Shown: in pieces, positions 1 through 64,000 of the stretch
Layout of the letters: each line of letters opens with the position of its first letter
Numbering within the stretch: position 1 is the stretch's first letter
Assembly: GCF_021215455.1 (NCBI RefSeq)
Contig: NZ_JAJPWV010000001.1
Span: 372,001-436,000, forward strand
Reading direction: 5' to 3'
Length of the DNA: 64,000 nt
Origin: Mucilaginibacter roseus
GTDB taxonomy: Bacteria > Bacteroidota > Bacteroidia > Sphingobacteriales > Sphingobacteriaceae
The notes under the pieces: model-generated
The model's database searches: none
Seen by the model: the letters and a program-made list of their open reading frames with translations, nothing else
Told to the model about the DNA's origin: nothing
Translations under genes and position numbers: made by a program

Positions 1-1
1 A

Positions 2-1786
2 GTTAAAGTAACGTTTGCGAAAAAGAAATATCACGCTATAGCCGATGCTTACGGCAAATGGCAGGTGCAATTGAAGGCCATGAAAGCCGGCGGGCCTTAC
101 AAAATGCAGCTTGATGCGAGCAACCACATCACCTTGGATGATATTTTAATCGGAGATGTTTGGTTTTGCGCGGGGCAATCAAACATGGTAAACCCGATGG
201 AGCGTGTTAAAGAAAAGTATCCCGACGAGATAGCCTCCGCTAACTACCCGCAAATACGCAACTTCTTTGTGCCAACCGCGGCTGACATCAATGCAGAACA
301 TGACGACCTGCCGCCGGGGCAATGGCAGCGGGCCACGCCGCAAAATGTGCTGAATTTTGGCGCGGTTAGTTATTTTATGGCAAAAAAGCTTCACCTCAAA
401 TACAAGGTGCCCATCGGTATTATTAATTCAAGCGTGGGCGGAACTCCGATAGAGGCTTGGTTGAGCGCCGATGCAATCAGAACATTTCCAATGCTGAATA
501 AGCGGCTTAGCCTGTCGCGTGAGAAGCTGAAAAACAACAGCGTTACAGCTCAGGTGAATACAAAACCCAAAGTTAAAAGACTGGATACAGACGAGGGGTT
601 AAATGCTAATCCCAAATGGTACGATGCCGCCTTTGTGCCTACCGGATGGAAACCTTTTTGGCTACCTGGTTATTGGGCCGATCAGGGTGTGCGTAACCTT
701 AATGGTGTGGTTTGGTTTCGTAAGGAGATAGAAGTACCAGCCGCTATGGCGGGTAAGCCGGCAAAACTGTTTGTAGGCCGCATAATTGATGCGGATGAAA
801 CATATTTAAACGGCGAAAAGGTGGGCGCCATAACCTATCAATATCCGCCGCGGCGCTATGAAGTGAGGGCCGGCTTGCTTAAAGCAGGTAAAAATATACT
901 GGTGGTGCGTTTAAGTAACTTTACCGGCAAAGGTGGTTTTGTGCCTGATAAACGGTATGAGTTAACCGACGGAATAAATCATGTTGATATACGTGGAGAT
1001 TGGCTATACAAAGTAGGGCAGGTATTTAATAAGCCTGTTGCTGAAAGGCAGGTAGCCGCTAATAGTTTTTCAGCCCAAAATGAGCCGACGGGTTTGTATA
1101 ACACCTTGGTCAATCCGGCCACGCATTATCAAATAAAAGGCATAGCCTGGTACCAGGGTGAAAGCAATATTGGTACGGCTGATTACGGAGCATTGTTAAA
1201 AGCTTTGATTGCCGATTGGCGGCGGGCCTGGAATGATACCGGCCTGCCTTTCCTGTTGGCGCAACTGCCAGGTTTTGGTGATGTGGAATATTCTCCTGCG
1301 GAGAGTGCCTGGGCGCTGATACGCGAGGCGCAATTGGATGCGCTTACTGTAAAGAATACCGGATTGTCGGTAGCAATTGATGCAGGCGAGTGGAACGATA
1401 TTCACCCTTTAAACAAAAAGGATATCGGCGAGCGGTTGGCACTGGCCGCCCAAAAGGTAGCTTATCATGATGAGCATACCACAGGCCCGGGGCCATTATG
1501 CAGCGGTGCTACCGTTGATGGCGATCACATCACACTGACATTTACAAATGCCGGTAGCGGATTAACGGTTAAGGGGGGCGGCAAACTACAACAGTTCGCG
1601 ATAGCCGGTGCTGATAAAAAATTTGTATGGGCTGATGCCAACATAATTGGCGAAAAGGTCATCGTGTCAAACCCCGAAGTTCCTAATCCTAAATACGTGC
1701 GCTACGCGTGGGCAGATAACCCGGATGGAGCTAACCTTTATAACCGGGAGGGATTACCGGCTTCACCATTCCGCACCGATAAATAG
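2..1786 (+). CDS. Sialate O-acetylesterase-like SGNH hydrolase, 5' end cut by window
   Basis: An open frame runs from base 2 without a start, so the N-terminus lies outside the window; the in-frame GTG at 65 is not credible as the start because coding similarity continues upstream of it. The protein is of the sialic-acid O-acetylesterase (SASA) family, which removes acetyl groups from sugars. Visible SGNH blocks are GQSNM (bases 172-186, nucleophile Ser at 178-180), WYQGESN (1148-1168) and a DIHP motif (Asp 1397, His 1403). Between them, about 640-1010, sits a jelly-roll-like insert resembling a glycosidase sugar-binding domain, as is common in Bacteroidota members. In this neighbourhood it probably deacetylates hemicellulose rather than sialic acid; that is inference. 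It converges on the CE1-type esterase gene. Confidence 0.85.
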   Translation, partial: VKVTFAKKKYHAIADAYGKWQVQLKAMKAGGPYKMQLDASNHITLDDILIGDVWFCAGQSNMVNPMERVKEKYPDEIASANYPQIRNFFVPTAADINAEHDDLPPGQWQRATPQNVLNFGAVSYFMAKKLHLKYKVPIGIINSSVGGTPIEAWLSADAIRTFPMLNKRLSLSREKLKNNSVTAQVNTKPKVKRLDTDEGLNANPKWYDAAFVPTGWKPFWLPGYWADQGVRNLNGVVWFRKEIEVPAAMAGKPAKLFVGRIIDADETYLNGEKVGAITYQYPPRRYEVRAGLLKAGKNILVVRLSNFTGKGGFVPDKRYELTDGINHVDIRGDWLYKVGQVFNKPVAERQVAANSFSAQNEPTGLYNTLVNPATHYQIKGIAWYQGESNIGTADYGALLKALIADWRRAWNDTGLPFLLAQLPGFGDVEYSPAESAWALIREAQLDALTVKNTGLSVAIDAGEWNDIHPLNKKDIGERLALAAQKVAYHDEHTTGPGPLCSGATVDGDHITLTFTNAGSGLTVKGGGKLQQFAIAGADKKFVWADANIIGEKVIVSNPEVPNPKYVRYAWADNPDGANLYNREGLPASPFRTDK

Positions 1787-1797
1787 CAATACCACCA

Positions 1798-1868
1798 AAC
1801 CTTAAATATCATCCAAATAAAAAACGCCTGTGTTGAGCAGGCGTTTTTTATTTGGATGATATTTAAGG

Positions 1869-1870
<2 letters not shown>
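1798..1870. terminator. Bidirectional terminator, 33-bp perfect hairpin
   Basis: Two perfectly complementary 33-base arms (1798-1830 and 1838-1870) flank a 7-base loop. The core is AAAAAACGCCTG / CAGGCGTTTTTT, so either strand gives a GC stem followed by a U run. It lies between two convergent genes, and the right arm reaches into the stop codon (1869-1871) of the minus-strand esterase. Most intrinsic terminators have far shorter stems; the extra outer 20 bp is unusual. Confidence 0.9.
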
Positions 1871-3605
<1,735 letters not shown>

Positions 3606-6600
3606 ATGATGAAAACCAATACCAAAGTGCAAAGCGACAATGGCATAATACATTGGCATTGCCGCTCAATTAAAATATTTTATGTACTGCTGGCACTTAC
3701 TTTACTTGTCCAGTCGGCTGGTGCGCAAGGGCTGCGCACGGTTAGGGGGCAGGTGTTCGATCAGCAAAAAAACACCGTGATAGGGGCAAGCGTAACCATA
3801 AAGGGTACGCAAACCGGTACCCAAACCAACGCCAAAGGCGAGTTTGCTATAAAAGTGGCAGACAACCAGCCAATTTTAGTTATTAATGTAGTGGGCATGA
3901 TATCCCAGGAGGTAAATGTTGCCGGTAAGGATTATGTAACCGTTAGCCTGAAAGATAATGTATCGCAGCTAAGCGAAGTTATTGTAAACGTAGCTTATGG
4001 CCAGCAACGTAAGCAGAGCGTTGTAGGCGCTATTGTACAAACCGATAGCAAAACGCTCGAGCGTACGGGCGGTGTATCCAGCCTTGCGGCAGCGCTTACC
4101 GGTAACCTGCCGGGTGTGGTAACCACAGCGAGCACCGGCTTGCCCGGCGAAGAGGACCCGCAGATATTAATACGTGCGCGCAGCACCTGGAACAATGCCA
4201 GTCCGCTGATATTAGTGGATGGTGTTGAGCGCTCAATCAATAACATCGATATCGGTTCGGTGGCATCTGTATCTGTACTTAAGGATGCTTCGGCTACCGC
4301 GGTTTTCGGTGTACGCGGCGCTAACGGTGTAATACTCGTTACCACAAAACGCGGCAGAGAGGGTAAGGCGGAGATCAGAGCGTCAGCCAACACCGTAATG
4401 AAATCGGTATCAAAACTGCCCGGCAAGTACGACTCGTATGACATGTTCAAAATACGCAACCTCGCCATTGAGAACGAGCTCGCGTTAAGGCCAAATGCCT
4501 GGAATGACTACATGCCGCAGGATATCATCTCTAAGTACCGTTCGCCCGCAAATGAAATGGAACGTGAGCGTTATCCTAATGTTGATTGGGTGAACACGTT
4601 GTTTCGTGATGAGGCGATGTCATACAACGCCAACCTGAATATAAGCGGCGGTACCAAGTTTGTAAAATATTTTACAAGTGCCGATTATCAAACTGAGGGT
4701 GACCTTTTCAGAACGTTTAACAACAACCGTGGTTATAATGCCGGTTACGGCTTTAACCGTTTAAACGTTCGCAGTAACCTCGACTTTAGTATTACGCCAA
4801 CTACTACTTTCCGTACCAACCTGGCAGGTTCAAGAGCAGTACGTAAACGCCCCTGGATCAATATTAACGAGTATAATACATGGGGAGCCGCTTATTATAC
4901 CGCGCCGAACCTGTTTTTACCACAGTATGCCGACGGCACTTGGGGCTATTACGCGCCCAACACCGGCCAGGGCACCAACTCCGCACAAATTTTAGCTACG
5001 AGCGGTGCCGAAATGCTGACAACCTCACGCATTACTACGGATTTTATTTTGGAGCAGGACTTAAGCGTAATTACTAAGGGCCTGAGCGTAAAAGGCACCC
5101 TGTCAATTGATAACACGTTTATTGAAAATAACCGGGGTATTAATGATGCCAACAACAATACGCAGCGTAAATATATTGACCCGCTTACGGGCGCCGTAAG
5201 TTACGCGGTTGACAAAGATGCCAGTACGCAGTTTGCGTTTGAGGAAAGCATCCGCTGGCTGGCCAGCGGTGGCGCGGTTGACGATGGCGCTACGCAGCGA
5301 CGTATGTTTTCGCAGGTGCAACTAAACTATGCCACCAAAATAGGTACCCAGCACGATATTACCGCAATGGGCCTCTGGAACCGCGATCAAACGGCACGTG
5401 GCAGCGTTATACCATCTTACCGTGAGGAGTGGGTTTTCAGAACCACCTACAGTTACAAAGGAAAATATAACCTGGATTACAACGGCGCTTACAATGGTTC
5501 CGAAAAATTCGCGCCCGATTACCGTTTCGCTTTCTTCTCATCACTCGGTGCAGGCTGGATGATCTCGGAGGAGAAGTTCATGAAACCGCTCAGCTTTATC
5601 AGTATGCTAAAGCTTCGCGCCTCGTACGGTACCATAGGTGATGACAGCGGTTCGCCGCGCTTCGCTTACCTGTCTGAATGGGCATTCGGCGGCCGTACCC
5701 GCCTGGGTACCTCGGGCATACCGGCAGAGCAAAGTATTTATAACTGGTATCGCCAAACAACAGTGGGTAACCCTAACGTGCGCTGGGAGAAGGTGGCAAA
5801 GTCGAACATAGCGGTTGATTTCAGCTTTTTCAACGACATGCTGACCGGTAGTGTCGACTTCTTTAGGGACAAACGGACTGACATTTTGAGCTCTGGAGCT
5901 GCCCGTGCTATACCATCATACTACGGTGCAACAGCGCCTACAGCCAACAAGGGAAAAGTAAATGCCGAAGGTTATGAGGTTGACCTGCGTTTTAATAAAC
6001 GTATCAACCCTGACCTGCGGTTGTGGACAAACGTAAACTTCACCCATGCTCAAAATAAAGTAATAGAGGCCGATATTCCGGAGTTACTGCCTGATTATCA
6101 AAAAAGTACCGGTAAGCAAATATTCCAAACCAACTCATATGTAAGTGCAGGTTACTATAACACCTGGGATGAATTGTATGCCAGTACCGCGCATGCCGAC
6201 AACGACAACCAGAAGATACCGGGCAACTATTATATTATTGATTATAATGCCGATGGTATTATTGACGCAAGCGACAATATCCCGTACGGACACACTGGCA
6301 ATCCGCAAAACACCTACAACGCTACTATCGGTTTCGACTGGAAGAACTTCAGCGTTTTTGCGCAGTTCTATGGTGTAAATAATGTTACCCGTCAGGTAGT
6401 GCTTACTACGTTCGGCTCGCAAAACACCATCGCCTTTGATGAAGGTACTTATTGGTCAAAAAGCAATCCGGGAGCGGATGTGCCTATCCCGCGCTGGGCA
6501 TCAACACCGAGCGGCTACCAGGCGGCGGACAGGTATATGTTTGATGCATCGTACATCAGGCTAAAAAATGCCGAGATAGCTTACACCTTTAACCAGAAAT

Positions 6601-6785
6601 GGGTTAAGCGTGCCGGCATGTCAAGCCTGCGCATATTTATAAACGGTAATAACCTGCACGTATGGACGAAGATGCCTGATGACCGCGAATCAAATTTCCA
6701 AAGCGCGGGCGGGCAGGCCTGGGCATCGCAGGGCGCATATCCAACAATCAAACGCTTCAACCTTGGAGCTAACATCACTTTCTAA
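3606..6785 (+). CDS. SusC/RagA-type TonB-linked outer-membrane transporter (1)
   Basis: The 1059-residue protein has a signal peptide (about 1-41, ending QSAGAQ), a carboxypeptidase-regulatory-like beta domain (about 45-125, VRGQVFDQQKNTVIGASVTIKGTQ region), then the TonB plug with the family motifs VDGVERSINNI and LKDASATAVFGVRGANGVILVTTK, and a beta-barrel ending in an aromatic C-terminal residue (ANITF). SusC proteins form the gated barrel that imports oligosaccharides captured with a SusD lid. The gene is first in a plus-strand run; the SusD partner begins 12 bases after its stop. With a xylanase downstream, xylo-oligosaccharides are the likely cargo. Start chosen at the first of two consecutive ATGs; the second is equally possible. 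Confidence 0.95.
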   Translation: MMKTNTKVQSDNGIIHWHCRSIKIFYVLLALTLLVQSAGAQGLRTVRGQVFDQQKNTVIGASVTIKGTQTGTQTNAKGEFAIKVADNQPILVINVVGMISQEVNVAGKDYVTVSLKDNVSQLSEVIVNVAYGQQRKQSVVGAIVQTDSKTLERTGGVSSLAAALTGNLPGVVTTASTGLPGEEDPQILIRARSTWNNASPLILVDGVERSINNIDIGSVASVSVLKDASATAVFGVRGANGVILVTTKRGREGKAEIRASANTVMKSVSKLPGKYDSYDMFKIRNLAIENELALRPNAWNDYMPQDIISKYRSPANEMERERYPNVDWVNTLFRDEAMSYNANLNISGGTKFVKYFTSADYQTEGDLFRTFNNNRGYNAGYGFNRLNVRSNLDFSITPTTTFRTNLAGSRAVRKRPWININEYNTWGAAYYTAPNLFLPQYADGTWGYYAPNTGQGTNSAQILATSGAEMLTTSRITTDFILEQDLSVITKGLSVKGTLSIDNTFIENNRGINDANNNTQRKYIDPLTGAVSYAVDKDASTQFAFEESIRWLASGGAVDDGATQRRMFSQVQLNYATKIGTQHDITAMGLWNRDQTARGSVIPSYREEWVFRTTYSYKGKYNLDYNGAYNGSEKFAPDYRFAFFSSLGAGWMISEEKFMKPLSFISMLKLRASYGTIGDDSGSPRFAYLSEWAFGGRTRLGTSGIPAEQSIYNWYRQTTVGNPNVRWEKVAKSNIAVDFSFFNDMLTGSVDFFRDKRTDILSSGAARAIPSYYGATAPTANKGKVNAEGYEVDLRFNKRINPDLRLWTNVNFTHAQNKVIEADIPELLPDYQKSTGKQIFQTNSYVSAGYYNTWDELYASTAHADNDNQKIPGNYYIIDYNADGIIDASDNIPYGHTGNPQNTYNATIGFDWKNFSVFAQFYGVNNVTRQVVLTTFGSQNTIAFDEGTYWSKSNPGADVPIPRWASTPSGYQAADRYMFDASYIRLKNAEIAYTFNQKWVKRAGMSSLRIFINGNNLHVWTKMPDDRESNFQSAGGQAWASQGAYPTIKRFNLGANITF

Positions 6786-6797
6786 CTGCTGACCGTT

Positions 6798-8705
6798 ATG
6801 AACAGAAATATTAAAATAATCGTTTTGTCGGGCATGATTTCGCTTGTTAGCGGAACATTCTCCTGCAAAAAATATTTAGATAAAAGTCCGGAGTCTATCG
6901 TATCAGAAAAGACCGCCTTTAAGGACTTCACCAATTTTCAGGGGTATACCGAAGAGTTATACAACTGCATCCCTGATTTTACCAACCGTTACTGGACAAA
7001 CAGCTGGAACTGGGGCGATGATGAGATTCAATCATCCGCACTGAACTTTCACTTTGTAAACAAGATTGATAACGGCGATTTCTGGGGCTGGCAGCGTGAG
7101 TTTGACGGCTGGGGAGCCGGCTGGATGGACGTGAACAATGCCAATACCAATGATGACCGATTTAGTAAAGGCTTATGGCCGCTGGCCTGGTATGGCATCC
7201 GTAAAGCCAACCTGGGTTTAGAGAACATGAACCTGCTTACCAACGCTACTGATGAAGAACGCAACCTGATAAAAGGACAGTTGCTTTTCTTTAGGGGATG
7301 GTTTCACTTTCAGCTGATGCAATACTTTGGTGGCTTACCTTATATTGATAAGGTATTGCCTGCCGATCAGGATCTGCGCTCGCCACGCCTGAAATACCAG
7401 GAGTGCGCCGAAAAAGCCGCCGCCGATTTCAGGGAAGCTGCCGATTTACTGCCGCTTAACTGGGATAATACCGGTCCTGGTGGCCGTACGCCGGGTAAAA
7501 ATCAGCTGCGTATTGATAAAACCATGGCGCTTGGTTACCTCGGTAAAAATTATTTATGGGCAGGTAGTCCGCTCATGAACTATGAGTCGACAGGCAGCCG
7601 CACCTATAACGTGGAGCTTTGTAAAAAAGCGGCTGCTGCTTTCGCTGAACTGCTTAAGCTTAGCGAGAGCGGGCAGACCCCTTACAAGCTGTTGCCTTTC
7701 AACCGTTATTATACTAACTTCTATACCTTCGGCCAAAACTGGCAGATGCCCGGTGGCAGTGGCTCTGATGGTTTAGAAGCTATTTTCAGGGGGCCTTACT
7801 GGGACGCGCACGGCTCAACCTACGGCACCGCTAAGCAATATACACCGGGACCAACTATTGAAGAAGGCAACGTGGTATTCGCGCCAACGGCCAACTATAT
7901 CAATAATTACGGTATGAAAAACGGGCTGCCAATCACTAATTCGGCCCAGGCCGATGCGGAGTCGGGGTACGATCCGCAATACCCTTGGCGCAACCGCGAT
8001 CCTCGTTTTTATAATGACATTGTGTTTGACGGTATTAAGCTGGTAAAAGGTTCGCTGCCGTCAACCGTACCGGATTTTAACCGCTACGCCAACCTGTTTA
8101 CCGGTGGCAGCAGCCGCGACGAACGTGTAGGCAGCCGTACCGGGTATTTGTTGTACAAGTTTACTCCGATTACTTCAAACAAGTTTGATCAGGGTTACGC
8201 TTACGGGCAAAACCTCAACATCAAGGTTCCGTATATGCGCCTGGCCGATATTTACCTGATGTATGCGGAAGCGGTTACAGCGGGTTACAGTTCGCCTTCG
8301 GCTAAGGATCCATCATATGCCAAATCAGCCGTTGACGCCATCAACGTAATTCGCGACAGGGCAGGTGTAGGCCATGTTGCCGCTAAGTTCTTGGGCTCGC
8401 CAGATGAGTTTATGAAAGAGGTAAGGCGTGAGCGTGCCGTTGAGCTATCGTTTGAAGGGCACCGCTTTAACGATTTGCGCCGCTGGCTGCAGCTTATTGA
8501 GCTGCCATATACGCTTAAAACATCCATTGAGTTTGACCGCGCATCGCCGCTCGACCCATCTAAAGATCCGAAGGATAATCGCGTAGTGAATTTTAGGGAG
8601 CGTACCATATTACAACGCCCTTTCAGCGAGAAACATTACTGGCTCCCGCTTAAGCGTGCGGATGTAAGCTTATACGCAGAGTTTAAACAAAATCCGGGCT
8701 GGTAG
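6798..8705 (+). CDS. SusD/RagB-type outer-membrane glycan-binding lipoprotein (1)
   Basis: The 635-residue lipoprotein has a signal peptide with a lipobox ending at Cys23 (GTFSC). It carries the SusD N-terminal TPR-like fold (SEKTAFKDFTNFQGYTEELYN region) and the C-terminal RagB/SusD signature with NVIRDRAGVG and a run around VRRERAVELSFEGHRFNDLRRW. SusD proteins close over the SusC barrel and bind the glycan. It follows SusC(1) by 12 bases and must pair with it. Aromatic residues are abundant in the middle of the protein, as expected for carbohydrate stacking. Confidence 0.95.
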   Translation: MNRNIKIIVLSGMISLVSGTFSCKKYLDKSPESIVSEKTAFKDFTNFQGYTEELYNCIPDFTNRYWTNSWNWGDDEIQSSALNFHFVNKIDNGDFWGWQREFDGWGAGWMDVNNANTNDDRFSKGLWPLAWYGIRKANLGLENMNLLTNATDEERNLIKGQLLFFRGWFHFQLMQYFGGLPYIDKVLPADQDLRSPRLKYQECAEKAAADFREAADLLPLNWDNTGPGGRTPGKNQLRIDKTMALGYLGKNYLWAGSPLMNYESTGSRTYNVELCKKAAAAFAELLKLSESGQTPYKLLPFNRYYTNFYTFGQNWQMPGGSGSDGLEAIFRGPYWDAHGSTYGTAKQYTPGPTIEEGNVVFAPTANYINNYGMKNGLPITNSAQADAESGYDPQYPWRNRDPRFYNDIVFDGIKLVKGSLPSTVPDFNRYANLFTGGSSRDERVGSRTGYLLYKFTPITSNKFDQGYAYGQNLNIKVPYMRLADIYLMYAEAVTAGYSSPSAKDPSYAKSAVDAINVIRDRAGVGHVAAKFLGSPDEFMKEVRRERAVELSFEGHRFNDLRRWLQLIELPYTLKTSIEFDRASPLDPSKDPKDNRVVNFRERTILQRPFSEKHYWLPLKRADVSLYAEFKQNPGW

Positions 8706-8739
8706 CGCATTGATCTACACATTATTAAACACATTAACA

Positions 8740-11700
8740 ATGAAGTATTCAAAAATAGGAATGGTATTGTGTGTTCTGTTAGCGCTGATAGCCAGCGTAG
8801 TGCAGGCGCAGGATGCTCCCAACATAAAAATAAATGTCGTTGTACGCGGGCAGCGCAACGAGCCTGTTAAAGGCGCGAGGGTAAGCAGCCAGAACAACGT
8901 CATCGACGTGACCACTAACGATGCGGGTGAGTTTTCGGTGGATATACCGCCGCTAACCTTGCTTAACATCACGGCGCAGGGCTTTAGGCCTTTATCGGTT
9001 ATAGCTACTGACACCCTCAAAACCATTATGTTATCAGAAGATGAGCAGTTGGTGCAGGTAGCGTTTCGCAAGGTATCAAATCGGGATTTGCTGGGCGGTG
9101 TGGCCAATGTTGACTACAAATCAGTTTTCGATAAAAACTTTTCGATATACGGACTGGAAGGCATGGAAGCCCTGGCTGCCGGTTTTAACGGCAACATATG
9201 GGGCATGAACAGCTACCTTGTATTAGTTGACGGTGTTCCGCGCGAAGTGGATAATGTAATGCCGTCGGAAATAGAGGAAGTAACTTTTTTAAAGAGTGCC
9301 TCGGCCGTAGCTTTATATGGTAGCAGGGGAGCCAAAGGTGTTTTGTTGATAACCACCAAACGCGGCGGCATCAGCGATCAAAAAATAAACGTTCGCGCGA
9401 ATGCAGGTATAAACATACCCAAGAGCTATCCTAAATATTTAGGCTCGGCAGAGTATATGACATTGTATAACGAAGCCAGAGTGAATGATGGGCTGGGTAT
9501 ATTATACACTGATGAAACCATTTACAACCATGCATCCGGCATGAATCCTTACCGTTATCCTAACATCGATTTTTATTCGTCGGAGTATTTAAAAAGCAGC
9601 TTTGCACGGTACGATCTGACGACTGAGATTTCAGGCGGTAATGAGCGTGCGAGGTATTACACTAACGTGGGCTTTTGGTCAACCGGCTCATTGCTTGATT
9701 TTGGAATGGCCAAAAACAACACCAACGACCGTTTCAACGTGCGGGGTAATGTTGATGTTAAGCTAAACAGTATATTAAAAGCCAGTGTTGATGCCAGCGC
9801 CGTATTTTACAGCGGTCAGGGTGTTACTACCGATTATTGGGCCAGCGCGGCCACTATACGCCCTTACCGGTTTACGCCACTTATTCCGCTGAGTTTTATT
9901 GAGCCGGGTGATCAGGCAACACAAATTATTGCCGATGGCAGTGCAAACATCATCGACGGTAAGTACTTGCTGGGTGGTACGCAATTAGATCAAACCAACC
10001 CGTTCGCGGCCATTTACGCAGGTGGCAAAACCAAATTTGTAAGCCGCCAGTTTCAGTTCACTACCGGTATTGAAGCCGACCTGAAGGGTATTGTGAAAGG
10101 GCTGACCTTTAACGCCAATATGGGGGTTGATTACCTTAATCGGTACAACCAGGGCTATAATAATGGTTACGCCATTTATCAGCCTAACTGGACATCGTAC
10201 AACGGTAAGGATGTTATCGGCTCGTTAACCATGTTCGGTACCGATACCAAATCGGGCATCGAAAACATATCCGACAGTTGGTTCCGCCAAACGCTTTCCT
10301 TATCTGCCCAGTTAAACTACCGCACTTCTATTAAGGAGAAGCATAATATCTCGGCTGTGTTGTTAGCCGCGGCTTACCGCCAGTCGCAATCGGAAGTTTA
10401 TCAAAATACCACCAACTCCAATACCGGCTTGCAGCTTAGCTACAACTTCAGGCAAAAGTATTATGCTGATTTTACCGGGGCAATGGTTTACTCGCCGAAG
10501 TTTTTGGGCGATAAAGCTTATGGGTTTTCGCCTACCGTATCGTTGGGCTGGCGTTTAAGCGAGGAAGACTTTTTGAAAAATTCGACCTTTGTTAATAACC
10601 TGAAGCTAACTGCTTCAGCAGGTATACTGGTAACTGATCTTGACGTTGCCGATTACTACCTGTACGAAAGTATTTACACTCAGCGCGAAGGATCGTACTA
10701 CAGCTGGAATGACGGTACACTTGCGCAAACAACCGATTCGCGCAGGGGTAGTAACCCTAACCTGACTTTCGCTAAGCGTAAAGAAATTTCCGTTGGTTTG
10801 GAGGGCGCGTTTTTTGGTAATAAGTTGATGCTGGCTACCAACTTCTTCCGTAACGAGCTGGTGGATTTGGCTATCCAAAGTACTACGTTGTTCCCGAGCT
10901 ATTTTTCGGTATTCAACTCATCATTTATACCATATGTTAATTTCAACGGCGATCAGCGTACCGGCTTTGATATTGATCTGCGCCTGAACCAGCGTACCGG
11001 AGATGTAAATTGGACCATAGGTACCATAGCTACATATTACAAAACCAAGGCTACCAAACGTGCAGAGTTCTACACCGATGCCTATCAGAATCGTCAGGGC
11101 AGGCCGCTGGATGCCATATGGGGCCTGCAAAGTGATGGCTTTTATAATGACGCCGCCGAGGCTACCGCCGCAAACACCGGTAACGGCTTACCACAACCGG
11201 CTTTCGGCCAGGTTAAGGCAGGCGATTTCAAATACAAGGATATCAATGGCGATGGTATTGTAAACCTGCAGGACGAAGTATACCTGGGCAAAGGTGGTTG
11301 GTTTGGTTCGCCTTTAACGCTGGGGCTTAACCTTACCGCCCGCTATAAAGGGTTCACCTTATTTGCTTTAGCTACCGGCCGTTTTGGTGCCAAGGCAATA
11401 AAAAACAGCTCATACTTTTGGGTTGACGGGCAGGACAAGTACTCAGAGGTAGTACGCGGCCGCTGGACCGAAGAAACCAAAAATACCGCTACTTACCCGC
11501 GCCTTACCACGCTTACAAGTGATAACAACTTCCGCAACTCTGATTTTTGGCTGTACAGTACCGACCGTTTGGATTTAACCAAAGTACAGCTATCGTATGA
11601 TTTGCCTGAGGCCTTGCTAAAAGGTAAGCTTTTAAAAAGCATAGGCATGTATGTTACCGGCTTTAACTTGCTCACCGTGGCAAAAGAGCGTAAACTGCTG

Positions 11701-11766
11701 GAAATGAACTTTGGCACCGCGCCGCAGGTGAGGTTGTATAATTTGGGTATAAAGGCGGGCTTTTAA
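8740..11766 (+). CDS. SusC-type TonB-linked outer-membrane transporter (2)
   Basis: The start at ATG 8740 is preferred over an upstream TTG at 8710 because a clean signal peptide follows (residues 1-24, ending SVVQAQ), giving 1008 residues. A regulatory-like beta domain (about 28-105) precedes a plug that keeps LVDGVPREVDNVMPSEIEEV and LYGSRGAKGVLLITTKRG, then the barrel to the terminal Phe. It is much diverged from SusC(1): the plug entry is shorter and the pairing SusD differs, so the locus probably imports two sizes or substitution types of the same polysaccharide. That double SusCD arrangement is also known in xylan loci of Bacteroides and Prevotella. Confidence 0.93.
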   Translation: MKYSKIGMVLCVLLALIASVVQAQDAPNIKINVVVRGQRNEPVKGARVSSQNNVIDVTTNDAGEFSVDIPPLTLLNITAQGFRPLSVIATDTLKTIMLSEDEQLVQVAFRKVSNRDLLGGVANVDYKSVFDKNFSIYGLEGMEALAAGFNGNIWGMNSYLVLVDGVPREVDNVMPSEIEEVTFLKSASAVALYGSRGAKGVLLITTKRGGISDQKINVRANAGINIPKSYPKYLGSAEYMTLYNEARVNDGLGILYTDETIYNHASGMNPYRYPNIDFYSSEYLKSSFARYDLTTEISGGNERARYYTNVGFWSTGSLLDFGMAKNNTNDRFNVRGNVDVKLNSILKASVDASAVFYSGQGVTTDYWASAATIRPYRFTPLIPLSFIEPGDQATQIIADGSANIIDGKYLLGGTQLDQTNPFAAIYAGGKTKFVSRQFQFTTGIEADLKGIVKGLTFNANMGVDYLNRYNQGYNNGYAIYQPNWTSYNGKDVIGSLTMFGTDTKSGIENISDSWFRQTLSLSAQLNYRTSIKEKHNISAVLLAAAYRQSQSEVYQNTTNSNTGLQLSYNFRQKYYADFTGAMVYSPKFLGDKAYGFSPTVSLGWRLSEEDFLKNSTFVNNLKLTASAGILVTDLDVADYYLYESIYTQREGSYYSWNDGTLAQTTDSRRGSNPNLTFAKRKEISVGLEGAFFGNKLMLATNFFRNELVDLAIQSTTLFPSYFSVFNSSFIPYVNFNGDQRTGFDIDLRLNQRTGDVNWTIGTIATYYKTKATKRAEFYTDAYQNRQGRPLDAIWGLQSDGFYNDAAEATAANTGNGLPQPAFGQVKAGDFKYKDINGDGIVNLQDEVYLGKGGWFGSPLTLGLNLTARYKGFTLFALATGRFGAKAIKNSSYFWVDGQDKYSEVVRGRWTEETKNTATYPRLTTLTSDNNFRNSDFWLYSTDRLDLTKVQLSYDLPEALLKGKLLKSIGMYVTGFNLLTVAKERKLLEMNFGTAPQVRLYNLGIKAGF

Positions 11767-11775
11767 GGCCATATA

Positions 11776-13548
11776 ATGAAAATTGATATGAAAAGAATTT
11801 CAATACTATTAATAACTGTTTTTGCCTTGTGCGGTTGCAAAAAATTTGTGGAGCCGGCACTGCAAAACAACGGCAAGTTTGAAAACATATACGATGAACC
11901 CTTACTTGCGCATGGTTTGCTGCTTAATGGGTACACCCGTATACCAACAAACGGATGGACATTTAGCGATGTTGCTACTGATAACGCGGTGAGTAATGAC
12001 CTCAACAGCGGCTTATCTAAAATAGCGACCGGGCAATGGACGGCCAGTTTTAATCCGCTCGATCAGTGGACTAACTCCAAGGCTGCCATACAGTACCTTA
12101 ATATGTTTTTAACCGAAGCCGACAAGGTGACCTTTGACGCGCTTGACCCAAAGCTTAACCAAATGTTTAAGGATAGGCTGAAAGGCGAGGGTTATGGTTT
12201 ACGCGCGATGTTTATGTATTACATGCTGCAGGCGCATGGGGGCAAAGCAGGCGGAGAGCTTTTGGGTTTCCCGCTGCTTTTACAGCCCGAAAATCCGTCA
12301 TCAGACTTTAATCAGCCAAGGGCTAAGTTTGACGACTGCATGAAGCAGATTTACGCCGACCTTGACCAGGCAGAAGAACTGTTGCCGCTTGATTACCGGG
12401 ATATATCATCACCTTCAGACATTCCGGTCAAATACAATGGTGTAGCTACCGAAACCTACAACCGCGTATTTGGCAGGTTGTTTAGCCAACGGTTTACAGC
12501 GCGCATTGCAAAGGCTATCCGAGCTAAAGCAGCCTTGATGGCGGCAAGCCCGGCTTTTGCCGAAGGCTCAAGCACCACCTGGGAAAATGCCGCGAATTTT
12601 GCCGCGGCAGTTATCGACCTAAATGGCGGCGTAAACGGCCTGGCAGCTAATGGCCTTACCTGGTACGCAGGTGGCAGCGGTAATCAGATCGACGGGCTTG
12701 GCTCAGGCGCTAATCCGGCTGAGGTAATGTGGCGTACATCCATTGGGCAGAATAGTGATCTGGAGGCCAGTCATTTCCCGCCGACTTTATCGGGCAGCGG
12801 GCGCTTAAATCCAACGCAAAACCTTGTTAACGCATTTCCGGCGGTTAACGGTTATCCTATTGATAATACAGCCAGCGGTTACAATGAAGCTACGCCGTAT
12901 GCAAATCGCGACCCAAGGCTTGCTTTATACATTGTGTTAAACGGTAGCACCGCAGGTCCCGGGTCAACGGTTATTTATACGGCTACCGACAGGAATACCA
13001 ATGACGGACTTAACAAGGTAGAAACATCAACCCGCACTGGTTACTATATGCGTAAATTATTGCGGCAGGATGTTAACCGTAACTCAAGTTCCATCAGTAA
13101 TCAAAAGCATTACAACCCGCACATTCGCTACACAGAAATATATCTCAGCTACGCCGAAGCGGCTAACGAAGCCTGGGGGCCATTAGCCACCGGCGGCCAC
13201 AGCTATTCGGCTTATGATGTGATTAAAAAGATCCGCCAGCGGGCAGGTATCGGCCTGAATAATGGCGACGCTTACCTCGAATCTATCAAGGGTGATAAGA
13301 ACGCTATGCGTACCCTGATCAGGAACGAAAGAAGACTGGAACTATGCTTTGAAGGTTTCAGGTTTTGGGATTTACGCCGCTGGAACGCCAACCTGAACGA
13401 ACCGGCCCTGGGTGTAAACATAACGCAAAGTACTTACACGCAAATAAATGTGGAGAACCGCGCCTATGCAAGCTTTATGAACTACGGTCCGGTGCCATAC
13501 AGCGAAATATTAAAGTTTAAAGCGCTTCAGCAAAATAACGGCTGGTAA
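11776..13548 (+). CDS. SusD-type glycan-binding lipoprotein (2)
   Basis: This lipoprotein of up to 590 residues has a lipobox at LCGC (Cys21). The ATG at 11788 (MKRISILL...) is an equally good start and gives a more typical signal peptide. SusD-family signatures are KKIRQRAGIG and the C-terminal block LIRNERRLELCFEGFRFWDLRRW. It starts nine bases after SusC(2) and is its partner. It is only distantly similar to SusD(1), matching the divergence between the two SusC proteins. Confidence 0.93.
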   Translation: MKIDMKRISILLITVFALCGCKKFVEPALQNNGKFENIYDEPLLAHGLLLNGYTRIPTNGWTFSDVATDNAVSNDLNSGLSKIATGQWTASFNPLDQWTNSKAAIQYLNMFLTEADKVTFDALDPKLNQMFKDRLKGEGYGLRAMFMYYMLQAHGGKAGGELLGFPLLLQPENPSSDFNQPRAKFDDCMKQIYADLDQAEELLPLDYRDISSPSDIPVKYNGVATETYNRVFGRLFSQRFTARIAKAIRAKAALMAASPAFAEGSSTTWENAANFAAAVIDLNGGVNGLAANGLTWYAGGSGNQIDGLGSGANPAEVMWRTSIGQNSDLEASHFPPTLSGSGRLNPTQNLVNAFPAVNGYPIDNTASGYNEATPYANRDPRLALYIVLNGSTAGPGSTVIYTATDRNTNDGLNKVETSTRTGYYMRKLLRQDVNRNSSSISNQKHYNPHIRYTEIYLSYAEAANEAWGPLATGGHSYSAYDVIKKIRQRAGIGLNNGDAYLESIKGDKNAMRTLIRNERRLELCFEGFRFWDLRRWNANLNEPALGVNITQSTYTQINVENRAYASFMNYGPVPYSEILKFKALQQNNGW

Positions 13549-13575
13549 TTAAGTGTAACGATTAAAAAGATAAAA

Positions 13576-14550
13576 ATGAGAAGATTAATTAATATAAGCC
13601 TATTAGCACTGTTCGCGTTCTCATCGTGCAAAAACGAAAAATGGGATTTTCCGGATTACGGCGTGCAATCTGTGTACTTTGCCTACCAATACCCCGTACG
13701 CACGCTTACCATGGGCGAGGATTTGTTTGACACGTCGCTTGATAACGCACACAAATGCCAGATAATGGCTACTACAGGCGGTGTGTATTCAAACGAGAAA
13801 GATATCACGATCAACATCGCGGTGAATAACGATTTGACGCAAGGGTTAAAGTTCAATCCGCCTGATTATAGCGGAGATGTGCAGCCGATGCCTGCGTCTT
13901 ACTACCGCCTCGCTTCTGACAGGATCATCATTCCCAAAGGTAAGATAGCCGGCGGGGTAGAGGTACAATTGACCGATGCCTATTTTAATGATCCGCAATC
14001 AACTAAGGTTACTTACGTGATACCGGTAACCATGACAGGCGTAAATAATGCCGACTCGATACTGCAGGCCAGAAAGTTTACGCTGTACGCCATCAAATAC
14101 ATCAACACCTGGACGGGTAATTACCTGCGCAGGGGCCGGGATGTGGCTGAAGGAAAAAACGGAAATACCGATTTAACCAAAACTATTGTTAGGCACAACC
14201 AGTATGTAGAGCGCGACGAAGTTAAATCTTTAACTACCCGTACACTCACTCAAGCCGTATTTCCGCTGGTGTACAAAGGCGCCGGCAATGTGGATGTAAA
14301 CTGCCCGCTGCTGCTCACTTTTGATAACGAAGGTAACTGCACTATAGCTGCCGCTGGCAGCGGCTATACTGCAACAGGTAACGGCAAATTTGTAAAACGC
14401 GGCGAAAAGAACAGCTGGGGCGCACAGGATCGTGATGCTTTATACCTGAATTATCGCGTAGAGTTAACTGACATGCGTGTGGCCACTACCGATACATTGG
14501 TAATGCGGGACAGAGGGGTTAAAATGGAGACGTTTAACCCGATCAAATAA
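13576..14550 (+). CDS. DUF1735-type surface lipoprotein (SusE-position)
   Basis: The 324-residue lipoprotein has Cys18 in FSSC right after a short signal peptide. The N-terminal half (to about residue 165) resembles DUF1735 beta-sandwich domains (INIAVNNDLTQGL, YYRLASDRIIIPKGKIAGGVEVQLTD, YVIPVTMTG), which occupy the SusE/SusF position in many Bacteroidota glycan operons and are thought to bind glycan at the cell surface. The C-terminal half is beta-rich and begins YINTWTGNYLRRG; it resembles the lipocalin-like or DUF5627-type tail seen in such proteins. It lies 27 bases after SusD(2) and just before the xylanase, in the same operon. Confidence 0.8.
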   Translation: MRRLINISLLALFAFSSCKNEKWDFPDYGVQSVYFAYQYPVRTLTMGEDLFDTSLDNAHKCQIMATTGGVYSNEKDITINIAVNNDLTQGLKFNPPDYSGDVQPMPASYYRLASDRIIIPKGKIAGGVEVQLTDAYFNDPQSTKVTYVIPVTMTGVNNADSILQARKFTLYAIKYINTWTGNYLRRGRDVAEGKNGNTDLTKTIVRHNQYVERDEVKSLTTRTLTQAVFPLVYKGAGNVDVNCPLLLTFDNEGNCTIAAAGSGYTATGNGKFVKRGEKNSWGAQDRDALYLNYRVELTDMRVATTDTLVMRDRGVKMETFNPIK

Positions 14551-14571
14551 CAATCTTAGATCAGAAGTAAA

Positions 14572-16254
14572 ATGAAACAATTGTATAAAGCAACGCTGAT
14601 ACTGGCAGGGTCGGTAGTTTTAGCATCATGTTCTAAATACGAAGCGCTTGAATATGAAGTGGCAAAGCCGGCAACAATCGCCGATCAGGAGCAGATCAAT
14701 GCTTACGAACCTTTAAAAAGCTATTTGGACCGCCAGGGTAATCCCGGTTTTAAATTAGGTGCCGCCGTATCATTAAATGATTATGTAAGCAAAGGCTTAA
14801 TGTATCGCCTGGTTAATTCCAATTTTGATGAGATAACGCTGGGTTATGAAATGAAGCATGGCGCCGTAGTACAGGCAAACGGAGAATTGTCGTTAACACC
14901 GGTAACCAACCTGGTAAACTTAGCTAAAAGTGCAGGTATATCTGTGTACGGGCATACGCTGGCGTGGCATGCCAACCAAAATGCCACCTACTTAAAAGGT
15001 TTAATTGCCCCTACCATAACATCATCAACAGGGCCAACCTGGGATTTGGTAACCGGGGCGGATTTTGAAACAGATGCCGCTGCAAACTACCAGGTAAACG
15101 CAAATCTTACTACAAGCTTTACTGCAGCAGGTGAGGGCGCCGGAGGAAATGGCCGCGCCTTTAAAATGACCAACGCAAGTGTACGCGCTAACGACTGGGA
15201 GGCACAGTTCTTTCTAAAATTCTCTCCAGCGGTGGTTGCGGGTGAGCAATACGAATTGAGTATGAAAATACGTTCAGATGCTCCTGCCTCATTCAGCACA
15301 CAAGCACATGTTACGGCCGGTGCCTACAAGCACTGGGACTTTTTCGGTACCATTTCATCTACCACGCAATGGACGACCTATACCAAGCAAATCACCGTAA
15401 CGGCGGATATGGCTACCAGTGGGGCGATTGCCTTTAACCTGGGTAAAACTGCGACCAACTATTACTTTGACGATATCACCCTGAAAAAATACAACGCTAC
15501 AGGCGGGCAGGTTAAAGTTGAAAAAACAGCTGAAGAAAAACGTATGCTGATTACCCAGGCTATGGAAACCTGGATCAAAGGTATTGTTACCGCCACTAAG
15601 GATAATGTAAAAGTATGGGATGTTGTGAATGAGCCGATGGACGACGGCAAACCGGATGAGCTTAAAACCGGCGTAGGCCGTACCACCGCTGCTGACGAGT
15701 TTTACTGGCAGGATTATATGGGTAAAGATTACGCCGTAAAGGCCTTCCAGCTTGCCAGGCAGTATGGCAACGCCACCGATATACATTTTATTAATGATTA
15801 TAATCTGGAATACAGCATTGCCAAATGCCGCGGTTTAATAAAGTATGTAGAATACATTGAAAGCAAAGGCGCCAAGGTTGACGGCATCGGCACGCAAATG
15901 CACATTAATGCTAATGGCGATCGGGAGAAGATTATAGAAATGTTCACCTTGCTGGCAGCAACCGGTAAACTGATCAAGGTATCTGAATTGGATATGGGCA
16001 TTGCATCAGGCGTAAAAACGCCGCAGGCTACTGCTGCTGATTACGCTGCGCAAAAGGAGATGTACACATTTGTTATACAGAAGTATTTTGAGATAATACC
16101 CAAGGCACAGCAGTATGGTATTACCATATGGAGCCCGCTTGATAGCCCGGCAAGTTCATCATGGAGGGCCGGTGAACCGGTAGGTTTATGGACTGAAGGC
16201 TATGTACGTAAGCCTGCTTACGTTGGCGTAGTTGAGGGTTTGAAAAAGAAATAG
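14572..16254 (+). CDS. GH10 endo-1,4-beta-xylanase with internal CBM, lipoprotein
   Basis: The 560-residue lipoprotein has a lipobox LASC (Cys20), so it is probably surface-anchored. The GH10 barrel starts at about 45 (KLGAAVSL) and carries GHTLAWH (128-134), the acid/base Glu354 in VVNEP, GIGTQMH (438-444) and the nucleophile Glu472 in SELDM. Between GHTLAWH and the acid/base strand, residues about 157-310 form an inserted beta-sandwich (WDLVTGADFET ... NYYFDDITLKK) typical of CBM4/9 or CBM22 modules. CBM insertion in this loop is known from gut Bacteroidota Xyn10 enzymes. The enzyme would cut xylan at the surface, feeding the two SusCD ports encoded just upstream. It is the last gene of the operon, ahead of a terminator. 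Confidence 0.95.
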   Translation: MKQLYKATLILAGSVVLASCSKYEALEYEVAKPATIADQEQINAYEPLKSYLDRQGNPGFKLGAAVSLNDYVSKGLMYRLVNSNFDEITLGYEMKHGAVVQANGELSLTPVTNLVNLAKSAGISVYGHTLAWHANQNATYLKGLIAPTITSSTGPTWDLVTGADFETDAAANYQVNANLTTSFTAAGEGAGGNGRAFKMTNASVRANDWEAQFFLKFSPAVVAGEQYELSMKIRSDAPASFSTQAHVTAGAYKHWDFFGTISSTTQWTTYTKQITVTADMATSGAIAFNLGKTATNYYFDDITLKKYNATGGQVKVEKTAEEKRMLITQAMETWIKGIVTATKDNVKVWDVVNEPMDDGKPDELKTGVGRTTAADEFYWQDYMGKDYAVKAFQLARQYGNATDIHFINDYNLEYSIAKCRGLIKYVEYIESKGAKVDGIGTQMHINANGDREKIIEMFTLLAATGKLIKVSELDMGIASGVKTPQATAADYAAQKEMYTFVIQKYFEIIPKAQQYGITIWSPLDSPASSSWRAGEPVGLWTEGYVRKPAYVGVVEGLKKK

Positions 16255-16266
16255 CTTCAACCAATT

Positions 16267-16311
16267 CAAAACAAACACGCCCGTTAAACTTTAATGGGCG
16301 TGTCTGTTTTG
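16267..16311. terminator. Bidirectional intrinsic terminator
   Basis: Arms ACACGCCC and GGGCGTGT, extended by AAAACA / TGTTTT across one mismatch, form a stem with U-rich flanks on both strands. It sits between the xylanase stop (16254) and the convergent SnoaL-like gene (stop at 16321), so it can end both transcripts. Confidence 0.85.
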
Positions 16312-16320
16312 TTAAGGCAC

Positions 16321-16668
16321 TTATACTGCAATTACAAATGCCTTTAAGGCGGCCATTTTACCATCGCGGAATTCCCATACATCGCAATATGAGTAGTTAA
16401 CTATTTCGCCCTGCTCATTCTTCATGCTAATAAAGCCGATGGCCGTTACAAAATTATCCCCGGCAATCAAATTCTGCACGTCAAACTTAGGCGGCTCAAC
16501 ATACGCTTCTTTCATATACGCCCGCACAGCTTCTTTGCCTTTAAGCACCTGGTCACCTACAAACTCCCAAACTACATCATCGGTACAATAAGCCAGGAAA
16601 CCTTCATTATCACCGGTAGTTACATGATTGTTGGCTTGTATTAGTGTGGCTTTATTATCTGAATTCAT
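16321..16668 (-). CDS. SnoaL-like/NTF2-fold protein
   Basis: This small protein (115 residues) shows the NTF2-like cone fold pattern: an N-terminal helix (IQANNHVTTGDNEGFLAYC), DDVVWEFVGDQVLKGKEAVRAYM, then strands ending YCDVWEFRDGKMAALKAFVI. Members include ketosteroid-isomerase-like enzymes and many stress-associated proteins with no known substrate. It follows the AraC gene on the same strand with a 47-base gap, so it may share its transcript. Function cannot be set from sequence. Confidence 0.8.
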   Translation of the reverse strand: MNSDNKATLIQANNHVTTGDNEGFLAYCTDDVVWEFVGDQVLKGKEAVRAYMKEAYVEPPKFDVQNLIAGDNFVTAIGFISMKNEQGEIVNYSYCDVWEFRDGKMAALKAFVIAV

Positions 16669-16715
16669 ACCGTGTAAATAATTAACGATGTTGAATTGTT
16701 TTAAGCCCGTTTAGG

Positions 16716-17630
16716 TTAATTAAACGTTGACCTGAATTCCACCGGCGAAAGCTTCGTTTTCAATTTAAATAGCCTGCTGAAGGATTGCGAATGCTCAAAG
16801 CCCAACTGGTAAGCCACCTCACTAACGGTTAAAGTGGTGGTAGTTAGTAATTCTTTCGCTTTTTCTATCAGCTTTTCGTGTATGTGCTGCTGCGCGTTAA
16901 GGCCGGTTAACGAGCGTAGCATGTCGCTTAAATAGTTTGGGGTGTAATTCAACTTTTCGGCAAGATACTGTACCGTTGGCACGCCTTGGTTTACCGCATT
17001 GTCGGTGAAAAACGTGTTCAGTAACTCTTCAAATTGTTGCAACAGGTTGTTAGTGGCTGCTTGCCTGGTTAAAAACTGCCGTTTGTAAAATCGCCTGGCA
17101 TAACTTAGCAGTAATTCAATTTGAGCTATAACCACTTCCTGGCTAAAGTCGTCTATACGGCTATCAAGTTCTTCGCGTATAATGTTGAAGATTGCCGATA
17201 CGGTTTCTCTTTCCTTTTCAGACAGGTGCAACGCCTCGTTAGATGCGTAAGTAAAAAAACCATACTGTTTTATTTTAGCCGCAAGCGGATAACCCTGAAG
17301 AAAATCGCGGTGGAAAATAAGCGAATACCCTTCATTGCCCTTGTAAACGGCGGTGCTGCCCACTACCTGGTTAGGCGCCGTAAAAATCATGCTCCCTTCA
17401 TCAAAATCATAATACCCTTGGCCATACCTGAATTTGCCGCCAAGTTTTTCTACAAATGATATTTTGTAAAGCGTAGTAACGTAGCTAACTGGTAACTTGC
17501 TCAGGTTTATCCGTTCGTCACGCGTATCCAGCAATGAAATCAGCGGGTGAGCAGGCCCCGGAATGTCGAGCATCCGGTGTATCTCCTTAATAGATTCCAG
17601 CTTAAGTATTTTGGGCGACTCAGGTTTCAT
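16716..17630 (-). CDS. AraC-family transcriptional regulator (paralogue A)
   Basis: The 304-residue protein has an N-terminal cupin-like sensing half and a C-terminal pair of helix-turn-helix motifs (about 205-304: LAEKLNYTPNYLSDMLRS and VSEVAYQLGFEHSQSFSRLFK). It shares extended identity with the AraC protein at 62021-62932, for example RFYKRQF/RFYNRQF, YLSDMLRS and the VAYQLGFEH block. Both are next to a short-chain dehydrogenase, which suggests that the regulator controls that neighbour. A hairpin with a T-rich tail lies between it and the SDR gene, so it may have its own promoter. Confidence 0.9.
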   Translation of the reverse strand: MKPESPKILKLESIKEIHRMLDIPGPAHPLISLLDTRDERINLSKLPVSYVTTLYKISFVEKLGGKFRYGQGYYDFDEGSMIFTAPNQVVGSTAVYKGNEGYSLIFHRDFLQGYPLAAKIKQYGFFTYASNEALHLSEKERETVSAIFNIIREELDSRIDDFSQEVVIAQIELLLSYARRFYKRQFLTRQAATNNLLQQFEELLNTFFTDNAVNQGVPTVQYLAEKLNYTPNYLSDMLRSLTGLNAQQHIHEKLIEKAKELLTTTTLTVSEVAYQLGFEHSQSFSRLFKLKTKLSPVEFRSTFN

Positions 17631-17648
17631 GATGTAATTATAATAAAA

Positions 17649-17682
17649 ATATGACCGCTAACTTTTCAGCCGGCAGTCATAT
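17649..17682 (-). terminator. Probable terminator downstream of the SDR gene
   Basis: Arms ATATGAC (17649-17655) and GTCATAT (17676-17682) are perfect, with two more pairs inside after a mismatch. On the minus strand the hairpin is followed by ATTTTTATTATAA. It lies between the SDR stop and the AraC start and may separate their expression. Confidence 0.55.
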
Positions 17683-17707
17683 TTAAAGTGGATTAAAGTG
17701 TTATTAG

Positions 17708-18478
17708 TTACCAGGGCAGCTGGCCTTCCGGACCAGTAAAGGTGCCGGTTGGTCCGTCTGTTTCCAAAGCAACACGTACAGGTTCGCGCGAGCCTACTTC
17801 CAGGCTATCTGTCCCTTGAAAGTTGTTCAGTGCTGTAGCAGTGTAGCCGGGGCTGGTGGCATTTACTTTAATGTTCTCTTTTTCCAGTTCTAAGGCGAAT
17901 GCAACAGTCACGGCGTTAAGCGCGGTTTTTGAGGCGGCATAAACAATGCCGAAATGTTCGCGCGCCCAGCAGGTCGGATCGGTTATCCAGGTAAGAGAGC
18001 CTAACCCGCTGGAAACGTTTACAATTCGCGCGGCTTCTGATTTACGCAACAGGGGCAAAGCAGCCTGTGTTACAGCTATTACGCCAAATACATTGGTTTC
18101 CCAAACCGTACGTACTTCATCGAGCGATACGTTAACTGCCCTGCCGGTACTCATTAATTCTTCGGGGCTTTTAGGAGATGTTCCGGCGTGAGATATACCT
18201 GCGTTGTTAACCAATAAGTCCAATTTGCCGTATTCTGCCTCGATCTGCTTTACCGCCGCGTCAATAGTGTGTTGCTGCGTAACATCGAGTTGGATGGCTT
18301 TTGCATTTTCACCTATTTCGGCGGCCGCTTTTTCGCCATTTTCCAGCTTACGTGAGCCTACGTAAACAATGTAATTGTTAGCTGCCAGAGCCTTGGCTAT
18401 TTCGTTGCCTACACCCTGGTTGGCTCCGGTTACCAGTGCTATAAGTTGCTTGTTTGATGATGCTGTTTGATTTTCCAT
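17708..18478 (-). CDS. Short-chain dehydrogenase/reductase
   Basis: The 256-residue protein is a classical SDR: TGANQGVG cofactor loop (17-24), NNAG (91-94), catalytic Ser in NVSSG, and YAASK with Tyr180 and Lys184. An Arg in GSRK after the second strand favours NADP(H). The stretch LTWITDPTCWAREHFGIVY before the catalytic Tyr is longer than in minimal SDRs and resembles carbonyl-reductase-like members. The substrate is unknown. The AraC regulator gene follows on the same strand 77 bases downstream. Confidence 0.88.
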   Translation of the reverse strand: MENQTASSNKQLIALVTGANQGVGNEIAKALAANNYIVYVGSRKLENGEKAAAEIGENAKAIQLDVTQQHTIDAAVKQIEAEYGKLDLLVNNAGISHAGTSPKSPEELMSTGRAVNVSLDEVRTVWETNVFGVIAVTQAALPLLRKSEAARIVNVSSGLGSLTWITDPTCWAREHFGIVYAASKTALNAVTVAFALELEKENIKVNATSPGYTATALNNFQGTDSLEVGSREPVRVALETDGPTGTFTGPEGQLPW

Positions 18479-18654
18479 GAGATTTTAATTTTTACAGACC
18501 CAAAAATCGGCATAAGGCTAAGGGTGCCTGTAACCAAAACAAGGAGAGTTGTAACTAAATCAAAAATTATGATAAAGCGCCACTTACTAAATAACAAAAC
18601 ATAGGCATGCAGTTAATATCCATAAGATAATTGCGGCAAGCAGAAGATCGAAAT

Positions 18655-18680
18655 AAAAAATTGCCGGCGCCAGTCCGGCA
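18655..18680 (-). terminator. Intrinsic terminator of the TPP-riboswitch operon
   Basis: Arms TGCCGG (18662-18667) and CCGGCA (18675-18680) are followed on the minus strand by ATTTTTTATTTC. It is about 65 bases past the stop of the Trm112-like gene, the last gene of that operon. Confidence 0.7.
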
Positions 18681-18745
18681 TTACTGTAACTTATCGGATA
18701 TTCCTTTGGATAACCACAAGTAAAGGAACGTAAACATTTTGGGAT

Positions 18746-19003
18746 CTATCCTAACAGTTTAGCCGGATCCACCTGATAATCTTTAACCCAACGGTCTAAA
18801 ATTGGTTGTTCTAAGGCCGATTGCCGGTATTCATCCGGTGCCATAATAGGTACGCCATAAACGATCGGGTAATTGCGTTTGCAGGTTTTACAACTTAATA
18901 TTCCTTCTATTATATTTTGCTCCACATCTTGAGCAACAACTTTCAATTGAAGGTCGTGTTTGTCAAAAGGGCAGCATAGTTTTGCTATAGTGTTCAGTTT
19001 CAT
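18746..19003 (-). CDS. Trm112-family zinc-binding small protein
   Basis: The 85-residue protein has the Trm112/UPF0434 layout: KLCCPFDKHDL at the N-terminus (Cys10/Cys11), then ILSCKTCKRNYPIVYGVPIM (Cys38, Cys41), a zinc-ribbon-like site with the family's YPI-x-x-GVP-x-M signature. In eukaryotes and archaea Trm112 binds and activates several SAM-dependent methyltransferases. Here its start codon overlaps the ThiE-like stop (ATGA), and the first gene of the same operon is a methyltransferase, so a methyltransferase-Trm112 complex is a plausible inference. Confidence 0.82.
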   Translation of the reverse strand: MKLNTIAKLCCPFDKHDLQLKVVAQDVEQNIIEGILSCKTCKRNYPIVYGVPIMAPDEYRQSALEQPILDRWVKDYQVDPAKLLG

Positions 19004-19647
19004 GGTTTATTTCTGCTGTTTAATGCTTTATGATAAAGTTTTACTTTTTGTGCGGGATCGTCAGCACTCATGATACCCGATATTACGGCGACTCCGTTAA
19101 AAGGTGTGCGTTGCTGTAGTTGCGGGATGTTATCGGGCGTTATGCCGCCTGAAACAAATAATGGAAGATTGGTTAATGTATGTGCCAGCCTAACCGTTTG
19201 AGGCATCACAATATCGCAAGAGCCAGCCGATGAAGACGGAAACATGGCGCAAAAAGATACATAATCCAGCTTATTTGCGTGTGCCCATCTCACAGCATTT
19301 AAATCGCCCGAACAGGTGATACCAGCCAGGAATCGCCGCTTTACTGTGTTTTGTATTTCAACATAGTTTTCAGGTATTTGATCAAAATGCACACCATCCA
19401 GTTCAGGATGGCTCAACAATAGACCCCAATCCCCGTTAACAAGTAAAGGCACATTGTAACTGTTGCAAAGCTCAGCAACTTTGTTGATATAATCTCCTTT
19501 GTTCGCATCCGGCAACCAGTTGTTCCAAATCTGCACTGCCGTTAGTCCGCCTCTCAATGCTGCGTTTAGTTGGTGCAGCAGTGCCGGGCGCTCCATGGCC
19601 GGATTAATGACCAGATAAACACCGCCTTTTATTTTTCTATCGTTCAT
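19000..19647 (-). CDS. ThiE/TenI-like thiamine phosphate synthase homologue
   Basis: The 215-residue TIM-barrel protein matches the thiamine-phosphate synthase superfamily: LRGGLTAVQIWNN, VPLLVNGDWGLLLSHPELDGVHFDQ, YVSFCAMFPSSSAG and the phosphate-binding LFVSGGITPDNI. True ThiE joins the thiazole and pyrimidine phosphates. Some positions differ from textbook ThiE (QIWNN where QxRxK is usual, GDWG where NDR is usual), so it may be a TenI-like or re-purposed member. It overlaps the AIR-synthase-like gene by one base and the Trm112 gene by four, and sits behind a TPP riboswitch, which ties it to thiamine metabolism. Confidence 0.82.
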   Translation of the reverse strand: MNDRKIKGGVYLVINPAMERPALLHQLNAALRGGLTAVQIWNNWLPDANKGDYINKVAELCNSYNVPLLVNGDWGLLLSHPELDGVHFDQIPENYVEIQNTVKRRFLAGITCSGDLNAVRWAHANKLDYVSFCAMFPSSSAGSCDIVMPQTVRLAHTLTNLPLFVSGGITPDNIPQLQQRTPFNGVAVISGIMSADDPAQKVKLYHKALNSRNKP

Positions 19648-20690
19648 TATTTCCAGCCCTTTTTCAACGCGTCAAAAAATGCTACCCAATAAGGATCTTT
19701 TTCAAAATAGGGTAGCGGTTCATCTTTTGTATCTGATATTAACCGGCAGCCTTTTTCCTGATCGGTGAACTTGCCAATAACCGTTGCTCTGATATGCTTT
19801 TCTGCTAATGTTTCAATTAAATAGTTTTCAAAGCCAGGCTTTGCGGCCAGTATCATGGCACCAGCGCCAACACAATAACGAGCATCTATTTTAAACAGAC
19901 TGGTTACCTGTTGCTGAGCTTCTCCTAAGGGCAGCAAATCATTCTGTACCTGAACGCCCAGGCCCGATGCCCTTGCCATTTCATAAACTGCACCCAATAC
20001 ACCTCCCTCTGTAACATCATGCATGGCATTGATCATTCCGGTATATGCCGCGGTTAGTCCGTCTAAAAGTGAAGAGGTTTTATAAAAAAGGTCGCAGCAG
20101 GTTAAATAGGTCTCGTTACCCAATTTTTGCTTTGCTGTTTCCGGAAAACTCATTGCAAGGATGGCTGCAGACGATATAGCACATTCTTTGGTTACGATAA
20201 TAACATCGCCCGGTTGCGCCTTGCAACTAAGTAATAGCTTATTTATAGGCGCAGTCAATAACATAGTTCCCCCGCCGGCAATGGTTGAGTGCTGACCCTC
20301 AATGGTGCCGGTGTGTCCGCCGGTTATAGCAACACCAATATCCCGGCAATATTTCGAAATATATTGCCAATACAAATTAATGTCACTTTGTGTAAGATTT
20401 GGCGGTAGGTTAAGCACCATTTGTGCATACTGCGGTGCAAAGCCCGTTGTTGCCATATCATTCGCCATTAAGTGAACAGATAGCCATGCCGATTCGGCTA
20501 ACCCAAGCGAAGGAATGAGCGAAAGCGGATCGCTGGTCATCGCCAGTGCTTGCCCTCCTCCCAAATCGACCACCGATACATCTACGCCGAAAGCGGGGCC
20601 ATGAACAACATCAGCACGTAAAGCGCCTAAGTTGGGTAATATCAATTCGTTAAAACCACTACCCGATATTTTACCTGAAAATTGCGACAT
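19647..20690 (-). CDS. AIR synthase-related (PurM/HypE/ThiL superfamily) protein
   Basis: The 347-residue protein has the two-domain PurM-like fold: N-terminal ATP-binding half with SDPLSLIPSLGLAESAWLSVHLMANDMATTG, then GHTGTIEGQHSTIAGGGTMLL, PGDVIIVTKE, and the second half with MHDVTEGGVLGAVYEMARASGLGVQV and GAGAMILAAKPG. The sequence is closer in pattern to HypE-like archaeal/bacterial AIR-synthase-related proteins than to canonical ThiL, but ThiL (thiamine-monophosphate kinase) belongs to the same superfamily. Riboswitch control suggests an ATP-dependent step in thiamine synthesis or salvage. Twelve bases separate it from the methyltransferase. Confidence 0.8.
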   Translation of the reverse strand: MSQFSGKISGSGFNELILPNLGALRADVVHGPAFGVDVSVVDLGGGQALAMTSDPLSLIPSLGLAESAWLSVHLMANDMATTGFAPQYAQMVLNLPPNLTQSDINLYWQYISKYCRDIGVAITGGHTGTIEGQHSTIAGGGTMLLTAPINKLLLSCKAQPGDVIIVTKECAISSAAILAMSFPETAKQKLGNETYLTCCDLFYKTSSLLDGLTAAYTGMINAMHDVTEGGVLGAVYEMARASGLGVQVQNDLLPLGEAQQQVTSLFKIDARYCVGAGAMILAAKPGFENYLIETLAEKHIRATVIGKFTDQEKGCRLISDTKDEPLPYFEKDPYWVAFFDALKKGWK

Positions 20691-20702
20691 AAGTAACGGG
20701 TA

Positions 20703-21422
20703 TTAATCTGAGAACCTCACATACAAACCGAAAAAATCTCCCACAGGTACGCTCCATTGTTGAACCGGAAACCATTCAGGTAAACCTGTGCAGGTCCATT
20801 CGAGGCTGTAATTACGGCCTTGTAAGGCTTCGTTAATTTTTTGAATGAGTAACGCCGGCGTGTAAAATGTTGCCGTAACGTAAAAGGGATTCTTACCAAA
20901 AAGTTGTTGCACCCTGCGCCTTAAAACCTTAGGTGAATTTCTGTTCATCATACCAAAGGCAATGCCATGTTTGCCCACCCGCGCGGCCTCCCGGATTACT
21001 TGTACCGGATCACGGTAATATTCAAAAGTGGTTATAAAAGCCACTGCATCAAAAGTGTTATCTTTAAAAGGCATGTAATGTGAGTCAGCGTTTACCAGGT
21101 CTCCTTTAAAAAGGTGCACGGCCTGGCCCAACATAAAAGGGGAGATGTCGCCCCCGGTAGCTTCAATACCGATCTCTCGCCACCACCTGGTAAAACGTGT
21201 TGTACCGCAACCAAACTCAAGTAATTCTTTTACGCGGGGATCTTTTTGCAGCAGTTGGGCCATCACTTTTTTTTGCCACACTTCTGCACGTTTATAGCGC
21301 CCTTCGTACCATTGCTCATACGTGTCGGTGTGTTCGCGGTTAAAAAACCACTCTTTGCGCCCTTGCCAGTTAGTAAGGCTTTTTGTGATCAGCCCAAAAT
21401 CAGTTTTCTGTTTTAATTCCAT
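20703..21422 (-). CDS. Class I SAM-dependent methyltransferase, riboswitch-controlled
   Basis: The start at ATG 21422 is preferred over a TTG six bases upstream; this gives 239 residues. A Rossmann methyltransferase core is evident: VKELLEFGCGTTRFTRWWREIGIEATGGDISPFML (motif I and the acidic end of strand 2), then YMPFKDNTFDAVAFITTFEYYRDPVQVIREAARVGKHGIAFGMMNRNS. The substrate is not recognisable. It is the first gene after the TPP riboswitch and the only methyltransferase of the operon, whose last gene encodes a Trm112-like protein. Confidence 0.85.
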   Translation of the reverse strand: MELKQKTDFGLITKSLTNWQGRKEWFFNREHTDTYEQWYEGRYKRAEVWQKKVMAQLLQKDPRVKELLEFGCGTTRFTRWWREIGIEATGGDISPFMLGQAVHLFKGDLVNADSHYMPFKDNTFDAVAFITTFEYYRDPVQVIREAARVGKHGIAFGMMNRNSPKVLRRRVQQLFGKNPFYVTATFYTPALLIQKINEALQGRNYSLEWTCTGLPEWFPVQQWSVPVGDFFGLYVRFSD

Positions 21423-21440
21423 TTTCAACAGGTATTAATG

Positions 21441-21491
21441 TAAAAAGCCTTGCTTCTGCGGCCTGTAAAACGGCGATAGAAACAAGGCTTT
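21441..21491 (-). terminator. Riboswitch expression-platform terminator
   Basis: Arms AAAGCCTTG and CAAGGCTTT (21483-21491 and 21444-21452) form a stem followed on the minus strand by TTTTTACA, just upstream of the methyltransferase start. Placed between the TPP aptamer and the first codon, it is the expected OFF structure for transcriptional control. Confidence 0.8.
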
Positions 21492-21534
21492 ACCTATTGA
21501 AAGCAGCTACAGCTGCCAAAAATCAATTGTTGGC

Positions 21535-21622
21535 CAGTGCATCCCTACGCCGGTATTATCCGTATCAGGTTTTCGGGTATTATCTCAGCCTTTGCGTTTA
21601 GCGAAAGCACCCCGTGCAAGTA
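21535..21622 (-). ncRNA. TPP riboswitch (THI-box) aptamer
   Basis: On the minus strand the conserved THI-box elements appear in order: ACGGGGTGC (around 21605-21616), GGCTGAGATAATACCCG (about 21574-21592), the signature ACCTGATACGGATAATACCG and GCGTAGGGATGC near 21540. The CTGAGA pyrimidine-sensor loop and the GCGTAGGGA strand of the closing helix are intact. A variable arm TTTCGCTAAACGCAAA lies between. It precedes the methyltransferase/AIR-synthase-like/ThiE-like/Trm112 operon, so all four genes should fall when thiamine pyrophosphate is plentiful. Confidence 0.96.
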
Positions 21623-21746
21623 TGGTTGCAATATATAACTTATTATTAAACTTTGAATAAAATTGATCTGCAATTTTTGATGCCACTCATATGTGTTAAA
21701 GGGGGTACACAAAAGCCAAGACAACTGCTTATTACCGTTGTGAATT

Positions 21747-22679
21747 CTAATTCACCTCGATGGAAACTTCTATATAATGATAAAATCCAATGTTATGGGT
21801 AGTGTTTTTATAAACTACGCCGAAGTAATACGTTCCGGATTCCCAAGCCTTGACTCCATTGATAGCATTGCCAATCGGCGTATTATTGTCTGTGGTTCCG
21901 CCAATAGTAAATGAAGGGAAAACGCGTATAGGCTGGAAGGTTACCGGATCCACAGTGGAGTTACTGAAGTACTCTGATTTGACCCAACCTTTATGCTCAA
22001 GTACATCGTAAACAATCACTTTGCTGAAGTCGATCTTTTCAATCGACTCCGGGCGGTGGTTCAATTTTTTATTAATGAGCAAAACGTACATCTTGCCATC
22101 GTCCTTAACATCTGTTATGGTAACCTGAGATTTAATAACATCGCCTGTTTTAAGCTTCGAACCTTCTACTGTGAATTTTCCATTGCGATAAAAACGGGCG
22201 TCGTTAGCAAAAATATTGAAGATACTGGCGGCCGGATTTACCGGTACGTTAGCCGCCATATAAATAGTAATGCTTTTTTTTATTTCAAGTTTACTACCGC
22301 TTTGGTCATTTATAACGATTAAAAAGTCATACTTCCCTTCCGGTGCGTTGTCTGGAATATTAAAGTGCTTGTGTACCGTGGCGTTTTTGGCATCCTTATA
22401 CTCCCAGGTAATTTCATGTTGCCAGGTTTTTGTGTAGTTTTCACCTTGCCTTTGCAGAATTTTGATCTGAATATTCTCTAACTTCGTTGCAGCCAAAACC
22501 TCAGCGTTGAAGTGAAAGTCTTTACCTATTACACCAATTTCGTTGTTATTTAGTCCAACCTCAATATTGGTAATGTCGGGAACTGGCTTGTCTGGCTCGG
22601 ATTGTTTTTCCTTTTTGCAAGCAGAAAATAAGGCTATGGTAAGGCTTATGATCACCAGGTTTCTGAATGGTCCTCTCAT
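21747..22679 (-). CDS. DUF4625-type lipoprotein (long form)
   Basis: The 310-residue lipoprotein (lipobox FSAC, Cys21) starts its mature part with DKPVPDITNIEVGLNNNEIGVIGKDFHFNAEVLA, the same opening as the 237-residue neighbour, followed by TVHKHFNIPDNAPEGKYDFLIVINDQSG. That is one DUF4625-like immunoglobulin-type domain to about residue 140. The remaining half (YFSNSTVDPVTFQPIRVFPSFTIGG ...) is a second beta-rich domain not recognised. It is last in the minus-strand set and starts five bases after the previous stop. Role unknown; the context suggests a surface binding partner of the TonB receptor. Confidence 0.8.
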   Translation of the reverse strand: MRGPFRNLVIISLTIALFSACKKEKQSEPDKPVPDITNIEVGLNNNEIGVIGKDFHFNAEVLAATKLENIQIKILQRQGENYTKTWQHEITWEYKDAKNATVHKHFNIPDNAPEGKYDFLIVINDQSGSKLEIKKSITIYMAANVPVNPAASIFNIFANDARFYRNGKFTVEGSKLKTGDVIKSQVTITDVKDDGKMYVLLINKKLNHRPESIEKIDFSKVIVYDVLEHKGWVKSEYFSNSTVDPVTFQPIRVFPSFTIGGTTDNNTPIGNAINGVKAWESGTYYFGVVYKNTTHNIGFYHYIEVSIEVN

Positions 22680-22684
22680 GTTTC

Positions 22685-23161
22685 TTATTGTATTTTTATG
22701 CTGATGCCTTTAATAGTTTGCCAACCCTCCTTGTCCACCAGCCTTATCAGAAAGTGATAATCACCCGGGTCAATGTCGGCGGGTACGTTAATAGTTTGGT
22801 TAACCTTGTATGTTCTCAAACCAGAAGGTATCGTGTAGCTTTGTACTAACAGAAAGGGTTTAACAGGTGTCTTTTTTGGAGATAATACACACTCTGTTAC
22901 CTCAGTGCTATGACTGTGGTGATCAAAATTGTGATGTACATCTACACCTAACGTACCCAGTTCGGCATTGTCGGTAACATTGGCTATAAATGTAAAGCTC
23001 TCACCCCTTTTTATAACACTGCACTGTTTAGGGAATGCATTTGCCGCAGAAATATCTATCACCGGATATTCCTTATCAATTTGCACATCATTTTTTTTAC
23101 TACATCCGCTTGCAACTGCTAAGGCAAGCGCGGCCGCGAATATTTTTACTGTTAATTTCAT
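22685..23161 (-). CDS. DUF4625-type lipoprotein, His-rich loop
   Basis: The 158-residue lipoprotein (ASGC, Cys20) is a single DUF4625-like domain with NVPADIDPGDYHFLIRLVDKEGW matching the repeats in its neighbours. Its middle carries VDVHHNFDHHSHSTEV, six histidines within about a dozen residues. Such clustering suggests a metal-binding loop, as inference. A GC-rich hairpin separates it from the upstream DUF4625 gene. Confidence 0.8.
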   Translation of the reverse strand: MKLTVKIFAAALALAVASGCSKKNDVQIDKEYPVIDISAANAFPKQCSVIKRGESFTFIANVTDNAELGTLGVDVHHNFDHHSHSTEVTECVLSPKKTPVKPFLLVQSYTIPSGLRTYKVNQTINVPADIDPGDYHFLIRLVDKEGWQTIKGISIKIQ

Positions 23162-23180
23162 ATCAAATTTTTTAAATAAA

Positions 23181-23201
23181 GGGGCAGCCTTGCGCTGCCC
23201 C
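23181..23201 (-). terminator. Intra-operon hairpin, possible partial terminator
   Basis: Perfect 8-bp arms GGGGCAGC and GCTGCCCC around a 5-base loop, followed on the minus strand by TTTATTTAAAAAATTT. It lies between two DUF4625 genes and could lower expression of the two distal genes or protect the upstream mRNA end. Confidence 0.6.
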
Positions 23202-23239
23202 CGCCTATATTAACTATAAACTGATCCTATGCAGGGATG

Positions 23240-23953
23240 TTAAGGCTTATCAAAATGTTCTTCAAACTCATTTTCTTTACCTGCCTGGTCAACTACTTTA
23301 AGGTGCACATGATAATGGCCTTTGGGCGCTGCAGTAACATCAATGTGTTTATGCAGGTTGTAGGTGGTTTGGCCAATCATCGTGGCATCGGTGTAAGTCA
23401 CCTCTTTTTCCCAGCCATTGCCGTGTACTTCAACTATTGCTTTAGCAATTTTATTTGTCGCGGTTATATCGGCTTCCAGGTGCAGGTCATTACCGGCTGT
23501 GTTAAGGCCAACTTCGAAACCGGTTACAGAAGGTAGGGTAGGGTCTGATGAAATTTTTAGTTCGAATTCAGTTTCAGTAACCTGGCCTGCCTGGTCAACC
23601 ACTTTAATATGGCCATGATAGTCTCCTAAAACGGCATCCGCAGGTACATCAACATGTTTGTGGAACTCCGCATTCTTTTGTCCGGCAAAGCCTTCGGTAT
23701 AAGTTTGAGTAAGTTTCCAACCTGCACCTGTTTCCGGGTGAATTTCTAACACTACTTCACTGATGTTAGCCTCGGCAGTGATTTGTGCCTCTACGTGCAG
23801 GTCATTACCAGGGTGGGCGATCTTGCTGTTGTTAGTGCCTACTTCTAAACCCGTAATAGTAGGTTTAGGGGCCAATTGCTTGTCTTTTTTACAGGCGGCC
23901 AAAAGGCTAAGGCCTATCAAAAGAATGCCTGCAAATTGTTTTGTTGTTTTCAT
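23240..23953 (-). CDS. Tandem DUF4625 lipoprotein
   Basis: The 237-residue lipoprotein (LAAC, Cys21) contains two copies of the DUF4625-like domain, about 33-130 and 138-230. Each copy opens with GLEVGTN/GFEVGLN and NDLHVEA/NDLHLEA and ends HKHVDVPADAVLGDYHGHIKVVDQAGQ or HKHIDVTAAPKGHYHVHLKVVDQAGK. The paired HKH and HxH motifs in each repeat are candidate metal ligands. It begins 35 bases after the TonB receptor stop and is probably cotranscribed. Confidence 0.83.
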   Translation of the reverse strand: MKTTKQFAGILLIGLSLLAACKKDKQLAPKPTITGLEVGTNNSKIAHPGNDLHVEAQITAEANISEVVLEIHPETGAGWKLTQTYTEGFAGQKNAEFHKHVDVPADAVLGDYHGHIKVVDQAGQVTETEFELKISSDPTLPSVTGFEVGLNTAGNDLHLEADITATNKIAKAIVEVHGNGWEKEVTYTDATMIGQTTYNLHKHIDVTAAPKGHYHVHLKVVDQAGKENEFEEHFDKP

Positions 23954-23988
23954 ACGCTTTAATTTTTAATTATTATTGATTTGTTGTT

Positions 23989-26406
23989 TTATTGGCTATT
24001 GCTGCGCCCAAACGGAACCTTTACAGAAAGTATGATGTTGCGCCCAGCTTCGGGTAATGATATGAGCCTGTAAAAGCTGGTGTGATTGAGATACCTTGTG
24101 TTTAATACATTTTGTACCTGCAGGCTAAAATTGAGCAACCTGCTGCCCGCCCGTAGTTTTGCGCCGGCCTGTATATTCCATACGTGATAGCCGGGCGTTT
24201 CCCGCTCGGGCGGAACGATGTTGTTTTGCTTCGCGGTTATGCGGTAGTCAACAGATAGGTAAGGCGATATTAATATACCTGCTTTTGCCGGCTGATAGGT
24301 TAAATTAAATAATGCCGAAGGCGGTGGCGAAAAAGGTAAGGTATAGCCAGCTTTGTCTCCGGATAGTTGTTCGGCGTACAGGTACTCGCCCAGTACCTCG
24401 ACACTTAGTGCCGAAGCGATATTGTACCGTACCTGCAACTCGCCGCCATAGCGCGATACACGACTTTCCTGATAGTTGAAAACCTGGTTACCGGCACCGT
24501 ATAAATAATCTAAATCAGCAGTGGGGTTGAGGTAGATATAGTTAGGAAAGTAGTTATAGAACGGACTTAACTGAACATTCCATCGCGCTGTGCTCCAAGC
24601 CAGCGTGAGGTCAGCCTGATAGCTTTGTTCGGGGTTAAGGTTGGGGTTACCTCGTTCGTAGCTGAAGTAGTGATAATTTACACCGTTAGCTGACAACTCT
24701 TTGGCAATAGGCATTCTGAAGCTTTTACCTACGTTAGCCTTTAAACTGAATGGATTATTGGGCGTATAATTTACTCCAAGTGACCATACCAGGCTGTTGA
24801 AGTTGCGTTTTAGATTATCAGCGCGTACCAGGTTTTCGCCTTCAGTAGGGAACCAATCGGTATACCTGAAAGTGTTTAGTTTCCCGTGGTCATAACGTAA
24901 TGCCGCGTGCAGCAAAACTTTATCGCTTAATTTAAATTTATCATAAGCAAAGATACCCGCAGTAGTTTGGTTAAATGCGGGCACCAGAAAGCCCCATCCG
25001 CTTATTCCATTATCCTGATGTTCGCCGTTAAAGCCAATCGTAACCTCATGATTATTTAATGTCAGCTTATCTCGTAAGTTCAACGAGTAAACCTTTTTGT
25101 TGAATTCGCGCTCCAGATCAACCGGAATGGTCATACTTGCCGGGTAATCCGGCGGCATGTAACCGTGATTAACATACTGGCTAAACTCCTGCCTGAAGTT
25201 GTGCTGATAGCCAAGATCGGCCTGCAGCAAATGTTTACCTATTGCCAGTTGACTGCGGTTGATCACCTTAAAGTGATTAACCTGCTGACTGGGTAGCATG
25301 ATGTCCCGATTGGATTGATCGTATTGTTCAGTATTTACGCGACGCGGTTCCAACCCATGTGCATTAGCAAAAAAGCCGCTGTTAGCGTAAACGTTAGAGA
25401 TGTAAAACACCGACCTGCTATTTTTGCTGATGTAGCCGGTATTGAGATGCAGGCCTGTTTCACGCCCCGCGGTGTTACGTAAAAAGTTATTGTTCAGCGT
25501 TACCGGGTAGTTGTAAACTTGCACTGTATCGGTAGGTACACGGTAATCTCCGTAGTTTTGATAAGTGAACCTCGAATCAAAGAACCAGTTGCTTTTACGT
25601 GAAAATACGTTTACCGATGTACCCAGCAGGTTGTTATTGCTTTTCCCGATCAGGTCAACAAAGCCGCCAGTGGCGTTGGCTGCCGGCGGCAGTGCCGGTT
25701 TTACATCAATAACACCGCCTATAGCGTCTGACCCGTAAACAAATGATGCAGCTCCCTTTATCAGCTCAACTTCGCCCGCGGCAAACTGGTCTAACTCCAA
25801 CCCATGGTCCGCTCCCCACTGCTGGCCCTCGTGTTTAATTCCTTTATCGGTCACTACAACCCGGTTAAAGCCCAGCCCGCGTATCAATGGTTTTGATTGC
25901 CCCGAGCCAATACCTATGGTTTTGATACCAGGCAAACGTGAAAGTGTACCCATTAAACTACCACCCAGGTTGCGCTGTATAAAGTCGGCACTAACCACCT
26001 CAACGTTCATGGATTCAGTTTGCTTTCGTTCATCGGCGAAACGATCTTTAACCTGTACCTCGCTTAGTTGGTTATTGGCAATTTTCATTTGCACATGCAC
26101 ATGCTCCTCGGCACTCTTTACGGTCAAAACCCTTTCAAGTGGCTTAAAGCCCAGCCTCGAGAAGCTCATTTTATAGGTGGCACCGCCAGCTACGTTGAAA
26201 TGGAAATGGCCCAACGAGTCAGAATACAGATGCAGGTTGTTGTCGGCAACCATTACAAGCACGTGGGTTAAAGGCTTTTCGTTAGCATCAACCACAGTAC
26301 CGTGTATAGTTGATTGTTGAGCTAAAGCAGTAATGCTCAAAAAGCAAAAGAGAAACGAGACAACAGCAGCTCTTAAAAGCTGTGCAGGCAAATTTGTAGT
26401 ATGCAC
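23989..26406 (-). CDS. TonB-dependent receptor, ZnuD-like
   Basis: The 805-residue protein has a signal peptide (ending ITALAQ), a carboxypeptidase-regulatory-like domain (about 30-115, with EEHVHVQM), a TonB plug (LSRLPGIKTIGIGSGQSKPLIRGLGFNRVVVTDKG, DHGLELDQFAAGEVELIKGAASFVYGSDAIGGVID) and a 22-strand-type barrel ending KVPFG. The plug phrase with DHGLELDQFAA followed by a GAA-x-x-YG-x-x-AIGGV block is characteristic of ZnuD-like receptors, which import zinc in proteobacteria. Metal uptake is therefore likely. Surrounding His-rich lipoproteins strengthen this; the metal itself is not proven. Confidence 0.88.
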   Translation of the reverse strand: MHTTNLPAQLLRAAVVSFLFCFLSITALAQQSTIHGTVVDANEKPLTHVLVMVADNNLHLYSDSLGHFHFNVAGGATYKMSFSRLGFKPLERVLTVKSAEEHVHVQMKIANNQLSEVQVKDRFADERKQTESMNVEVVSADFIQRNLGGSLMGTLSRLPGIKTIGIGSGQSKPLIRGLGFNRVVVTDKGIKHEGQQWGADHGLELDQFAAGEVELIKGAASFVYGSDAIGGVIDVKPALPPAANATGGFVDLIGKSNNNLLGTSVNVFSRKSNWFFDSRFTYQNYGDYRVPTDTVQVYNYPVTLNNNFLRNTAGRETGLHLNTGYISKNSRSVFYISNVYANSGFFANAHGLEPRRVNTEQYDQSNRDIMLPSQQVNHFKVINRSQLAIGKHLLQADLGYQHNFRQEFSQYVNHGYMPPDYPASMTIPVDLEREFNKKVYSLNLRDKLTLNNHEVTIGFNGEHQDNGISGWGFLVPAFNQTTAGIFAYDKFKLSDKVLLHAALRYDHGKLNTFRYTDWFPTEGENLVRADNLKRNFNSLVWSLGVNYTPNNPFSLKANVGKSFRMPIAKELSANGVNYHYFSYERGNPNLNPEQSYQADLTLAWSTARWNVQLSPFYNYFPNYIYLNPTADLDYLYGAGNQVFNYQESRVSRYGGELQVRYNIASALSVEVLGEYLYAEQLSGDKAGYTLPFSPPPSALFNLTYQPAKAGILISPYLSVDYRITAKQNNIVPPERETPGYHVWNIQAGAKLRAGSRLLNFSLQVQNVLNTRYLNHTSFYRLISLPEAGRNIILSVKVPFGRSNSQ

Positions 26407-26590
26407 AAAGAGTAAGTTTAAGCCGTTTTAGGGCAGATTAACATAATGATGGGAGGATGCTACTGAATTTGGGCTTAGTACACAAATTGTAGCAGGCTAA
26501 GCAGAGGAATACGAAATCAATACAAATTCTTCAGCCGGTTGTCAGGTTATACAGACCGCACCAGGCAGGAGAAAAATATTGAATACTTAC

Positions 26591-26941
26591 TTAGCAGGAA
26601 AGAGTAGGAGGGCCTTTATTGGTAAAGCCCTGCAATGTGAATTTATAAACACCAGCATAGCACCTGGTAAGCAGTGTAACCGCTTTTGTTACCGGAACTG
26701 TAATTATCGAAGGGCAACTCCAATGAGCATGATGAGACTGTTTTTGAACAATATAATCGCAAACAGAGCATTTTTCAGGCGAATACGCGTATTCCGTGTC
26801 GGCATCGTCTTGATCAATGCGTGCGTTTTGATGTTTATGTAGCACCTGAACAGCTGTGATGGCTATAAAAACAAATACCAGCATCATCGATATGATTTTA
26901 CTGAATAGTTTGGGCCTGCACGATGTTCCTAAATGCAACAT
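26591..26941 (-). CDS. Cys/His-rich small membrane protein
   Basis: The 116-residue protein has one N-terminal hydrophobic helix (about 14-32, KIISMMLVFVFIAITAVQVLH), then HKH, an acidic stretch, CSVCDYIVQKQSHHAHWSC and a conserved-looking C-terminal tail FTNKGPPTLSC. The helix plus CxxC and HH/HxH motifs resembles DUF2946-like periplasmic proteins found beside copper and zinc TonB receptors. It is the first gene of the set, 184 bases ahead of the receptor. Role in metal handling is inference. Confidence 0.72.
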   Translation of the reverse strand: MLHLGTSCRPKLFSKIISMMLVFVFIAITAVQVLHKHQNARIDQDDADTEYAYSPEKCSVCDYIVQKQSHHAHWSCPSIITVPVTKAVTLLTRCYAGVYKFTLQGFTNKGPPTLSC

Positions 26942-27324
26942 GGGTGCAAATTTGAAATTTTATTATGACAATGTCAATTAAAATATTCAATTTGATCACC
27001 ATGGATTTATAATTATACCATGTTTACGATGGGTATGACGTTGACAACGACTGCTATAGCATGTCGGTTTGAAGGTTAAATAGTTGTAGTTAATTTAATT
27101 AAGAGATTGCCAACTTGCGTTGGCTCCGCTTGCAGATAATTATTTGCTGATCTACCTTACGGATATTGGTCATGATATGTCGAGGAGAATCCGGCCGCTG
27201 CTATAGAACATTTTGAGAGCAAATCGTCTCTTGAATTTAACAGATCCACCCTGACACAAGATGAGGCTTTTTCGTTTTTAATACATTTCCGCTATTTTAG
27301 CATAACCGGGCACCACCTGTAAAC
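26942..27324. promoter_or_regulatory. Divergent promoter region with two short palindromes
   Basis: This 383-base region separates the minus-strand metal-uptake set from the plus-strand AraC gene. Two perfect 11-base palindromes stand out: TGACAATGTCA (26966-26976), only 25 bases upstream of the start of the Cys/His-rich gene, and CGTTGACAACG (27039-27049). Both contain TTGACA/TTGACAA halves and could be sites for a metalloregulator, but no regulator is identified. No gene seen here. Confidence 0.4.
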
Positions 27325-28104
27325 ATGCGTAGCTCATGGATAATTAGAATGGACGAAGCCTTCTCGCTCAAATTTCTTCTGCCGCCTCCATCTGTAGCGG
27401 CCTATGTAGAAAACATTGGTATGTTCCAAAATGAGTCAACCGAAACCAAAGAAGTAGTTGTACTGCCTGATGGTCGTGTTGACCTGTTTTTTTGGCGAAA
27501 TGGCACCGACCCTTTCCAGGTTTTGTTAATGGGTTTAGAAACAATGCCAGAGCAACGCTACGTGCTACCCCAAACCAAAGCTTTTGTGATCAGCTTTAAG
27601 CCACTTGCAGTAGATTATATCCTAAGAGATTCAATAGCCGGAATATTAAACACTGCGAAAATACTGACCCATGATTTTTGGGATTTCAACGAAGATATTT
27701 TGAAAGATTTTGAGGCTTTTTATGAAAAAGCTGTAGCCAAGATCAACTCACTCATCCCAGATGAAATAGATAATCGGAAACTCAAACTCTTTAACCTGAT
27801 CTACACCTCAAACGGCGAATTAACGGTTGCCCAGCTTTCTGACCAGGTGGGTTGGAGCAGCCGACAAATCAACCGTTATTTTAATCAGCAATTCGGCTTA
27901 TCTTTAAAAGCTTACTGCAATATCCTGCGTTTCAGAGCCTCACTACAACACATTGCCTATGGCAAATTATTTCCTGAGTTTAATTTTACCGATCAGGCCT
28001 ATTTTATAAAGGCCATAAAAAGGTTTGCCGGAGTAGTACCCGGGGAGCTGTCGCGCAATCAAAACGACCGATTTCTACTATTATCCCTCCTGAAGCAGAA
28101 ATAA
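27325..28104 (+). CDS. AraC-family regulator next to TetX-like gene
   Basis: The 259-residue protein opens with the DUF6597-like sensing domain (VAAYVENIGMF, VVLPDGRVDLFFWRNG, ISFKPLAVDYIL) and ends with an AraC-type DNA-binding region (AQLSDQVGWSSRQINRYFNQQFGLSLKAYCNILRFRASLQHI). The second HTH is degenerate. ATG 27349 is an alternative start. It ends 27 bases before the flavin monooxygenase gene and probably forms an operon with it, acting as its local regulator. Confidence 0.87.
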   Translation: MRSSWIIRMDEAFSLKFLLPPPSVAAYVENIGMFQNESTETKEVVVLPDGRVDLFFWRNGTDPFQVLLMGLETMPEQRYVLPQTKAFVISFKPLAVDYILRDSIAGILNTAKILTHDFWDFNEDILKDFEAFYEKAVAKINSLIPDEIDNRKLKLFNLIYTSNGELTVAQLSDQVGWSSRQINRYFNQQFGLSLKAYCNILRFRASLQHIAYGKLFPEFNFTDQAYFIKAIKRFAGVVPGELSRNQNDRFLLLSLLKQK

Positions 28105-28131
28105 TTTTGTGCCGTACTTAATTGACAAGGC

Positions 28132-29289
28132 ATGTTATTACACAACAAACAAGTAGCCGTTGTGGGCGGTGGCCCCGGCGGCTTAATATTAGCAAAACTA
28201 TTACAGCTAAGAGGCATCAAGGTTAAGGTTTACGAACGTGATGCTGATAAAAACGCCCGCGTGCAGGGTTCACCTTTAGATATGCACAAAAACTCCGGAA
28301 TGGCGGCTCTTCGCGCGGCGGGTTTGGATGAAGTGTTCAGGCATAACTTTATGCCTGGTGCCGATAGAAAGCTGATAGTAAACGAACGGGCCGAGGTATT
28401 TTTGAGTGATCATGATAAGCCCGAAGAAAATTTTGGTCATGATCACTTTCGCCCGGAGATTGACCGTGGTATGTTGAGAAAAATCCTGCTGAACTCCCTG
28501 CATCCCGAAACGGTTGTTTGGGACAGTCATTTCATTTTAATGGAAAAGGAAAGCGAAGGCTGGCAGTTGCATTTTAGAAATGGCAATACAGTTTATGCCG
28601 ATATAGTTGTTGCAGCAGATGGTGCCAACTCTAAAATAAGGCCTTACCTCACCGATGTTAAACCATTTTATTCCGGCATTACTATGCTTGAAGGTAACGT
28701 GCCTAACGCCGCAAGCCGTGCCCCGCAGGTTAACGAATTGATAAGAGGCGGTAAGATAATGGCTTTCGGTAAAAGCAAAAACTTACTGCTCGGCCAGAAA
28801 GGCAATGGAGATATTGGTTTTTACGCGAGCCTTAAAGTACCGGAAAACTGGGCAGCAAACAACGGTTTAAATTACAGCGACAACGCCCGGGTGTTAAATT
28901 GGTTTAAACAGGAGTATGCCGGTTGGAGCAGTATTTGGTACGAATTATTTGCCAATGCGGAAACGCCGTTCATTCCGCGGCGAATTTATTGTATGCCATT
29001 GAATCAAACGTGGAGAACTCAGCCCAACTTAACCATCTTAGGCGATGCTGCGCATGTAATGCCACCCTTTGCCGGCGAGGGGGCTAACATGGCTATGCTT
29101 GATGCCCTTGAGTTATGTAATTGTTTAACACGCGATAAATACCCAACGCTACATGAAGCTATTGCTACCTACGAAACTCAGATGCGTCATCGTGCCGCAG
29201 AAGCCGCCCGAGAATCGTTACTAAACGGTGAACGCATGCATTCTGAAACTGCTTTGGATGAAATGCTAAGTATGTTTAAAAGCCATTGA
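28132..29289 (+). CDS. TetX-like FAD-dependent monooxygenase
   Basis: The 385-residue protein is a class A flavin monooxygenase: dinucleotide motif GGGPGG (12-17) with the acidic end of strand 2 at VYERD, the DG motif at ADGANSKIR (163-170) and the FAD ribityl motif GDAAHVMPPFAGEGAN (304-319). It shares TetX-like landmarks such as YERDADKNARVQGSPLDMHKNSG and ILLNSLHPETVVWDSHF. TetX enzymes hydroxylate and inactivate tetracyclines; related chromosomal enzymes act on other aromatics. Whether this one accepts tetracycline cannot be read from sequence. Confidence 0.88.
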   Translation: MLLHNKQVAVVGGGPGGLILAKLLQLRGIKVKVYERDADKNARVQGSPLDMHKNSGMAALRAAGLDEVFRHNFMPGADRKLIVNERAEVFLSDHDKPEENFGHDHFRPEIDRGMLRKILLNSLHPETVVWDSHFILMEKESEGWQLHFRNGNTVYADIVVAADGANSKIRPYLTDVKPFYSGITMLEGNVPNAASRAPQVNELIRGGKIMAFGKSKNLLLGQKGNGDIGFYASLKVPENWAANNGLNYSDNARVLNWFKQEYAGWSSIWYELFANAETPFIPRRIYCMPLNQTWRTQPNLTILGDAAHVMPPFAGEGANMAMLDALELCNCLTRDKYPTLHEAIATYETQMRHRAAEAARESLLNGERMHSETALDEMLSMFKSH

Positions 29290-29495
29290 ATTTAAACTTG
29301 AAGGTACTTAACATTAACCAGAAATTGCTTTTGTATCTCACATGATACAGGCAATTTAATCAGCTCGTTAGCATGATATATATATATCACTACCTTGAGA
29401 TATATTGTAAACATAACGCGTGTTTAAAAGTTAATATGATGGATTAGGGGAGGGTAAAACAAATTTTATTATCGCTAAGAGACGACAAAAGAATT

Positions 29496-30608
29496 ATGAA
29501 GATGTTATATTGGTTTTCTACAGTTACCATTATTGGTCTTTTAATATTCCTCGTTTTTCAGTTTTTAAAAAATCGGCAAACTGTAGCAGAAGGTCTTCCT
29601 AAACAGTTTTCACATTACACTTCAATTGACAAATCAAGTATTATCCGGGTCGGCAAAGTGTCGATGATGCTTTTGCTTGAAAGCACGGAAGATATTCAGT
29701 ACTTTTTAACACCCGAAAATGAGGTCATCGCTTATACGGTTCCTGAAAAAATGACAAATTATTTTTATAAAATAAACAGGAGCGGTGTTATCATTGACAC
29801 GTTGATAATCAAGTGCAGGCCTACGGATATTGCCTTTGTCAAAGGTTATATCATTGATAAAAACCAACACCAGTATTATACATGGAGTTTTAACGGAAAT
29901 AAAGGAGCAATCAGCATCATGCTGTTGAATGAAATACCTGATTGGGATTTAAAAAAGCAACAGCAGCAACTTGCGGCTATTATTAAAAAATCTGCGGCTG
30001 TATATGTGGAGTATCAATCTATTAGCCCTGAGCCTCAAAAACCAGCAGCTGATGACGAAATTCAGGCTGTACCATCTATGCAAACTTACACTATCTTGAC
30101 TTATCTGGAAAATGATAGTTGTTTCCGGTTTGCCACAACATTAGATATTGGTAAGGTTTATCCCTACTCTTACACGGAAGAATTACTTTTAAACAACCTT
30201 TTTAAACGCATCAATACCAAAGTAAGCGGCAATAAAGAGATTATTAAATCACCTTATATCCGTTATCGCTACTTTCAAAAGCTTAAGCTGGAGAAAGTCC
30301 GCTTTTCAGGAGGTGGAGGCAATGCAGCGCCGTTTACCGTAACGCTTTTCCATGGAAACCTTTTCACAGATGTTGTATATAGGGCTGATACTTTGAGAAT
30401 AAAAGAATTTATGTATCTGGAACAAGAATGGCAACATAGTAGCATTGAAATAGATGGGAAAAATATAGGTACGCTTACTAAAAACAAAGCACAACCTCCT
30501 GTTAATATTGACGCTTATATGTATTATACCAACCCACAGCTGGAATACGCTTTGTTTACCAATAGTGATAAAGAGCTTTATGTTATAAAACAAACGGGTA
30601 ACGAGTAA
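29496..30608 (+). CDS. Unknown membrane-anchored protein
   Basis: I do not recognise this 370-residue protein. It starts with one hydrophobic helix (about 3-25, LYWFSTVTIIGLLIFLVFQFLK) that could be an uncleaved signal anchor. The rest is soluble and looks alpha/beta with a Lys/Gln-rich stretch WDLKKQQQQLAAIIKKS about residues 150-165. No cysteine pairs, lipobox or known catalytic motif stand out. It stands alone, 206 bases after the monooxygenase and ahead of a gene-free stretch. Codon use looks ordinary, so a real gene is likely. Confidence 0.65.
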   Translation: MKMLYWFSTVTIIGLLIFLVFQFLKNRQTVAEGLPKQFSHYTSIDKSSIIRVGKVSMMLLLESTEDIQYFLTPENEVIAYTVPEKMTNYFYKINRSGVIIDTLIIKCRPTDIAFVKGYIIDKNQHQYYTWSFNGNKGAISIMLLNEIPDWDLKKQQQQLAAIIKKSAAVYVEYQSISPEPQKPAADDEIQAVPSMQTYTILTYLENDSCFRFATTLDIGKVYPYSYTEELLLNNLFKRINTKVSGNKEIIKSPYIRYRYFQKLKLEKVRFSGGGGNAAPFTVTLFHGNLFTDVVYRADTLRIKEFMYLEQEWQHSSIEIDGKNIGTLTKNKAQPPVNIDAYMYYTNPQLEYALFTNSDKELYVIKQTGNE

Positions 30609-31013
30609 TAGCTATTCTCATTTTATTACACATTGGAAAGTATCAACTTCAGAACGATTCCATTCAGATGCTACTTCCGGAATACCTGCCGGCGGAGTTT
30701 GGAGTAGCGGATGATCCATTGCAATATCAGACAGCCTTGTTGTCTTCTGATCTTTTATATAAGTTGATACGGTAATATATAGTGTGCTTGCTGAATAACC
30801 ACTTGTTCAAATACCTGCTCTTTGCCATGTTCATAATTAGCTGGAAGTTTTATTTCCTTAAATCAGTCTTCCATTTTTAATACATGCAATTGGAGTGGGG
30901 TGTTTTGAATAATTTCCGGAAGTAATGCTGTTTTTATACGCTCTTTTGGGCGAAAAATCAATCTAATTGCAGGCCGCCTGAAGATTAAGTCAGTTTACTG
31001 CCCGCGGCTGACA
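30609..31013. other. Gene-free stretch with a possible gene remnant
   Basis: No intact gene is present in these 405 bases. A plus-strand frame at about 30631-30774 reads as a plausible protein fragment (IQMLLPEYLPAEFGVADDPLQ) and a minus-strand frame near 30870-30940 reads LLPEIIQNTPLQLHVLKMED before a stop; both lack starts and partners. They look like debris of a decayed gene or mobile element, not identified. Confidence 0.3.
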
Positions 31014-32255
31014 TTAGTTTGAACTGAGTGTATAGTGCAAGTTGTCAATTTTAATGAGATGCCAGCCCTCTGCCAGATCCAGGGTCCAGCCTTCGCCTTC
31101 CAAATGCCTGGCAGCTACATCCATTCGGCCATTTACCGGCACACTCACGATGCGCCAGTCTTTGAGCAACATTCCGCCTTTGTTTACCTGAAGATGCCCC
31201 CAATTGTCTTTAATCTCACCTGTAGGGTATATCGTGCCAAAATTACCCAGGTCGAAAAGTGTATTGGGGTTGAAGATGATGTTCATCTTGACAAGCTTGA
31301 TGCGCAGCACTGGCTTTTGCGTAAAAATTTCTGTATACGCTTTCGCAGCTTGTAAATGAATACTTTCTTTTTGCTGTTCAGATGACCTGATGGCAGCTCC
31401 ATTGTAAGTTAATTCGTTTGGCGCATTGCTGGCTTTGACCCGGTAATAGCGTTTGATCAGTGCTGAAAAATCAGCGTTGGAGTCGATCTGCTGTGTCCAG
31501 TGTCTGCTCTTTTCCTGTAAAAGCAGCCCATAGACCGGCCCGGTTAGGTAGGCGAAGGAACGGATCAGAGATTTTCGGTTACCTGCGGTATCGATCTGGG
31601 CATAAAGGTGCGGGCGCAGATCGCTGCGGCCAAGCGAAGCACCGGTATATTCGGCCAGCCCTTCATTCATTTCCAATATACGTTCATTGGCAAAAGTTTT
31701 TGGAAATAATTGTTCCCGTTTTTGACGGAAAGCTAAAGCGTTAGCCAAGTCTGTCTGCCTGCGATTGACCGGTTTCTGTAACGCCGCTTTAAGTGCCTGC
31801 AGCTCTAAAAATAAATATAGGCGGCCCTCCATCGTACTTAAATGATCGGCGGTCGGGCTTTTAGCTGGGAAGCCGATCTGTTGCTGGATGCAGTGGAAAG
31901 ATTCATGTAGTAGCAAGCCTACCCGTTCATTGCGATCCTCAGGCAAAGGCCATAATAACACCGACCACGTGCGGCCACCCCATTTAATTGCTGTATTGGC
32001 CACCATCACATCTGTTGGCAGCAAGCCTGTATATATGCCACCTTCATGTTTTAATATTCCCGCGCTGTCGGGCATGTTGGCATAGGTTAATCGGCTTTCC
32101 TGATCGACAAATAGTGTAGGGCCATAAAGCGGTATTTTCCATAATTTTTGTTTTTGCGCGGCAGCCTCGGCTTCTTTGAAATAAGATGCAGCCAAAGGCA
32201 CCTGTGCATGGGTAGTACTGGCGATTGTAAATAAGCAGATTAATAGCTTTTTCAT
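31014..32255 (-). CDS. Secreted HExxH protein, putative metallopeptidase
   Basis: The start at 32255 (MKKLLICLFTIASTTHAQ, a clean signal peptide) is preferred over the upstream in-frame ATG at 32279. The mature protein (about 395 residues) carries LLLHESFHCIQQ (HExxH at residues 117-121) and, about 78 residues on, EMNEGLAEYTG (198-203), the helix-with-Glu pattern of gluzincin-type peptidases. The C-terminal third is beta-rich. I do not recognise a named family, so peptidase activity is inferred from the motif pair. It is divergent from the LytS/LytTR genes across about 107 bases and may be their target. Confidence 0.65.
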   Translation of the reverse strand: MKKLLICLFTIASTTHAQVPLAASYFKEAEAAAQKQKLWKIPLYGPTLFVDQESRLTYANMPDSAGILKHEGGIYTGLLPTDVMVANTAIKWGGRTWSVLLWPLPEDRNERVGLLLHESFHCIQQQIGFPAKSPTADHLSTMEGRLYLFLELQALKAALQKPVNRRQTDLANALAFRQKREQLFPKTFANERILEMNEGLAEYTGASLGRSDLRPHLYAQIDTAGNRKSLIRSFAYLTGPVYGLLLQEKSRHWTQQIDSNADFSALIKRYYRVKASNAPNELTYNGAAIRSSEQQKESIHLQAAKAYTEIFTQKPVLRIKLVKMNIIFNPNTLFDLGNFGTIYPTGEIKDNWGHLQVNKGGMLLKDWRIVSVPVNGRMDVAARHLEGEGWTLDLAEGWHLIKIDNLHYTLSSN

Positions 32256-32362
32256 TGCACCAAAATAATGGCTGGTCACGAACGGGCGCCTGGCTATTAT
32301 ACCAATGGTGATGAATTTTATACGAGCTGTAAGATGGCTTTGGCCAATGATGCTTACTTTAG

Positions 32363-33367
32363 ATGATGCGTAAATTCGGGGTGCATACGGGCTTTTGGTT
32401 AGTGTTCTTTTTTATGTGGGACCGGCTGTTGTATTTTTACGTGAATAACGAGTGGAACCGGTTGTATTTTTCGGCCTTAGATACCGGACTTATCATGCTC
32501 GCATTTTATGCGCTATACGGTTATTTGATGCCCGATTATTTTCGGCGGAGGAACCTGAGCAGGCTTATCTTACTATCGCTATTACTCATATTGGTATTGG
32601 CTGGCCTGGCAGCCTGGATCATGGGAATACTGTTGCAAAACATGATCGTGCCTATCCATTTTGAATTTAGCTGGACATATAGGGATATGCAGTATAACCG
32701 GCTGTTCATGGCGCTGTTAGGTATTATGGCCGGCATTTTTGTTAAGCTGGCGCTGGATCGTTTTGAATTACGGCGCAATTTGGCGGCGCTGGAAAAAGAA
32801 CGCAGCGCGGCAGAACTGATCTATTTAAAAGCACAGTTAAATCCGCATTTCCTGTTCAATTCTCTTAACAGTCTGTACAGCCAATTAGAATTAGGAACAG
32901 GCGATCCCAAGCAGACATTATCTGCACTGTCGGATATGTTGCGGTACCAGTTGTATGATTCGGAACAGGAACTCGCTGCTTTAGATAAGGAACTGGATTA
33001 TTTAGCTGATTACATTGCGTTGCAGAAGCTGCGCCTGGATAATTGTACGGTTAACTATGTTGTAGATGGAGATAGTAAAAGCCAGAAAATCGCGCCATTG
33101 CTGCTGATCGCCTTTGTAGAAAATACATTCAAGCATGTTTCTGATAATTTGACTGAAAACTTCATTGATATCAATATTCAGATCCATGAAGGTCAGCTCC
33201 GTTTTTATTGCAGCAATAGCTATGAAGTTGCGGCCACAGGCAAAGGGATCGGACTGGACAATGTACGTAAGCGCCTGTCGCTCATTTATGGTAAGCGGCA
33301 TCAATTAGAAATCAAGCAAGAGAATAATATTTACGAAGTAGAATTAACACTATGCTTAAAGTCCTGA
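32363..33367 (+). CDS. LytS-type sensor histidine kinase
   Basis: The 334-residue protein has about four transmembrane helices in the first 130 residues, a short coiled segment (RFELRRNLAALEKERSAAELIYLK), then the His_kinase domain with the phospho-acceptor His162 in AQLNPHFLFNSLNSLYSQLE and a C-terminal ATPase with AFVENTFKHV and GKGIGLDNVRKRLSLIYG. This is the class that signals to LytTR regulators. Its 3' end overlaps the response regulator start by 16 bases, so the two are translationally coupled. Confidence 0.93.
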   Translation: MMRKFGVHTGFWLVFFFMWDRLLYFYVNNEWNRLYFSALDTGLIMLAFYALYGYLMPDYFRRRNLSRLILLSLLLILVLAGLAAWIMGILLQNMIVPIHFEFSWTYRDMQYNRLFMALLGIMAGIFVKLALDRFELRRNLAALEKERSAAELIYLKAQLNPHFLFNSLNSLYSQLELGTGDPKQTLSALSDMLRYQLYDSEQELAALDKELDYLADYIALQKLRLDNCTVNYVVDGDSKSQKIAPLLLIAFVENTFKHVSDNLTENFIDINIQIHEGQLRFYCSNSYEVAATGKGIGLDNVRKRLSLIYGKRHQLEIKQENNIYEVELTLCLKS

Positions 33368-34044
33368 TTGTTGATGATGAACCGCTGGCCCGGCAGCAAC
33401 TTGAAGCCTATGCCAGCCGCCTAACCTATCTGCAATTAGCGGGGGTAGCACGCAACGTGGATGCTGCCAACGATATTTTAAGTAGCACAGCTGTCGACTT
33501 GATTCTTTTAGATATCCAGATGCCGAAAACGACGGGTATTGAGTTTTTGAAAAGCCAGGATATTGCACAGCAAGTTATTCTGGTCACAGCTTTTCCGGAA
33601 TATGCAATTGAAGGTTTTGAGTTGGCCGTTACCGATTACTTATTGAAACCGGTGACATTTGAACGTTTCACTAAGGCCTGCGAAAGAGCTTTGGCCAATG
33701 TCAGCGGCCATGCGGCAGTAAGCCTGATAAAACAACAGCCCGGCTATTTATATGTCAGATGTGATCAGCGTCTGCAAAAGATCCGCATTGCGGATGTCCT
33801 GTTTATTGAAGCGATGGCCAACTATGTACATATTATCTTAGCGAATAAAAAATATACAGTCTATTCCAGTTTAAAAGGTTTGGAAGCTCAATTGCCTGCA
33901 GACGCTTTTGTGCTGACCCACCGGTCTTATTTGGTAGCGGTGAGACATATTGACAGCATCGGGAAAGCGGAAGTTCTAATAGGTGAAAATAGAGTGCCGC
34001 TCAGCCGTTCACAGCGAAAACTTGTCCAGTCGCTTATTATTTAA
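33352..34044 (+). CDS. LytTR-family response regulator
   Basis: The 230-residue protein has a receiver domain (VLIVDDEPLAR, phospho-acceptor Asp54 in LILLDIQMP, switch region TAFPEYAIEGFELAVTDYLLKPV) and a C-terminal LytTR DNA-binding domain (about 130-230: IRIADVLFIEAMANYVHIIL, HRSYLVAVRHIDSI, VPLSRSQRKLV). It is the cognate partner of the overlapping histidine kinase. Likely targets are local, with the divergent HExxH gene a good candidate. Confidence 0.94.
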   Translation: MLKVLIVDDEPLARQQLEAYASRLTYLQLAGVARNVDAANDILSSTAVDLILLDIQMPKTTGIEFLKSQDIAQQVILVTAFPEYAIEGFELAVTDYLLKPVTFERFTKACERALANVSGHAAVSLIKQQPGYLYVRCDQRLQKIRIADVLFIEAMANYVHIILANKKYTVYSSLKGLEAQLPADAFVLTHRSYLVAVRHIDSIGKAEVLIGENRVPLSRSQRKLVQSLII

Positions 34045-34098
34045 CGTATTTATCGGGTCAAAGAGAGAGAAATTGGAAATTTTATTGGTTTCCGGTAA

Positions 34099-34554
34099 TT
34101 ACTTATACTGAAGGGTCATTTTATAGAAAAAGCCCTTATCGCCTTCGCCAAGCACTTCTACAAATATTTCATTTTTGCTTAACGGCGTATAACGAATTTT
34201 CTTTGGGAAATCATGGCTTAAGTTTTCAAAGGATACTTTACCTTTAATAGCCTTATTCAATACAAAGTCAATAGGTTTGCCTTCATTTTGGTCCAACACG
34301 GTAGCGGTATAGGTTATTTGATCCGCCTTCTTTCTAATCATCAGGTATTCACTTACCACTTTGTTCTGATCCTTCATTTTATAGGATTGGCCTTTGAATG
34401 ATCCGTCTGCCTCTCTTCGCCATGTCTCATAGTTTTCCTTATTCTCCCTTTTCCAGGTGCCTTCCAAAAACTGAAGGTCCGAAAGCCCGTCTATTGTTGT
34501 GAATGCACAAAGTAATAGTAACATCAATATGCCGCCAATTAGCTTCTTTCTCAT
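34099..34554 (-). CDS. DUF6265-like secreted protein
   Basis: The start at 34554 (MRKKLIGGILMLLLLCAFTTIDG, a signal peptide) is preferred over the ATG at 34599. The mature part matches the DUF6265 pattern: LQFLEGTWKRENKENYETWRREADGSFKGQSYKM, then FENLSHDFPKKIRYTPLSKNEIFVEVLG. These are lipocalin-like beta-barrel proteins of unknown function, common in Bacteroidota. It converges on the response regulator. Confidence 0.78.
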   Translation of the reverse strand: MRKKLIGGILMLLLLCAFTTIDGLSDLQFLEGTWKRENKENYETWRREADGSFKGQSYKMKDQNKVVSEYLMIRKKADQITYTATVLDQNEGKPIDFVLNKAIKGKVSFENLSHDFPKKIRYTPLSKNEIFVEVLGEGDKGFFYKMTLQYK

Positions 34555-34635
34555 GTTGGTAAATTTTGGTTGCTTCATTATTAGGCAAATATCCGACAAT
34601 CCCTAAAGGGAAAATTGGAAAAATGCGACATGTTA

Positions 34636-35448
34636 CTAAGAACTTGAGAATAGCATAGCCATCCTAAGGTTACCGGCATAATATTCCTTAGGGCTTAGTC
34701 CGGTAAATTCTTTAAAATCATTGATAAAATGTGACTGGTCATAAAAATCGTTATCATAAGCTACATCGCCCAAGCAGGAAAATTGCCCTTCGGAAAGCAT
34801 TTTTAAACTGGTCTGCAACCGAACCATTTTGGATAGCTGTTTAGGGCTTAGCCCAACTGCAGTAGAAAACCTGCGTTCAAGCTGCCTTCGGCTGACCGGT
34901 AACTTCCCGGTTAGTTCGCCTATAGGCTGCCGGCCCTTCAGTTCAATTATCAGTGCCACACTTGATCTTACCATACGGTCAACAAACAATCCGCGGCGCA
35001 GCGTGTTAAGCAAAAAATCCTCAACCCGCTTTATTCTCTGCATGGTTGTCCCTGCACACAATACTTCATTTTCAAGATTGATCCCTTCATTGCCGAACAA
35101 TTCTTTCAGAGGGACAGCCCTGTCATTCATGGAACGGGGGGATATTTTAGTAAAGGGTGTAAACGCTTCGGGGTAAAAACGCACGGCGAATATACCGGTA
35201 CTACCTGTGGGCTGTATTTCGAGTGGAGAAACAACCTGTCCGAAAACGAAGCATCTGGGTTGGATGACAAAATCACCGCTTGAGTTATATTGCCTGTACA
35301 GGTCTCCATAATGGAATATCATTTCCATACATCCGTCAGGCAGAATGCGCTCTTTAACCGGCTCCGTGGCTTCAGGCGCTTCCAAAGTCCAATAGCACTT
35401 CACAAATACGCTTAAAGCTTGTGATGGATCAAATGTTTGGTAATTCAC
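34636..35448 (-). CDS. AraC-family regulator with DUF6597-like sensor domain
   Basis: The 270-residue protein begins with the DUF6597-type domain (LSVFVKCYWTLEAP, ILPDGCMEMIFHYGDLY, FAVRFYPEAF) and ends with an AraC HTH region (GELTGKLPVSRRQLERRFSTAVGLSPKQLSKMVRLQTSLKML, then DVAYDNDFYDQSHFINDFKEFTGLSPKEY). Ligand unknown. The gene lies 81 bases upstream of the DUF6265 gene on the same strand and may control it. Confidence 0.9.
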   Translation of the reverse strand: MNYQTFDPSQALSVFVKCYWTLEAPEATEPVKERILPDGCMEMIFHYGDLYRQYNSSGDFVIQPRCFVFGQVVSPLEIQPTGSTGIFAVRFYPEAFTPFTKISPRSMNDRAVPLKELFGNEGINLENEVLCAGTTMQRIKRVEDFLLNTLRRGLFVDRMVRSSVALIIELKGRQPIGELTGKLPVSRRQLERRFSTAVGLSPKQLSKMVRLQTSLKMLSEGQFSCLGDVAYDNDFYDQSHFINDFKEFTGLSPKEYYAGNLRMAMLFSSS

Positions 35449-35805
35449 AGCGTATTGGTTTTCACGTTGGTTAATATTAAGGTTTTTGCCTTTCTCGACG
35501 GTCAGTATATCATAGCGAAAGATAGTATACTTAATTATTTTTTTTTCAATTACTGGAGCATTGTTTTGCCAGGATCATTCGGAAATCAAATTATATTGAC
35601 ACCCGGTCGCTTTTATGGCTTCTAAGCTCTGAACATCGGCTAAAATTAAAACATTATCTTACTCAAATAGCTTTTATACTTGCCCAAATTTTTTGATCCG
35701 TCTATTCTATTACTGTAACACACACTCAAGAACAAAGTAACTTTTTTTGAATTAATTATTGTAAAACAATAATTAATTGTATTATTGCGGTAATAAATTA
35801 AATGT
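35449..35805. promoter_or_regulatory. Intergenic region with 12-bp palindrome upstream of DUF2975-XRE
   Basis: This 357-base AT-rich region separates the AraC gene from the DUF2975 gene. A perfect inverted repeat AATTAATTATTG-TAAAA-CAATAATTAATT (35750-35778) lies 27 bases before the DUF2975 start. Its symmetry and place suit a dimeric repressor, most simply the XRE protein encoded two genes on. No gene is seen in the rest of the region. Confidence 0.6.
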
Positions 35806-36318
35806 ATGAAGACTGTTCGCTTAATCGCTAAGGTGCTATCTGCTATTAGTAAAATACTTGCAACAGGATATTTTCTATCCTTTCTGCTTTCTATTATCGC
35901 ATTCACTACAGGCTGGAATTTGAATGTGATCGAGCATAATACCCGTTTCGAGATCTGTTATCCGTTTACCCAAACACCCTTCCTTTTGGGCGAATACAGT
36001 GCAGGATACATGTTAATGTTCCTGTTATTGCTTGGGCTTTATTCACTTTTCTTTTTGCTGGTTGGGAGAGTATTTGGTGTGTTTACCCAAGCCAGGTTGT
36101 TTACAGCGCATGGTATTCGTCAGCTAAAAATGTTTTACCTGGGCAACCTGGTATTGCCTGTAGTGGCTATAGTGGTAGTCTCCTTGTTTTATAACGTTGA
36201 TTCACCGGCCGAAATATTGGTTGTACTACATATGTTGCTGGGCGTATTTACCTACTTCATGGCAGCCATTTTTAGAGAAGGGTACAATTTACAGTGCGAA
36301 AACGATTTGATTCTTTGA
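35806..36318 (+). CDS. DUF2975 membrane protein
   Basis: The 170-residue protein has four hydrophobic segments (about 18-38, 60-85, 105-130, 135-155) in the pattern of DUF2975, an integral membrane family almost always encoded with a small XRE regulator. Here the regulator follows after one base. Function is unknown; the pair is often next to ABC exporters, as here. Confidence 0.82.
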   Translation: MKTVRLIAKVLSAISKILATGYFLSFLLSIIAFTTGWNLNVIEHNTRFEICYPFTQTPFLLGEYSAGYMLMFLLLLGLYSLFFLLVGRVFGVFTQARLFTAHGIRQLKMFYLGNLVLPVVAIVVVSLFYNVDSPAEILVVLHMLLGVFTYFMAAIFREGYNLQCENDLIL

Positions 36319-36319
36319 T

Positions 36320-36526
36320 ATGGCCATTATTATAAATGTAGATGTAATGTTGGCCAGGCGAAAAATGCAAAGTAAAGAGCTGGCAGAAATCCTGGATATG
36401 ACTCCGGCTAACTTTTCCATCTTAAAAACCGGGAAGGCAAAAGGTATACGATTCGATACGCTCGAAGCGATATGTAAAGCCCTTGATTGCCAGCCTGGTG
36501 ATATACTCGAATATGTAACCGACTAA
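36320..36526 (+). CDS. Small XRE/YozG-type transcriptional regulator
   Basis: The 68-residue protein is a single Cro/CI HTH (MLARRKMQSKELAEILDMTPANFSILKTGKAKGIRFDTLEAICKALDCQPGDILEYV), matching the YozG-like regulators paired with DUF2975. Its start is one base past the DUF2975 stop. The palindrome at 35750-35778 is a natural candidate operator. Confidence 0.9.
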   Translation: MAIIINVDVMLARRKMQSKELAEILDMTPANFSILKTGKAKGIRFDTLEAICKALDCQPGDILEYVTD

Positions 36527-36607
36527 CAAGACGTAATTAAATTATATTACTATTTAACCCTTGGCAACGAAAGGGGAGGCCACCCTTTTGCCTGAAAAGT
36601 TCAGTCA

Positions 36608-37480
36608 ATGAATACACTTACCATTAACAACTTAAGTAAAGTTTATAAAAACGGCGTCAAGGCTTTAGATGAATTGTCGCTGGAGATCAGTAACGGAATG
36701 TTCGGTCTACTTGGGCCTAACGGCGCCGGAAAATCATCCCTTATGAAAATGCTTGCCGGTTTGCAGCATCCCGATGCCGGTGAAATATATTTCAACAATT
36801 GTAATGTAATCCGTAACCCCTTATCGTTAAAAAGGCAACTTGGCTTCTTGCCGCAGGATTTTGGGGTATATCCTAAAGTATCGGCCTATGACTTGCTTAA
36901 CCACATTGCTGTTTTAAAAGGTCTCACACACGCTGCTTCAAGAAAAGAACAGGTTTTGGCGTTGCTCGCTCAAACTAACCTTTACCAGCAGCGCGATAAA
37001 GAGGTGCATACGTTTTCAGGTGGCATGCGGCAGCGCTTCGGCGTAGCGCAGGCATTACTGGGTAACCCGCAACTAATTATAGTTGATGAACCAACAGCGG
37101 GCCTCGATCCCGAAGAACGCAACCGTTTTAATAACCTGCTTAGTGAAATAGGGGAAGAAAAGATCATCATATTGTCTACCCACCTGGTTGAAGATGTAAA
37201 AAACCTCTGTACCCACATGGCCGTCATGAACAAGGGTCGCATTATTGCCAAAGGCAAGCCTGCTGATTTTATAGCTTCCATGAACGGTAAACTATGGCAA
37301 AAAATGATTGATAAGACCGATAAGCCAGTTTATGAGCAACGGTTTCGCCTCCTTTCTGCTCAACTTAGTCTGGGTAAGCTTCAGGTCCATATTTACAGCG
37401 AGAGTGATCCTGGTTATGGCTTTGCCCCTGCGAGCCCAGCCTTAGAGGACGTTTATTTTTATCTACTAAACGCCAACTAA
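36608..37480 (+). CDS. ABC transporter ATP-binding protein
   Basis: The 290-residue ATPase shows Walker A GPNGAGKS (36-43), the Q-loop LPQDFG, signature FSGGMRQRF, Walker B plus D-loop LIIVDEPTAGLDP and the switch His in LSTHLVEDV. The tail is longer than in minimal exporter ATPases. It is followed after three bases by its permease. An imperfect hairpin (about 36563-36592, GGCA...AAAGGG/CCCTTT...TGCC) lies just upstream of the start in the mRNA leader. Cotranscription with DUF2975-XRE is possible. Confidence 0.92.
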   Translation: MNTLTINNLSKVYKNGVKALDELSLEISNGMFGLLGPNGAGKSSLMKMLAGLQHPDAGEIYFNNCNVIRNPLSLKRQLGFLPQDFGVYPKVSAYDLLNHIAVLKGLTHAASRKEQVLALLAQTNLYQQRDKEVHTFSGGMRQRFGVAQALLGNPQLIIVDEPTAGLDPEERNRFNNLLSEIGEEKIIILSTHLVEDVKNLCTHMAVMNKGRIIAKGKPADFIASMNGKLWQKMIDKTDKPVYEQRFRLLSAQLSLGKLQVHIYSESDPGYGFAPASPALEDVYFYLLNAN

Positions 37481-37483
37481 CTC

Positions 37484-40400
37484 ATGACCGCCTTACTGAA
37501 GTTCGAACTGGGCACTTACCTTAAGAAGCCCGGCATTTATATTGCCTTGTTGTTACTTTTTGCAGCTGGCTTTTTCATCGGCCTCAAAATGTCATTTAGT
37601 CCCGGTAACGAAATATATCGCAATGCACCATACAGTATTGCCAATATGGTCGGTTTGCTCAGCCTTAGCACTATTTTCATGACGACCGTATTTGCCGCTC
37701 AAATACTTTTAAAGGAACATGATGCCAAGTTCGATATCATACTGTACACGACACCCGTTAAAAAGGCGCACTATCTTTTTAGTCGCTTTGGGGCGTTATT
37801 TATGCTGACAACGATATGTTTTATAGTACTTGTAACTGGTTATTTAGCGGGCCATATCGCTGATAGCAACCCGGTGATCTACCGTGGGTTCAATCTATGG
37901 TTCTATATACAGCCGGTATTGTTCTTGGCACTGCCAAATCTAATAATGTGCGCTGCACTGGTAAGCACCATTACCTGGCTGTTTCCCAATAAACTTATGG
38001 TGTATGTCACCGGTTTGTTTATTTATATCTGTTACCTTATCATGCTCACCTATTCCGGATCGCCCATGATGGCCGGAAGTCTGCCCCAATCACCCGAAAT
38101 GCTGGAGCTTTCCGCGAAAACGGATCCCTTAGGTCTTTCCGCGTTTTATCAGCAGACCAATCTGTGGACAGTAGCACAGAAAAACACCTGCCTGATACAG
38201 TTGACGGGAAATCTCTTACTGAACCGGGTTGTCAGCATTGCAGTATCCTTCTTGCTGCTATCGGCCGCGTACTTTAAGTTCAGATTCCGTATATGGGAAA
38301 ATACTTCCGTCAAAAGCAAAGCTATTCAACTGTATGAACATAGCCCGGTATTAAAATACGGGCTTATACAGCCTTCGCCTCATGGGCTAATGTATAATTT
38401 ATCGGCAATTAAAAGCCTGGTAAAGCAAAACCTCAAAATCCTGATCAAAAGCATCCCATTCGTCCTCATCGGCTTTGGATTGATTTTTTATTTGGGTATG
38501 GAATTTTATGGGAGCATTGACCAGGGTGTACGGTTGCCGGAACAATATGCCAGTACCGCGCTGATGGTTAACCGGATAATCTATAACCTTCCTGGATTGT
38601 TGCTGTTGGTCGTTTTGTTTTATGCTCATGAACTTTACTGGCAAAGCTATAGTCATCGTTTTAACCTGATGGAGAATAGTACTCCGGTTAATAACAGCGT
38701 TCTTTTATTAGCAAAATGGATTTCGCTTACAGTGATGATCATTTTGTTGACCGGCATGATCATTACAACCGGCATTGTTTTTCAATTCATGTATCATTAC
38801 CCCGCCATCAATTGGCAGGCTTATGCGGTGGCTTATCTGTTTGTCGATCTTCCCTTAATGATCAGCGCTGCACTGATCTTACTACTCCAGCACATAATTA
38901 ACCATAAATGGCTGGGCTTAACCGGTACCTGTATAATTATGGGACTACTGGTAACCGCAATCGGTAAATCATTAGGAATAACGCAGCCCGTATTGCGCTT
39001 CGCCGGGGCCTACACAGCCCAATTTAGTGAAATGAATGGCTGGGATGACTATTCCAGAAGCTTTATATGGAGGATGGTCTATGGAGCCAGCTTTACCATT
39101 ACTGCATGGTTGATAGTTAATAATTATTTTAAAATGGCTACTAAAAGGCAGTTACTTTTTTTAAGTATTCCTTTTAGCATATGCCTCATTACGGGCATAT
39201 ATATATACGAACAAACACCTGCCGTCAGCACTATAAAGCAATTTGATAAGCGCCAAAGCTACGAGCAATTATATCGTAAGTATAAAGATGCCAACCAGCC
39301 TGTAATTACTAATGTTAAAACCAAGATTGATCTGTATCCGGGGCGTAACGCTTATCAGGTATGGGGTAGCTATTCCCTCGTCAACAAGGGCGCCAGGCCT
39401 ATTCATAAACTCCTCATCAATTTTGAGGAGGATATAAAAGTTAAGATGGCAACTTACCAGGCCGAAGGAAAAGAACAATCTTTGGATACGAAAACCGGCC
39501 TAATTGATATAAAGTATCCCTTGATGCCAGGAGACAGCGCCACGCTCACATTTTCCTTTGCTTATGAATGGAATGGATTCACGGGACACCAGCCTTTCAA
39601 CGCCATTGTACATAACGGCACATTTATCCGTATCAGCAACTACTTCCCTCGCTTCGGATATCAAACGGATAAAGAAATATCCTTACCGGGCGAAAGACAA
39701 AAAAGGCACCTGGGGGAATTATCAGTATTAAAAAGGCTTGAAGCACCGCGCGGCGTAAACCAGTTTATCAATCTGGATATGACCGTTTCGGTACCTTCTG
39801 AACAAACTGTAATCGGCGTAGGTGATCTTGCTCAACAATGGCGGTTAAACGATCGGAGTTACTTCAGGTATCTTTCCGGCATGCCGATACCTTTCAGGTT
39901 CGGGATTTCTGCGGCAAAGTATCAGGTCAAAAAGTTGAATTACAAAGGTGTTCAATTTGAAGTGTTTTATGATCGCAAGCACTTTGAAAATGTAACACAC
40001 CTGATCAGGAATGCTACCCGGACTATGGATTATTGCCAGGATAATTTTGGCCCATATCCCTATAAAACGATCCGGTTTGCAGAGGTATCTTCTTTTACAG
40101 ACGGATTTGCCGGCACCGCTTACCCGGCAACCATCTTCGTGACCGAGCAATTGCTTTTTCATAACAACCTTAAAGCAGACCGCGGTCAGGACGTAATCAA
40201 TGAACTTGCCGCCCATGAGCTATCTCATCAGTGGTGGGGTAACGGCCGATTGGCACCGGATGAACGTGAAGGATCGAAGGTATTAACCGAAACCCTGGCG
40301 ATGTATACCGAGTTGATGCTGGCAAAACGATACCTGGGCACGCAAGCGTTAAAGAAAAAATTAGCCATACATGAACATATATATCTGAATGAACGCGGAT

Positions 40401-40651
40401 TTTCCAAAGAATCTCCGCTGTACAAAGCAAGGCCGGAAGACACCTATCTTTATTATGATAAGGGATTGATCGTGATGTACCAGTTAAGTGAATTGATTGG
40501 TGAGGAGAAAACCAATAGGGCATTAAGGAACTTACTGGAAAAATATTCTTATCCAGCCCCGCCGCCTGTAACTACTGATCTGCTTAGGGAGTTGTATCAA
40601 GTCAGCGATGAAGCGCAGCATGTCAGGATCCGAAAACTGTTTACGCGTTAA
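37484..40651 (+). CDS. ABC-2 permease fused to M1-type aminopeptidase domain
   Basis: The 1055-residue protein has about twelve membrane helices in the first 590 residues, in two ABC-2-like blocks, and a C-terminal periplasmic-side M1-like peptidase part (about 610-1055). The zinc motif is HELSHQWWGN with His911, Glu912 and His915; the next Glu in the KVLTETLAMY helix is Glu936, a HExxH-x20-E spacing against x18 in classical M1 enzymes. The classical GAMEN exopeptidase motif is not visible; FAGTAYP stands in its place. Such fusions are recurrent in Bacteroidota. Export of, or action on, peptides is inferred. Confidence 0.88.
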   Translation: MTALLKFELGTYLKKPGIYIALLLLFAAGFFIGLKMSFSPGNEIYRNAPYSIANMVGLLSLSTIFMTTVFAAQILLKEHDAKFDIILYTTPVKKAHYLFSRFGALFMLTTICFIVLVTGYLAGHIADSNPVIYRGFNLWFYIQPVLFLALPNLIMCAALVSTITWLFPNKLMVYVTGLFIYICYLIMLTYSGSPMMAGSLPQSPEMLELSAKTDPLGLSAFYQQTNLWTVAQKNTCLIQLTGNLLLNRVVSIAVSFLLLSAAYFKFRFRIWENTSVKSKAIQLYEHSPVLKYGLIQPSPHGLMYNLSAIKSLVKQNLKILIKSIPFVLIGFGLIFYLGMEFYGSIDQGVRLPEQYASTALMVNRIIYNLPGLLLLVVLFYAHELYWQSYSHRFNLMENSTPVNNSVLLLAKWISLTVMIILLTGMIITTGIVFQFMYHYPAINWQAYAVAYLFVDLPLMISAALILLLQHIINHKWLGLTGTCIIMGLLVTAIGKSLGITQPVLRFAGAYTAQFSEMNGWDDYSRSFIWRMVYGASFTITAWLIVNNYFKMATKRQLLFLSIPFSICLITGIYIYEQTPAVSTIKQFDKRQSYEQLYRKYKDANQPVITNVKTKIDLYPGRNAYQVWGSYSLVNKGARPIHKLLINFEEDIKVKMATYQAEGKEQSLDTKTGLIDIKYPLMPGDSATLTFSFAYEWNGFTGHQPFNAIVHNGTFIRISNYFPRFGYQTDKEISLPGERQKRHLGELSVLKRLEAPRGVNQFINLDMTVSVPSEQTVIGVGDLAQQWRLNDRSYFRYLSGMPIPFRFGISAAKYQVKKLNYKGVQFEVFYDRKHFENVTHLIRNATRTMDYCQDNFGPYPYKTIRFAEVSSFTDGFAGTAYPATIFVTEQLLFHNNLKADRGQDVINELAAHELSHQWWGNGRLAPDEREGSKVLTETLAMYTELMLAKRYLGTQALKKKLAIHEHIYLNERGFSKESPLYKARPEDTYLYYDKGLIVMYQLSELIGEEKTNRALRNLLEKYSYPAPPPVTTDLLRELYQVSDEAQHVRIRKLFTR

Positions 40652-40784
40652 TACAAGAATTAATATTTATTATGGATTATTGGGAAGATTTTCATAAACT
40701 TTAGATCTGATTACCTGAAATTGATGGCGTCTTTAAAGTTAATTAGTAAGATAAATAAGTTAACAAAACATCTGACACTTTTAC

Positions 40785-41450
40785 ATGAGAATAGTTCTTA
40801 AATCCATATACATCTTTAGTCTGATGTTGTTACCCTGTTCATTACTTGGGCAAAATGGACAAACCATCAAAATTGCCGATCTGTACAAGAAAGCAAGGCT
40901 TAGGGCCGTGAACAGAGACATTGCAAACGTTCAAAGCAACGATGGAACTTACCTGAATGTTTCGGAAAGTAAAAAAGAAGGTATTGTATGGCTTCCGTTC
41001 AAGGACTTTCAAAATGGCACAATTGAGGTTGAAATGCGGGGAAAGGATGTTTTTCAAAGGAGTTTTATTGGTATTGCGTTCCACGGCCAGGATGACATTA
41101 CGTACGATGCGGTATATTGTCGTCCCTTTAATTTTTTTTCGGCCGATTCTGTTAGGAGGATACACGCAGTGCAATATATCTCGCAACCCGATTTTACCTG
41201 GGAAAGATTGAGAAAGGAAAAAAACGCGATGTTTGAAAAAGAGATCGTCGATCCACCAGATCCCAATGGCTGGTTTACCTTGAAACTCGTGGTTGACAAC
41301 GGTACTGTTAAAGCGTATATCAACAACGCAGCTGAAGCTTCGCTGGTTGTTCAAAAACTCAATGATCGAACTTGGGGTAAAATAGGAGTCTTTACAGCAG
41401 ATAGTAGTGGCGGCGACTTTAAAACAATCAAAGTAAACTATAGTAATTAA
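40785..41450 (+). CDS. Secreted LamG/DUF1080-like protein
   Basis: The 221-residue protein has a signal peptide (ending CSLLGQN) and one concanavalin-like beta-sandwich: FKDFQNGTIEVEMRGKDVFQRSFIGIAFHGQD, YDAVYCRPFNF, GWFTLKLVVDNGTVKAYINNAAEASLVV, GKIGVFTADSSGGDFKTIKV. This matches DUF1080/LamG-type domains that often bind or cut carbohydrates. No catalytic residues are identified. It stands alone, before the long gene-poor stretch that opens the island. Confidence 0.75.
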   Translation: MRIVLKSIYIFSLMLLPCSLLGQNGQTIKIADLYKKARLRAVNRDIANVQSNDGTYLNVSESKKEGIVWLPFKDFQNGTIEVEMRGKDVFQRSFIGIAFHGQDDITYDAVYCRPFNFFSADSVRRIHAVQYISQPDFTWERLRKEKNAMFEKEIVDPPDPNGWFTLKLVVDNGTVKAYINNAAEASLVVQKLNDRTWGKIGVFTADSSGGDFKTIKVNYSN

Positions 41451-41654
41451 AGAAAACTATAATAATAATAAAGTTTCGACTCTCATCTAAATCTATTACA
41501 GTTCATCCATTGAATTTTACCGCTATTATACACAATAAAGTGACCCGCAAGCTCTGTTGAAAGAAACCATCCGTGGGAGGGCTTCCATCAGCATGCCGGG
41601 TATCCGCTACGTGCAGAACTCTTTAACATTGTAAAAAGCATTAGGATATAATAT

Positions 41655-41696
41655 GAATAGTGGCAGTTTTTAAACTACAAAAAACTGCCACTATTC
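41655..41696. repeat. 17-bp perfect inverted repeat (terminator-like)
   Basis: Arms GAATAGTGGCAGTTTTT (41655-41671) and AAAAACTGCCACTATTC (41680-41696) with an 8-base loop. It may be a bidirectional terminator for the gene ending at 41450 or the footprint of a small element. Confidence 0.7.
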
Positions 41697-41900
41697 TGCC
41701 ATAAAAAATTTGAGCGCTTTTGAAAGATTTGTGAATTTATATAACCCAAAACTTATTAAAAATCGCCAATTATCAAAGATTTATCCTTCTATAGATAAAT
41801 ATAAGTGCAATTTTTGGAAAAGACGGATGCGAACCCTCGAGCCCCGTACTGTAATTTTAAGGCCTTAATTATCAGTGTGTTACAAGATTTATAATTGCAT

Positions 41901-41931
41901 AAAAAAACCGAACTTTAGGTTCGGTTTTTTT
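41901..41931. terminator. Bidirectional terminator beside tRNA remnant
   Basis: Arms AAAAAAACCGAAC and GTTCGGTTTTTTT (13 bp, 5-base loop). On the minus strand it would directly follow the 3' end of a tRNA whose acceptor sequence survives at 41935-41948, the normal place for a tRNA terminator. Confidence 0.85.
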
Positions 41932-41934
41932 TAG

Positions 41935-41948
41935 TGGAGCCGGAGGGA
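41935..41948 (-). other. tRNA 3'-end fragment, candidate att site
   Basis: TGGAGCCGGAGGGA on the plus strand is the reverse complement of a tRNA acceptor/T-stem end (TCCCTCCGGCTCCA). The homology stops abruptly at about 41949, where AT-rich island DNA begins, and the adjacent terminator is on the correct side. This is the usual scar of integration into the 3' end of a tRNA gene. An intact partner copy is not in the window. Confidence 0.5.
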
Positions 41949-42401
41949 GTTTTTTTAAACACTCTATTGGCTGTATATCAACTACTTATATTTGTGTAGT
42001 CTTTATGGGTCTCGAATAGGTCTCTCAGTTTGAAAGGGTTTAAAAACGCTATGTAGTTCGTTTAAAGGTAACTAATTGCTCATTAAAATCAAAGCAATAT
42101 TAGTTAACTATATGAATGTAGTGAATGAATATAGGTGTACCTGTGGGAAAATAGATAGAAAGAGCCATATCCTGATCTCAAATACAGTTATTACCGGACG
42201 CATGAACTAAGTTATGATTTTAAATAAATCGCCGCTACGCAAATACGCTGCGCATTATGTGTTTTATTCTATTTAGTAATGGCACGTTATTTTAAATAAG
42301 GCCAAAAAGCTAAATTAGTAGAATATATTCAGGAGTGCCTGATTTATTCGGTATTTACCAATAGACAGTTGAGCACTGAAGAAAAAAAAACCTTGATCAC
42401 A

Positions 42402-44999
42402 ATGGCAAATCAATCCACCCCACCAGTAAAACGCAAAAAGAAGTTCAGTTGGGCAGCATTTACCGAAGACTTTAGCATTTCAAGTGGCATTTGGTTGCTT
42501 GGACTTTTAATTGTTTTTGTGCTATTCTCAAGGGCATTCATACAGTTATGGGACTTGGTCATTACCAATCCATTTTTAAAGTATTGTACAACTGACAACC
42601 TGCTAACTGACTGGATCTTTTTATTTTATCTGCTTTTCTGCATTGGCTACTTTGTCTGGCATATTTGGCGGGGTTTGTACATTTCCTTAAACTCACTCGC
42701 ATTTACACTGGTCTTTATCTTTCTATATTTCTTCTTGATACGCAATGCCGATATTAACAATTTCTATTTTTTCAAACTTGGCTTCCTGACAGGCATTCCC
42801 TACGCCAATTTTTTTATCATCGGAACGCCTTTGTTGATCAGTACTTACAAATCTTACTTTGAGGGTTTGGTGATCCAGCCAACCCAAATGTCCCTGATCG
42901 ACGACAATTCATCGCTGTCGAGTTATACTGATGCCTATTCAAGAGCAGGTTATGCAACATCTGTCGCTAAACATATCATGGAGACCTCAACAACAAATTC
43001 GTTTGCGATCGCAGTTGTAGGTGAATGGGGTTCGGGCAAAACAGATTTCCTGATGCGATTAAAAAGCGAGTTAGAAAAAGACACCGCCAATAATTTGGTC
43101 TTTGACTTCAATCCCTGGCGAGCAAGTAAACCTGATGGCATAATCGACGAATTCTTCAAAACATTGTCCAACGAGCTGAAACCTTATAACCGATCGATTC
43201 ATGCTAAGCTTAAAGATTATTCCAAACGGATCTTGCAAACCGGTAAAGAGATTTATTTCCGGTTCTTCGACACATTGATCAACGATTTTGGTGGGGATGA
43301 CAGTATTCAAACGCAATATAAAGAAATCAATAAAGCGATCAGCGGATTGTCCCGGCGCGTGGTGATCTTTATAGATGATATGGACCGCCTGACAGGCAAG
43401 GAGGTTATGGAAGTGTTAAGGATCATCCGCAATACTGCAAATTTTTCCAACACATTCTTTGTGGCGAGCATCGACCAGAACTATGTGATCAATGTACTAA
43501 AAGGCACAAAAGACTTCGCAAATGAAGAAGAATACTTAAAGAAGGTGTTTCAGTTGGTCATTACATTACCTGCTTTCAAAAAGAACATATTTATTCAGCT
43601 GCTTAAAGACCAGCTTTTGACAGATGATGTCGAGCATACACATAAAAAATTAATCACTGATGCCGTTTCTAAGATCACAACTGACTTCGGCGACTTGAGT
43701 GTCCCTTTCTACCCAGCGGCAGATCATGATAATATCCTCGAAAAACTCGTAGAAAATACAAGGGACCTGAAACGCTTTAGCAACTCGTTCAAACTTGCTT
43801 TCAATGCTTTAAAAGATGAAATTGATGTGCACGACCTGATGGTGCTCGAACTGATCAGAAACCGAAATATTGAAGTCTATAACAGGATTAGAAACCGGTA
43901 TTTTTTGGATTTTGACGTGGATAGCAGTGACGAATTTTTGCTAAATGAGAAAAACTGGGAGCAATTCGAGAAAGATAACAAAGAGGCGCTCGGCCAAGAT
44001 GAGCTTAAAAAGCTTAAATCAGCAATCAACTATTTGGTCACTGACATGGGCTATAAGAACCGACGGAAATTTAAGGAGGTGCATAATTTTTATCTATATT
44101 TTTCCTATCAACTCTTCAACCTCGTATCTCTCAAAGCATTCAATGAAATTTTGGAAAAACATCACCCGGATATTACAAAGCAATTTGATGAATGGGGCAA
44201 GGAAGGTAAAGGCCAGGAACTGATACATATCGCTTCACGTGCGGTCGACTTTAAAGACAGTGATACCCTGTTAAAGATGATCACTGCTTATTTGAATATC
44301 AAGGCTGATCACGATGTCTGGCTTGAATTGGCGATGAAGCTATTGGTTAATTTTAGCAACTACAATCTCAATAAATATTTCGGCGATGACGAATCCAAAT
44401 ACAAGCAGTTTTTAAATGAACTAATGGACAATAAGGCAATTGCGCTTGTTGACCGCTCTGCGATAGGTAGTCGTTTTCTGGATTCACATTTCAATGACAC
44501 TGGTGAAAACCGGGTGTTAAATAAGGAATTTTGGCAGGGCAAAATATATGCCCTACTAAAAGAATTCTTAACTATTACTAATAGGCCCACATCCTATAGG
44601 CAAATGATGAACTTGTATTATTGGAATAAATTTGAGCTTGATCAGGAACGTCACATCACTATTAAAAAAGAAGCATCATCAGATTTCAAAGAATACCTAT
44701 TAAATAATGCCGAAGCATTTGAATTGTATGTGCGGCACATGTTAAGGCCGTATTATTCCCCTTATAGTAAAGGTGGTCTGATCGTATTTGAACCATTCCT
44801 GGAACAGATATTCGGAAGCTGGCACGATTTCAAAGCTCATTTAGAAAAACAAAATTTTAATGATCCGGATACCCAGAAGATCCAGCGCATCATATTGTCG
44901 CGCATTGACAAATATTTCAATGAGCAAAAAAGTTTTAAAATAACAGATAAAGCGGATGAGCAATTGATGCTCGATATGCTTGCAAAATTAAGCGCATGA
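42402..44999 (+). CDS. KAP-family P-loop NTPase with membrane helices
   Basis: The ATG at 42402 is preferred over an upstream TTG at 42369; this gives 865 residues. About four hydrophobic helices (29-50, 71-90, 97-115, 135-150) precede the KAP NTPase core: Walker A VVGEWGSGKTDF (207-214), the family FNPWRAS phrase (236-242) and Walker B VVIFIDDMDRL (320-330), followed by ASIDQNYVINVL. A long helical C-terminus of over 450 residues has no recognised motif. KAP proteins include the phage-exclusion protein PifA of plasmid F. The last four bases overlap the AbiV gene (ATGA), so the two are translationally coupled. Confidence 0.88.
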   Translation: MANQSTPPVKRKKKFSWAAFTEDFSISSGIWLLGLLIVFVLFSRAFIQLWDLVITNPFLKYCTTDNLLTDWIFLFYLLFCIGYFVWHIWRGLYISLNSLAFTLVFIFLYFFLIRNADINNFYFFKLGFLTGIPYANFFIIGTPLLISTYKSYFEGLVIQPTQMSLIDDNSSLSSYTDAYSRAGYATSVAKHIMETSTTNSFAIAVVGEWGSGKTDFLMRLKSELEKDTANNLVFDFNPWRASKPDGIIDEFFKTLSNELKPYNRSIHAKLKDYSKRILQTGKEIYFRFFDTLINDFGGDDSIQTQYKEINKAISGLSRRVVIFIDDMDRLTGKEVMEVLRIIRNTANFSNTFFVASIDQNYVINVLKGTKDFANEEEYLKKVFQLVITLPAFKKNIFIQLLKDQLLTDDVEHTHKKLITDAVSKITTDFGDLSVPFYPAADHDNILEKLVENTRDLKRFSNSFKLAFNALKDEIDVHDLMVLELIRNRNIEVYNRIRNRYFLDFDVDSSDEFLLNEKNWEQFEKDNKEALGQDELKKLKSAINYLVTDMGYKNRRKFKEVHNFYLYFSYQLFNLVSLKAFNEILEKHHPDITKQFDEWGKEGKGQELIHIASRAVDFKDSDTLLKMITAYLNIKADHDVWLELAMKLLVNFSNYNLNKYFGDDESKYKQFLNELMDNKAIALVDRSAIGSRFLDSHFNDTGENRVLNKEFWQGKIYALLKEFLTITNRPTSYRQMMNLYYWNKFELDQERHITIKKEASSDFKEYLLNNAEAFELYVRHMLRPYYSPYSKGGLIVFEPFLEQIFGSWHDFKAHLEKQNFNDPDTQKIQRIILSRIDKYFNEQKSFKITDKADEQLMLDMLAKLSA

Positions 45000-45715
45000 A
45001 CCTGACGAAAACCGAGATATTAAGCCTTTATAATGCTACGATTGATAATGCTCACGAATTGCTTAAGGCTGCGCATCATAATGTTTTCAACTATGATGGC
45101 AAAAAATTCATTGGATTGGGTATCTCAGAACTTGCCTTGGAGGAGTTGGGTAAATCTTTCACTTTATTAGCGTACTACTCCAAAGCCCAGACGATCAACG
45201 ATTGGAAACAGTTTTGGAAAGACTGGCGAAATCATGACGTCAAAGCGGCACGCGGTTTTTTTTACGAATTCTTCTGCACCATCAGGATGGAGATTGAAAA
45301 CCCAAATGAACCTATCTTAAACGAGCCGATCCCGCGTGGCAGATTCTCTACAGAAAAAGAATTGGCGTTTTACGTGGATATTGATAAAAGTTCGAGAAAG
45401 ATACATCTGCCGGAACAGCATGTTAGTGATGAAGAGGCGATCAACCGTGTCGTTTCTTTGTATGGATTGTTGAATCCGGCTTTATTTATTAAAGACTGGT
45501 TAAACTCGCTAGAGCCGGACGGGTATAAAGACGCGATGTCGGATTATGCCTATGTTGCATTGACCGAAGATGTTTATCAACAGGATGTCCCGTCAATTTT
45601 AAGTGCTTTACGGAATGGCAATCCTGACCGTGATCGTGCGTTGGACGAAATATGGAAGATGTGTGATCGAAAATTTAATGACGAAGACACTACCGAAGAA
45701 CAATTAACCAGTTAG
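44996..45715 (+). CDS. AbiV-family abortive infection protein
   Basis: The 239-residue protein shows the AbiV signature: a first helix NATIDNAHELLKAAHHNVF, then KKFIGLGISELALEELGKSFTLLAYY with the EELGK box at 49-53. AbiV of Lactococcus is an abortive-infection protein blocking phage late translation; the fold is related to HEPN-type helical domains, many of which are RNases. The rest is helical and acidic at the end. It overlaps the KAP NTPase gene by four bases and has no other neighbour on its transcript, so the two are a likely sensor/effector pair. That pairing as a defence system is inference. Confidence 0.75.
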   Translation: MNLTKTEILSLYNATIDNAHELLKAAHHNVFNYDGKKFIGLGISELALEELGKSFTLLAYYSKAQTINDWKQFWKDWRNHDVKAARGFFYEFFCTIRMEIENPNEPILNEPIPRGRFSTEKELAFYVDIDKSSRKIHLPEQHVSDEEAINRVVSLYGLLNPALFIKDWLNSLEPDGYKDAMSDYAYVALTEDVYQQDVPSILSALRNGNPDRDRALDEIWKMCDRKFNDEDTTEEQLTS

Positions 45716-45842
45716 TTTAATATATCAGCGCTTAGTCAAGGGATTAATGCTTAAGGCTCCCCAAGTTTTTTTGCTGCGCCTGCGGTCTGACCGCATGGCA
45801 CAATTTCGTACATTTATAAGTCGGCATTGCCGACACTTTAGC

Positions 45843-46239
45843 ATGAGCAAGATATCGCAGATCAAACAAGAAATCTATGGCATTGAGGGTGGGGCATTCC
45901 AAGAAGTTTGCAACCGTTATTTCGTCAGGACCTATGGTAGTGAATTGCATAGTACTGGTTCCGTCGGTGATAAAACGAAAACCAAGCCTGGAAGGCCGGA
46001 TAGTTATTTAGTGCAGGAAGACGGGACTTATGTGCTGGCTGAGCACGACCCATGATAATTTGAGTAATCCAAATTTTCGAGAGATGCTGATCAGTGATCT
46101 ACAAGGGTGTTTGAAATTTGAGAAATTGGGTATTACTGCTAACCAGGTACGTTGTATTGTTTTGTGTTGTGATAGTTCGATAGATATAGATGTGCGGCAG
46201 GAGTTTTCTAAATTCTTTATTTATTTTATAATCAATTAG
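45843..46239 (+). pseudogene. Frameshifted, truncated large defence-type gene
   Basis: Two overlapping frames make one protein start. Frame one from ATG 45843 reads MSKISQIKQEIYGIEGGAF, then CNRYFVRTYGSELHSTGSVGDK and GRPDSYLVQEDGTYVLAE, then fails. Frame two resumes at about 46045 with TTHDNLSNPNFREMLISDL up to 46239. Two missing bases near 46043 explain it. This opening is typical of large multi-domain proteins with an N-terminal nuclease-like domain found in defence islands, with hundreds of further residues that are absent here. The gene is dead by frameshift and 3' loss. Confidence 0.7.
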
Positions 46240-46606
46240 TTAAATATAGTATGTCATTTAAGGTCTCTGATCAGATTCAATTCTAACGAGGAAGCAATGG
46301 CATACTATGAAGAAGAATGGATTGTGATTACTGAACTACTCGAAATCTTCGAGTAGTTGAACTTTATAATGAATTTGGGTTTGAGTCACCCGTTTTATCG
46401 AAAGCATTATTAGACCAAACTGTTCCATTCTCCTAAAAGTAATAATTGGAACATCCTGACAATGTTAAAATAACAATTACCTGTAAATATTTAGAAAAAT
46501 TGCATCCAATTATAGCGTTAGTACTTTGCATGTCAACTCAAGGATGGGTGAATTTGCATCAATTCATTACGACCGATTCATGTCTCACTGCTTTCTGGGC
46601 ATTCAT
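46240..46606. other. Decayed stretch with 10-bp inverted repeat
   Basis: No intact gene in about 370 bases. A short frame from ATG 46297 (MAYYEEEWIVITELLEIFE, then stop) may be a relic. A perfect inverted repeat AACTACTCGA-AATCT-TCGAGTAGTT lies at 46334-46358, inside that relic, with no T run after it. Confidence 0.4.
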
Positions 46607-47242
46607 TTATTTAGCCTTAGTAAAAGCCATCTTAAACGCCAAAGCAGCTAGCACACTCGCCATAAACCATTTTTGGATCTTGACCCATGCCGGTTGTTGA
46701 TTAAAAAACGACGCGGCTCGGGCAGCAGTTAATACAATTATAAAATTTATGCTTAAGCTGACGATCACCTGGGTTATGCCCAACTGAATACTCTGCATCA
46801 TTATGGAGCCGGACGCAGTTTTGATGAACTGTGGAAATAAGGATAAATAGAACATCGCCACTTTCGGATTAAGCACGTTCGTTAAAAAACCAATGGCGAA
46901 TAGCTTTCGCGGATTGTCGGAATTTAGATTGCGGTCAGTCTCAAAAATGTTTTTGCTATTGGGTTTGATAGCTTGGTAAGCAAGGTACAACAGGTAGATA
47001 ACACCGGCAGTTTTTAGGGTTAAGTAAGCAAAAGGTACTGCAAACAGGACCGCCGTCAAACCAAATGAAACTAAAATAATATGGACTAGAAATCCGCAAA
47101 TCACACCCAATAGCGAGGTGAGCCCGGCTTTTCGTCCCTGTGAAAGCGTTCGAGAGATCAAATAGATCATATTCGGCCCCGGAGTGATCACAAGGACAAG
47201 GGCGGCTAAAGCAAATATTGTAAGATCGTAAAATTGTATCAT
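46607..47242 (-). CDS. LysE/RhtB-family amino-acid exporter
   Basis: The start at 47242 (MIQFYDLTIFALAALVLVITPGPNMIYLISRTLSQGRKAG) gives the normal family length of 211 residues; the open frame extends 74 codons further upstream but that part lacks family character. Six hydrophobic segments and the signature ITPGPNMIYLISRTLSQGRKAGL define LysE/RhtB exporters of amino acids or homoserine lactones. It is the only minus-strand gene in the island. An imperfect palindrome (47299-47325) lies about 57 bases upstream. Confidence 0.9.
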   Translation of the reverse strand: MIQFYDLTIFALAALVLVITPGPNMIYLISRTLSQGRKAGLTSLLGVICGFLVHIILVSFGLTAVLFAVPFAYLTLKTAGVIYLLYLAYQAIKPNSKNIFETDRNLNSDNPRKLFAIGFLTNVLNPKVAMFYLSLFPQFIKTASGSIMMQSIQLGITQVIVSLSINFIIVLTAARAASFFNQQPAWVKIQKWFMASVLAALAFKMAFTKAK

Positions 47243-47508
47243 GTTCTTTTTCTGGAAAGTTTTGAAAGGCCCTGTTAAACTAAAATATATTCCGGAGCAA
47301 TATCCCACGCACTGCGTAGGATATTTTATTTCTAATATACAAGATTTATTATTGGCGCTCTTTACAGAATTGATAAAGTGCTGTGACCTTCTTAACGCAC
47401 ATGATTGGCATGGCGTCAGATAATGTAGTTTCTTCCCTGTTCCACCATTGCATTTCCAGAACATCCTACCACAGGCATCATAATTTGTAAGGAAGTTAAT
47501 AACCCGTC

Positions 47509-47673
47509 GTGGAATTTACTTTACCGCTTAACAATGAACAAATATTCGCTAAAGAATATAAGCTTTACCTGCCAAGTAAAGAAGATTTAAAGAAACAACT
47601 TGAATATCATGAAGGTCATACTTTGAGGTTCCAATTCGAAACCTCAAAGTATAACACATTTTTTAAATACTAA
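47509..47673 (+). pseudogene. C-terminal fragment of a DUF1016/YhcG PDDEXK nuclease
   Basis: A 54-codon frame with a GTG start or none (TAA two codons before) reads VEFTLPLNNEQIFAKEYKLY, then LPSKEDLKKQLEYHE. This is the usual last part of YhcG/DUF1016-type PDDEXK nuclease proteins (xYxL-LPSKEDL-xxxLE). The catalytic region is missing, so this is a remnant cut by insertion or deletion just before the mobilizable element. Confidence 0.55.
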
Positions 47674-47705
47674 AAAGGGTCAGCTTTGACCCTTTTGTTT
47701 TTTAT
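47673..47705 (+). terminator. Intrinsic terminator after the nuclease fragment
   Basis: Arms AAAAGGGTCA (47673-47682) and TGACCCTTTT (47687-47696) with a 4-base loop and following GTTTTTTAT form a standard terminator directly behind the fragment's stop codon. Confidence 0.85.
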
Positions 47706-47824
47706 AGCTCATTTTGATTTAATCCGATCTATAAAACGGTAAAAAGCACCCCTCCAATTGCCAACCTTGTGTTTTTATGATCTTTTGCTTAACTAATTTT
47801 GAAGTCCATTTAAAATAAAAGGTT

Positions 47825-48148
47825 ATGGATAAAGCATTTGAACAACGAACTAAAGCTCCCGGATCGGTGCCTACACGGAACCAGATACTCACTATCGGCG
47901 ACATGGAAGACTTCAAAAACGACGTACTTCAGGAACTCAAACAGATTATCAAGGATTACATAAGCGGTGCGCCTGGCAAGAAATGGCTGAAGTCAGCCGA
48001 AGTTAAAAAGCTGCTGGGGATATCTCATGGTTTCCTACAATCATTGCGTGATAGCGGTGTGCTTCCGTTCACCAAAATTGGTGGCTCGATTTATTATGAT
48101 TATGAGGACATCACCTTCATGATGACAACCAATAAAAGTGTTTCCTAA
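47825..48148 (+). CDS. HTH-17/excisionase-like DNA-binding protein
   Basis: The 107-residue protein has a Gln/Lys-rich N-terminal half and a C-terminal winged-helix of the MerR/excisionase (HTH_17) type: KKWLKSAEVKKLLGISHGFLQSLRDSGVLPFTKIGGSIYYDYEDITFMM. Such proteins are the first gene of many Bacteroidota mobilizable elements and may act as excision or replication regulators. It precedes the conserved small gene and parA. Confidence 0.82.
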   Translation: MDKAFEQRTKAPGSVPTRNQILTIGDMEDFKNDVLQELKQIIKDYISGAPGKKWLKSAEVKKLLGISHGFLQSLRDSGVLPFTKIGGSIYYDYEDITFMMTTNKSVS

Positions 48149-48192
48149 TCGCTTACCGCCGTGCCAAGACGGCACGGCATATCCCTAAATGT

Positions 48193-48504
48193 ATGATAAC
48201 CAAACGAAAGGTAAAACGTATCGCTGTAGAACGCAAATCTATATCCATGCCGGAGGCGATAACGCAAAAAGGTTTCGGCAATGAGCTGCCGCCTCGTGAA
48301 TCTCTGGTCGAAATATATTTTGATCAGAAAGGTCTGACTGCACAAGCTAAAGCTTTTTATGAATTTTACAGCAAGGCTAACTGGTGCAGTCCCAAAGGCA
48401 CACCTTATCGAAACTGGAAATTGCTGGCCAGCGATTGGATATTCAATTATGTGCAGGAATTGAAGCTCAGAAAGCGCCAGCGCGAAAATATGCTAGCTAA
48501 CTAG
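48193..48504 (+). CDS. Conserved small protein of mobilizable elements
   Basis: The 103-residue protein is basic at both ends (MITKRKVKRIAVERKS; LRKRQRENM) with LVEIYFDQKGLTAQAKAFYEFYSKANWCSPKGTPYRNWKLLASDWIFNY in the middle. I recall similar proteins just upstream of parA in Bacteroidota mobilizable elements but know no function. The two Trp/Cys landmarks NWCSPKGTPYRNWK look like a conserved core. It sits 34 bases before parA. Confidence 0.65.
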   Translation: MITKRKVKRIAVERKSISMPEAITQKGFGNELPPRESLVEIYFDQKGLTAQAKAFYEFYSKANWCSPKGTPYRNWKLLASDWIFNYVQELKLRKRQRENMLAN

Positions 48505-48538
48505 CAACCTATCATTCTATCAAACTAACAATTTTATT

Positions 48539-49129
48539 ATGGCAAAGATCATCACTCTGGCCCACCAAAAAGGTGGTGTCGGAAAAAGCACATTGGCTAT
48601 AAACCTGGCACTGACGTTTCAGGATCAATTATCTGTCGCGCTTGTAGATACAGATTTGCAGGGCAGTTTATACCATCTCAGGGAAGACTTTCCTAATTTA
48701 ACCATCATTGGTTCAGATCAATTAAAAGACACTCAGCGATTAGACTATGACTTGATTATCGTTGATACGCCGCCTTATCTGTCCAATCGTTTACCGGAGT
48801 TGTTTCGGCGTTCCGATTTTATACTTGTGCCGACAAAGGCAGGCTTTTTTGACGTCATGGCAATTCGGTCTACGCTGGCACTGATCGAGGAAGCGAAAGG
48901 TAAAGCCGGAATCGTGCTAAATATGGTCAAGCCAAGATCAGGGCTAACCAATGACGTGAGCAACCTTCTTCAAAATATGGGTACCCCACTATTAAAAAGT
49001 CGTGTGCATGACCGGGTGAGTATCGCACGGTCATCTATAACCGGTGGCATCCTCAACAGCGGCGACTCCAAGGCCAAAGCCGAGTTGATGGCGCTTGCGG
49101 AAGAAATCGTTGAACGGCTAGCAAACTAG
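48539..49129 (+). CDS. parA: ParA-family partition ATPase
   Basis: The 196-residue protein has the deviant Walker A KGGVGKST (14-21 region, ITLAHQKGGVGKSTLAINLAL), the Asp of VDTDLQGSL, and LIIVDTPPYLSNRLPELFRRSDFILVPTKAGFFDV. It is a short ParA of the plasmid/ICE type with no N-terminal HTH. Direct and inverted repeats follow its stop, and the next gene is a small ParB-like candidate, so a complete partition cassette is likely. That suggests the element replicates or is held as a circle at some stage. Confidence 0.92.
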   Translation: MAKIITLAHQKGGVGKSTLAINLALTFQDQLSVALVDTDLQGSLYHLREDFPNLTIIGSDQLKDTQRLDYDLIIVDTPPYLSNRLPELFRRSDFILVPTKAGFFDVMAIRSTLALIEEAKGKAGIVLNMVKPRSGLTNDVSNLLQNMGTPLLKSRVHDRVSIARSSITGGILNSGDSKAKAELMALAEEIVERLAN

Positions 49130-49237
49130 CTTTTTATTTACCTAACAAGATAGCAAAATCGCATGCTATCAAGCTATCAAACGATGATAGCATACTAGCA
49201 TGATAGTCGACATTGCTAACAAACTAGCATGATAGCA
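49117..49237. repeat. parS-like iteron cluster
   Basis: Between parA and the next gene, GATAGC or its complement occurs at 49149, 49165 (inverted), 49173 (inverted), 49186 and 49231. A 13-base direct repeat ACTAGCATGATAG occurs at 49194-49206 and 49223-49235. GCTAGCAAACTAGC ends the parA gene itself. The last copy abuts the start of the downstream gene at 49240. Related CTAGC motifs lie just before parA (48492-48504). Layout fits a centromere or autoregulatory operator. Confidence 0.7.
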
Positions 49238-49239
49238 AA

Positions 49240-49494
49240 ATGGAAGATTATAAAAAGAGGCTAGGCGGCCTGGCGGATAAACTCAAAAAGGAGCCGCCTA
49301 AAACGCCGGTGCAGGAAGTTCAATCGGTAAAGCAGGCTACTCCGAAAGAGCCCGAGGTGCAGTTCAATAACCGCATCCCAAAGGCACTTTTGAAACTGGT
49401 AAAAGCGTACGGCCTGGAACACGAAGTGTCGCTACAGGACATTAACATCCAAGCACTGGAGTTCTATCTAAAGAATTATAATAAGGACAAGTAA
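49240..49494 (+). CDS. Small ParB-like/RHH partition partner
   Basis: The 84-residue protein has a charged, Pro-rich N-terminus and a C-terminal part VQFNNRIPKALLKLVKAYGLEHEVSLQDINIQALEFYLKNY with a strand-helix-helix rhythm like ribbon-helix-helix proteins. Downstream of parA and the repeat cluster, it is a good candidate for the centromere-binding partner. No family was recognised. Confidence 0.6.
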   Translation: MEDYKKRLGGLADKLKKEPPKTPVQEVQSVKQATPKEPEVQFNNRIPKALLKLVKAYGLEHEVSLQDINIQALEFYLKNYNKDK

Positions 49495-49501
49495 ACTGAT
49501 A

Positions 49502-49638
49502 GCAGCAGGCTTAGACTGCCCGCTTCGCCGCAGTCAGCAAGATGTACGTTTGTAATACAAACGGATCTTGCCCCTGCCTCCGAAGTCGGCCGCGGTTCGG
49601 GCAAAAGCCTCCGAAGTCGGCTTTTTAAAGACAGGAAA
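49502..49638 (+). other. Candidate oriT (transfer origin)
   Basis: Just upstream of mobC lie two hairpins and a direct repeat: GACTGC/GCAGTC (49514-49519, 49530-49535); a long stem with arms GCAAGAT..CGTTTGTA and TACAAACG.ATCTTGC (49537-49571); and two copies of GCCTCCGAAGTCGGC (49576-49590, 49607-49621). Inverted repeats beside a relaxase operon are the hallmark of oriT. The nick site is not identified. Confidence 0.55.
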
Positions 49639-50049
49639 ATGGGAACAGCAGAAGATAAATTAACACGGGTTTTGCTGACAAGATTCAAGCAGGCGGAATA
49701 CGACCTGATCAACAACAGGTTTAAGAAAACGCGCTTCCGCAAGTTGAGCGAGTACGTTCGCAGTGTCATGCTCGGAAAACCTGTCACTGTATTGTACAGG
49801 GATAAATCTATGGATGATCTTCTGGAAGAAATGGTCAACCTGCGCCAAGAATTAAGTGCTATCGGGAACAACCTTAACCAGGCCATGCGCAGCATAAACA
49901 GTACGCATGGTCATGCCGATGCCAAGCTTTGGATGAATTTATTAAGTGTAGTCAACGGTAAACTGGAACCTGCTATCATACAGATCAGGGACCGGATGAA
50001 TAATTATGCAGAGGTATGGTCGCAAAAATTAAAAGCGGTAAAAGCTTGA
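49639..50049 (+). CDS. MobC-like mobilization (relaxosome) protein
   Basis: The 136-residue protein has an RHH-like N-terminus (TRVLLTRFKQAEYDLINNRFKKTRFRKLSEYVRSVMLGKPV) followed by the MobC motif LRQELSAIGNNLNQAMRSIN. MobC proteins help the relaxase open the DNA at oriT. It overlaps the relaxase gene by 34 bases and directly follows the candidate oriT. Confidence 0.87.
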   Translation: MGTAEDKLTRVLLTRFKQAEYDLINNRFKKTRFRKLSEYVRSVMLGKPVTVLYRDKSMDDLLEEMVNLRQELSAIGNNLNQAMRSINSTHGHADAKLWMNLLSVVNGKLEPAIIQIRDRMNNYAEVWSQKLKAVKA

Positions 50050-51227
50050 TCGGCGCGCTCAATTATAATGAGCGGAAGGTAAGCCACGGTAAGGCAAAAC
50101 TAATTGCGGCTGTTCGTTACTCAAAGGATATGGATAAGCTGTACTTTCATGACAAGCTATTAAGACTGACCGACCTGGCAGCAAGGAACGAGCGAACGAA
50201 GACGAACACCGTACATATCTCTTTAAATTTTCCGAACGGTGAGCGATTGCCTGACGACAGGCTGCAACATATCACGCAGGACTATATGAACGGTATCGGC
50301 TTTGATGGACAACCGTACCTCGTCTATCGCCACGAGGATGCCGGACATCCGCATATTCATATTGTAACTACTAACATCAAACCCGATGGTGAGCGGATCA
50401 GCTTGCATTACCTGGGACAAAACCAATCGGAGAAAGTACGTAAGGAAATCGAGATCAGATACCAACTCATCAAGGCCGAGGGTCAACAGCGCCAAAAGCC
50501 TGATCTGAAAGCCGAGATCATGGCAGCAGATTACGGTCAGGCAGAAACCAAACGCAGCATCACCAACATTTTGAGTTATGTTGTCCGTACTTATAAGTTT
50601 ACCAGTGTCCCCGAATTGAATGCCGTGTTGCAACAATACAGGATCGCCGCTGATCAAGGCAGCAAAGATAGCCGCATGTATGCCCAGGCTGGCCTGATCT
50701 ATTGGATGCTGGATGATAAAGGTGATAAGATCGGTGTACCAATCAAAGCAAGCAGCATTTACGGCAAACCGACACTTAAGGCACTGGAGGAACGCTTTAA
50801 GTTGAACGCCACACTGAGGAAGCCATTTAAAGAGAATCTAATCAAAGTACTTGATGAGGCACTGAAGCAACCGCTGACTGCACCGCAACTTCAACAATTA
50901 TTATCAGAAAAGGGTATCCATATCATCCTGCGCCGAAATGACGAGGGTCGGCTTTATGGGGTCACCTTCATTGATAGAAATAACAAGGCCGTATTCAATG
51001 GCAGCGATCTTGGCAAAGCATATAGTGCCAATCAATTGGCCACTATCCTCTTACCGGAACCGAAACAACACAAGCAAACACAGATTGATGACTGGTCACC
51101 AACGGCAACCGATTACAACAAAAACACCGGAAATGATGTGTTGGATGCGCTACTTGAAGTCGAGCAACAAGACCTCGCCGCGCTCAACAAATTCAAGAAA
51201 AAGAAACGTAAAGGACTAAATCTATAA
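50016..51227 (+). CDS. Relaxase/mobilization nuclease
   Basis: The 403-residue protein belongs to the PF03432 relaxase family. The N-terminus has KSGKSLIGALNYNERK and the metal-binding triad HEDAGHPHIHIVTTNI (histidines at about 107, 112, 114 and 116 in the RHEDAGHPHIHIV block). The catalytic Tyr candidate lies in the ALNYNERK segment near residue 18. The C-terminal half is helical. It nicks oriT and leads the strand into the recipient. Its mRNA overlaps mobC. Confidence 0.92.
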   Translation: MVAKIKSGKSLIGALNYNERKVSHGKAKLIAAVRYSKDMDKLYFHDKLLRLTDLAARNERTKTNTVHISLNFPNGERLPDDRLQHITQDYMNGIGFDGQPYLVYRHEDAGHPHIHIVTTNIKPDGERISLHYLGQNQSEKVRKEIEIRYQLIKAEGQQRQKPDLKAEIMAADYGQAETKRSITNILSYVVRTYKFTSVPELNAVLQQYRIAADQGSKDSRMYAQAGLIYWMLDDKGDKIGVPIKASSIYGKPTLKALEERFKLNATLRKPFKENLIKVLDEALKQPLTAPQLQQLLSEKGIHIILRRNDEGRLYGVTFIDRNNKAVFNGSDLGKAYSANQLATILLPEPKQHKQTQIDDWSPTATDYNKNTGNDVLDALLEVEQQDLAALNKFKKKKRKGLNL

Positions 51228-51229
51228 GT

Positions 51230-53116
51230 ATGCAAACCGGAGAAAACGAACAGGCCTTGCGTAAGATCATTGATTTTACCAGGCTGCTAAGCATCACCAT
51301 ATTGGTCATTCACTTTTATTTGGCCTGTTATAGCGCCTTCAGAGATTTAAAATTGACTCACCGGATCACTGATCAGGTTTTATTGCCCCTGACCCGGATG
51401 CCCATATTTACGACGATGCTAGTCGCTAAGATTAGTTCGATGTTGCTATTAATCGTATCATTAATTGGAAGCAAGGGTAAACGGGACGAGAAGATCAGGC
51501 CCAAAACAATTGCAACTTACTGCGTCACCGGTCTGCTCATTTACTTTTTGAGTAGCTATCTAATCACTTGGCCATGGCTTTATATTGGCGCTACCGCGTT
51601 TGGCTATTTATTATTTATGACGGGTGGCAGTTTACTTTTCCGCATGCTCAAACTCAATTTAGGCGCAGACATTTTCAATAAAGACAACGAAACGTTCCCG
51701 CAGGAAGAACGGCTATTGCAGAATGAATATTCGATCAACCTACCAGCGAAGTATCAATTAAAGGGTAAAGAACGCAACAGTTGGATCAATATCATCAACC
51801 CATTCCGCGGAACGCTTGTCGGTGGTAGCCCCGGCGCTGGTAAGTCGTACTTTGTAATTCGACACATTATTACCCAGCACATTGAAAAGGGTTTTGCAAT
51901 GCTGATCTATGATTTTAAATATGATGATCTTTCAAAAATAGCTTACAACGCACTGAGAAAACATGGTGGCCGCTCGTTTTTTGTCATCAATTTCGAAAAA
52001 ATCATGCACCGCAGTAACCCGCTCGAACCGGAAACTATGCTGGATATTACCGATGCTATGGAAGCTGCTCGTACCATTATGTTAAGTTTAAATCGCGAGT
52101 GGATCAAAAAGCAAGGTGACTTTTTTGTGGAATCGCCCATCAACTTCGTGACGGCATTGATTTGGTTTCTTAGAAAATATGAAAATGGTCGGTATTGTAC
52201 TTTGCCGCATGTAATTGAATTATCCTTAGTCGATTACAATGAACTATTTACACTGCTAAGCAGTGAACCTGAAATAGAGGTGCTTATTAATCCTTTCATT
52301 TCGGCTTGGCGAAATGAAGCGTATGAGCAGTTAGAGGGACAAATTGCTAGTGCCAAAATTAGCCTGGCCAGGCTGTCCTCACCGCAGTTATACTATGTTT
52401 TAAACGGAAACGATTTTTCGTTGGACATCAATAATCCAGACGATCCTAAAATCGTATGCCTGGCCAATAATCCGCAGAAGTCACAAACTTACGGTGCCGT
52501 ATTGTCTTTGTATGTAAACCGGATTAACAAGTTGGTCAACCGTAAACATCAGCAAAAGTGCAGCCTGATCTTTGATGAGTTTCCAACTATCTACTTCAAT
52601 GGGATAGACAATCTTATCGCTACCGCGCGTTCTAACAAGGTTGCAGTCACCTTGGCAGTGCAGGATCATAGCCAGCTTAAAAAGGATTATGGCCGGGAAC
52701 AGGCGGAAGTGATTATGAACATCGTGGGTAATATCATATGCGGACAGGTCACGGGCGATACGGCTAAACAACTGTCAGAACGTTTTGGCAAAATCAACCA
52801 GCAAAAGGAAAGTGTTTCCATTAACAACACAGACACATCGGTCAGCCGTTCGACTCAATTAGATTACGCCATTCCGGCGTCAAAGATCGCTGGCCTATCA
52901 TCAGGTGAGTTTGTAGGCATGATAGCGGATGACCCGACCTGTAAGATCGGGCTGAAAACTTTTCATTGCGAGATCCAAAATGATCACGACGCTATCGGGC
53001 GCGAAGAGTCTGCTTATTCTCCTATTCCCCCGGTGCGTACAATTTCACAATCAGAAATACTAAACAATTATCATAGAATCAAAGCAGACATTAAGATCAT
53101 TACAGATGAAAGTTAG
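51230..53116 (+). CDS. Type IV coupling protein (TraG/VirD4-like)
   Basis: The 628-residue protein has about four membrane helices before residue 140, then Walker A VGGSPGAGKSYFVIRH (198-206) and Walker B CSLIFDEFPTIYF (about 443-455), with QDHSQLKKDYG and GNIICGQVTGDTAKQLSERFG of the motor core. It links the relaxosome to a conjugation channel. No channel genes (TraA-TraQ or VirB) are present, so a helper element must provide one. It begins two bases after the relaxase stop. Confidence 0.9.
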   Translation: MQTGENEQALRKIIDFTRLLSITILVIHFYLACYSAFRDLKLTHRITDQVLLPLTRMPIFTTMLVAKISSMLLLIVSLIGSKGKRDEKIRPKTIATYCVTGLLIYFLSSYLITWPWLYIGATAFGYLLFMTGGSLLFRMLKLNLGADIFNKDNETFPQEERLLQNEYSINLPAKYQLKGKERNSWINIINPFRGTLVGGSPGAGKSYFVIRHIITQHIEKGFAMLIYDFKYDDLSKIAYNALRKHGGRSFFVINFEKIMHRSNPLEPETMLDITDAMEAARTIMLSLNREWIKKQGDFFVESPINFVTALIWFLRKYENGRYCTLPHVIELSLVDYNELFTLLSSEPEIEVLINPFISAWRNEAYEQLEGQIASAKISLARLSSPQLYYVLNGNDFSLDINNPDDPKIVCLANNPQKSQTYGAVLSLYVNRINKLVNRKHQQKCSLIFDEFPTIYFNGIDNLIATARSNKVAVTLAVQDHSQLKKDYGREQAEVIMNIVGNIICGQVTGDTAKQLSERFGKINQQKESVSINNTDTSVSRSTQLDYAIPASKIAGLSSGEFVGMIADDPTCKIGLKTFHCEIQNDHDAIGREESAYSPIPPVRTISQSEILNNYHRIKADIKIITDES

Positions 53117-54212
53117 TCTTAGACAACAGAAACTCGTGCGCAACCGCGTACGACTTTACCTCGACATTTACCCACCTGTCAAACAGCCAAACGGGAAACT
53201 ATGGGCTTATGAAAACCTGCGACTGTACCTGCATAATGAACCTAAGACGGATCTGGAGCGGGTACACAACAAGGAAACAAAGCAATTAGCGGAAACGATT
53301 CGTGCACAACGGCAACTGGAAATTCAAAGTCAAGTACATGGCATAACCCCACACCAACTACGCCAGCAAAGTTTCAAGGTCTACTTTCGTAAGATAGCCA
53401 GGCGCGTTAAGGGTATGAGTCGCCACAATTGGGAAAGCAGCGTGCGTTACTTAGATCTTTTCCATGCCGATGATATCCGCTTTGTAGATATCGACCTTTC
53501 ATTTTGTGAGGATTTCAAAGCCTTCTTATTGGACGAACCTCAATTGCGGGAAAGCCGGCGCGGCATCGGGCATAACAGTGCGCTGAGCTACTACAATAAA
53601 TTCCGTAATGCGCTGAAAATGGCCTGGCGTGAAAAACTGATACCGGATGATTTTCATGACCTGAGTCCCGGACTGCGGGAAAAAGAAGCACCGGTCGAGT
53701 TCCTGACCATGGCGGACATTCGCCAATTATTACAAACGCCAACAGAGGATGAGTTGTCTAAACGAATGGTACTATTTGGCATTTTGACAGGTATGCGTTT
53801 CTGTGATATTCAATTATTGAACTGGGGAGAGGTGCGCGGCGAACCGGGACAATACTACCTGCAATTTATGCAACGCAAAACGACCAAACATCAGCATATG
53901 CCGATCAGTGACCAGTCGTTCGAACTACTAGGTGCACGGGAGAGTACTGAAGAACGTCCATTTAAAGGTATCTACTATTGCCGCGTCCGTACCTTTTTAA
54001 AGGAATGGCCGTTAGCGGCCGGTATTCATAAACACATTACCTTTTGTTGTTTGCGGCATACTTATGCCACCTTACAATTGAACAGCGGTACGGACATCTA
54101 TACGGTTTCCAAAATGTTAGGTCATCGACATGTGAAAACGACGCAACGTTACACCCGCTTGTTGGATGACAAAAAAAGAGAAACAACAAAACGCATAGTT
54201 ATCGATCTCTAG
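53106..54212 (+). CDS. Tyrosine recombinase (integrase) of the mobilizable element
   Basis: The 368-residue integrase has an SAM-like N-terminal core-binding region (about 90-190) and the catalytic domain with Arg in GILTGMRFCDIQLLNW, Lys in RKTTKHQHMP, LRHTYATLQLNSGTDIYTVSKMLGHRHVKTTQRY. Where most family members have His three residues before the second Arg, this protein has Cys (TFCCLRH). The nucleophile Tyr is in TTQRYTRL. It overlaps the coupling protein gene by 11 bases, making integration and transfer genes one transcript. It is the likely driver of island insertion. Confidence 0.92.
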   Translation: MKVSLRQQKLVRNRVRLYLDIYPPVKQPNGKLWAYENLRLYLHNEPKTDLERVHNKETKQLAETIRAQRQLEIQSQVHGITPHQLRQQSFKVYFRKIARRVKGMSRHNWESSVRYLDLFHADDIRFVDIDLSFCEDFKAFLLDEPQLRESRRGIGHNSALSYYNKFRNALKMAWREKLIPDDFHDLSPGLREKEAPVEFLTMADIRQLLQTPTEDELSKRMVLFGILTGMRFCDIQLLNWGEVRGEPGQYYLQFMQRKTTKHQHMPISDQSFELLGARESTEERPFKGIYYCRVRTFLKEWPLAAGIHKHITFCCLRHTYATLQLNSGTDIYTVSKMLGHRHVKTTQRYTRLLDDKKRETTKRIVIDL

Positions 54213-54389
54213 CTACGTGTAATACTTCAACGGGATAAATTGCTTAACGAGAATAACCATGTAGAGTTACAGTTGAAAACTATTCCAATTTTAATTATTT
54301 GCCAATCAAATAACTATCCTAACGATGAATCAATTAAAACTGACAACCTTGTTGGCCTTATTAAAATCACGTAGCTTTATCCACATTTC

Positions 54390-54608
54390 ATGCAAATAAA
54401 TATGAGTGTCAAAGCAATTAATAGATTGAAGGCCGTATTAGCAGAGCAAGGCAAAACAAATAAATGGCTTGCCGGAAAACTCGAAAAAAATGAGACAACA
54501 GTATCTCGTTGGTGTACGAATGAGGTTCAACCGAGTTTGGAAACGCTTTTACAAATCTCTGAGCTATTTAATATAGATATAAAACAACTGTTGGTGTCCA
54601 ATAAATAA
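54390..54608 (+). CDS. XRE-type regulator of the hsd operon
   Basis: The 72-residue protein is a Cro/CI helix-turn-helix (INRLKAVLAEQGKTNKWLAGKLEKNETTVSRWCTNEVQPSLETLLQISELFNIDIKQLL). ATG 54402 is a second possible start. Its stop overlaps the hsdM1 start by one base, so it likely autoregulates the restriction operon, like C-proteins of other systems. Confidence 0.87.
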   Translation: MQINMSVKAINRLKAVLAEQGKTNKWLAGKLEKNETTVSRWCTNEVQPSLETLLQISELFNIDIKQLLVSNK

Positions 54609-56095
54609 TGAGTACTAAAAATAAAATTACACAATCCCAGCTCGAACAATACTTATCAAAAGCTGCTTGGATCTTAAAAGGTCCGGTAGACGCTTCTGAT
54701 TTTAAGGTTTATATATTCCCGTTATTGTTTTTTAAGCGAATTTCTGACGTTTACGATGAAGAGTACAACAACGCGTTGGACGAATCTGATGGCGATGCAG
54801 AATATGCTACCCTTTCAGAGTTTCATCGATTTATTATACCTGAAGGTTGCCATTGGAATGATGTTAGGGAAACTACTTCCAGTGTGGGTTTAGCTATTGA
54901 GCAAGCTTTGCGAGGTATAGAAACGGCTAATCAGGAATATTTATATGGTATCTTCGGCGATGCCCAATGGAGTAATAAAAATAAGCTGAGCGATCGTTTA
55001 TTAATTGACCTTATTGAACATTTTTCACAATATATTTTATCTAATTCCAATGTCGATCCGGACATATTGGGCAATGCTTACGAATACCTCATCAAGCACT
55101 TTGCAGATTTGACGAATAAAAAAGCCGGTGAATTTTATACCCCTCGCTCAGTAGTTCATCTATTGGGTTTAATTCTCGACCCAAAAGAAGGAGAATCAGT
55201 TTACGATCCGGCTTGCGGCACAGGAGGTATGCTTTTAGAATGTGTAGACCATCTGAAAGAAGTGAACAAAGATTATCGAACGCTTAAATTATTCGGACAG
55301 GAAAAAAACTTGACATCCAGCGCCATTGCCAGGATGAATATGTTTTTGCATGGCATTGAAGATTTTAAAATTGTAAGAGAAGATACATTAAAAAACCCTG
55401 TCTTTTTTGATTCGGATGGATTAAAGAAATTTGATTGTGTAATAGCTAATCCTCCTTTTTCATTAAAAGATTGGGGCGCTGAAAACTGGGCAGCTGATCC
55501 TTATGGAAGAAATATTGCTGGCGTTCCTCCTGCCGGAAATGGCGATATGGCTTGGGTGCAGCACATGATTTCCTCATTGAACGACCACGGCAGAATGACG
55601 GTTATTTTACCACATGGCGTATTGTTCCGTAAAGCGTCTGAACAAAAGATAAGGAAAGCCTTATTAGAAATGGATTTGCTGGAAGCGGTGATAGGCCTTG
55701 GTCCCAATATTTTTTATGGAACACAGTTAGCGGCTTGTGTCTTAGTATTTACAAGGCAAAAGTCGGCTAACAAAAAAAACAAGGTGCTATTTATTGACGG
55801 ATCTAACCAGATTCGGGTGGGACGTGCCCAAAATTTTTTGGAGAGAGAACACGTAAACAAGCTTTATCAATGGTACGGTGATTTCAAAGACTTTGAAAAT
55901 TACACAAAGGTTGTTGGAATAGAGCAAATTATAGAAAACGACTACAACCTTAATATTCCGCTTTATATTGAGAAAACTATCGAAGACAATTTACCATCGG
56001 TGGAAGAAGCAACGGCACAATTAAAGCTTGCTTGGGATGAAAGCCAGGAAGCTGAGCGTAAATTTAAAATGATATTAGCGAATTATCTGGATTAA
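54608..56095 (+). CDS. hsdM: Type I restriction-modification methyltransferase subunit HsdM (1)
   Basis: The 495-residue protein has the HsdM N-terminal helical domain (QLEQYLSKAAWILKGPVDASDFKVYIFPLLFFKRISDVYDEEY) and the N6-adenine methylase domain with motif I DPACGTGGML (200-209) and motif IV NPPF (281-284), preceded by GEFYTPRSVV. Catalytic residues are intact. It is followed by a second HsdM with an overlapping start codon (TAATG), and both keep the full domain layout. Confidence 0.94.
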   Translation: MSTKNKITQSQLEQYLSKAAWILKGPVDASDFKVYIFPLLFFKRISDVYDEEYNNALDESDGDAEYATLSEFHRFIIPEGCHWNDVRETTSSVGLAIEQALRGIETANQEYLYGIFGDAQWSNKNKLSDRLLIDLIEHFSQYILSNSNVDPDILGNAYEYLIKHFADLTNKKAGEFYTPRSVVHLLGLILDPKEGESVYDPACGTGGMLLECVDHLKEVNKDYRTLKLFGQEKNLTSSAIARMNMFLHGIEDFKIVREDTLKNPVFFDSDGLKKFDCVIANPPFSLKDWGAENWAADPYGRNIAGVPPAGNGDMAWVQHMISSLNDHGRMTVILPHGVLFRKASEQKIRKALLEMDLLEAVIGLGPNIFYGTQLAACVLVFTRQKSANKKNKVLFIDGSNQIRVGRAQNFLEREHVNKLYQWYGDFKDFENYTKVVGIEQIIENDYNLNIPLYIEKTIEDNLPSVEEATAQLKLAWDESQEAERKFKMILANYLD

Positions 56096-57561
56096 TGACA
56101 CAACAACAATTAGAAAAATATCTCTGGGGTGCTGCCACCGCTTTGCGAGGAACTATTGATGCCGGAGATTATAAACAATACATATTTCCGCTGTTATTCT
56201 TCAAGCGCATATGCGATGTATACGATGAGGAGTTTCAAAAAGCATTGCAGGAGAGTGATGGTGATTTGGAGTATGCTGCTTTTGCTGAAAATCATCATTT
56301 TATAGTGCCTGAAAAAGCGAACTGGAATACCGTACGCGAAATCACCAATAACGTAGGTTTGGCGTTGCAAAATGCGATGCGGGAAATAGAAAAGGCTAAT
56401 CCTGAAACATTGGATGGCATTTTTGGTGATGCAAGTTGGACCAATAAAAACCGTTTGTCCGACGCAACGTTGATCAATTTGATCGAGCATTTTTCTCAGC
56501 ACAAACTCAATTTGGCAAATGTGCCCGATGATAAACTAGGTAACGCCTATGAATATCTGATCAAAGAATTTGCCGACGACAGTGGCCATACCGCAGCGGA
56601 ATTTTACACCAATAGAACAGTAGTAAAGCTGATGACCAAAATAATGGACCCACAGCCCGGAGAATCAGTGTACGACCCTACTTGTGGTTCTGGCGGTTTA
56701 CTCCTCAATTGTGCGTTACATCTTAAAGAAGAAGGCAAAGAGTATCGTAACCTTAAGTTGTTTGGGCAAGAAATAAATCTCATAACCTCGGCCATTGCAC
56801 GGATGAATATGTTTATGCACGGCATTGAAGAATTCAAAATTGTACGAGGTGATACCTTGGCCGAGCCGGGATTGTTACAAAATGACCAATTAAAATCCTT
56901 TAACGTCATACTAGCCAATCCACCGTATTCTATTAAAAGCTGGGATAGAAAAGGTTTTGTAAATGATCCCTGGGGACGTAATTTGTGGGGAACACCGCCA
57001 CAAGGTTGTGCCGATTATGCCTTTCAACAACACATTCAAAAGTCATTGGATAAAAATAATGGACGGTCTATCTCATTATGGCCGCACGGTATCTTGTTTA
57101 GAGACAGCGAGGCGGAGATGCGCCGGAAAATGATAGAAAGTGATGTGGTCGAAGCTGTGATCGGACTTGGCCCTAACTTGTTTTATAACTCACCAATGGA
57201 AGCCTGTTTGCTGATTACTAATAACAATAAGCCCAAAGAAAAAAAAGGGAAAATTTTGATAGTGAACGCAGTGAAAGAAGTAATAAATGAAAAAACAATG
57301 AGTTTTTTAACGGAAGATCATATCAATAAAATATTTAGTACTTATAAAGAATTTACAAGTGTAAGTAACTTTGCTAGTTTAGTAGATAAGGATTATGTTC
57401 TAAATACTAACCAGGGCAATCTTTCCATAAGTCTGTATGTGCGTCCGGATAATCTAGGAAACAAAGAAGCAGATATAAGTTTTCAAGACACATACCTGCA
57501 ATGGCAGGAAATAAGCGCAACATTACAACAATCTATGAAAACATTATTTCAGCCTAATTAA
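56095..57561 (+). CDS. hsdM: Type I restriction-modification methyltransferase subunit HsdM (2)
   Basis: The 488-residue second methylase shares the family layout with HsdM(1): QLEKYLWGAATALRGTIDAGDYKQYIFPLLFFKRICDVYDEEF, AEFYTNRTVVKL, motif I DPTCGSGGLL (194-203) and motif IV NPPY (275-278). The two are clearly homologous but far from identical in the middle and C-terminal regions, so this is an old duplication or separate acquisition. Two intact HsdM genes with one HsdS and one HsdR is an unusual operon make-up. hsdS starts directly after its stop. Confidence 0.93.
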   Translation: MTQQQLEKYLWGAATALRGTIDAGDYKQYIFPLLFFKRICDVYDEEFQKALQESDGDLEYAAFAENHHFIVPEKANWNTVREITNNVGLALQNAMREIEKANPETLDGIFGDASWTNKNRLSDATLINLIEHFSQHKLNLANVPDDKLGNAYEYLIKEFADDSGHTAAEFYTNRTVVKLMTKIMDPQPGESVYDPTCGSGGLLLNCALHLKEEGKEYRNLKLFGQEINLITSAIARMNMFMHGIEEFKIVRGDTLAEPGLLQNDQLKSFNVILANPPYSIKSWDRKGFVNDPWGRNLWGTPPQGCADYAFQQHIQKSLDKNNGRSISLWPHGILFRDSEAEMRRKMIESDVVEAVIGLGPNLFYNSPMEACLLITNNNKPKEKKGKILIVNAVKEVINEKTMSFLTEDHINKIFSTYKEFTSVSNFASLVDKDYVLNTNQGNLSISLYVRPDNLGNKEADISFQDTYLQWQEISATLQQSMKTLFQPN

Positions 57562-58710
57562 ATGCAAGATCTAAAAATTGATAAATCTAACTGGGAAAAG
57601 GTAACGTTAGCAGATATTGTGTTTGAACCTAAAGAAGTAGTTAAGGATATTGCTGCAAAAGGCTTTAAACACATTGTGGGTTTAGAACATATGGATTCTG
57701 ATGACATTCATTTAAGGAGGTCATTTTCAGGTGAGGCAGATACTACATTTACAAAGGTATTTAGAAAAGGTGACGTGTTATTCGGAAGAAGACGGGCGTA
57801 TTTAAAAAAAGCAGTCCAAGCTAATTTTGATGGCGTTTGTTCTGGTGATATCACAGTACTGAGAGCTAACAAAAACATAAAAGAAAGCTTGCTGCCTTTT
57901 ATAATACATAACAAATTTTTCTTTGATTACGCGATTAAACACTCTGCGGGTGGATTATCTCCTCGAGTTAAATTTAAAGACCTAGCTAAATACGAATTTC
58001 TGTTACCTCCAAGAGCACAACAAGAGGAATTAGCTGAATTACTTTGGGCAATGGATGAACTAATTGAAAAGGATTTGGAAGTGTTGAAAAAGCTAGAGAA
58101 TTATAGCTCAGAGTATATTGAGAATTTTTTTACAGATAGAAATCAAGAGTTAACGAAAGTTAAATTGAAAGATATTGCAGATATAAATAAATATTCGTTA
58201 ACAAATAAAACCAATGATAATTATGAATTTTCATACATAGATTTATCCTCAATTCAACCTAGAAAACTTCTAAAGACCGAAAAGATTACTTATAAAAATA
58301 GTCCCTCAAGAGCAAGGAGAGTTGTCAAGGATGGCTCAATTCTCATTTCAACTGTTAGACCTTATCAGTTATGTAACGTGTACATCGAAACCAATGATTG
58401 TAATTACGTGGCATCCACTGGTACGGCTGTAATCAATTTAAATAACGATATAGATGCTAAACTTGTTTTTGAACAATTTTTTAAGAAAAGGTATGTTAAA
58501 TTTATCGAGGATAGAATGACCGGAACTAATTATCCGGCCATCACTGGAAAAGATTTAGAAGATTTTGAAGTATTCATACCTAAAGATAAGAACAGCTCAA
58601 CTAATTTTTCAATATTTTCAAATAACATCAATCGCTCTAAATCATTGATCCGATCTAAGCTAGAATCATCCAAAGTCTTACAAGAAACACTAATTAACCA
58701 GTTGTTTTGA
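57562..58710 (+). CDS. hsdS: Type I specificity subunit HsdS
   Basis: The 382-residue protein has two target recognition domains (about 10-150 and 200-350) each followed by a long helix: LPPRAQQEELAELLWAMDELIEKDLEVLKKLENYSSEYI and the C-terminal SIFSNNINRSKSLIRSKLESSKVLQETL. FKHIVGLEHMDSDDIHL and YEFSYIDLSSIQPRKLL are the corresponding domain openings. It sets the split recognition sequence. The target bases cannot be read from sequence. Confidence 0.92.
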   Translation: MQDLKIDKSNWEKVTLADIVFEPKEVVKDIAAKGFKHIVGLEHMDSDDIHLRRSFSGEADTTFTKVFRKGDVLFGRRRAYLKKAVQANFDGVCSGDITVLRANKNIKESLLPFIIHNKFFFDYAIKHSAGGLSPRVKFKDLAKYEFLLPPRAQQEELAELLWAMDELIEKDLEVLKKLENYSSEYIENFFTDRNQELTKVKLKDIADINKYSLTNKTNDNYEFSYIDLSSIQPRKLLKTEKITYKNSPSRARRVVKDGSILISTVRPYQLCNVYIETNDCNYVASTGTAVINLNNDIDAKLVFEQFFKKRYVKFIEDRMTGTNYPAITGKDLEDFEVFIPKDKNSSTNFSIFSNNINRSKSLIRSKLESSKVLQETLINQLF

Positions 58711-58736
58711 TGATTTCATAAATTCTAAACCTAAAC

Positions 58737-61703
58737 ATGAAATTTAACGAAAGCAATACCGTAGAAGCTTATGTAGTAGAACAACTCTCTGGTGTTCAAC
58801 TGCAAACACAGCCTGTACTTCAAGAGCCACAAGTGCCATACGCCAAACCTTGGGTATATGTGGCTCCGCAAGATTTGAAACGCAGTATTAGCGAGATATT
58901 ATTGGAGGACAAACTCAGCGGGGCTTTGCAGCGGTTAAATCCGGCGATAGCTGCCAATCCGGCCCTGGTCGATGAGGTAATTTATAAATTACGGGCCATC
59001 TTGCTTTCGGTAAATCAAATTGGGATGGTTCGAGCCAACCAGAGTTTTCAGAAATGGATGTGTGGCGATGAGTCGATGCCTTTTGGCGAAAACAATCAGC
59101 ATATTCCAGTTCAATTAATTGATTTTGACAATCCCGCCAATAACGAATATATCATTACCAACCAGTTGAGGGTACATGCGCGGGAAACAAAGATCCCTGA
59201 TATTGTATTATTTATCAATGGCATTCCCGTGGTTGTCGGAGAACTCAAGACCCCAATTCGTCCATCCGTTACTTGGTTAGATGGTGCTAACGAAATTGTG
59301 GAAGTGTATGAGAATGCCGTCCCGGGTTTGTTCGTTCCCAATATTTTAAGCTTTGCGACCGAGGGGAAAACTTTTGGATATGGCGGTATTCGTACACCGC
59401 TGCAATTTTGGGGGCCATGGCGAATGGATTTGGATGAAAGCGTGATCAAGTATCTCGGGCTGAATGACGTTGGTACAGAGATGAATGATTTGCTGAAACC
59501 TGAACGCTTGCTGGACATTCTCAAAAATTTCAGCCTTTTCAGTACCAATAAAAAGAAACAGCTTGTTAAAATATTACCTCGTTTTCAGCAGTATGAAGGA
59601 GCCAACAAGATTGTAGAAAGAGTGCTGCAAGGCGAAGTTAAAAAAGGATTGATCTGGCATTTTCAAGGTTCAGGAAAATCATTTTTGATGGTGTATGCAG
59701 CCCAGAAACTACGGAATACATCCGCGCTAAAAAGCCCAACGGTAATTATTTTAGTGGACCGTACTGATCTGGATACTCAAATTTCGGGGACGTTCAATGC
59801 CGCGGATATCGCCAATGTGGTAACTACGGACAGTATTGGGGAATTGCAAACCTTATTGGAGAGAGATACAAGGAAAATTATTGTATCGATGATTCATAAA
59901 TTCAGGGATGCCAAACCGAATATGAACAGCCGTGACAATATCATTGTACTGGTAGATGAGGCTCACCGTACGCAGGAAGGCGATTTGGGCCGGCAAATGC
60001 GTGCAGCCTTACCCAATTCATTTTTATTCGGCTTGACCGGCACACCTGTAAATCGTGCTGACAAAAATACCTTTTGGGCTTTTGGCTCCGAAACTGACTC
60101 TGGCGGTTATTTATCACGTTATACCTTTCAGGATTCTATCAGAGACGGAGCAACACTGCCCTTGCATTTTGAGCCAAGGTTAATAGATGTGCATCTGAAC
60201 AAGGAACTGATGGATGAGGCTTTTGAAACGCTGAAATCGGATGCTGAACTAACCGATGAAGACGCTGATTTACTCAACAAAAAATCGGCAAGAATGGCTG
60301 CGTTCCTTAAAGCCCCGGAAAGAGTTGCTAAAATAGTGGCCGATATTGCCAGACATTTCACTGAAAAAGTAGAACCACATGGTTTTAAAGCCATGATCGT
60401 CACGCCCGATCGCTACGCCTGTGTGCAATATAAACAAGAGCTGGATAAATATTTTTCAGAGGATGCCAGCAAAGTAGTGATATCCACCACTGCTAATGAT
60501 CCCAAAGATTTTAAAGACAAGTGGGCAGTAGATAAATCGCAGCAGGAAAAAATTGTAGATATTTTTAATGATGCCAGCTCGCCATTAAAGTTCATCATCG
60601 TTACGGCAAAACTATTAACTGGATTTGATGCGCCTATTTTGCAGACCTTATATCTGGATAAGTCGATAAAAGACGTAACCTTGCTGCAGGCCATTTGCCG
60701 GACCAACAGGTTGTATCCCAATAAAAACTTTGGCCGTATTGTAGATTACTTCGGTATTTTCGACGATGCTGCTAAAGCTTTGCAGTTTGATGATAAAACT
60801 ATGCAATCCATAGTAACTAATCTGAATGAGCTAAAAGATAAGCTACCCGGATTGATGCAAAATGCATTGGCGCATTTTGAAGGCATAGATAAAACAGTGG
60901 AAGGCTTTGAAGGATTGGAACTGGCGCAAAACGCCATCAAAACCGATGAACTAAAAGACGCATTTGCCAAAGACTTTAAGTTGTTGATGAAAGTGTGGGA
61001 GTCACTTTCGCCGGATAGAATTTTAGATCCCTATCAATTGGACTATCGTTGGCTTTCTCAAATATATGCCTCTGTAAAACCATCCTCAGATCATACCGGG
61101 AAATTGTTGTGGCTTACACTGGGTGCCGAAACCACGCGGTTGATGCACGCGCACATTACGGTAGGCGAAGTGCACGATCTGGAAGAATTTGTATTAGATG
61201 CAGATGCGATAGAGAGCATTTTCAAGAATCCAGACCCCAAAGAAGCCCGTAAAATCGAAGATATCCTTACTAAAAGATTTAAAAAGCATAGTGGCGATCC
61301 TGTGTTTAGAAAGTTGAGTGAACGCCTGGAAGACCTGCGAACTAAAGCCGAGCAGGGCTTAATAACGTCAATTGAGTTTGTAAAAGAACTTTGTAAACTG
61401 GCTAAAGATACTTTGCAAGCGGAAAAAGAATTAGAAGAAGAGATCATTTCTAAATCACCACAAGCTGCACTGACAGAACTTTTCACGGAATTGAAAACTG
61501 ATGAAACGCCAGCTGTTGTAGAGCGTATTGTAAAAGATATTGATGATATTGTACGTTTAGTGCGTTTCCCCGGTTGGCAAACTACAGCGGCAGGTGAAAG
61601 AGAAGTACAAAAATCTTTACGAAAAGCTTTACTTAAATACCAGTTGCATAAAAACGAAATGTTATTTCAAAGGGCGTATGAGTATATAAAGGAATATTAT
61701 TGA
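58737..61703 (+). CDS. hsdR: Type I restriction endonuclease subunit HsdR
   Basis: The 988-residue protein has the N-terminal PD-(D/E)xK nuclease core (Asp155 in PDIVLFINGIPVVVGELKT, with Glu169 and Lys171), then SF2 translocase motifs: Walker A FQGSGKS (309-315), DEAH box VDEAHRTQEGDLG (406-418), GLTGTPVNR and TAKLLTGFDAPILQTLYLDKS. It cuts unmodified DNA after translocation. The operon order XRE-M-M-S-R ends here. Confidence 0.95.
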   Translation: MKFNESNTVEAYVVEQLSGVQLQTQPVLQEPQVPYAKPWVYVAPQDLKRSISEILLEDKLSGALQRLNPAIAANPALVDEVIYKLRAILLSVNQIGMVRANQSFQKWMCGDESMPFGENNQHIPVQLIDFDNPANNEYIITNQLRVHARETKIPDIVLFINGIPVVVGELKTPIRPSVTWLDGANEIVEVYENAVPGLFVPNILSFATEGKTFGYGGIRTPLQFWGPWRMDLDESVIKYLGLNDVGTEMNDLLKPERLLDILKNFSLFSTNKKKQLVKILPRFQQYEGANKIVERVLQGEVKKGLIWHFQGSGKSFLMVYAAQKLRNTSALKSPTVIILVDRTDLDTQISGTFNAADIANVVTTDSIGELQTLLERDTRKIIVSMIHKFRDAKPNMNSRDNIIVLVDEAHRTQEGDLGRQMRAALPNSFLFGLTGTPVNRADKNTFWAFGSETDSGGYLSRYTFQDSIRDGATLPLHFEPRLIDVHLNKELMDEAFETLKSDAELTDEDADLLNKKSARMAAFLKAPERVAKIVADIARHFTEKVEPHGFKAMIVTPDRYACVQYKQELDKYFSEDASKVVISTTANDPKDFKDKWAVDKSQQEKIVDIFNDASSPLKFIIVTAKLLTGFDAPILQTLYLDKSIKDVTLLQAICRTNRLYPNKNFGRIVDYFGIFDDAAKALQFDDKTMQSIVTNLNELKDKLPGLMQNALAHFEGIDKTVEGFEGLELAQNAIKTDELKDAFAKDFKLLMKVWESLSPDRILDPYQLDYRWLSQIYASVKPSSDHTGKLLWLTLGAETTRLMHAHITVGEVHDLEEFVLDADAIESIFKNPDPKEARKIEDILTKRFKKHSGDPVFRKLSERLEDLRTKAEQGLITSIEFVKELCKLAKDTLQAEKELEEEIISKSPQAALTELFTELKTDETPAVVERIVKDIDDIVRLVRFPGWQTTAAGEREVQKSLRKALLKYQLHKNEMLFQRAYEYIKEYY

Positions 61704-61779
61704 TAATCATATGATCAAAATTGTTTATACACTTTTGAGATCCGATAATTGATATAGGATCAACTCATAGTGACAAATC

Positions 61780-62028
61780 TTGAGTAAATCAAAAGTAATC
61801 GAACAAGCCTTTTTTCTTAGAGTAAAATACACCAGTAAAGTGCTTGAACTGCCCGCGTCTTTCCAACGTTATGGGTACACTTACCGAATCTCTGTCTTTA
61901 TCAATGACCAACCCTATGTTTTCGAACCTGATAAGGAAGGAAATTATCCCGTGTTAGGTAAAGGCGATGCAGCGACAAGTTTACTAAAGGCGATTGCTGA
62001 CCGACTTAAACAACTTTCCATTAATTGA
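61780..62028 (+). CDS. Small conserved hypothetical protein
   Basis: The 82-codon frame starts with TTG at 61780 (no ATG near). The product VIEQAFFLRVKYTSKVLELPASFQRYGYTYRISVFINDQPYVFEPDKEGNYPVLGKG has the VFEPDEEGNYR-type phrase of small Bacteroidota proteins of unknown function. Its last eight bases overlap the AraC gene tail, which converges on it. Weak start and short length lower confidence. Confidence 0.5.
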   Translation: MSKSKVIEQAFFLRVKYTSKVLELPASFQRYGYTYRISVFINDQPYVFEPDKEGNYPVLGKGDAATSLLKAIADRLKQLSIN

Positions 62029-62932
62029 CGGGCTGCCGATCGCGCCGAAACTGATTGGGTGTAACATTTGTCCGTTGCTTGAATAGCTTATTAAAAGATT
62101 GCGGATGTTCAAAACCTAATTGGTAAGCAATCTCTGCTACATTGAGGTCAGTTTGATTCAGCAATAATTTTGCTTTTTCGATCAGGGCCAGATGGATGTG
62201 TTGTTGCGTTGTCAGTCCGCTCATAGAGCGCAACATATCCGAAAGATAACGCTGCGAGACGTTTAAATACGCAGCGATATCCTGCGGAGACGGCAAACCA
62301 TTCACCAATGTTTCGCCGTTATCCAGTTGATTATTTATCCATGCGTTCATTTTCGCGATGAGTTCGTGATGGGTCGGTGTTCTGGTTTGAAATTGTCGGT
62401 TGTAAAACCGGTTGCTATGATTAAACAGCAGTTCCAACTGGGCTACAAGCACATCATTGCTGAACTGATCTATCAAATTCTCTAACTCAAGAGCAATGGC
62501 CTCAAAGACAGTCTCTATTACTTGTTTTTCTTTCGCCGACAGAAACAAAGCCTCTGCAACAGTATAATCAAAGAATCCGTATCTTTTAATGCCTTGTGCT
62601 AAAGGATGATGTGCTAAAAGGTCCGGATGAAAATAGAGTGCATACCCTTCATAGTCGTTCGGGTCGCCACTCATTTGTACAAGTTGTCCCGGCCCCAGGA
62701 ATGCCATGCCACCTTCTTTAAAATCATAACTTCCCGGGCCATATTTAACACTCCCCTGAAAAGTTCTTTTAAAGGTGATCTTGTAAAGATCCACCATGAA
62801 CCATTTCCCGGCGTCAGACAAACTGACCCGTTGCCGGTCATAATTAACTAAGGCGATCAATGGATGCATTGGTGGCGCTAGTGCCAACCGGTGCATAAGA
62901 TCACTTACCGTACTAAACTTCAGAACATCCAT
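62021..62932 (-). CDS. AraC-family transcriptional regulator (paralogue B)
   Basis: The 303-residue protein has the same build as the AraC protein at 16716-17630: sensing half with YDFKEGGMAFLGPGQLV (compare YDFDEGSMIFTAPNQVV), RFYNRQF, then VSQRYLSDMLRSMSGLTTQQHIH and VAEIAYQLGFEHPQSFNKLFKQRTNVTPNQFRR. Divergence is substantial, so the duplication is not recent. The SDR gene lies just upstream on the same strand (36 bases), so the two are likely cotranscribed. Confidence 0.9.
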   Translation of the reverse strand: MDVLKFSTVSDLMHRLALAPPMHPLIALVNYDRQRVSLSDAGKWFMVDLYKITFKRTFQGSVKYGPGSYDFKEGGMAFLGPGQLVQMSGDPNDYEGYALYFHPDLLAHHPLAQGIKRYGFFDYTVAEALFLSAKEKQVIETVFEAIALELENLIDQFSNDVLVAQLELLFNHSNRFYNRQFQTRTPTHHELIAKMNAWINNQLDNGETLVNGLPSPQDIAAYLNVSQRYLSDMLRSMSGLTTQQHIHLALIEKAKLLLNQTDLNVAEIAYQLGFEHPQSFNKLFKQRTNVTPNQFRRDRQPVN

Positions 62933-62967
62933 CTTCTTACGTACTGCTTTTACTGTTTAATAGTCAA

Positions 62968-63708
62968 CTAGCCTTGAACAGTTGGCCGGATAACGATATC
63001 GCCGACATCAACATTGTCTGGCTGTTCAATGGCATACGCAATGGCATTGGCGACAGCCTCTGCCGGTAAGGCAATATCATCAGCCGTTTTTTGAAGTTGA
63101 TCTCTGATCGCATCGTTCTTAATGTTACTTACAAACTCGGTAGCCACAAACCCAGGTGAAATACCGGTTACCCGCCAGCGGCCCTGCGACTCCTGCCTCA
63201 GCGCTTCGCTGATGGTACGCACCGCATTTTTCGTACCAGCGTAAACGCCCATCGTAGGAACGATAGCTATGCCCGCGGTAGATATAACATTAATAATATG
63301 GCCGGAGCCCTGGTTTTTAAAAATGGGTAAAGCTGCCGCGATTCCATATAATGTGCCTTTTACATTAACATCGATCATTTGTTCCCACCCGGCTACATCC
63401 AATTCTTCCATTTTTTGCAGTTGACTGATGCCAGCATTATTGATCATCACGTCAAGCCGGCCAAATCGTTCTAACGCAAGACCTGCTAAGTTAGCGAGAT
63501 CGCTTTGCCTGGTCACATCGATTTCGGCATATACGGACTCTCCGCCATTTCCGTTGATCTGATCTACGATTTCTTTTAATTTTTCAGCCCTACGGGCACC
63601 AAGTATCACTTTAACGCCTTGCGCAGCAAGCAACTCAGCGGTAACTCTACCAATGCCACTGCTTGCCCCTGTGATGGCAACTACTTTGTTTGCTATTCCG
63701 TTTTTCAT
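62968..63708 (-). CDS. Short-chain dehydrogenase/reductase (second)
   Basis: The 246-residue classical SDR has TGASSGIG (14-21), an NADP-favouring ARR at 38-40, NNAG (90-93), Ser143 in VISTAG and YAGTK with Tyr156 and Lys160. The substrate is unknown. It is not especially close to the SDR at 17708-18478, so the two AraC-SDR pairs share regulator type rather than enzyme identity. Confidence 0.9.
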   Translation of the reverse strand: MKNGIANKVVAITGASSGIGRVTAELLAAQGVKVILGARRAEKLKEIVDQINGNGGESVYAEIDVTRQSDLANLAGLALERFGRLDVMINNAGISQLQKMEELDVAGWEQMIDVNVKGTLYGIAAALPIFKNQGSGHIINVISTAGIAIVPTMGVYAGTKNAVRTISEALRQESQGRWRVTGISPGFVATEFVSNIKNDAIRDQLQKTADDIALPAEAVANAIAYAIEQPDNVDVGDIVIRPTVQG

Positions 63709-64000
63709 GCATCAAAGTTCGGCAGAGATCGGTTTTCGCCTGTAGCCGATTTGGTTAAAGATGTAGTCGTTTTAGCCCATTAATATTGAAATTGGTCAGT
63801 TTATAGGAGAAGATGGACTTCGAATGGGCAGCTTTCCAGTGATTAAAAACCACATAGATATAGTCGGTTCATTGTTAAGATAGCCGTTAAAGGTAAACTT
63901 GTAACGTCAATTGGCCAACCCCTAACGACCTCTTTATCAACAGACTTGAAATGATGGCTTTTGTTACTATAAAATGACCCATTGTCTACCAAGATGATAA
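63709..64000. other. Window-end stretch without a recognised gene
   Basis: These 292 bases hold the presumed promoter of the SDR-AraC pair. No gene or RNA is seen, and the intact tRNA expected for the island boundary is not here. Confidence 0.5.

Follow-up and report, generated by a model that had tools for sequence, protein, structure and literature searches.

A rare overlapping KAP ATPase–AbiV gene pair in Mucilaginibacter roseus as a possible abortive-infection unit

Closest described systems and the KAP–AbiV locus

We know of no trigger for AbiV-type HEPN proteins outside Lactococcus and, to our knowledge, the KAP ATPases, which are tied to phage exclusion, have no clear output; a natural KAP-AbiV operon would make AbiV triggering and KAP output addressable together. 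The AbiV of Lactococcus lactis is, going by its PDB title, presumably part of a two-component system, and no paper on the second component was found among the literature matches listed. In the excerpts of published work available, lactococcal AbiV acts through, and interacts with, the phage protein SaV, and those excerpts make no mention of KAP. The other systems compared here are PifA of the F plasmid, the two-gene RADAR system and QatABCD.

The window analysed here is the whole 64,000-nucleotide stretch of M. roseus DNA. On its forward strand lie a KAP-family P-loop ATPase gene (42402..44999, stop included; 865 aa) and, overlapping its end, an AbiV-family HEPN protein gene (44996..45715, stop included; 239 aa). 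We propose, with a probability of about 0.42, that the two form a rare overlapping pair, likely one operon and likely an abortive-infection unit, with the ATPase as its likely sensor and AbiV as its likely RNase. The sequence-only reading of this DNA had known of no described system joining KAP and AbiV, and none appeared among the literature matches listed for KAP with AbiV or HEPN, RdrA with KAP, and PifA (a coverage outside which most subscription journals lie).

The AbiV-type identity of the downstream product is borne out by two profiles, HEPN_AbiV (Pfam PF18728; E 3.2e-13, 50.5 bits against a cut-off of 27.1) and AbiV_defense (NCBIfam TIGR04498; E 1.3e-14, 54.8 against 27), and by fold comparison, in which the protein has a HEPN fold close to that of the solved AbiV. 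The HEPN_AbiV domain occupies residues 8-152 (45017..45451). The protein lacks the classical Rx4-6H motif over all of its 239 residues; His80 (codon 45233..45235) is instead invariant, as are E49 and Y126, across 19 diverse AbiV sequences including the window's (the AbiV-match loci L085 and L088-L091 are omitted from alignment A3), and in the alignment with L. lactis AbiV it falls on the RNH..K stretch. Going by this conservation, His80 is a candidate catalytic histidine, and the protein is predicted to act, likely, as an RNase. The missing motif together with the invariant His80 agrees with the description of the AbiV family, in the part of the source available, as having no canonical Rx4-6H and an alternative conserved histidine instead (PMC3710099). 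With L. lactis AbiV (PDB 9bj5, 9bj6, 9bj7) the window protein thus shares the profile family, the HEPN fold, the EE.GK and RNH..K stretches and, as far as the available family description goes, the absence of Rx4-6H. It differs in being only 17-18% identical over the aligned fold, in its length (239 against 201 aa, the latter from a source available in part) and in being overlapped upstream by a KAP gene.

That the upstream product is a KAP P-loop NTPase also stands: KAP_NTPase (PF07693) matches at E 1.9e-39, scoring 136.2 bits where the cut-off is 20, and the P-loop domain (residues 181-464; 42942..43793) carries intact Walker motifs. In 41 aligned KAP sequences including the window's, W209, G210, G212 and K213 of Walker A (GEWGSGKT, residues 207-214; 43020..43043) are invariant, as are D325 and D326 of the Walker B-like VVIFIDD (residues 320-326; 43359..43379). 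N-terminal to the ATPase domain lies a hydrophobic stretch (residues 24-152; 42471..42857) with three strong segments and one weaker by hydropathy, and with helices at 26-41, 67-89, 96-114 and 134-146 in the structure model; it is a predicted membrane anchor, as had been read from the sequence. KAP-family proteins are described as having membrane segments inserted within the P-loop domain. Those of the window KAP precede a continuous domain match, and F-plasmid PifA shows none, so that this feature does not discriminate. The C-terminal region (residues 465-865; 43794..44996) is mostly helical by the secondary structure of the model, and is a possible candidate for the sensing or partner-binding part.

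PifA shares the KAP ATPase domain with the window protein, which matches the PADLOC PifA model at 3.6e-46. However, the PADLOC match at its best stretch takes in 164-391 of 720, short of full length, only window residues 177-494 align with F PifA, at 22% identity, and the F protein next to pifC, which we take as PifA by its position, has 741 aa and, unlike the window KAP, no predicted membrane segment. QatA of QatABCD is likewise a distant KAP-type ATPase match, but the window KAP scores 39.6 bits against a QatA equivalog cut-off of 600 and so falls short of it.

Among solved structures, RdrA of RADAR comes closest in fold to the KAP core; an RdrA-like core offers a concrete structural model for this KAP group. 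RADAR, like the locus, also pairs an ATPase gene with one for a protein presumed to act on RNA. The likeness between RdrA and the KAP core is one of fold only, at 14-18% identity in seven rows of the comparison, and since origin-recognition ATPases (13.3) score about as high as the weakest RdrA row (13.6), part of it reflects the common AAA+ core. Neither did the KAP profile find an RdrA chain in PDB sequences up to E 1, nor did an RdrA model appear among the PADLOC matches of the window KAP up to E 1. Two further differences are the predicted membrane anchor of the window KAP and the partner, which is a HEPN protein here and the adenosine deaminase RdrB in RADAR; no deaminase matched among the proteins scanned around the pair, the downstream gene being AbiV.

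The gene overlap and its second copy

The two genes overlap by the four bases ATGA (44996..44999), in which the KAP stop and AbiV start are joined, just as had been noted from the sequence. An identical overlap ends the KAP gene of a second genome of the genus (G071), which encodes an 864-aa protein 70% identical to the window's. As this homologue is of that length and aligns from residue 5, we prefer ATG 42402 as the KAP start over the TTG at 42369 where the mechanical reading frame opens (876 aa). A DNA comparison of window positions 38001-56000 with 18 kb of G071 gave one block of similarity, 42466-45279; at the protein level, the matches were KAP, AbiV and shadow ORFs inside both, and the flanks are unrelated. 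Because the overlap is kept at 70% KAP identity between non-matching flanks, it is more than chance; and as the two genes alone match, the KAP-AbiV cassette seems to have been passed on whole between unrelated genomic contexts. In our best reading, which we hold at somewhat under even odds, the operon is young and co-mobile. In G+C content KAP (38.8%) and AbiV (41.5%) stand against 44.5% across window positions 1-40700. The two genes are presumably co-transcribed and translationally coupled.

In G071 the AbiV gene is broken by an in-frame stop, with homology ending near codon 97, and the KAP gene is open, which indicates that KAP can persist without AbiV. Between the window and G071, dN is 0.207 for KAP and 0.146 for the AbiV remnant, dS being taken as saturated. 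This pair with its broken AbiV offers a natural comparison for that of the window. Among further relatives, AbiV protein P0002 is 85% identical to the window AbiV and KAP protein P0040 is 99.3% identical to the KAP of G071; KAP relatives P0041-P0060 are more distant, at 40-50% identity.

The overlap, with a HEPN protein as a plausible toxin, would also suit a toxin-antitoxin-like module, in which KAP restrains AbiV and AbiV kills the cell once KAP is disturbed; that G071 retains KAP but has its AbiV broken fits a toxin that was lost first. We consider this very improbable: open AbiV genes occur without KAP at five other loci (L004-L008), so KAP is not a general requirement of AbiV, and an 865-aa ATPase would, as far as we know, be an unusual antitoxin.

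Occurrence of the pair and of each gene alone

A neighbourhood search had been put forward as the check on whether the pair recurs. Among the genomes searched it does so in one more, G071, where AbiV is broken; the proposed system is thereby neither refuted for want of recurrence nor established as conserved, and the pair is not widespread. With the window AbiV as query, three of 199 relatives matched (its own genome, G082 and G071). In a family census of 399 genomes, AbiV profile matches were found in five (one of them, G042, weak at E 1.6e-5), KAP relatives at E <= 1e-60 in four, and both together in two, the window's own genome and G071. A class census of 395 genomes gave 17 HEPN_AbiV places in 14 genomes, 12 with an above-cut-off match; with at most five KAP candidates scored per genome, KAP stood beside AbiV at one of the 17 places among the matches listed, which is the window's own, and a direct search with KAP profiles of the 16 others, once fetched, gave no KAP. 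A widespread, conserved KAP-AbiV system is therefore rejected, only the window's genome and G071 carrying the pair in the class and family censuses. Two other candidates were discarded. A KAP-AbiV fusion was not seen, PF18728 being present in none of 114 KAP matches (listed domains). As to a phage or plasmid origin, the viral contigs, phage records and plasmids searched held no AbiV relative and the viral contigs and phage records no KAP relative; the KAP matches in 1001 plasmid records are distant, all below 60% identity and none covering 80% of the query.

These counts bear on what is, in our judgement, a nearly equal rival to the proposed unit, namely that the two are stacked but independent defence genes, KAP acting alone in a PifA-like manner and AbiV, also alone, halting translation once it binds a phage trigger. 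Relatives of either gene seen in context nearly all stand without the other. None of 22 other distinct AbiV-match loci (L004-L008, L076-L091 and L094, L093 being the same locus as L005 and counted once) had KAP in the fetched stretch by two KAP profiles; L090 and L091 fall below the Pfam cut-off, L091 being unconfirmed by the AbiV profile, and the stretch of L086 holds just 743 bases 5′ of AbiV. Conversely, the AbiV profile matched one of 20 other KAP loci (L033-L051 and L092; the four weakest of 24 places, in G067, G027, G119 and G070, were left unfetched), and that match is the G071 remnant. Such rarity of pairing speaks against a unit, and the KAP gene that stays open in G071 despite the broken AbiV and the reported interaction of L. 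lactis AbiV with SaV (from excerpts of the source) are what independent genes would lead one to expect. The same holds for the AbiV genes of an L. brevis plasmid and an E. faecalis plasmid, with no annotated KAP nearby in the stretches covered, for which the gene table is incomplete, and for 14 of 19 other KAP loci, at which no ORF of at least 90 aa follows KAP on the same strand within 200 bp (G071 is counted among these 14, its AbiV remnant being too short to list). However, the identical four-base overlap and the apparent joint movement, between different flanks in two lineages, suggest a benefit of co-expression. It is because of this conserved overlap and apparent joint movement that we slightly prefer a unit over stacking.

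Under the preferred abortive-infection unit, the KAP ATPase would be anchored in, and likely assemble at, the membrane, where it would likely sense infection; upon infection it would switch on AbiV, perhaps through contact between the two proteins; and AbiV is predicted to cut RNA and so stop translation in the infected cell. The pair may serve in phage defence.

The five remaining KAP loci of the 19 do have such a downstream ORF. At L035 (L035:4498-8724) it is a YhcG PDDEXK nuclease gene, 3 bp away. L039 and L041, with KAPs 97% identical to each other, have Schlafen AlbA_2 genes at distances of 136 and 173 bp (of these two genes, that of L039 was scanned). At L046 a second KAP-type ATPase follows after 21 bp, and at L050 a 191-aa protein without a match follows after 58 bp. 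The AbiV, YhcG-nuclease and Schlafen-type partners hint weakly at a modular reading, which we regard as unlikely, whereby N-terminally membrane-anchored KAP ATPases would be a bacterial immune hub with a RADAR-type core and RNA- or DNA-cutting effectors interchangeable by strain.

At another KAP locus (L044:2421-8102), KAP is directly preceded on the same strand by a TIR/SEFIR gene and a 556-aa gene without a match. DUF4145 genes were seen 6 bp downstream of the M. conchicola AbiV (L004:4996-6399) and upstream of KAP, with one gene between, at L050:4874-8765.

Genomic surroundings of the pair

Closest to the pair lie a gene with a sub-threshold match to sugar hydrolases, a LysE exporter gene and a mobilisation/integration module (47825-54212) with HTH, ParA, MobC, MobA-type relaxase, YWFCY-domain coupling protein and tyrosine integrase genes. 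A complete-looking type I restriction-modification set (54608-61703; two tandem HsdM, HsdS and HsdR) lies some 9 kb away. The sequence-only reading had described the neighbours as decayed or active defence genes: the restriction set supports the active part, but the nearest genes are not clear defence genes, and a decayed defence gene is not supported by the 102-aa ORF downstream of AbiV (45747-46055), for which neither Pfam nor PADLOC gave a match up to E 1. This ORF may represent the beginning of a longer gene that is now broken.

Neighbours that are not clear defence genes leave room for an operon with some other membrane or RNA-control role. This is improbable in our view, as phage resistance has been tied to both families (AbiV by its literature, as far as available, and PifA-type KAP by the PADLOC model) and as genes for mobilisation, an integrase and type I restriction lie near the locus.

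A repeat search over 40600-63000 revealed no clear attachment site, there are no tRNA genes in the window, and the Bacteroidota promoter consensus occurs at three sites in the window against 4.19 expected by chance, none of them near the operon. A 19-base inverted repeat, 95% complementary (42209-42227 and 62714-62732), has one arm just 5′ of KAP and the other past the restriction genes, so that it encloses the pair together with the mobilisation module and the restriction-modification set; it is AT-rich and may be due to chance. The tandem HsdM genes contain a 260-base direct repeat, 70% alike.

Near the pair there is also an ABC-transporter/peptidase block (35806-40651), a match to which in Pedobacter sp. 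MC2016-15 (L005:2077-6966) adjoins a KAP-less AbiV, on the opposite side from the window arrangement. Next to the Pedobacter block is a gene that we take to be a serine recombinase, and possibly the block marks an insertion hotspot common to both genomes.
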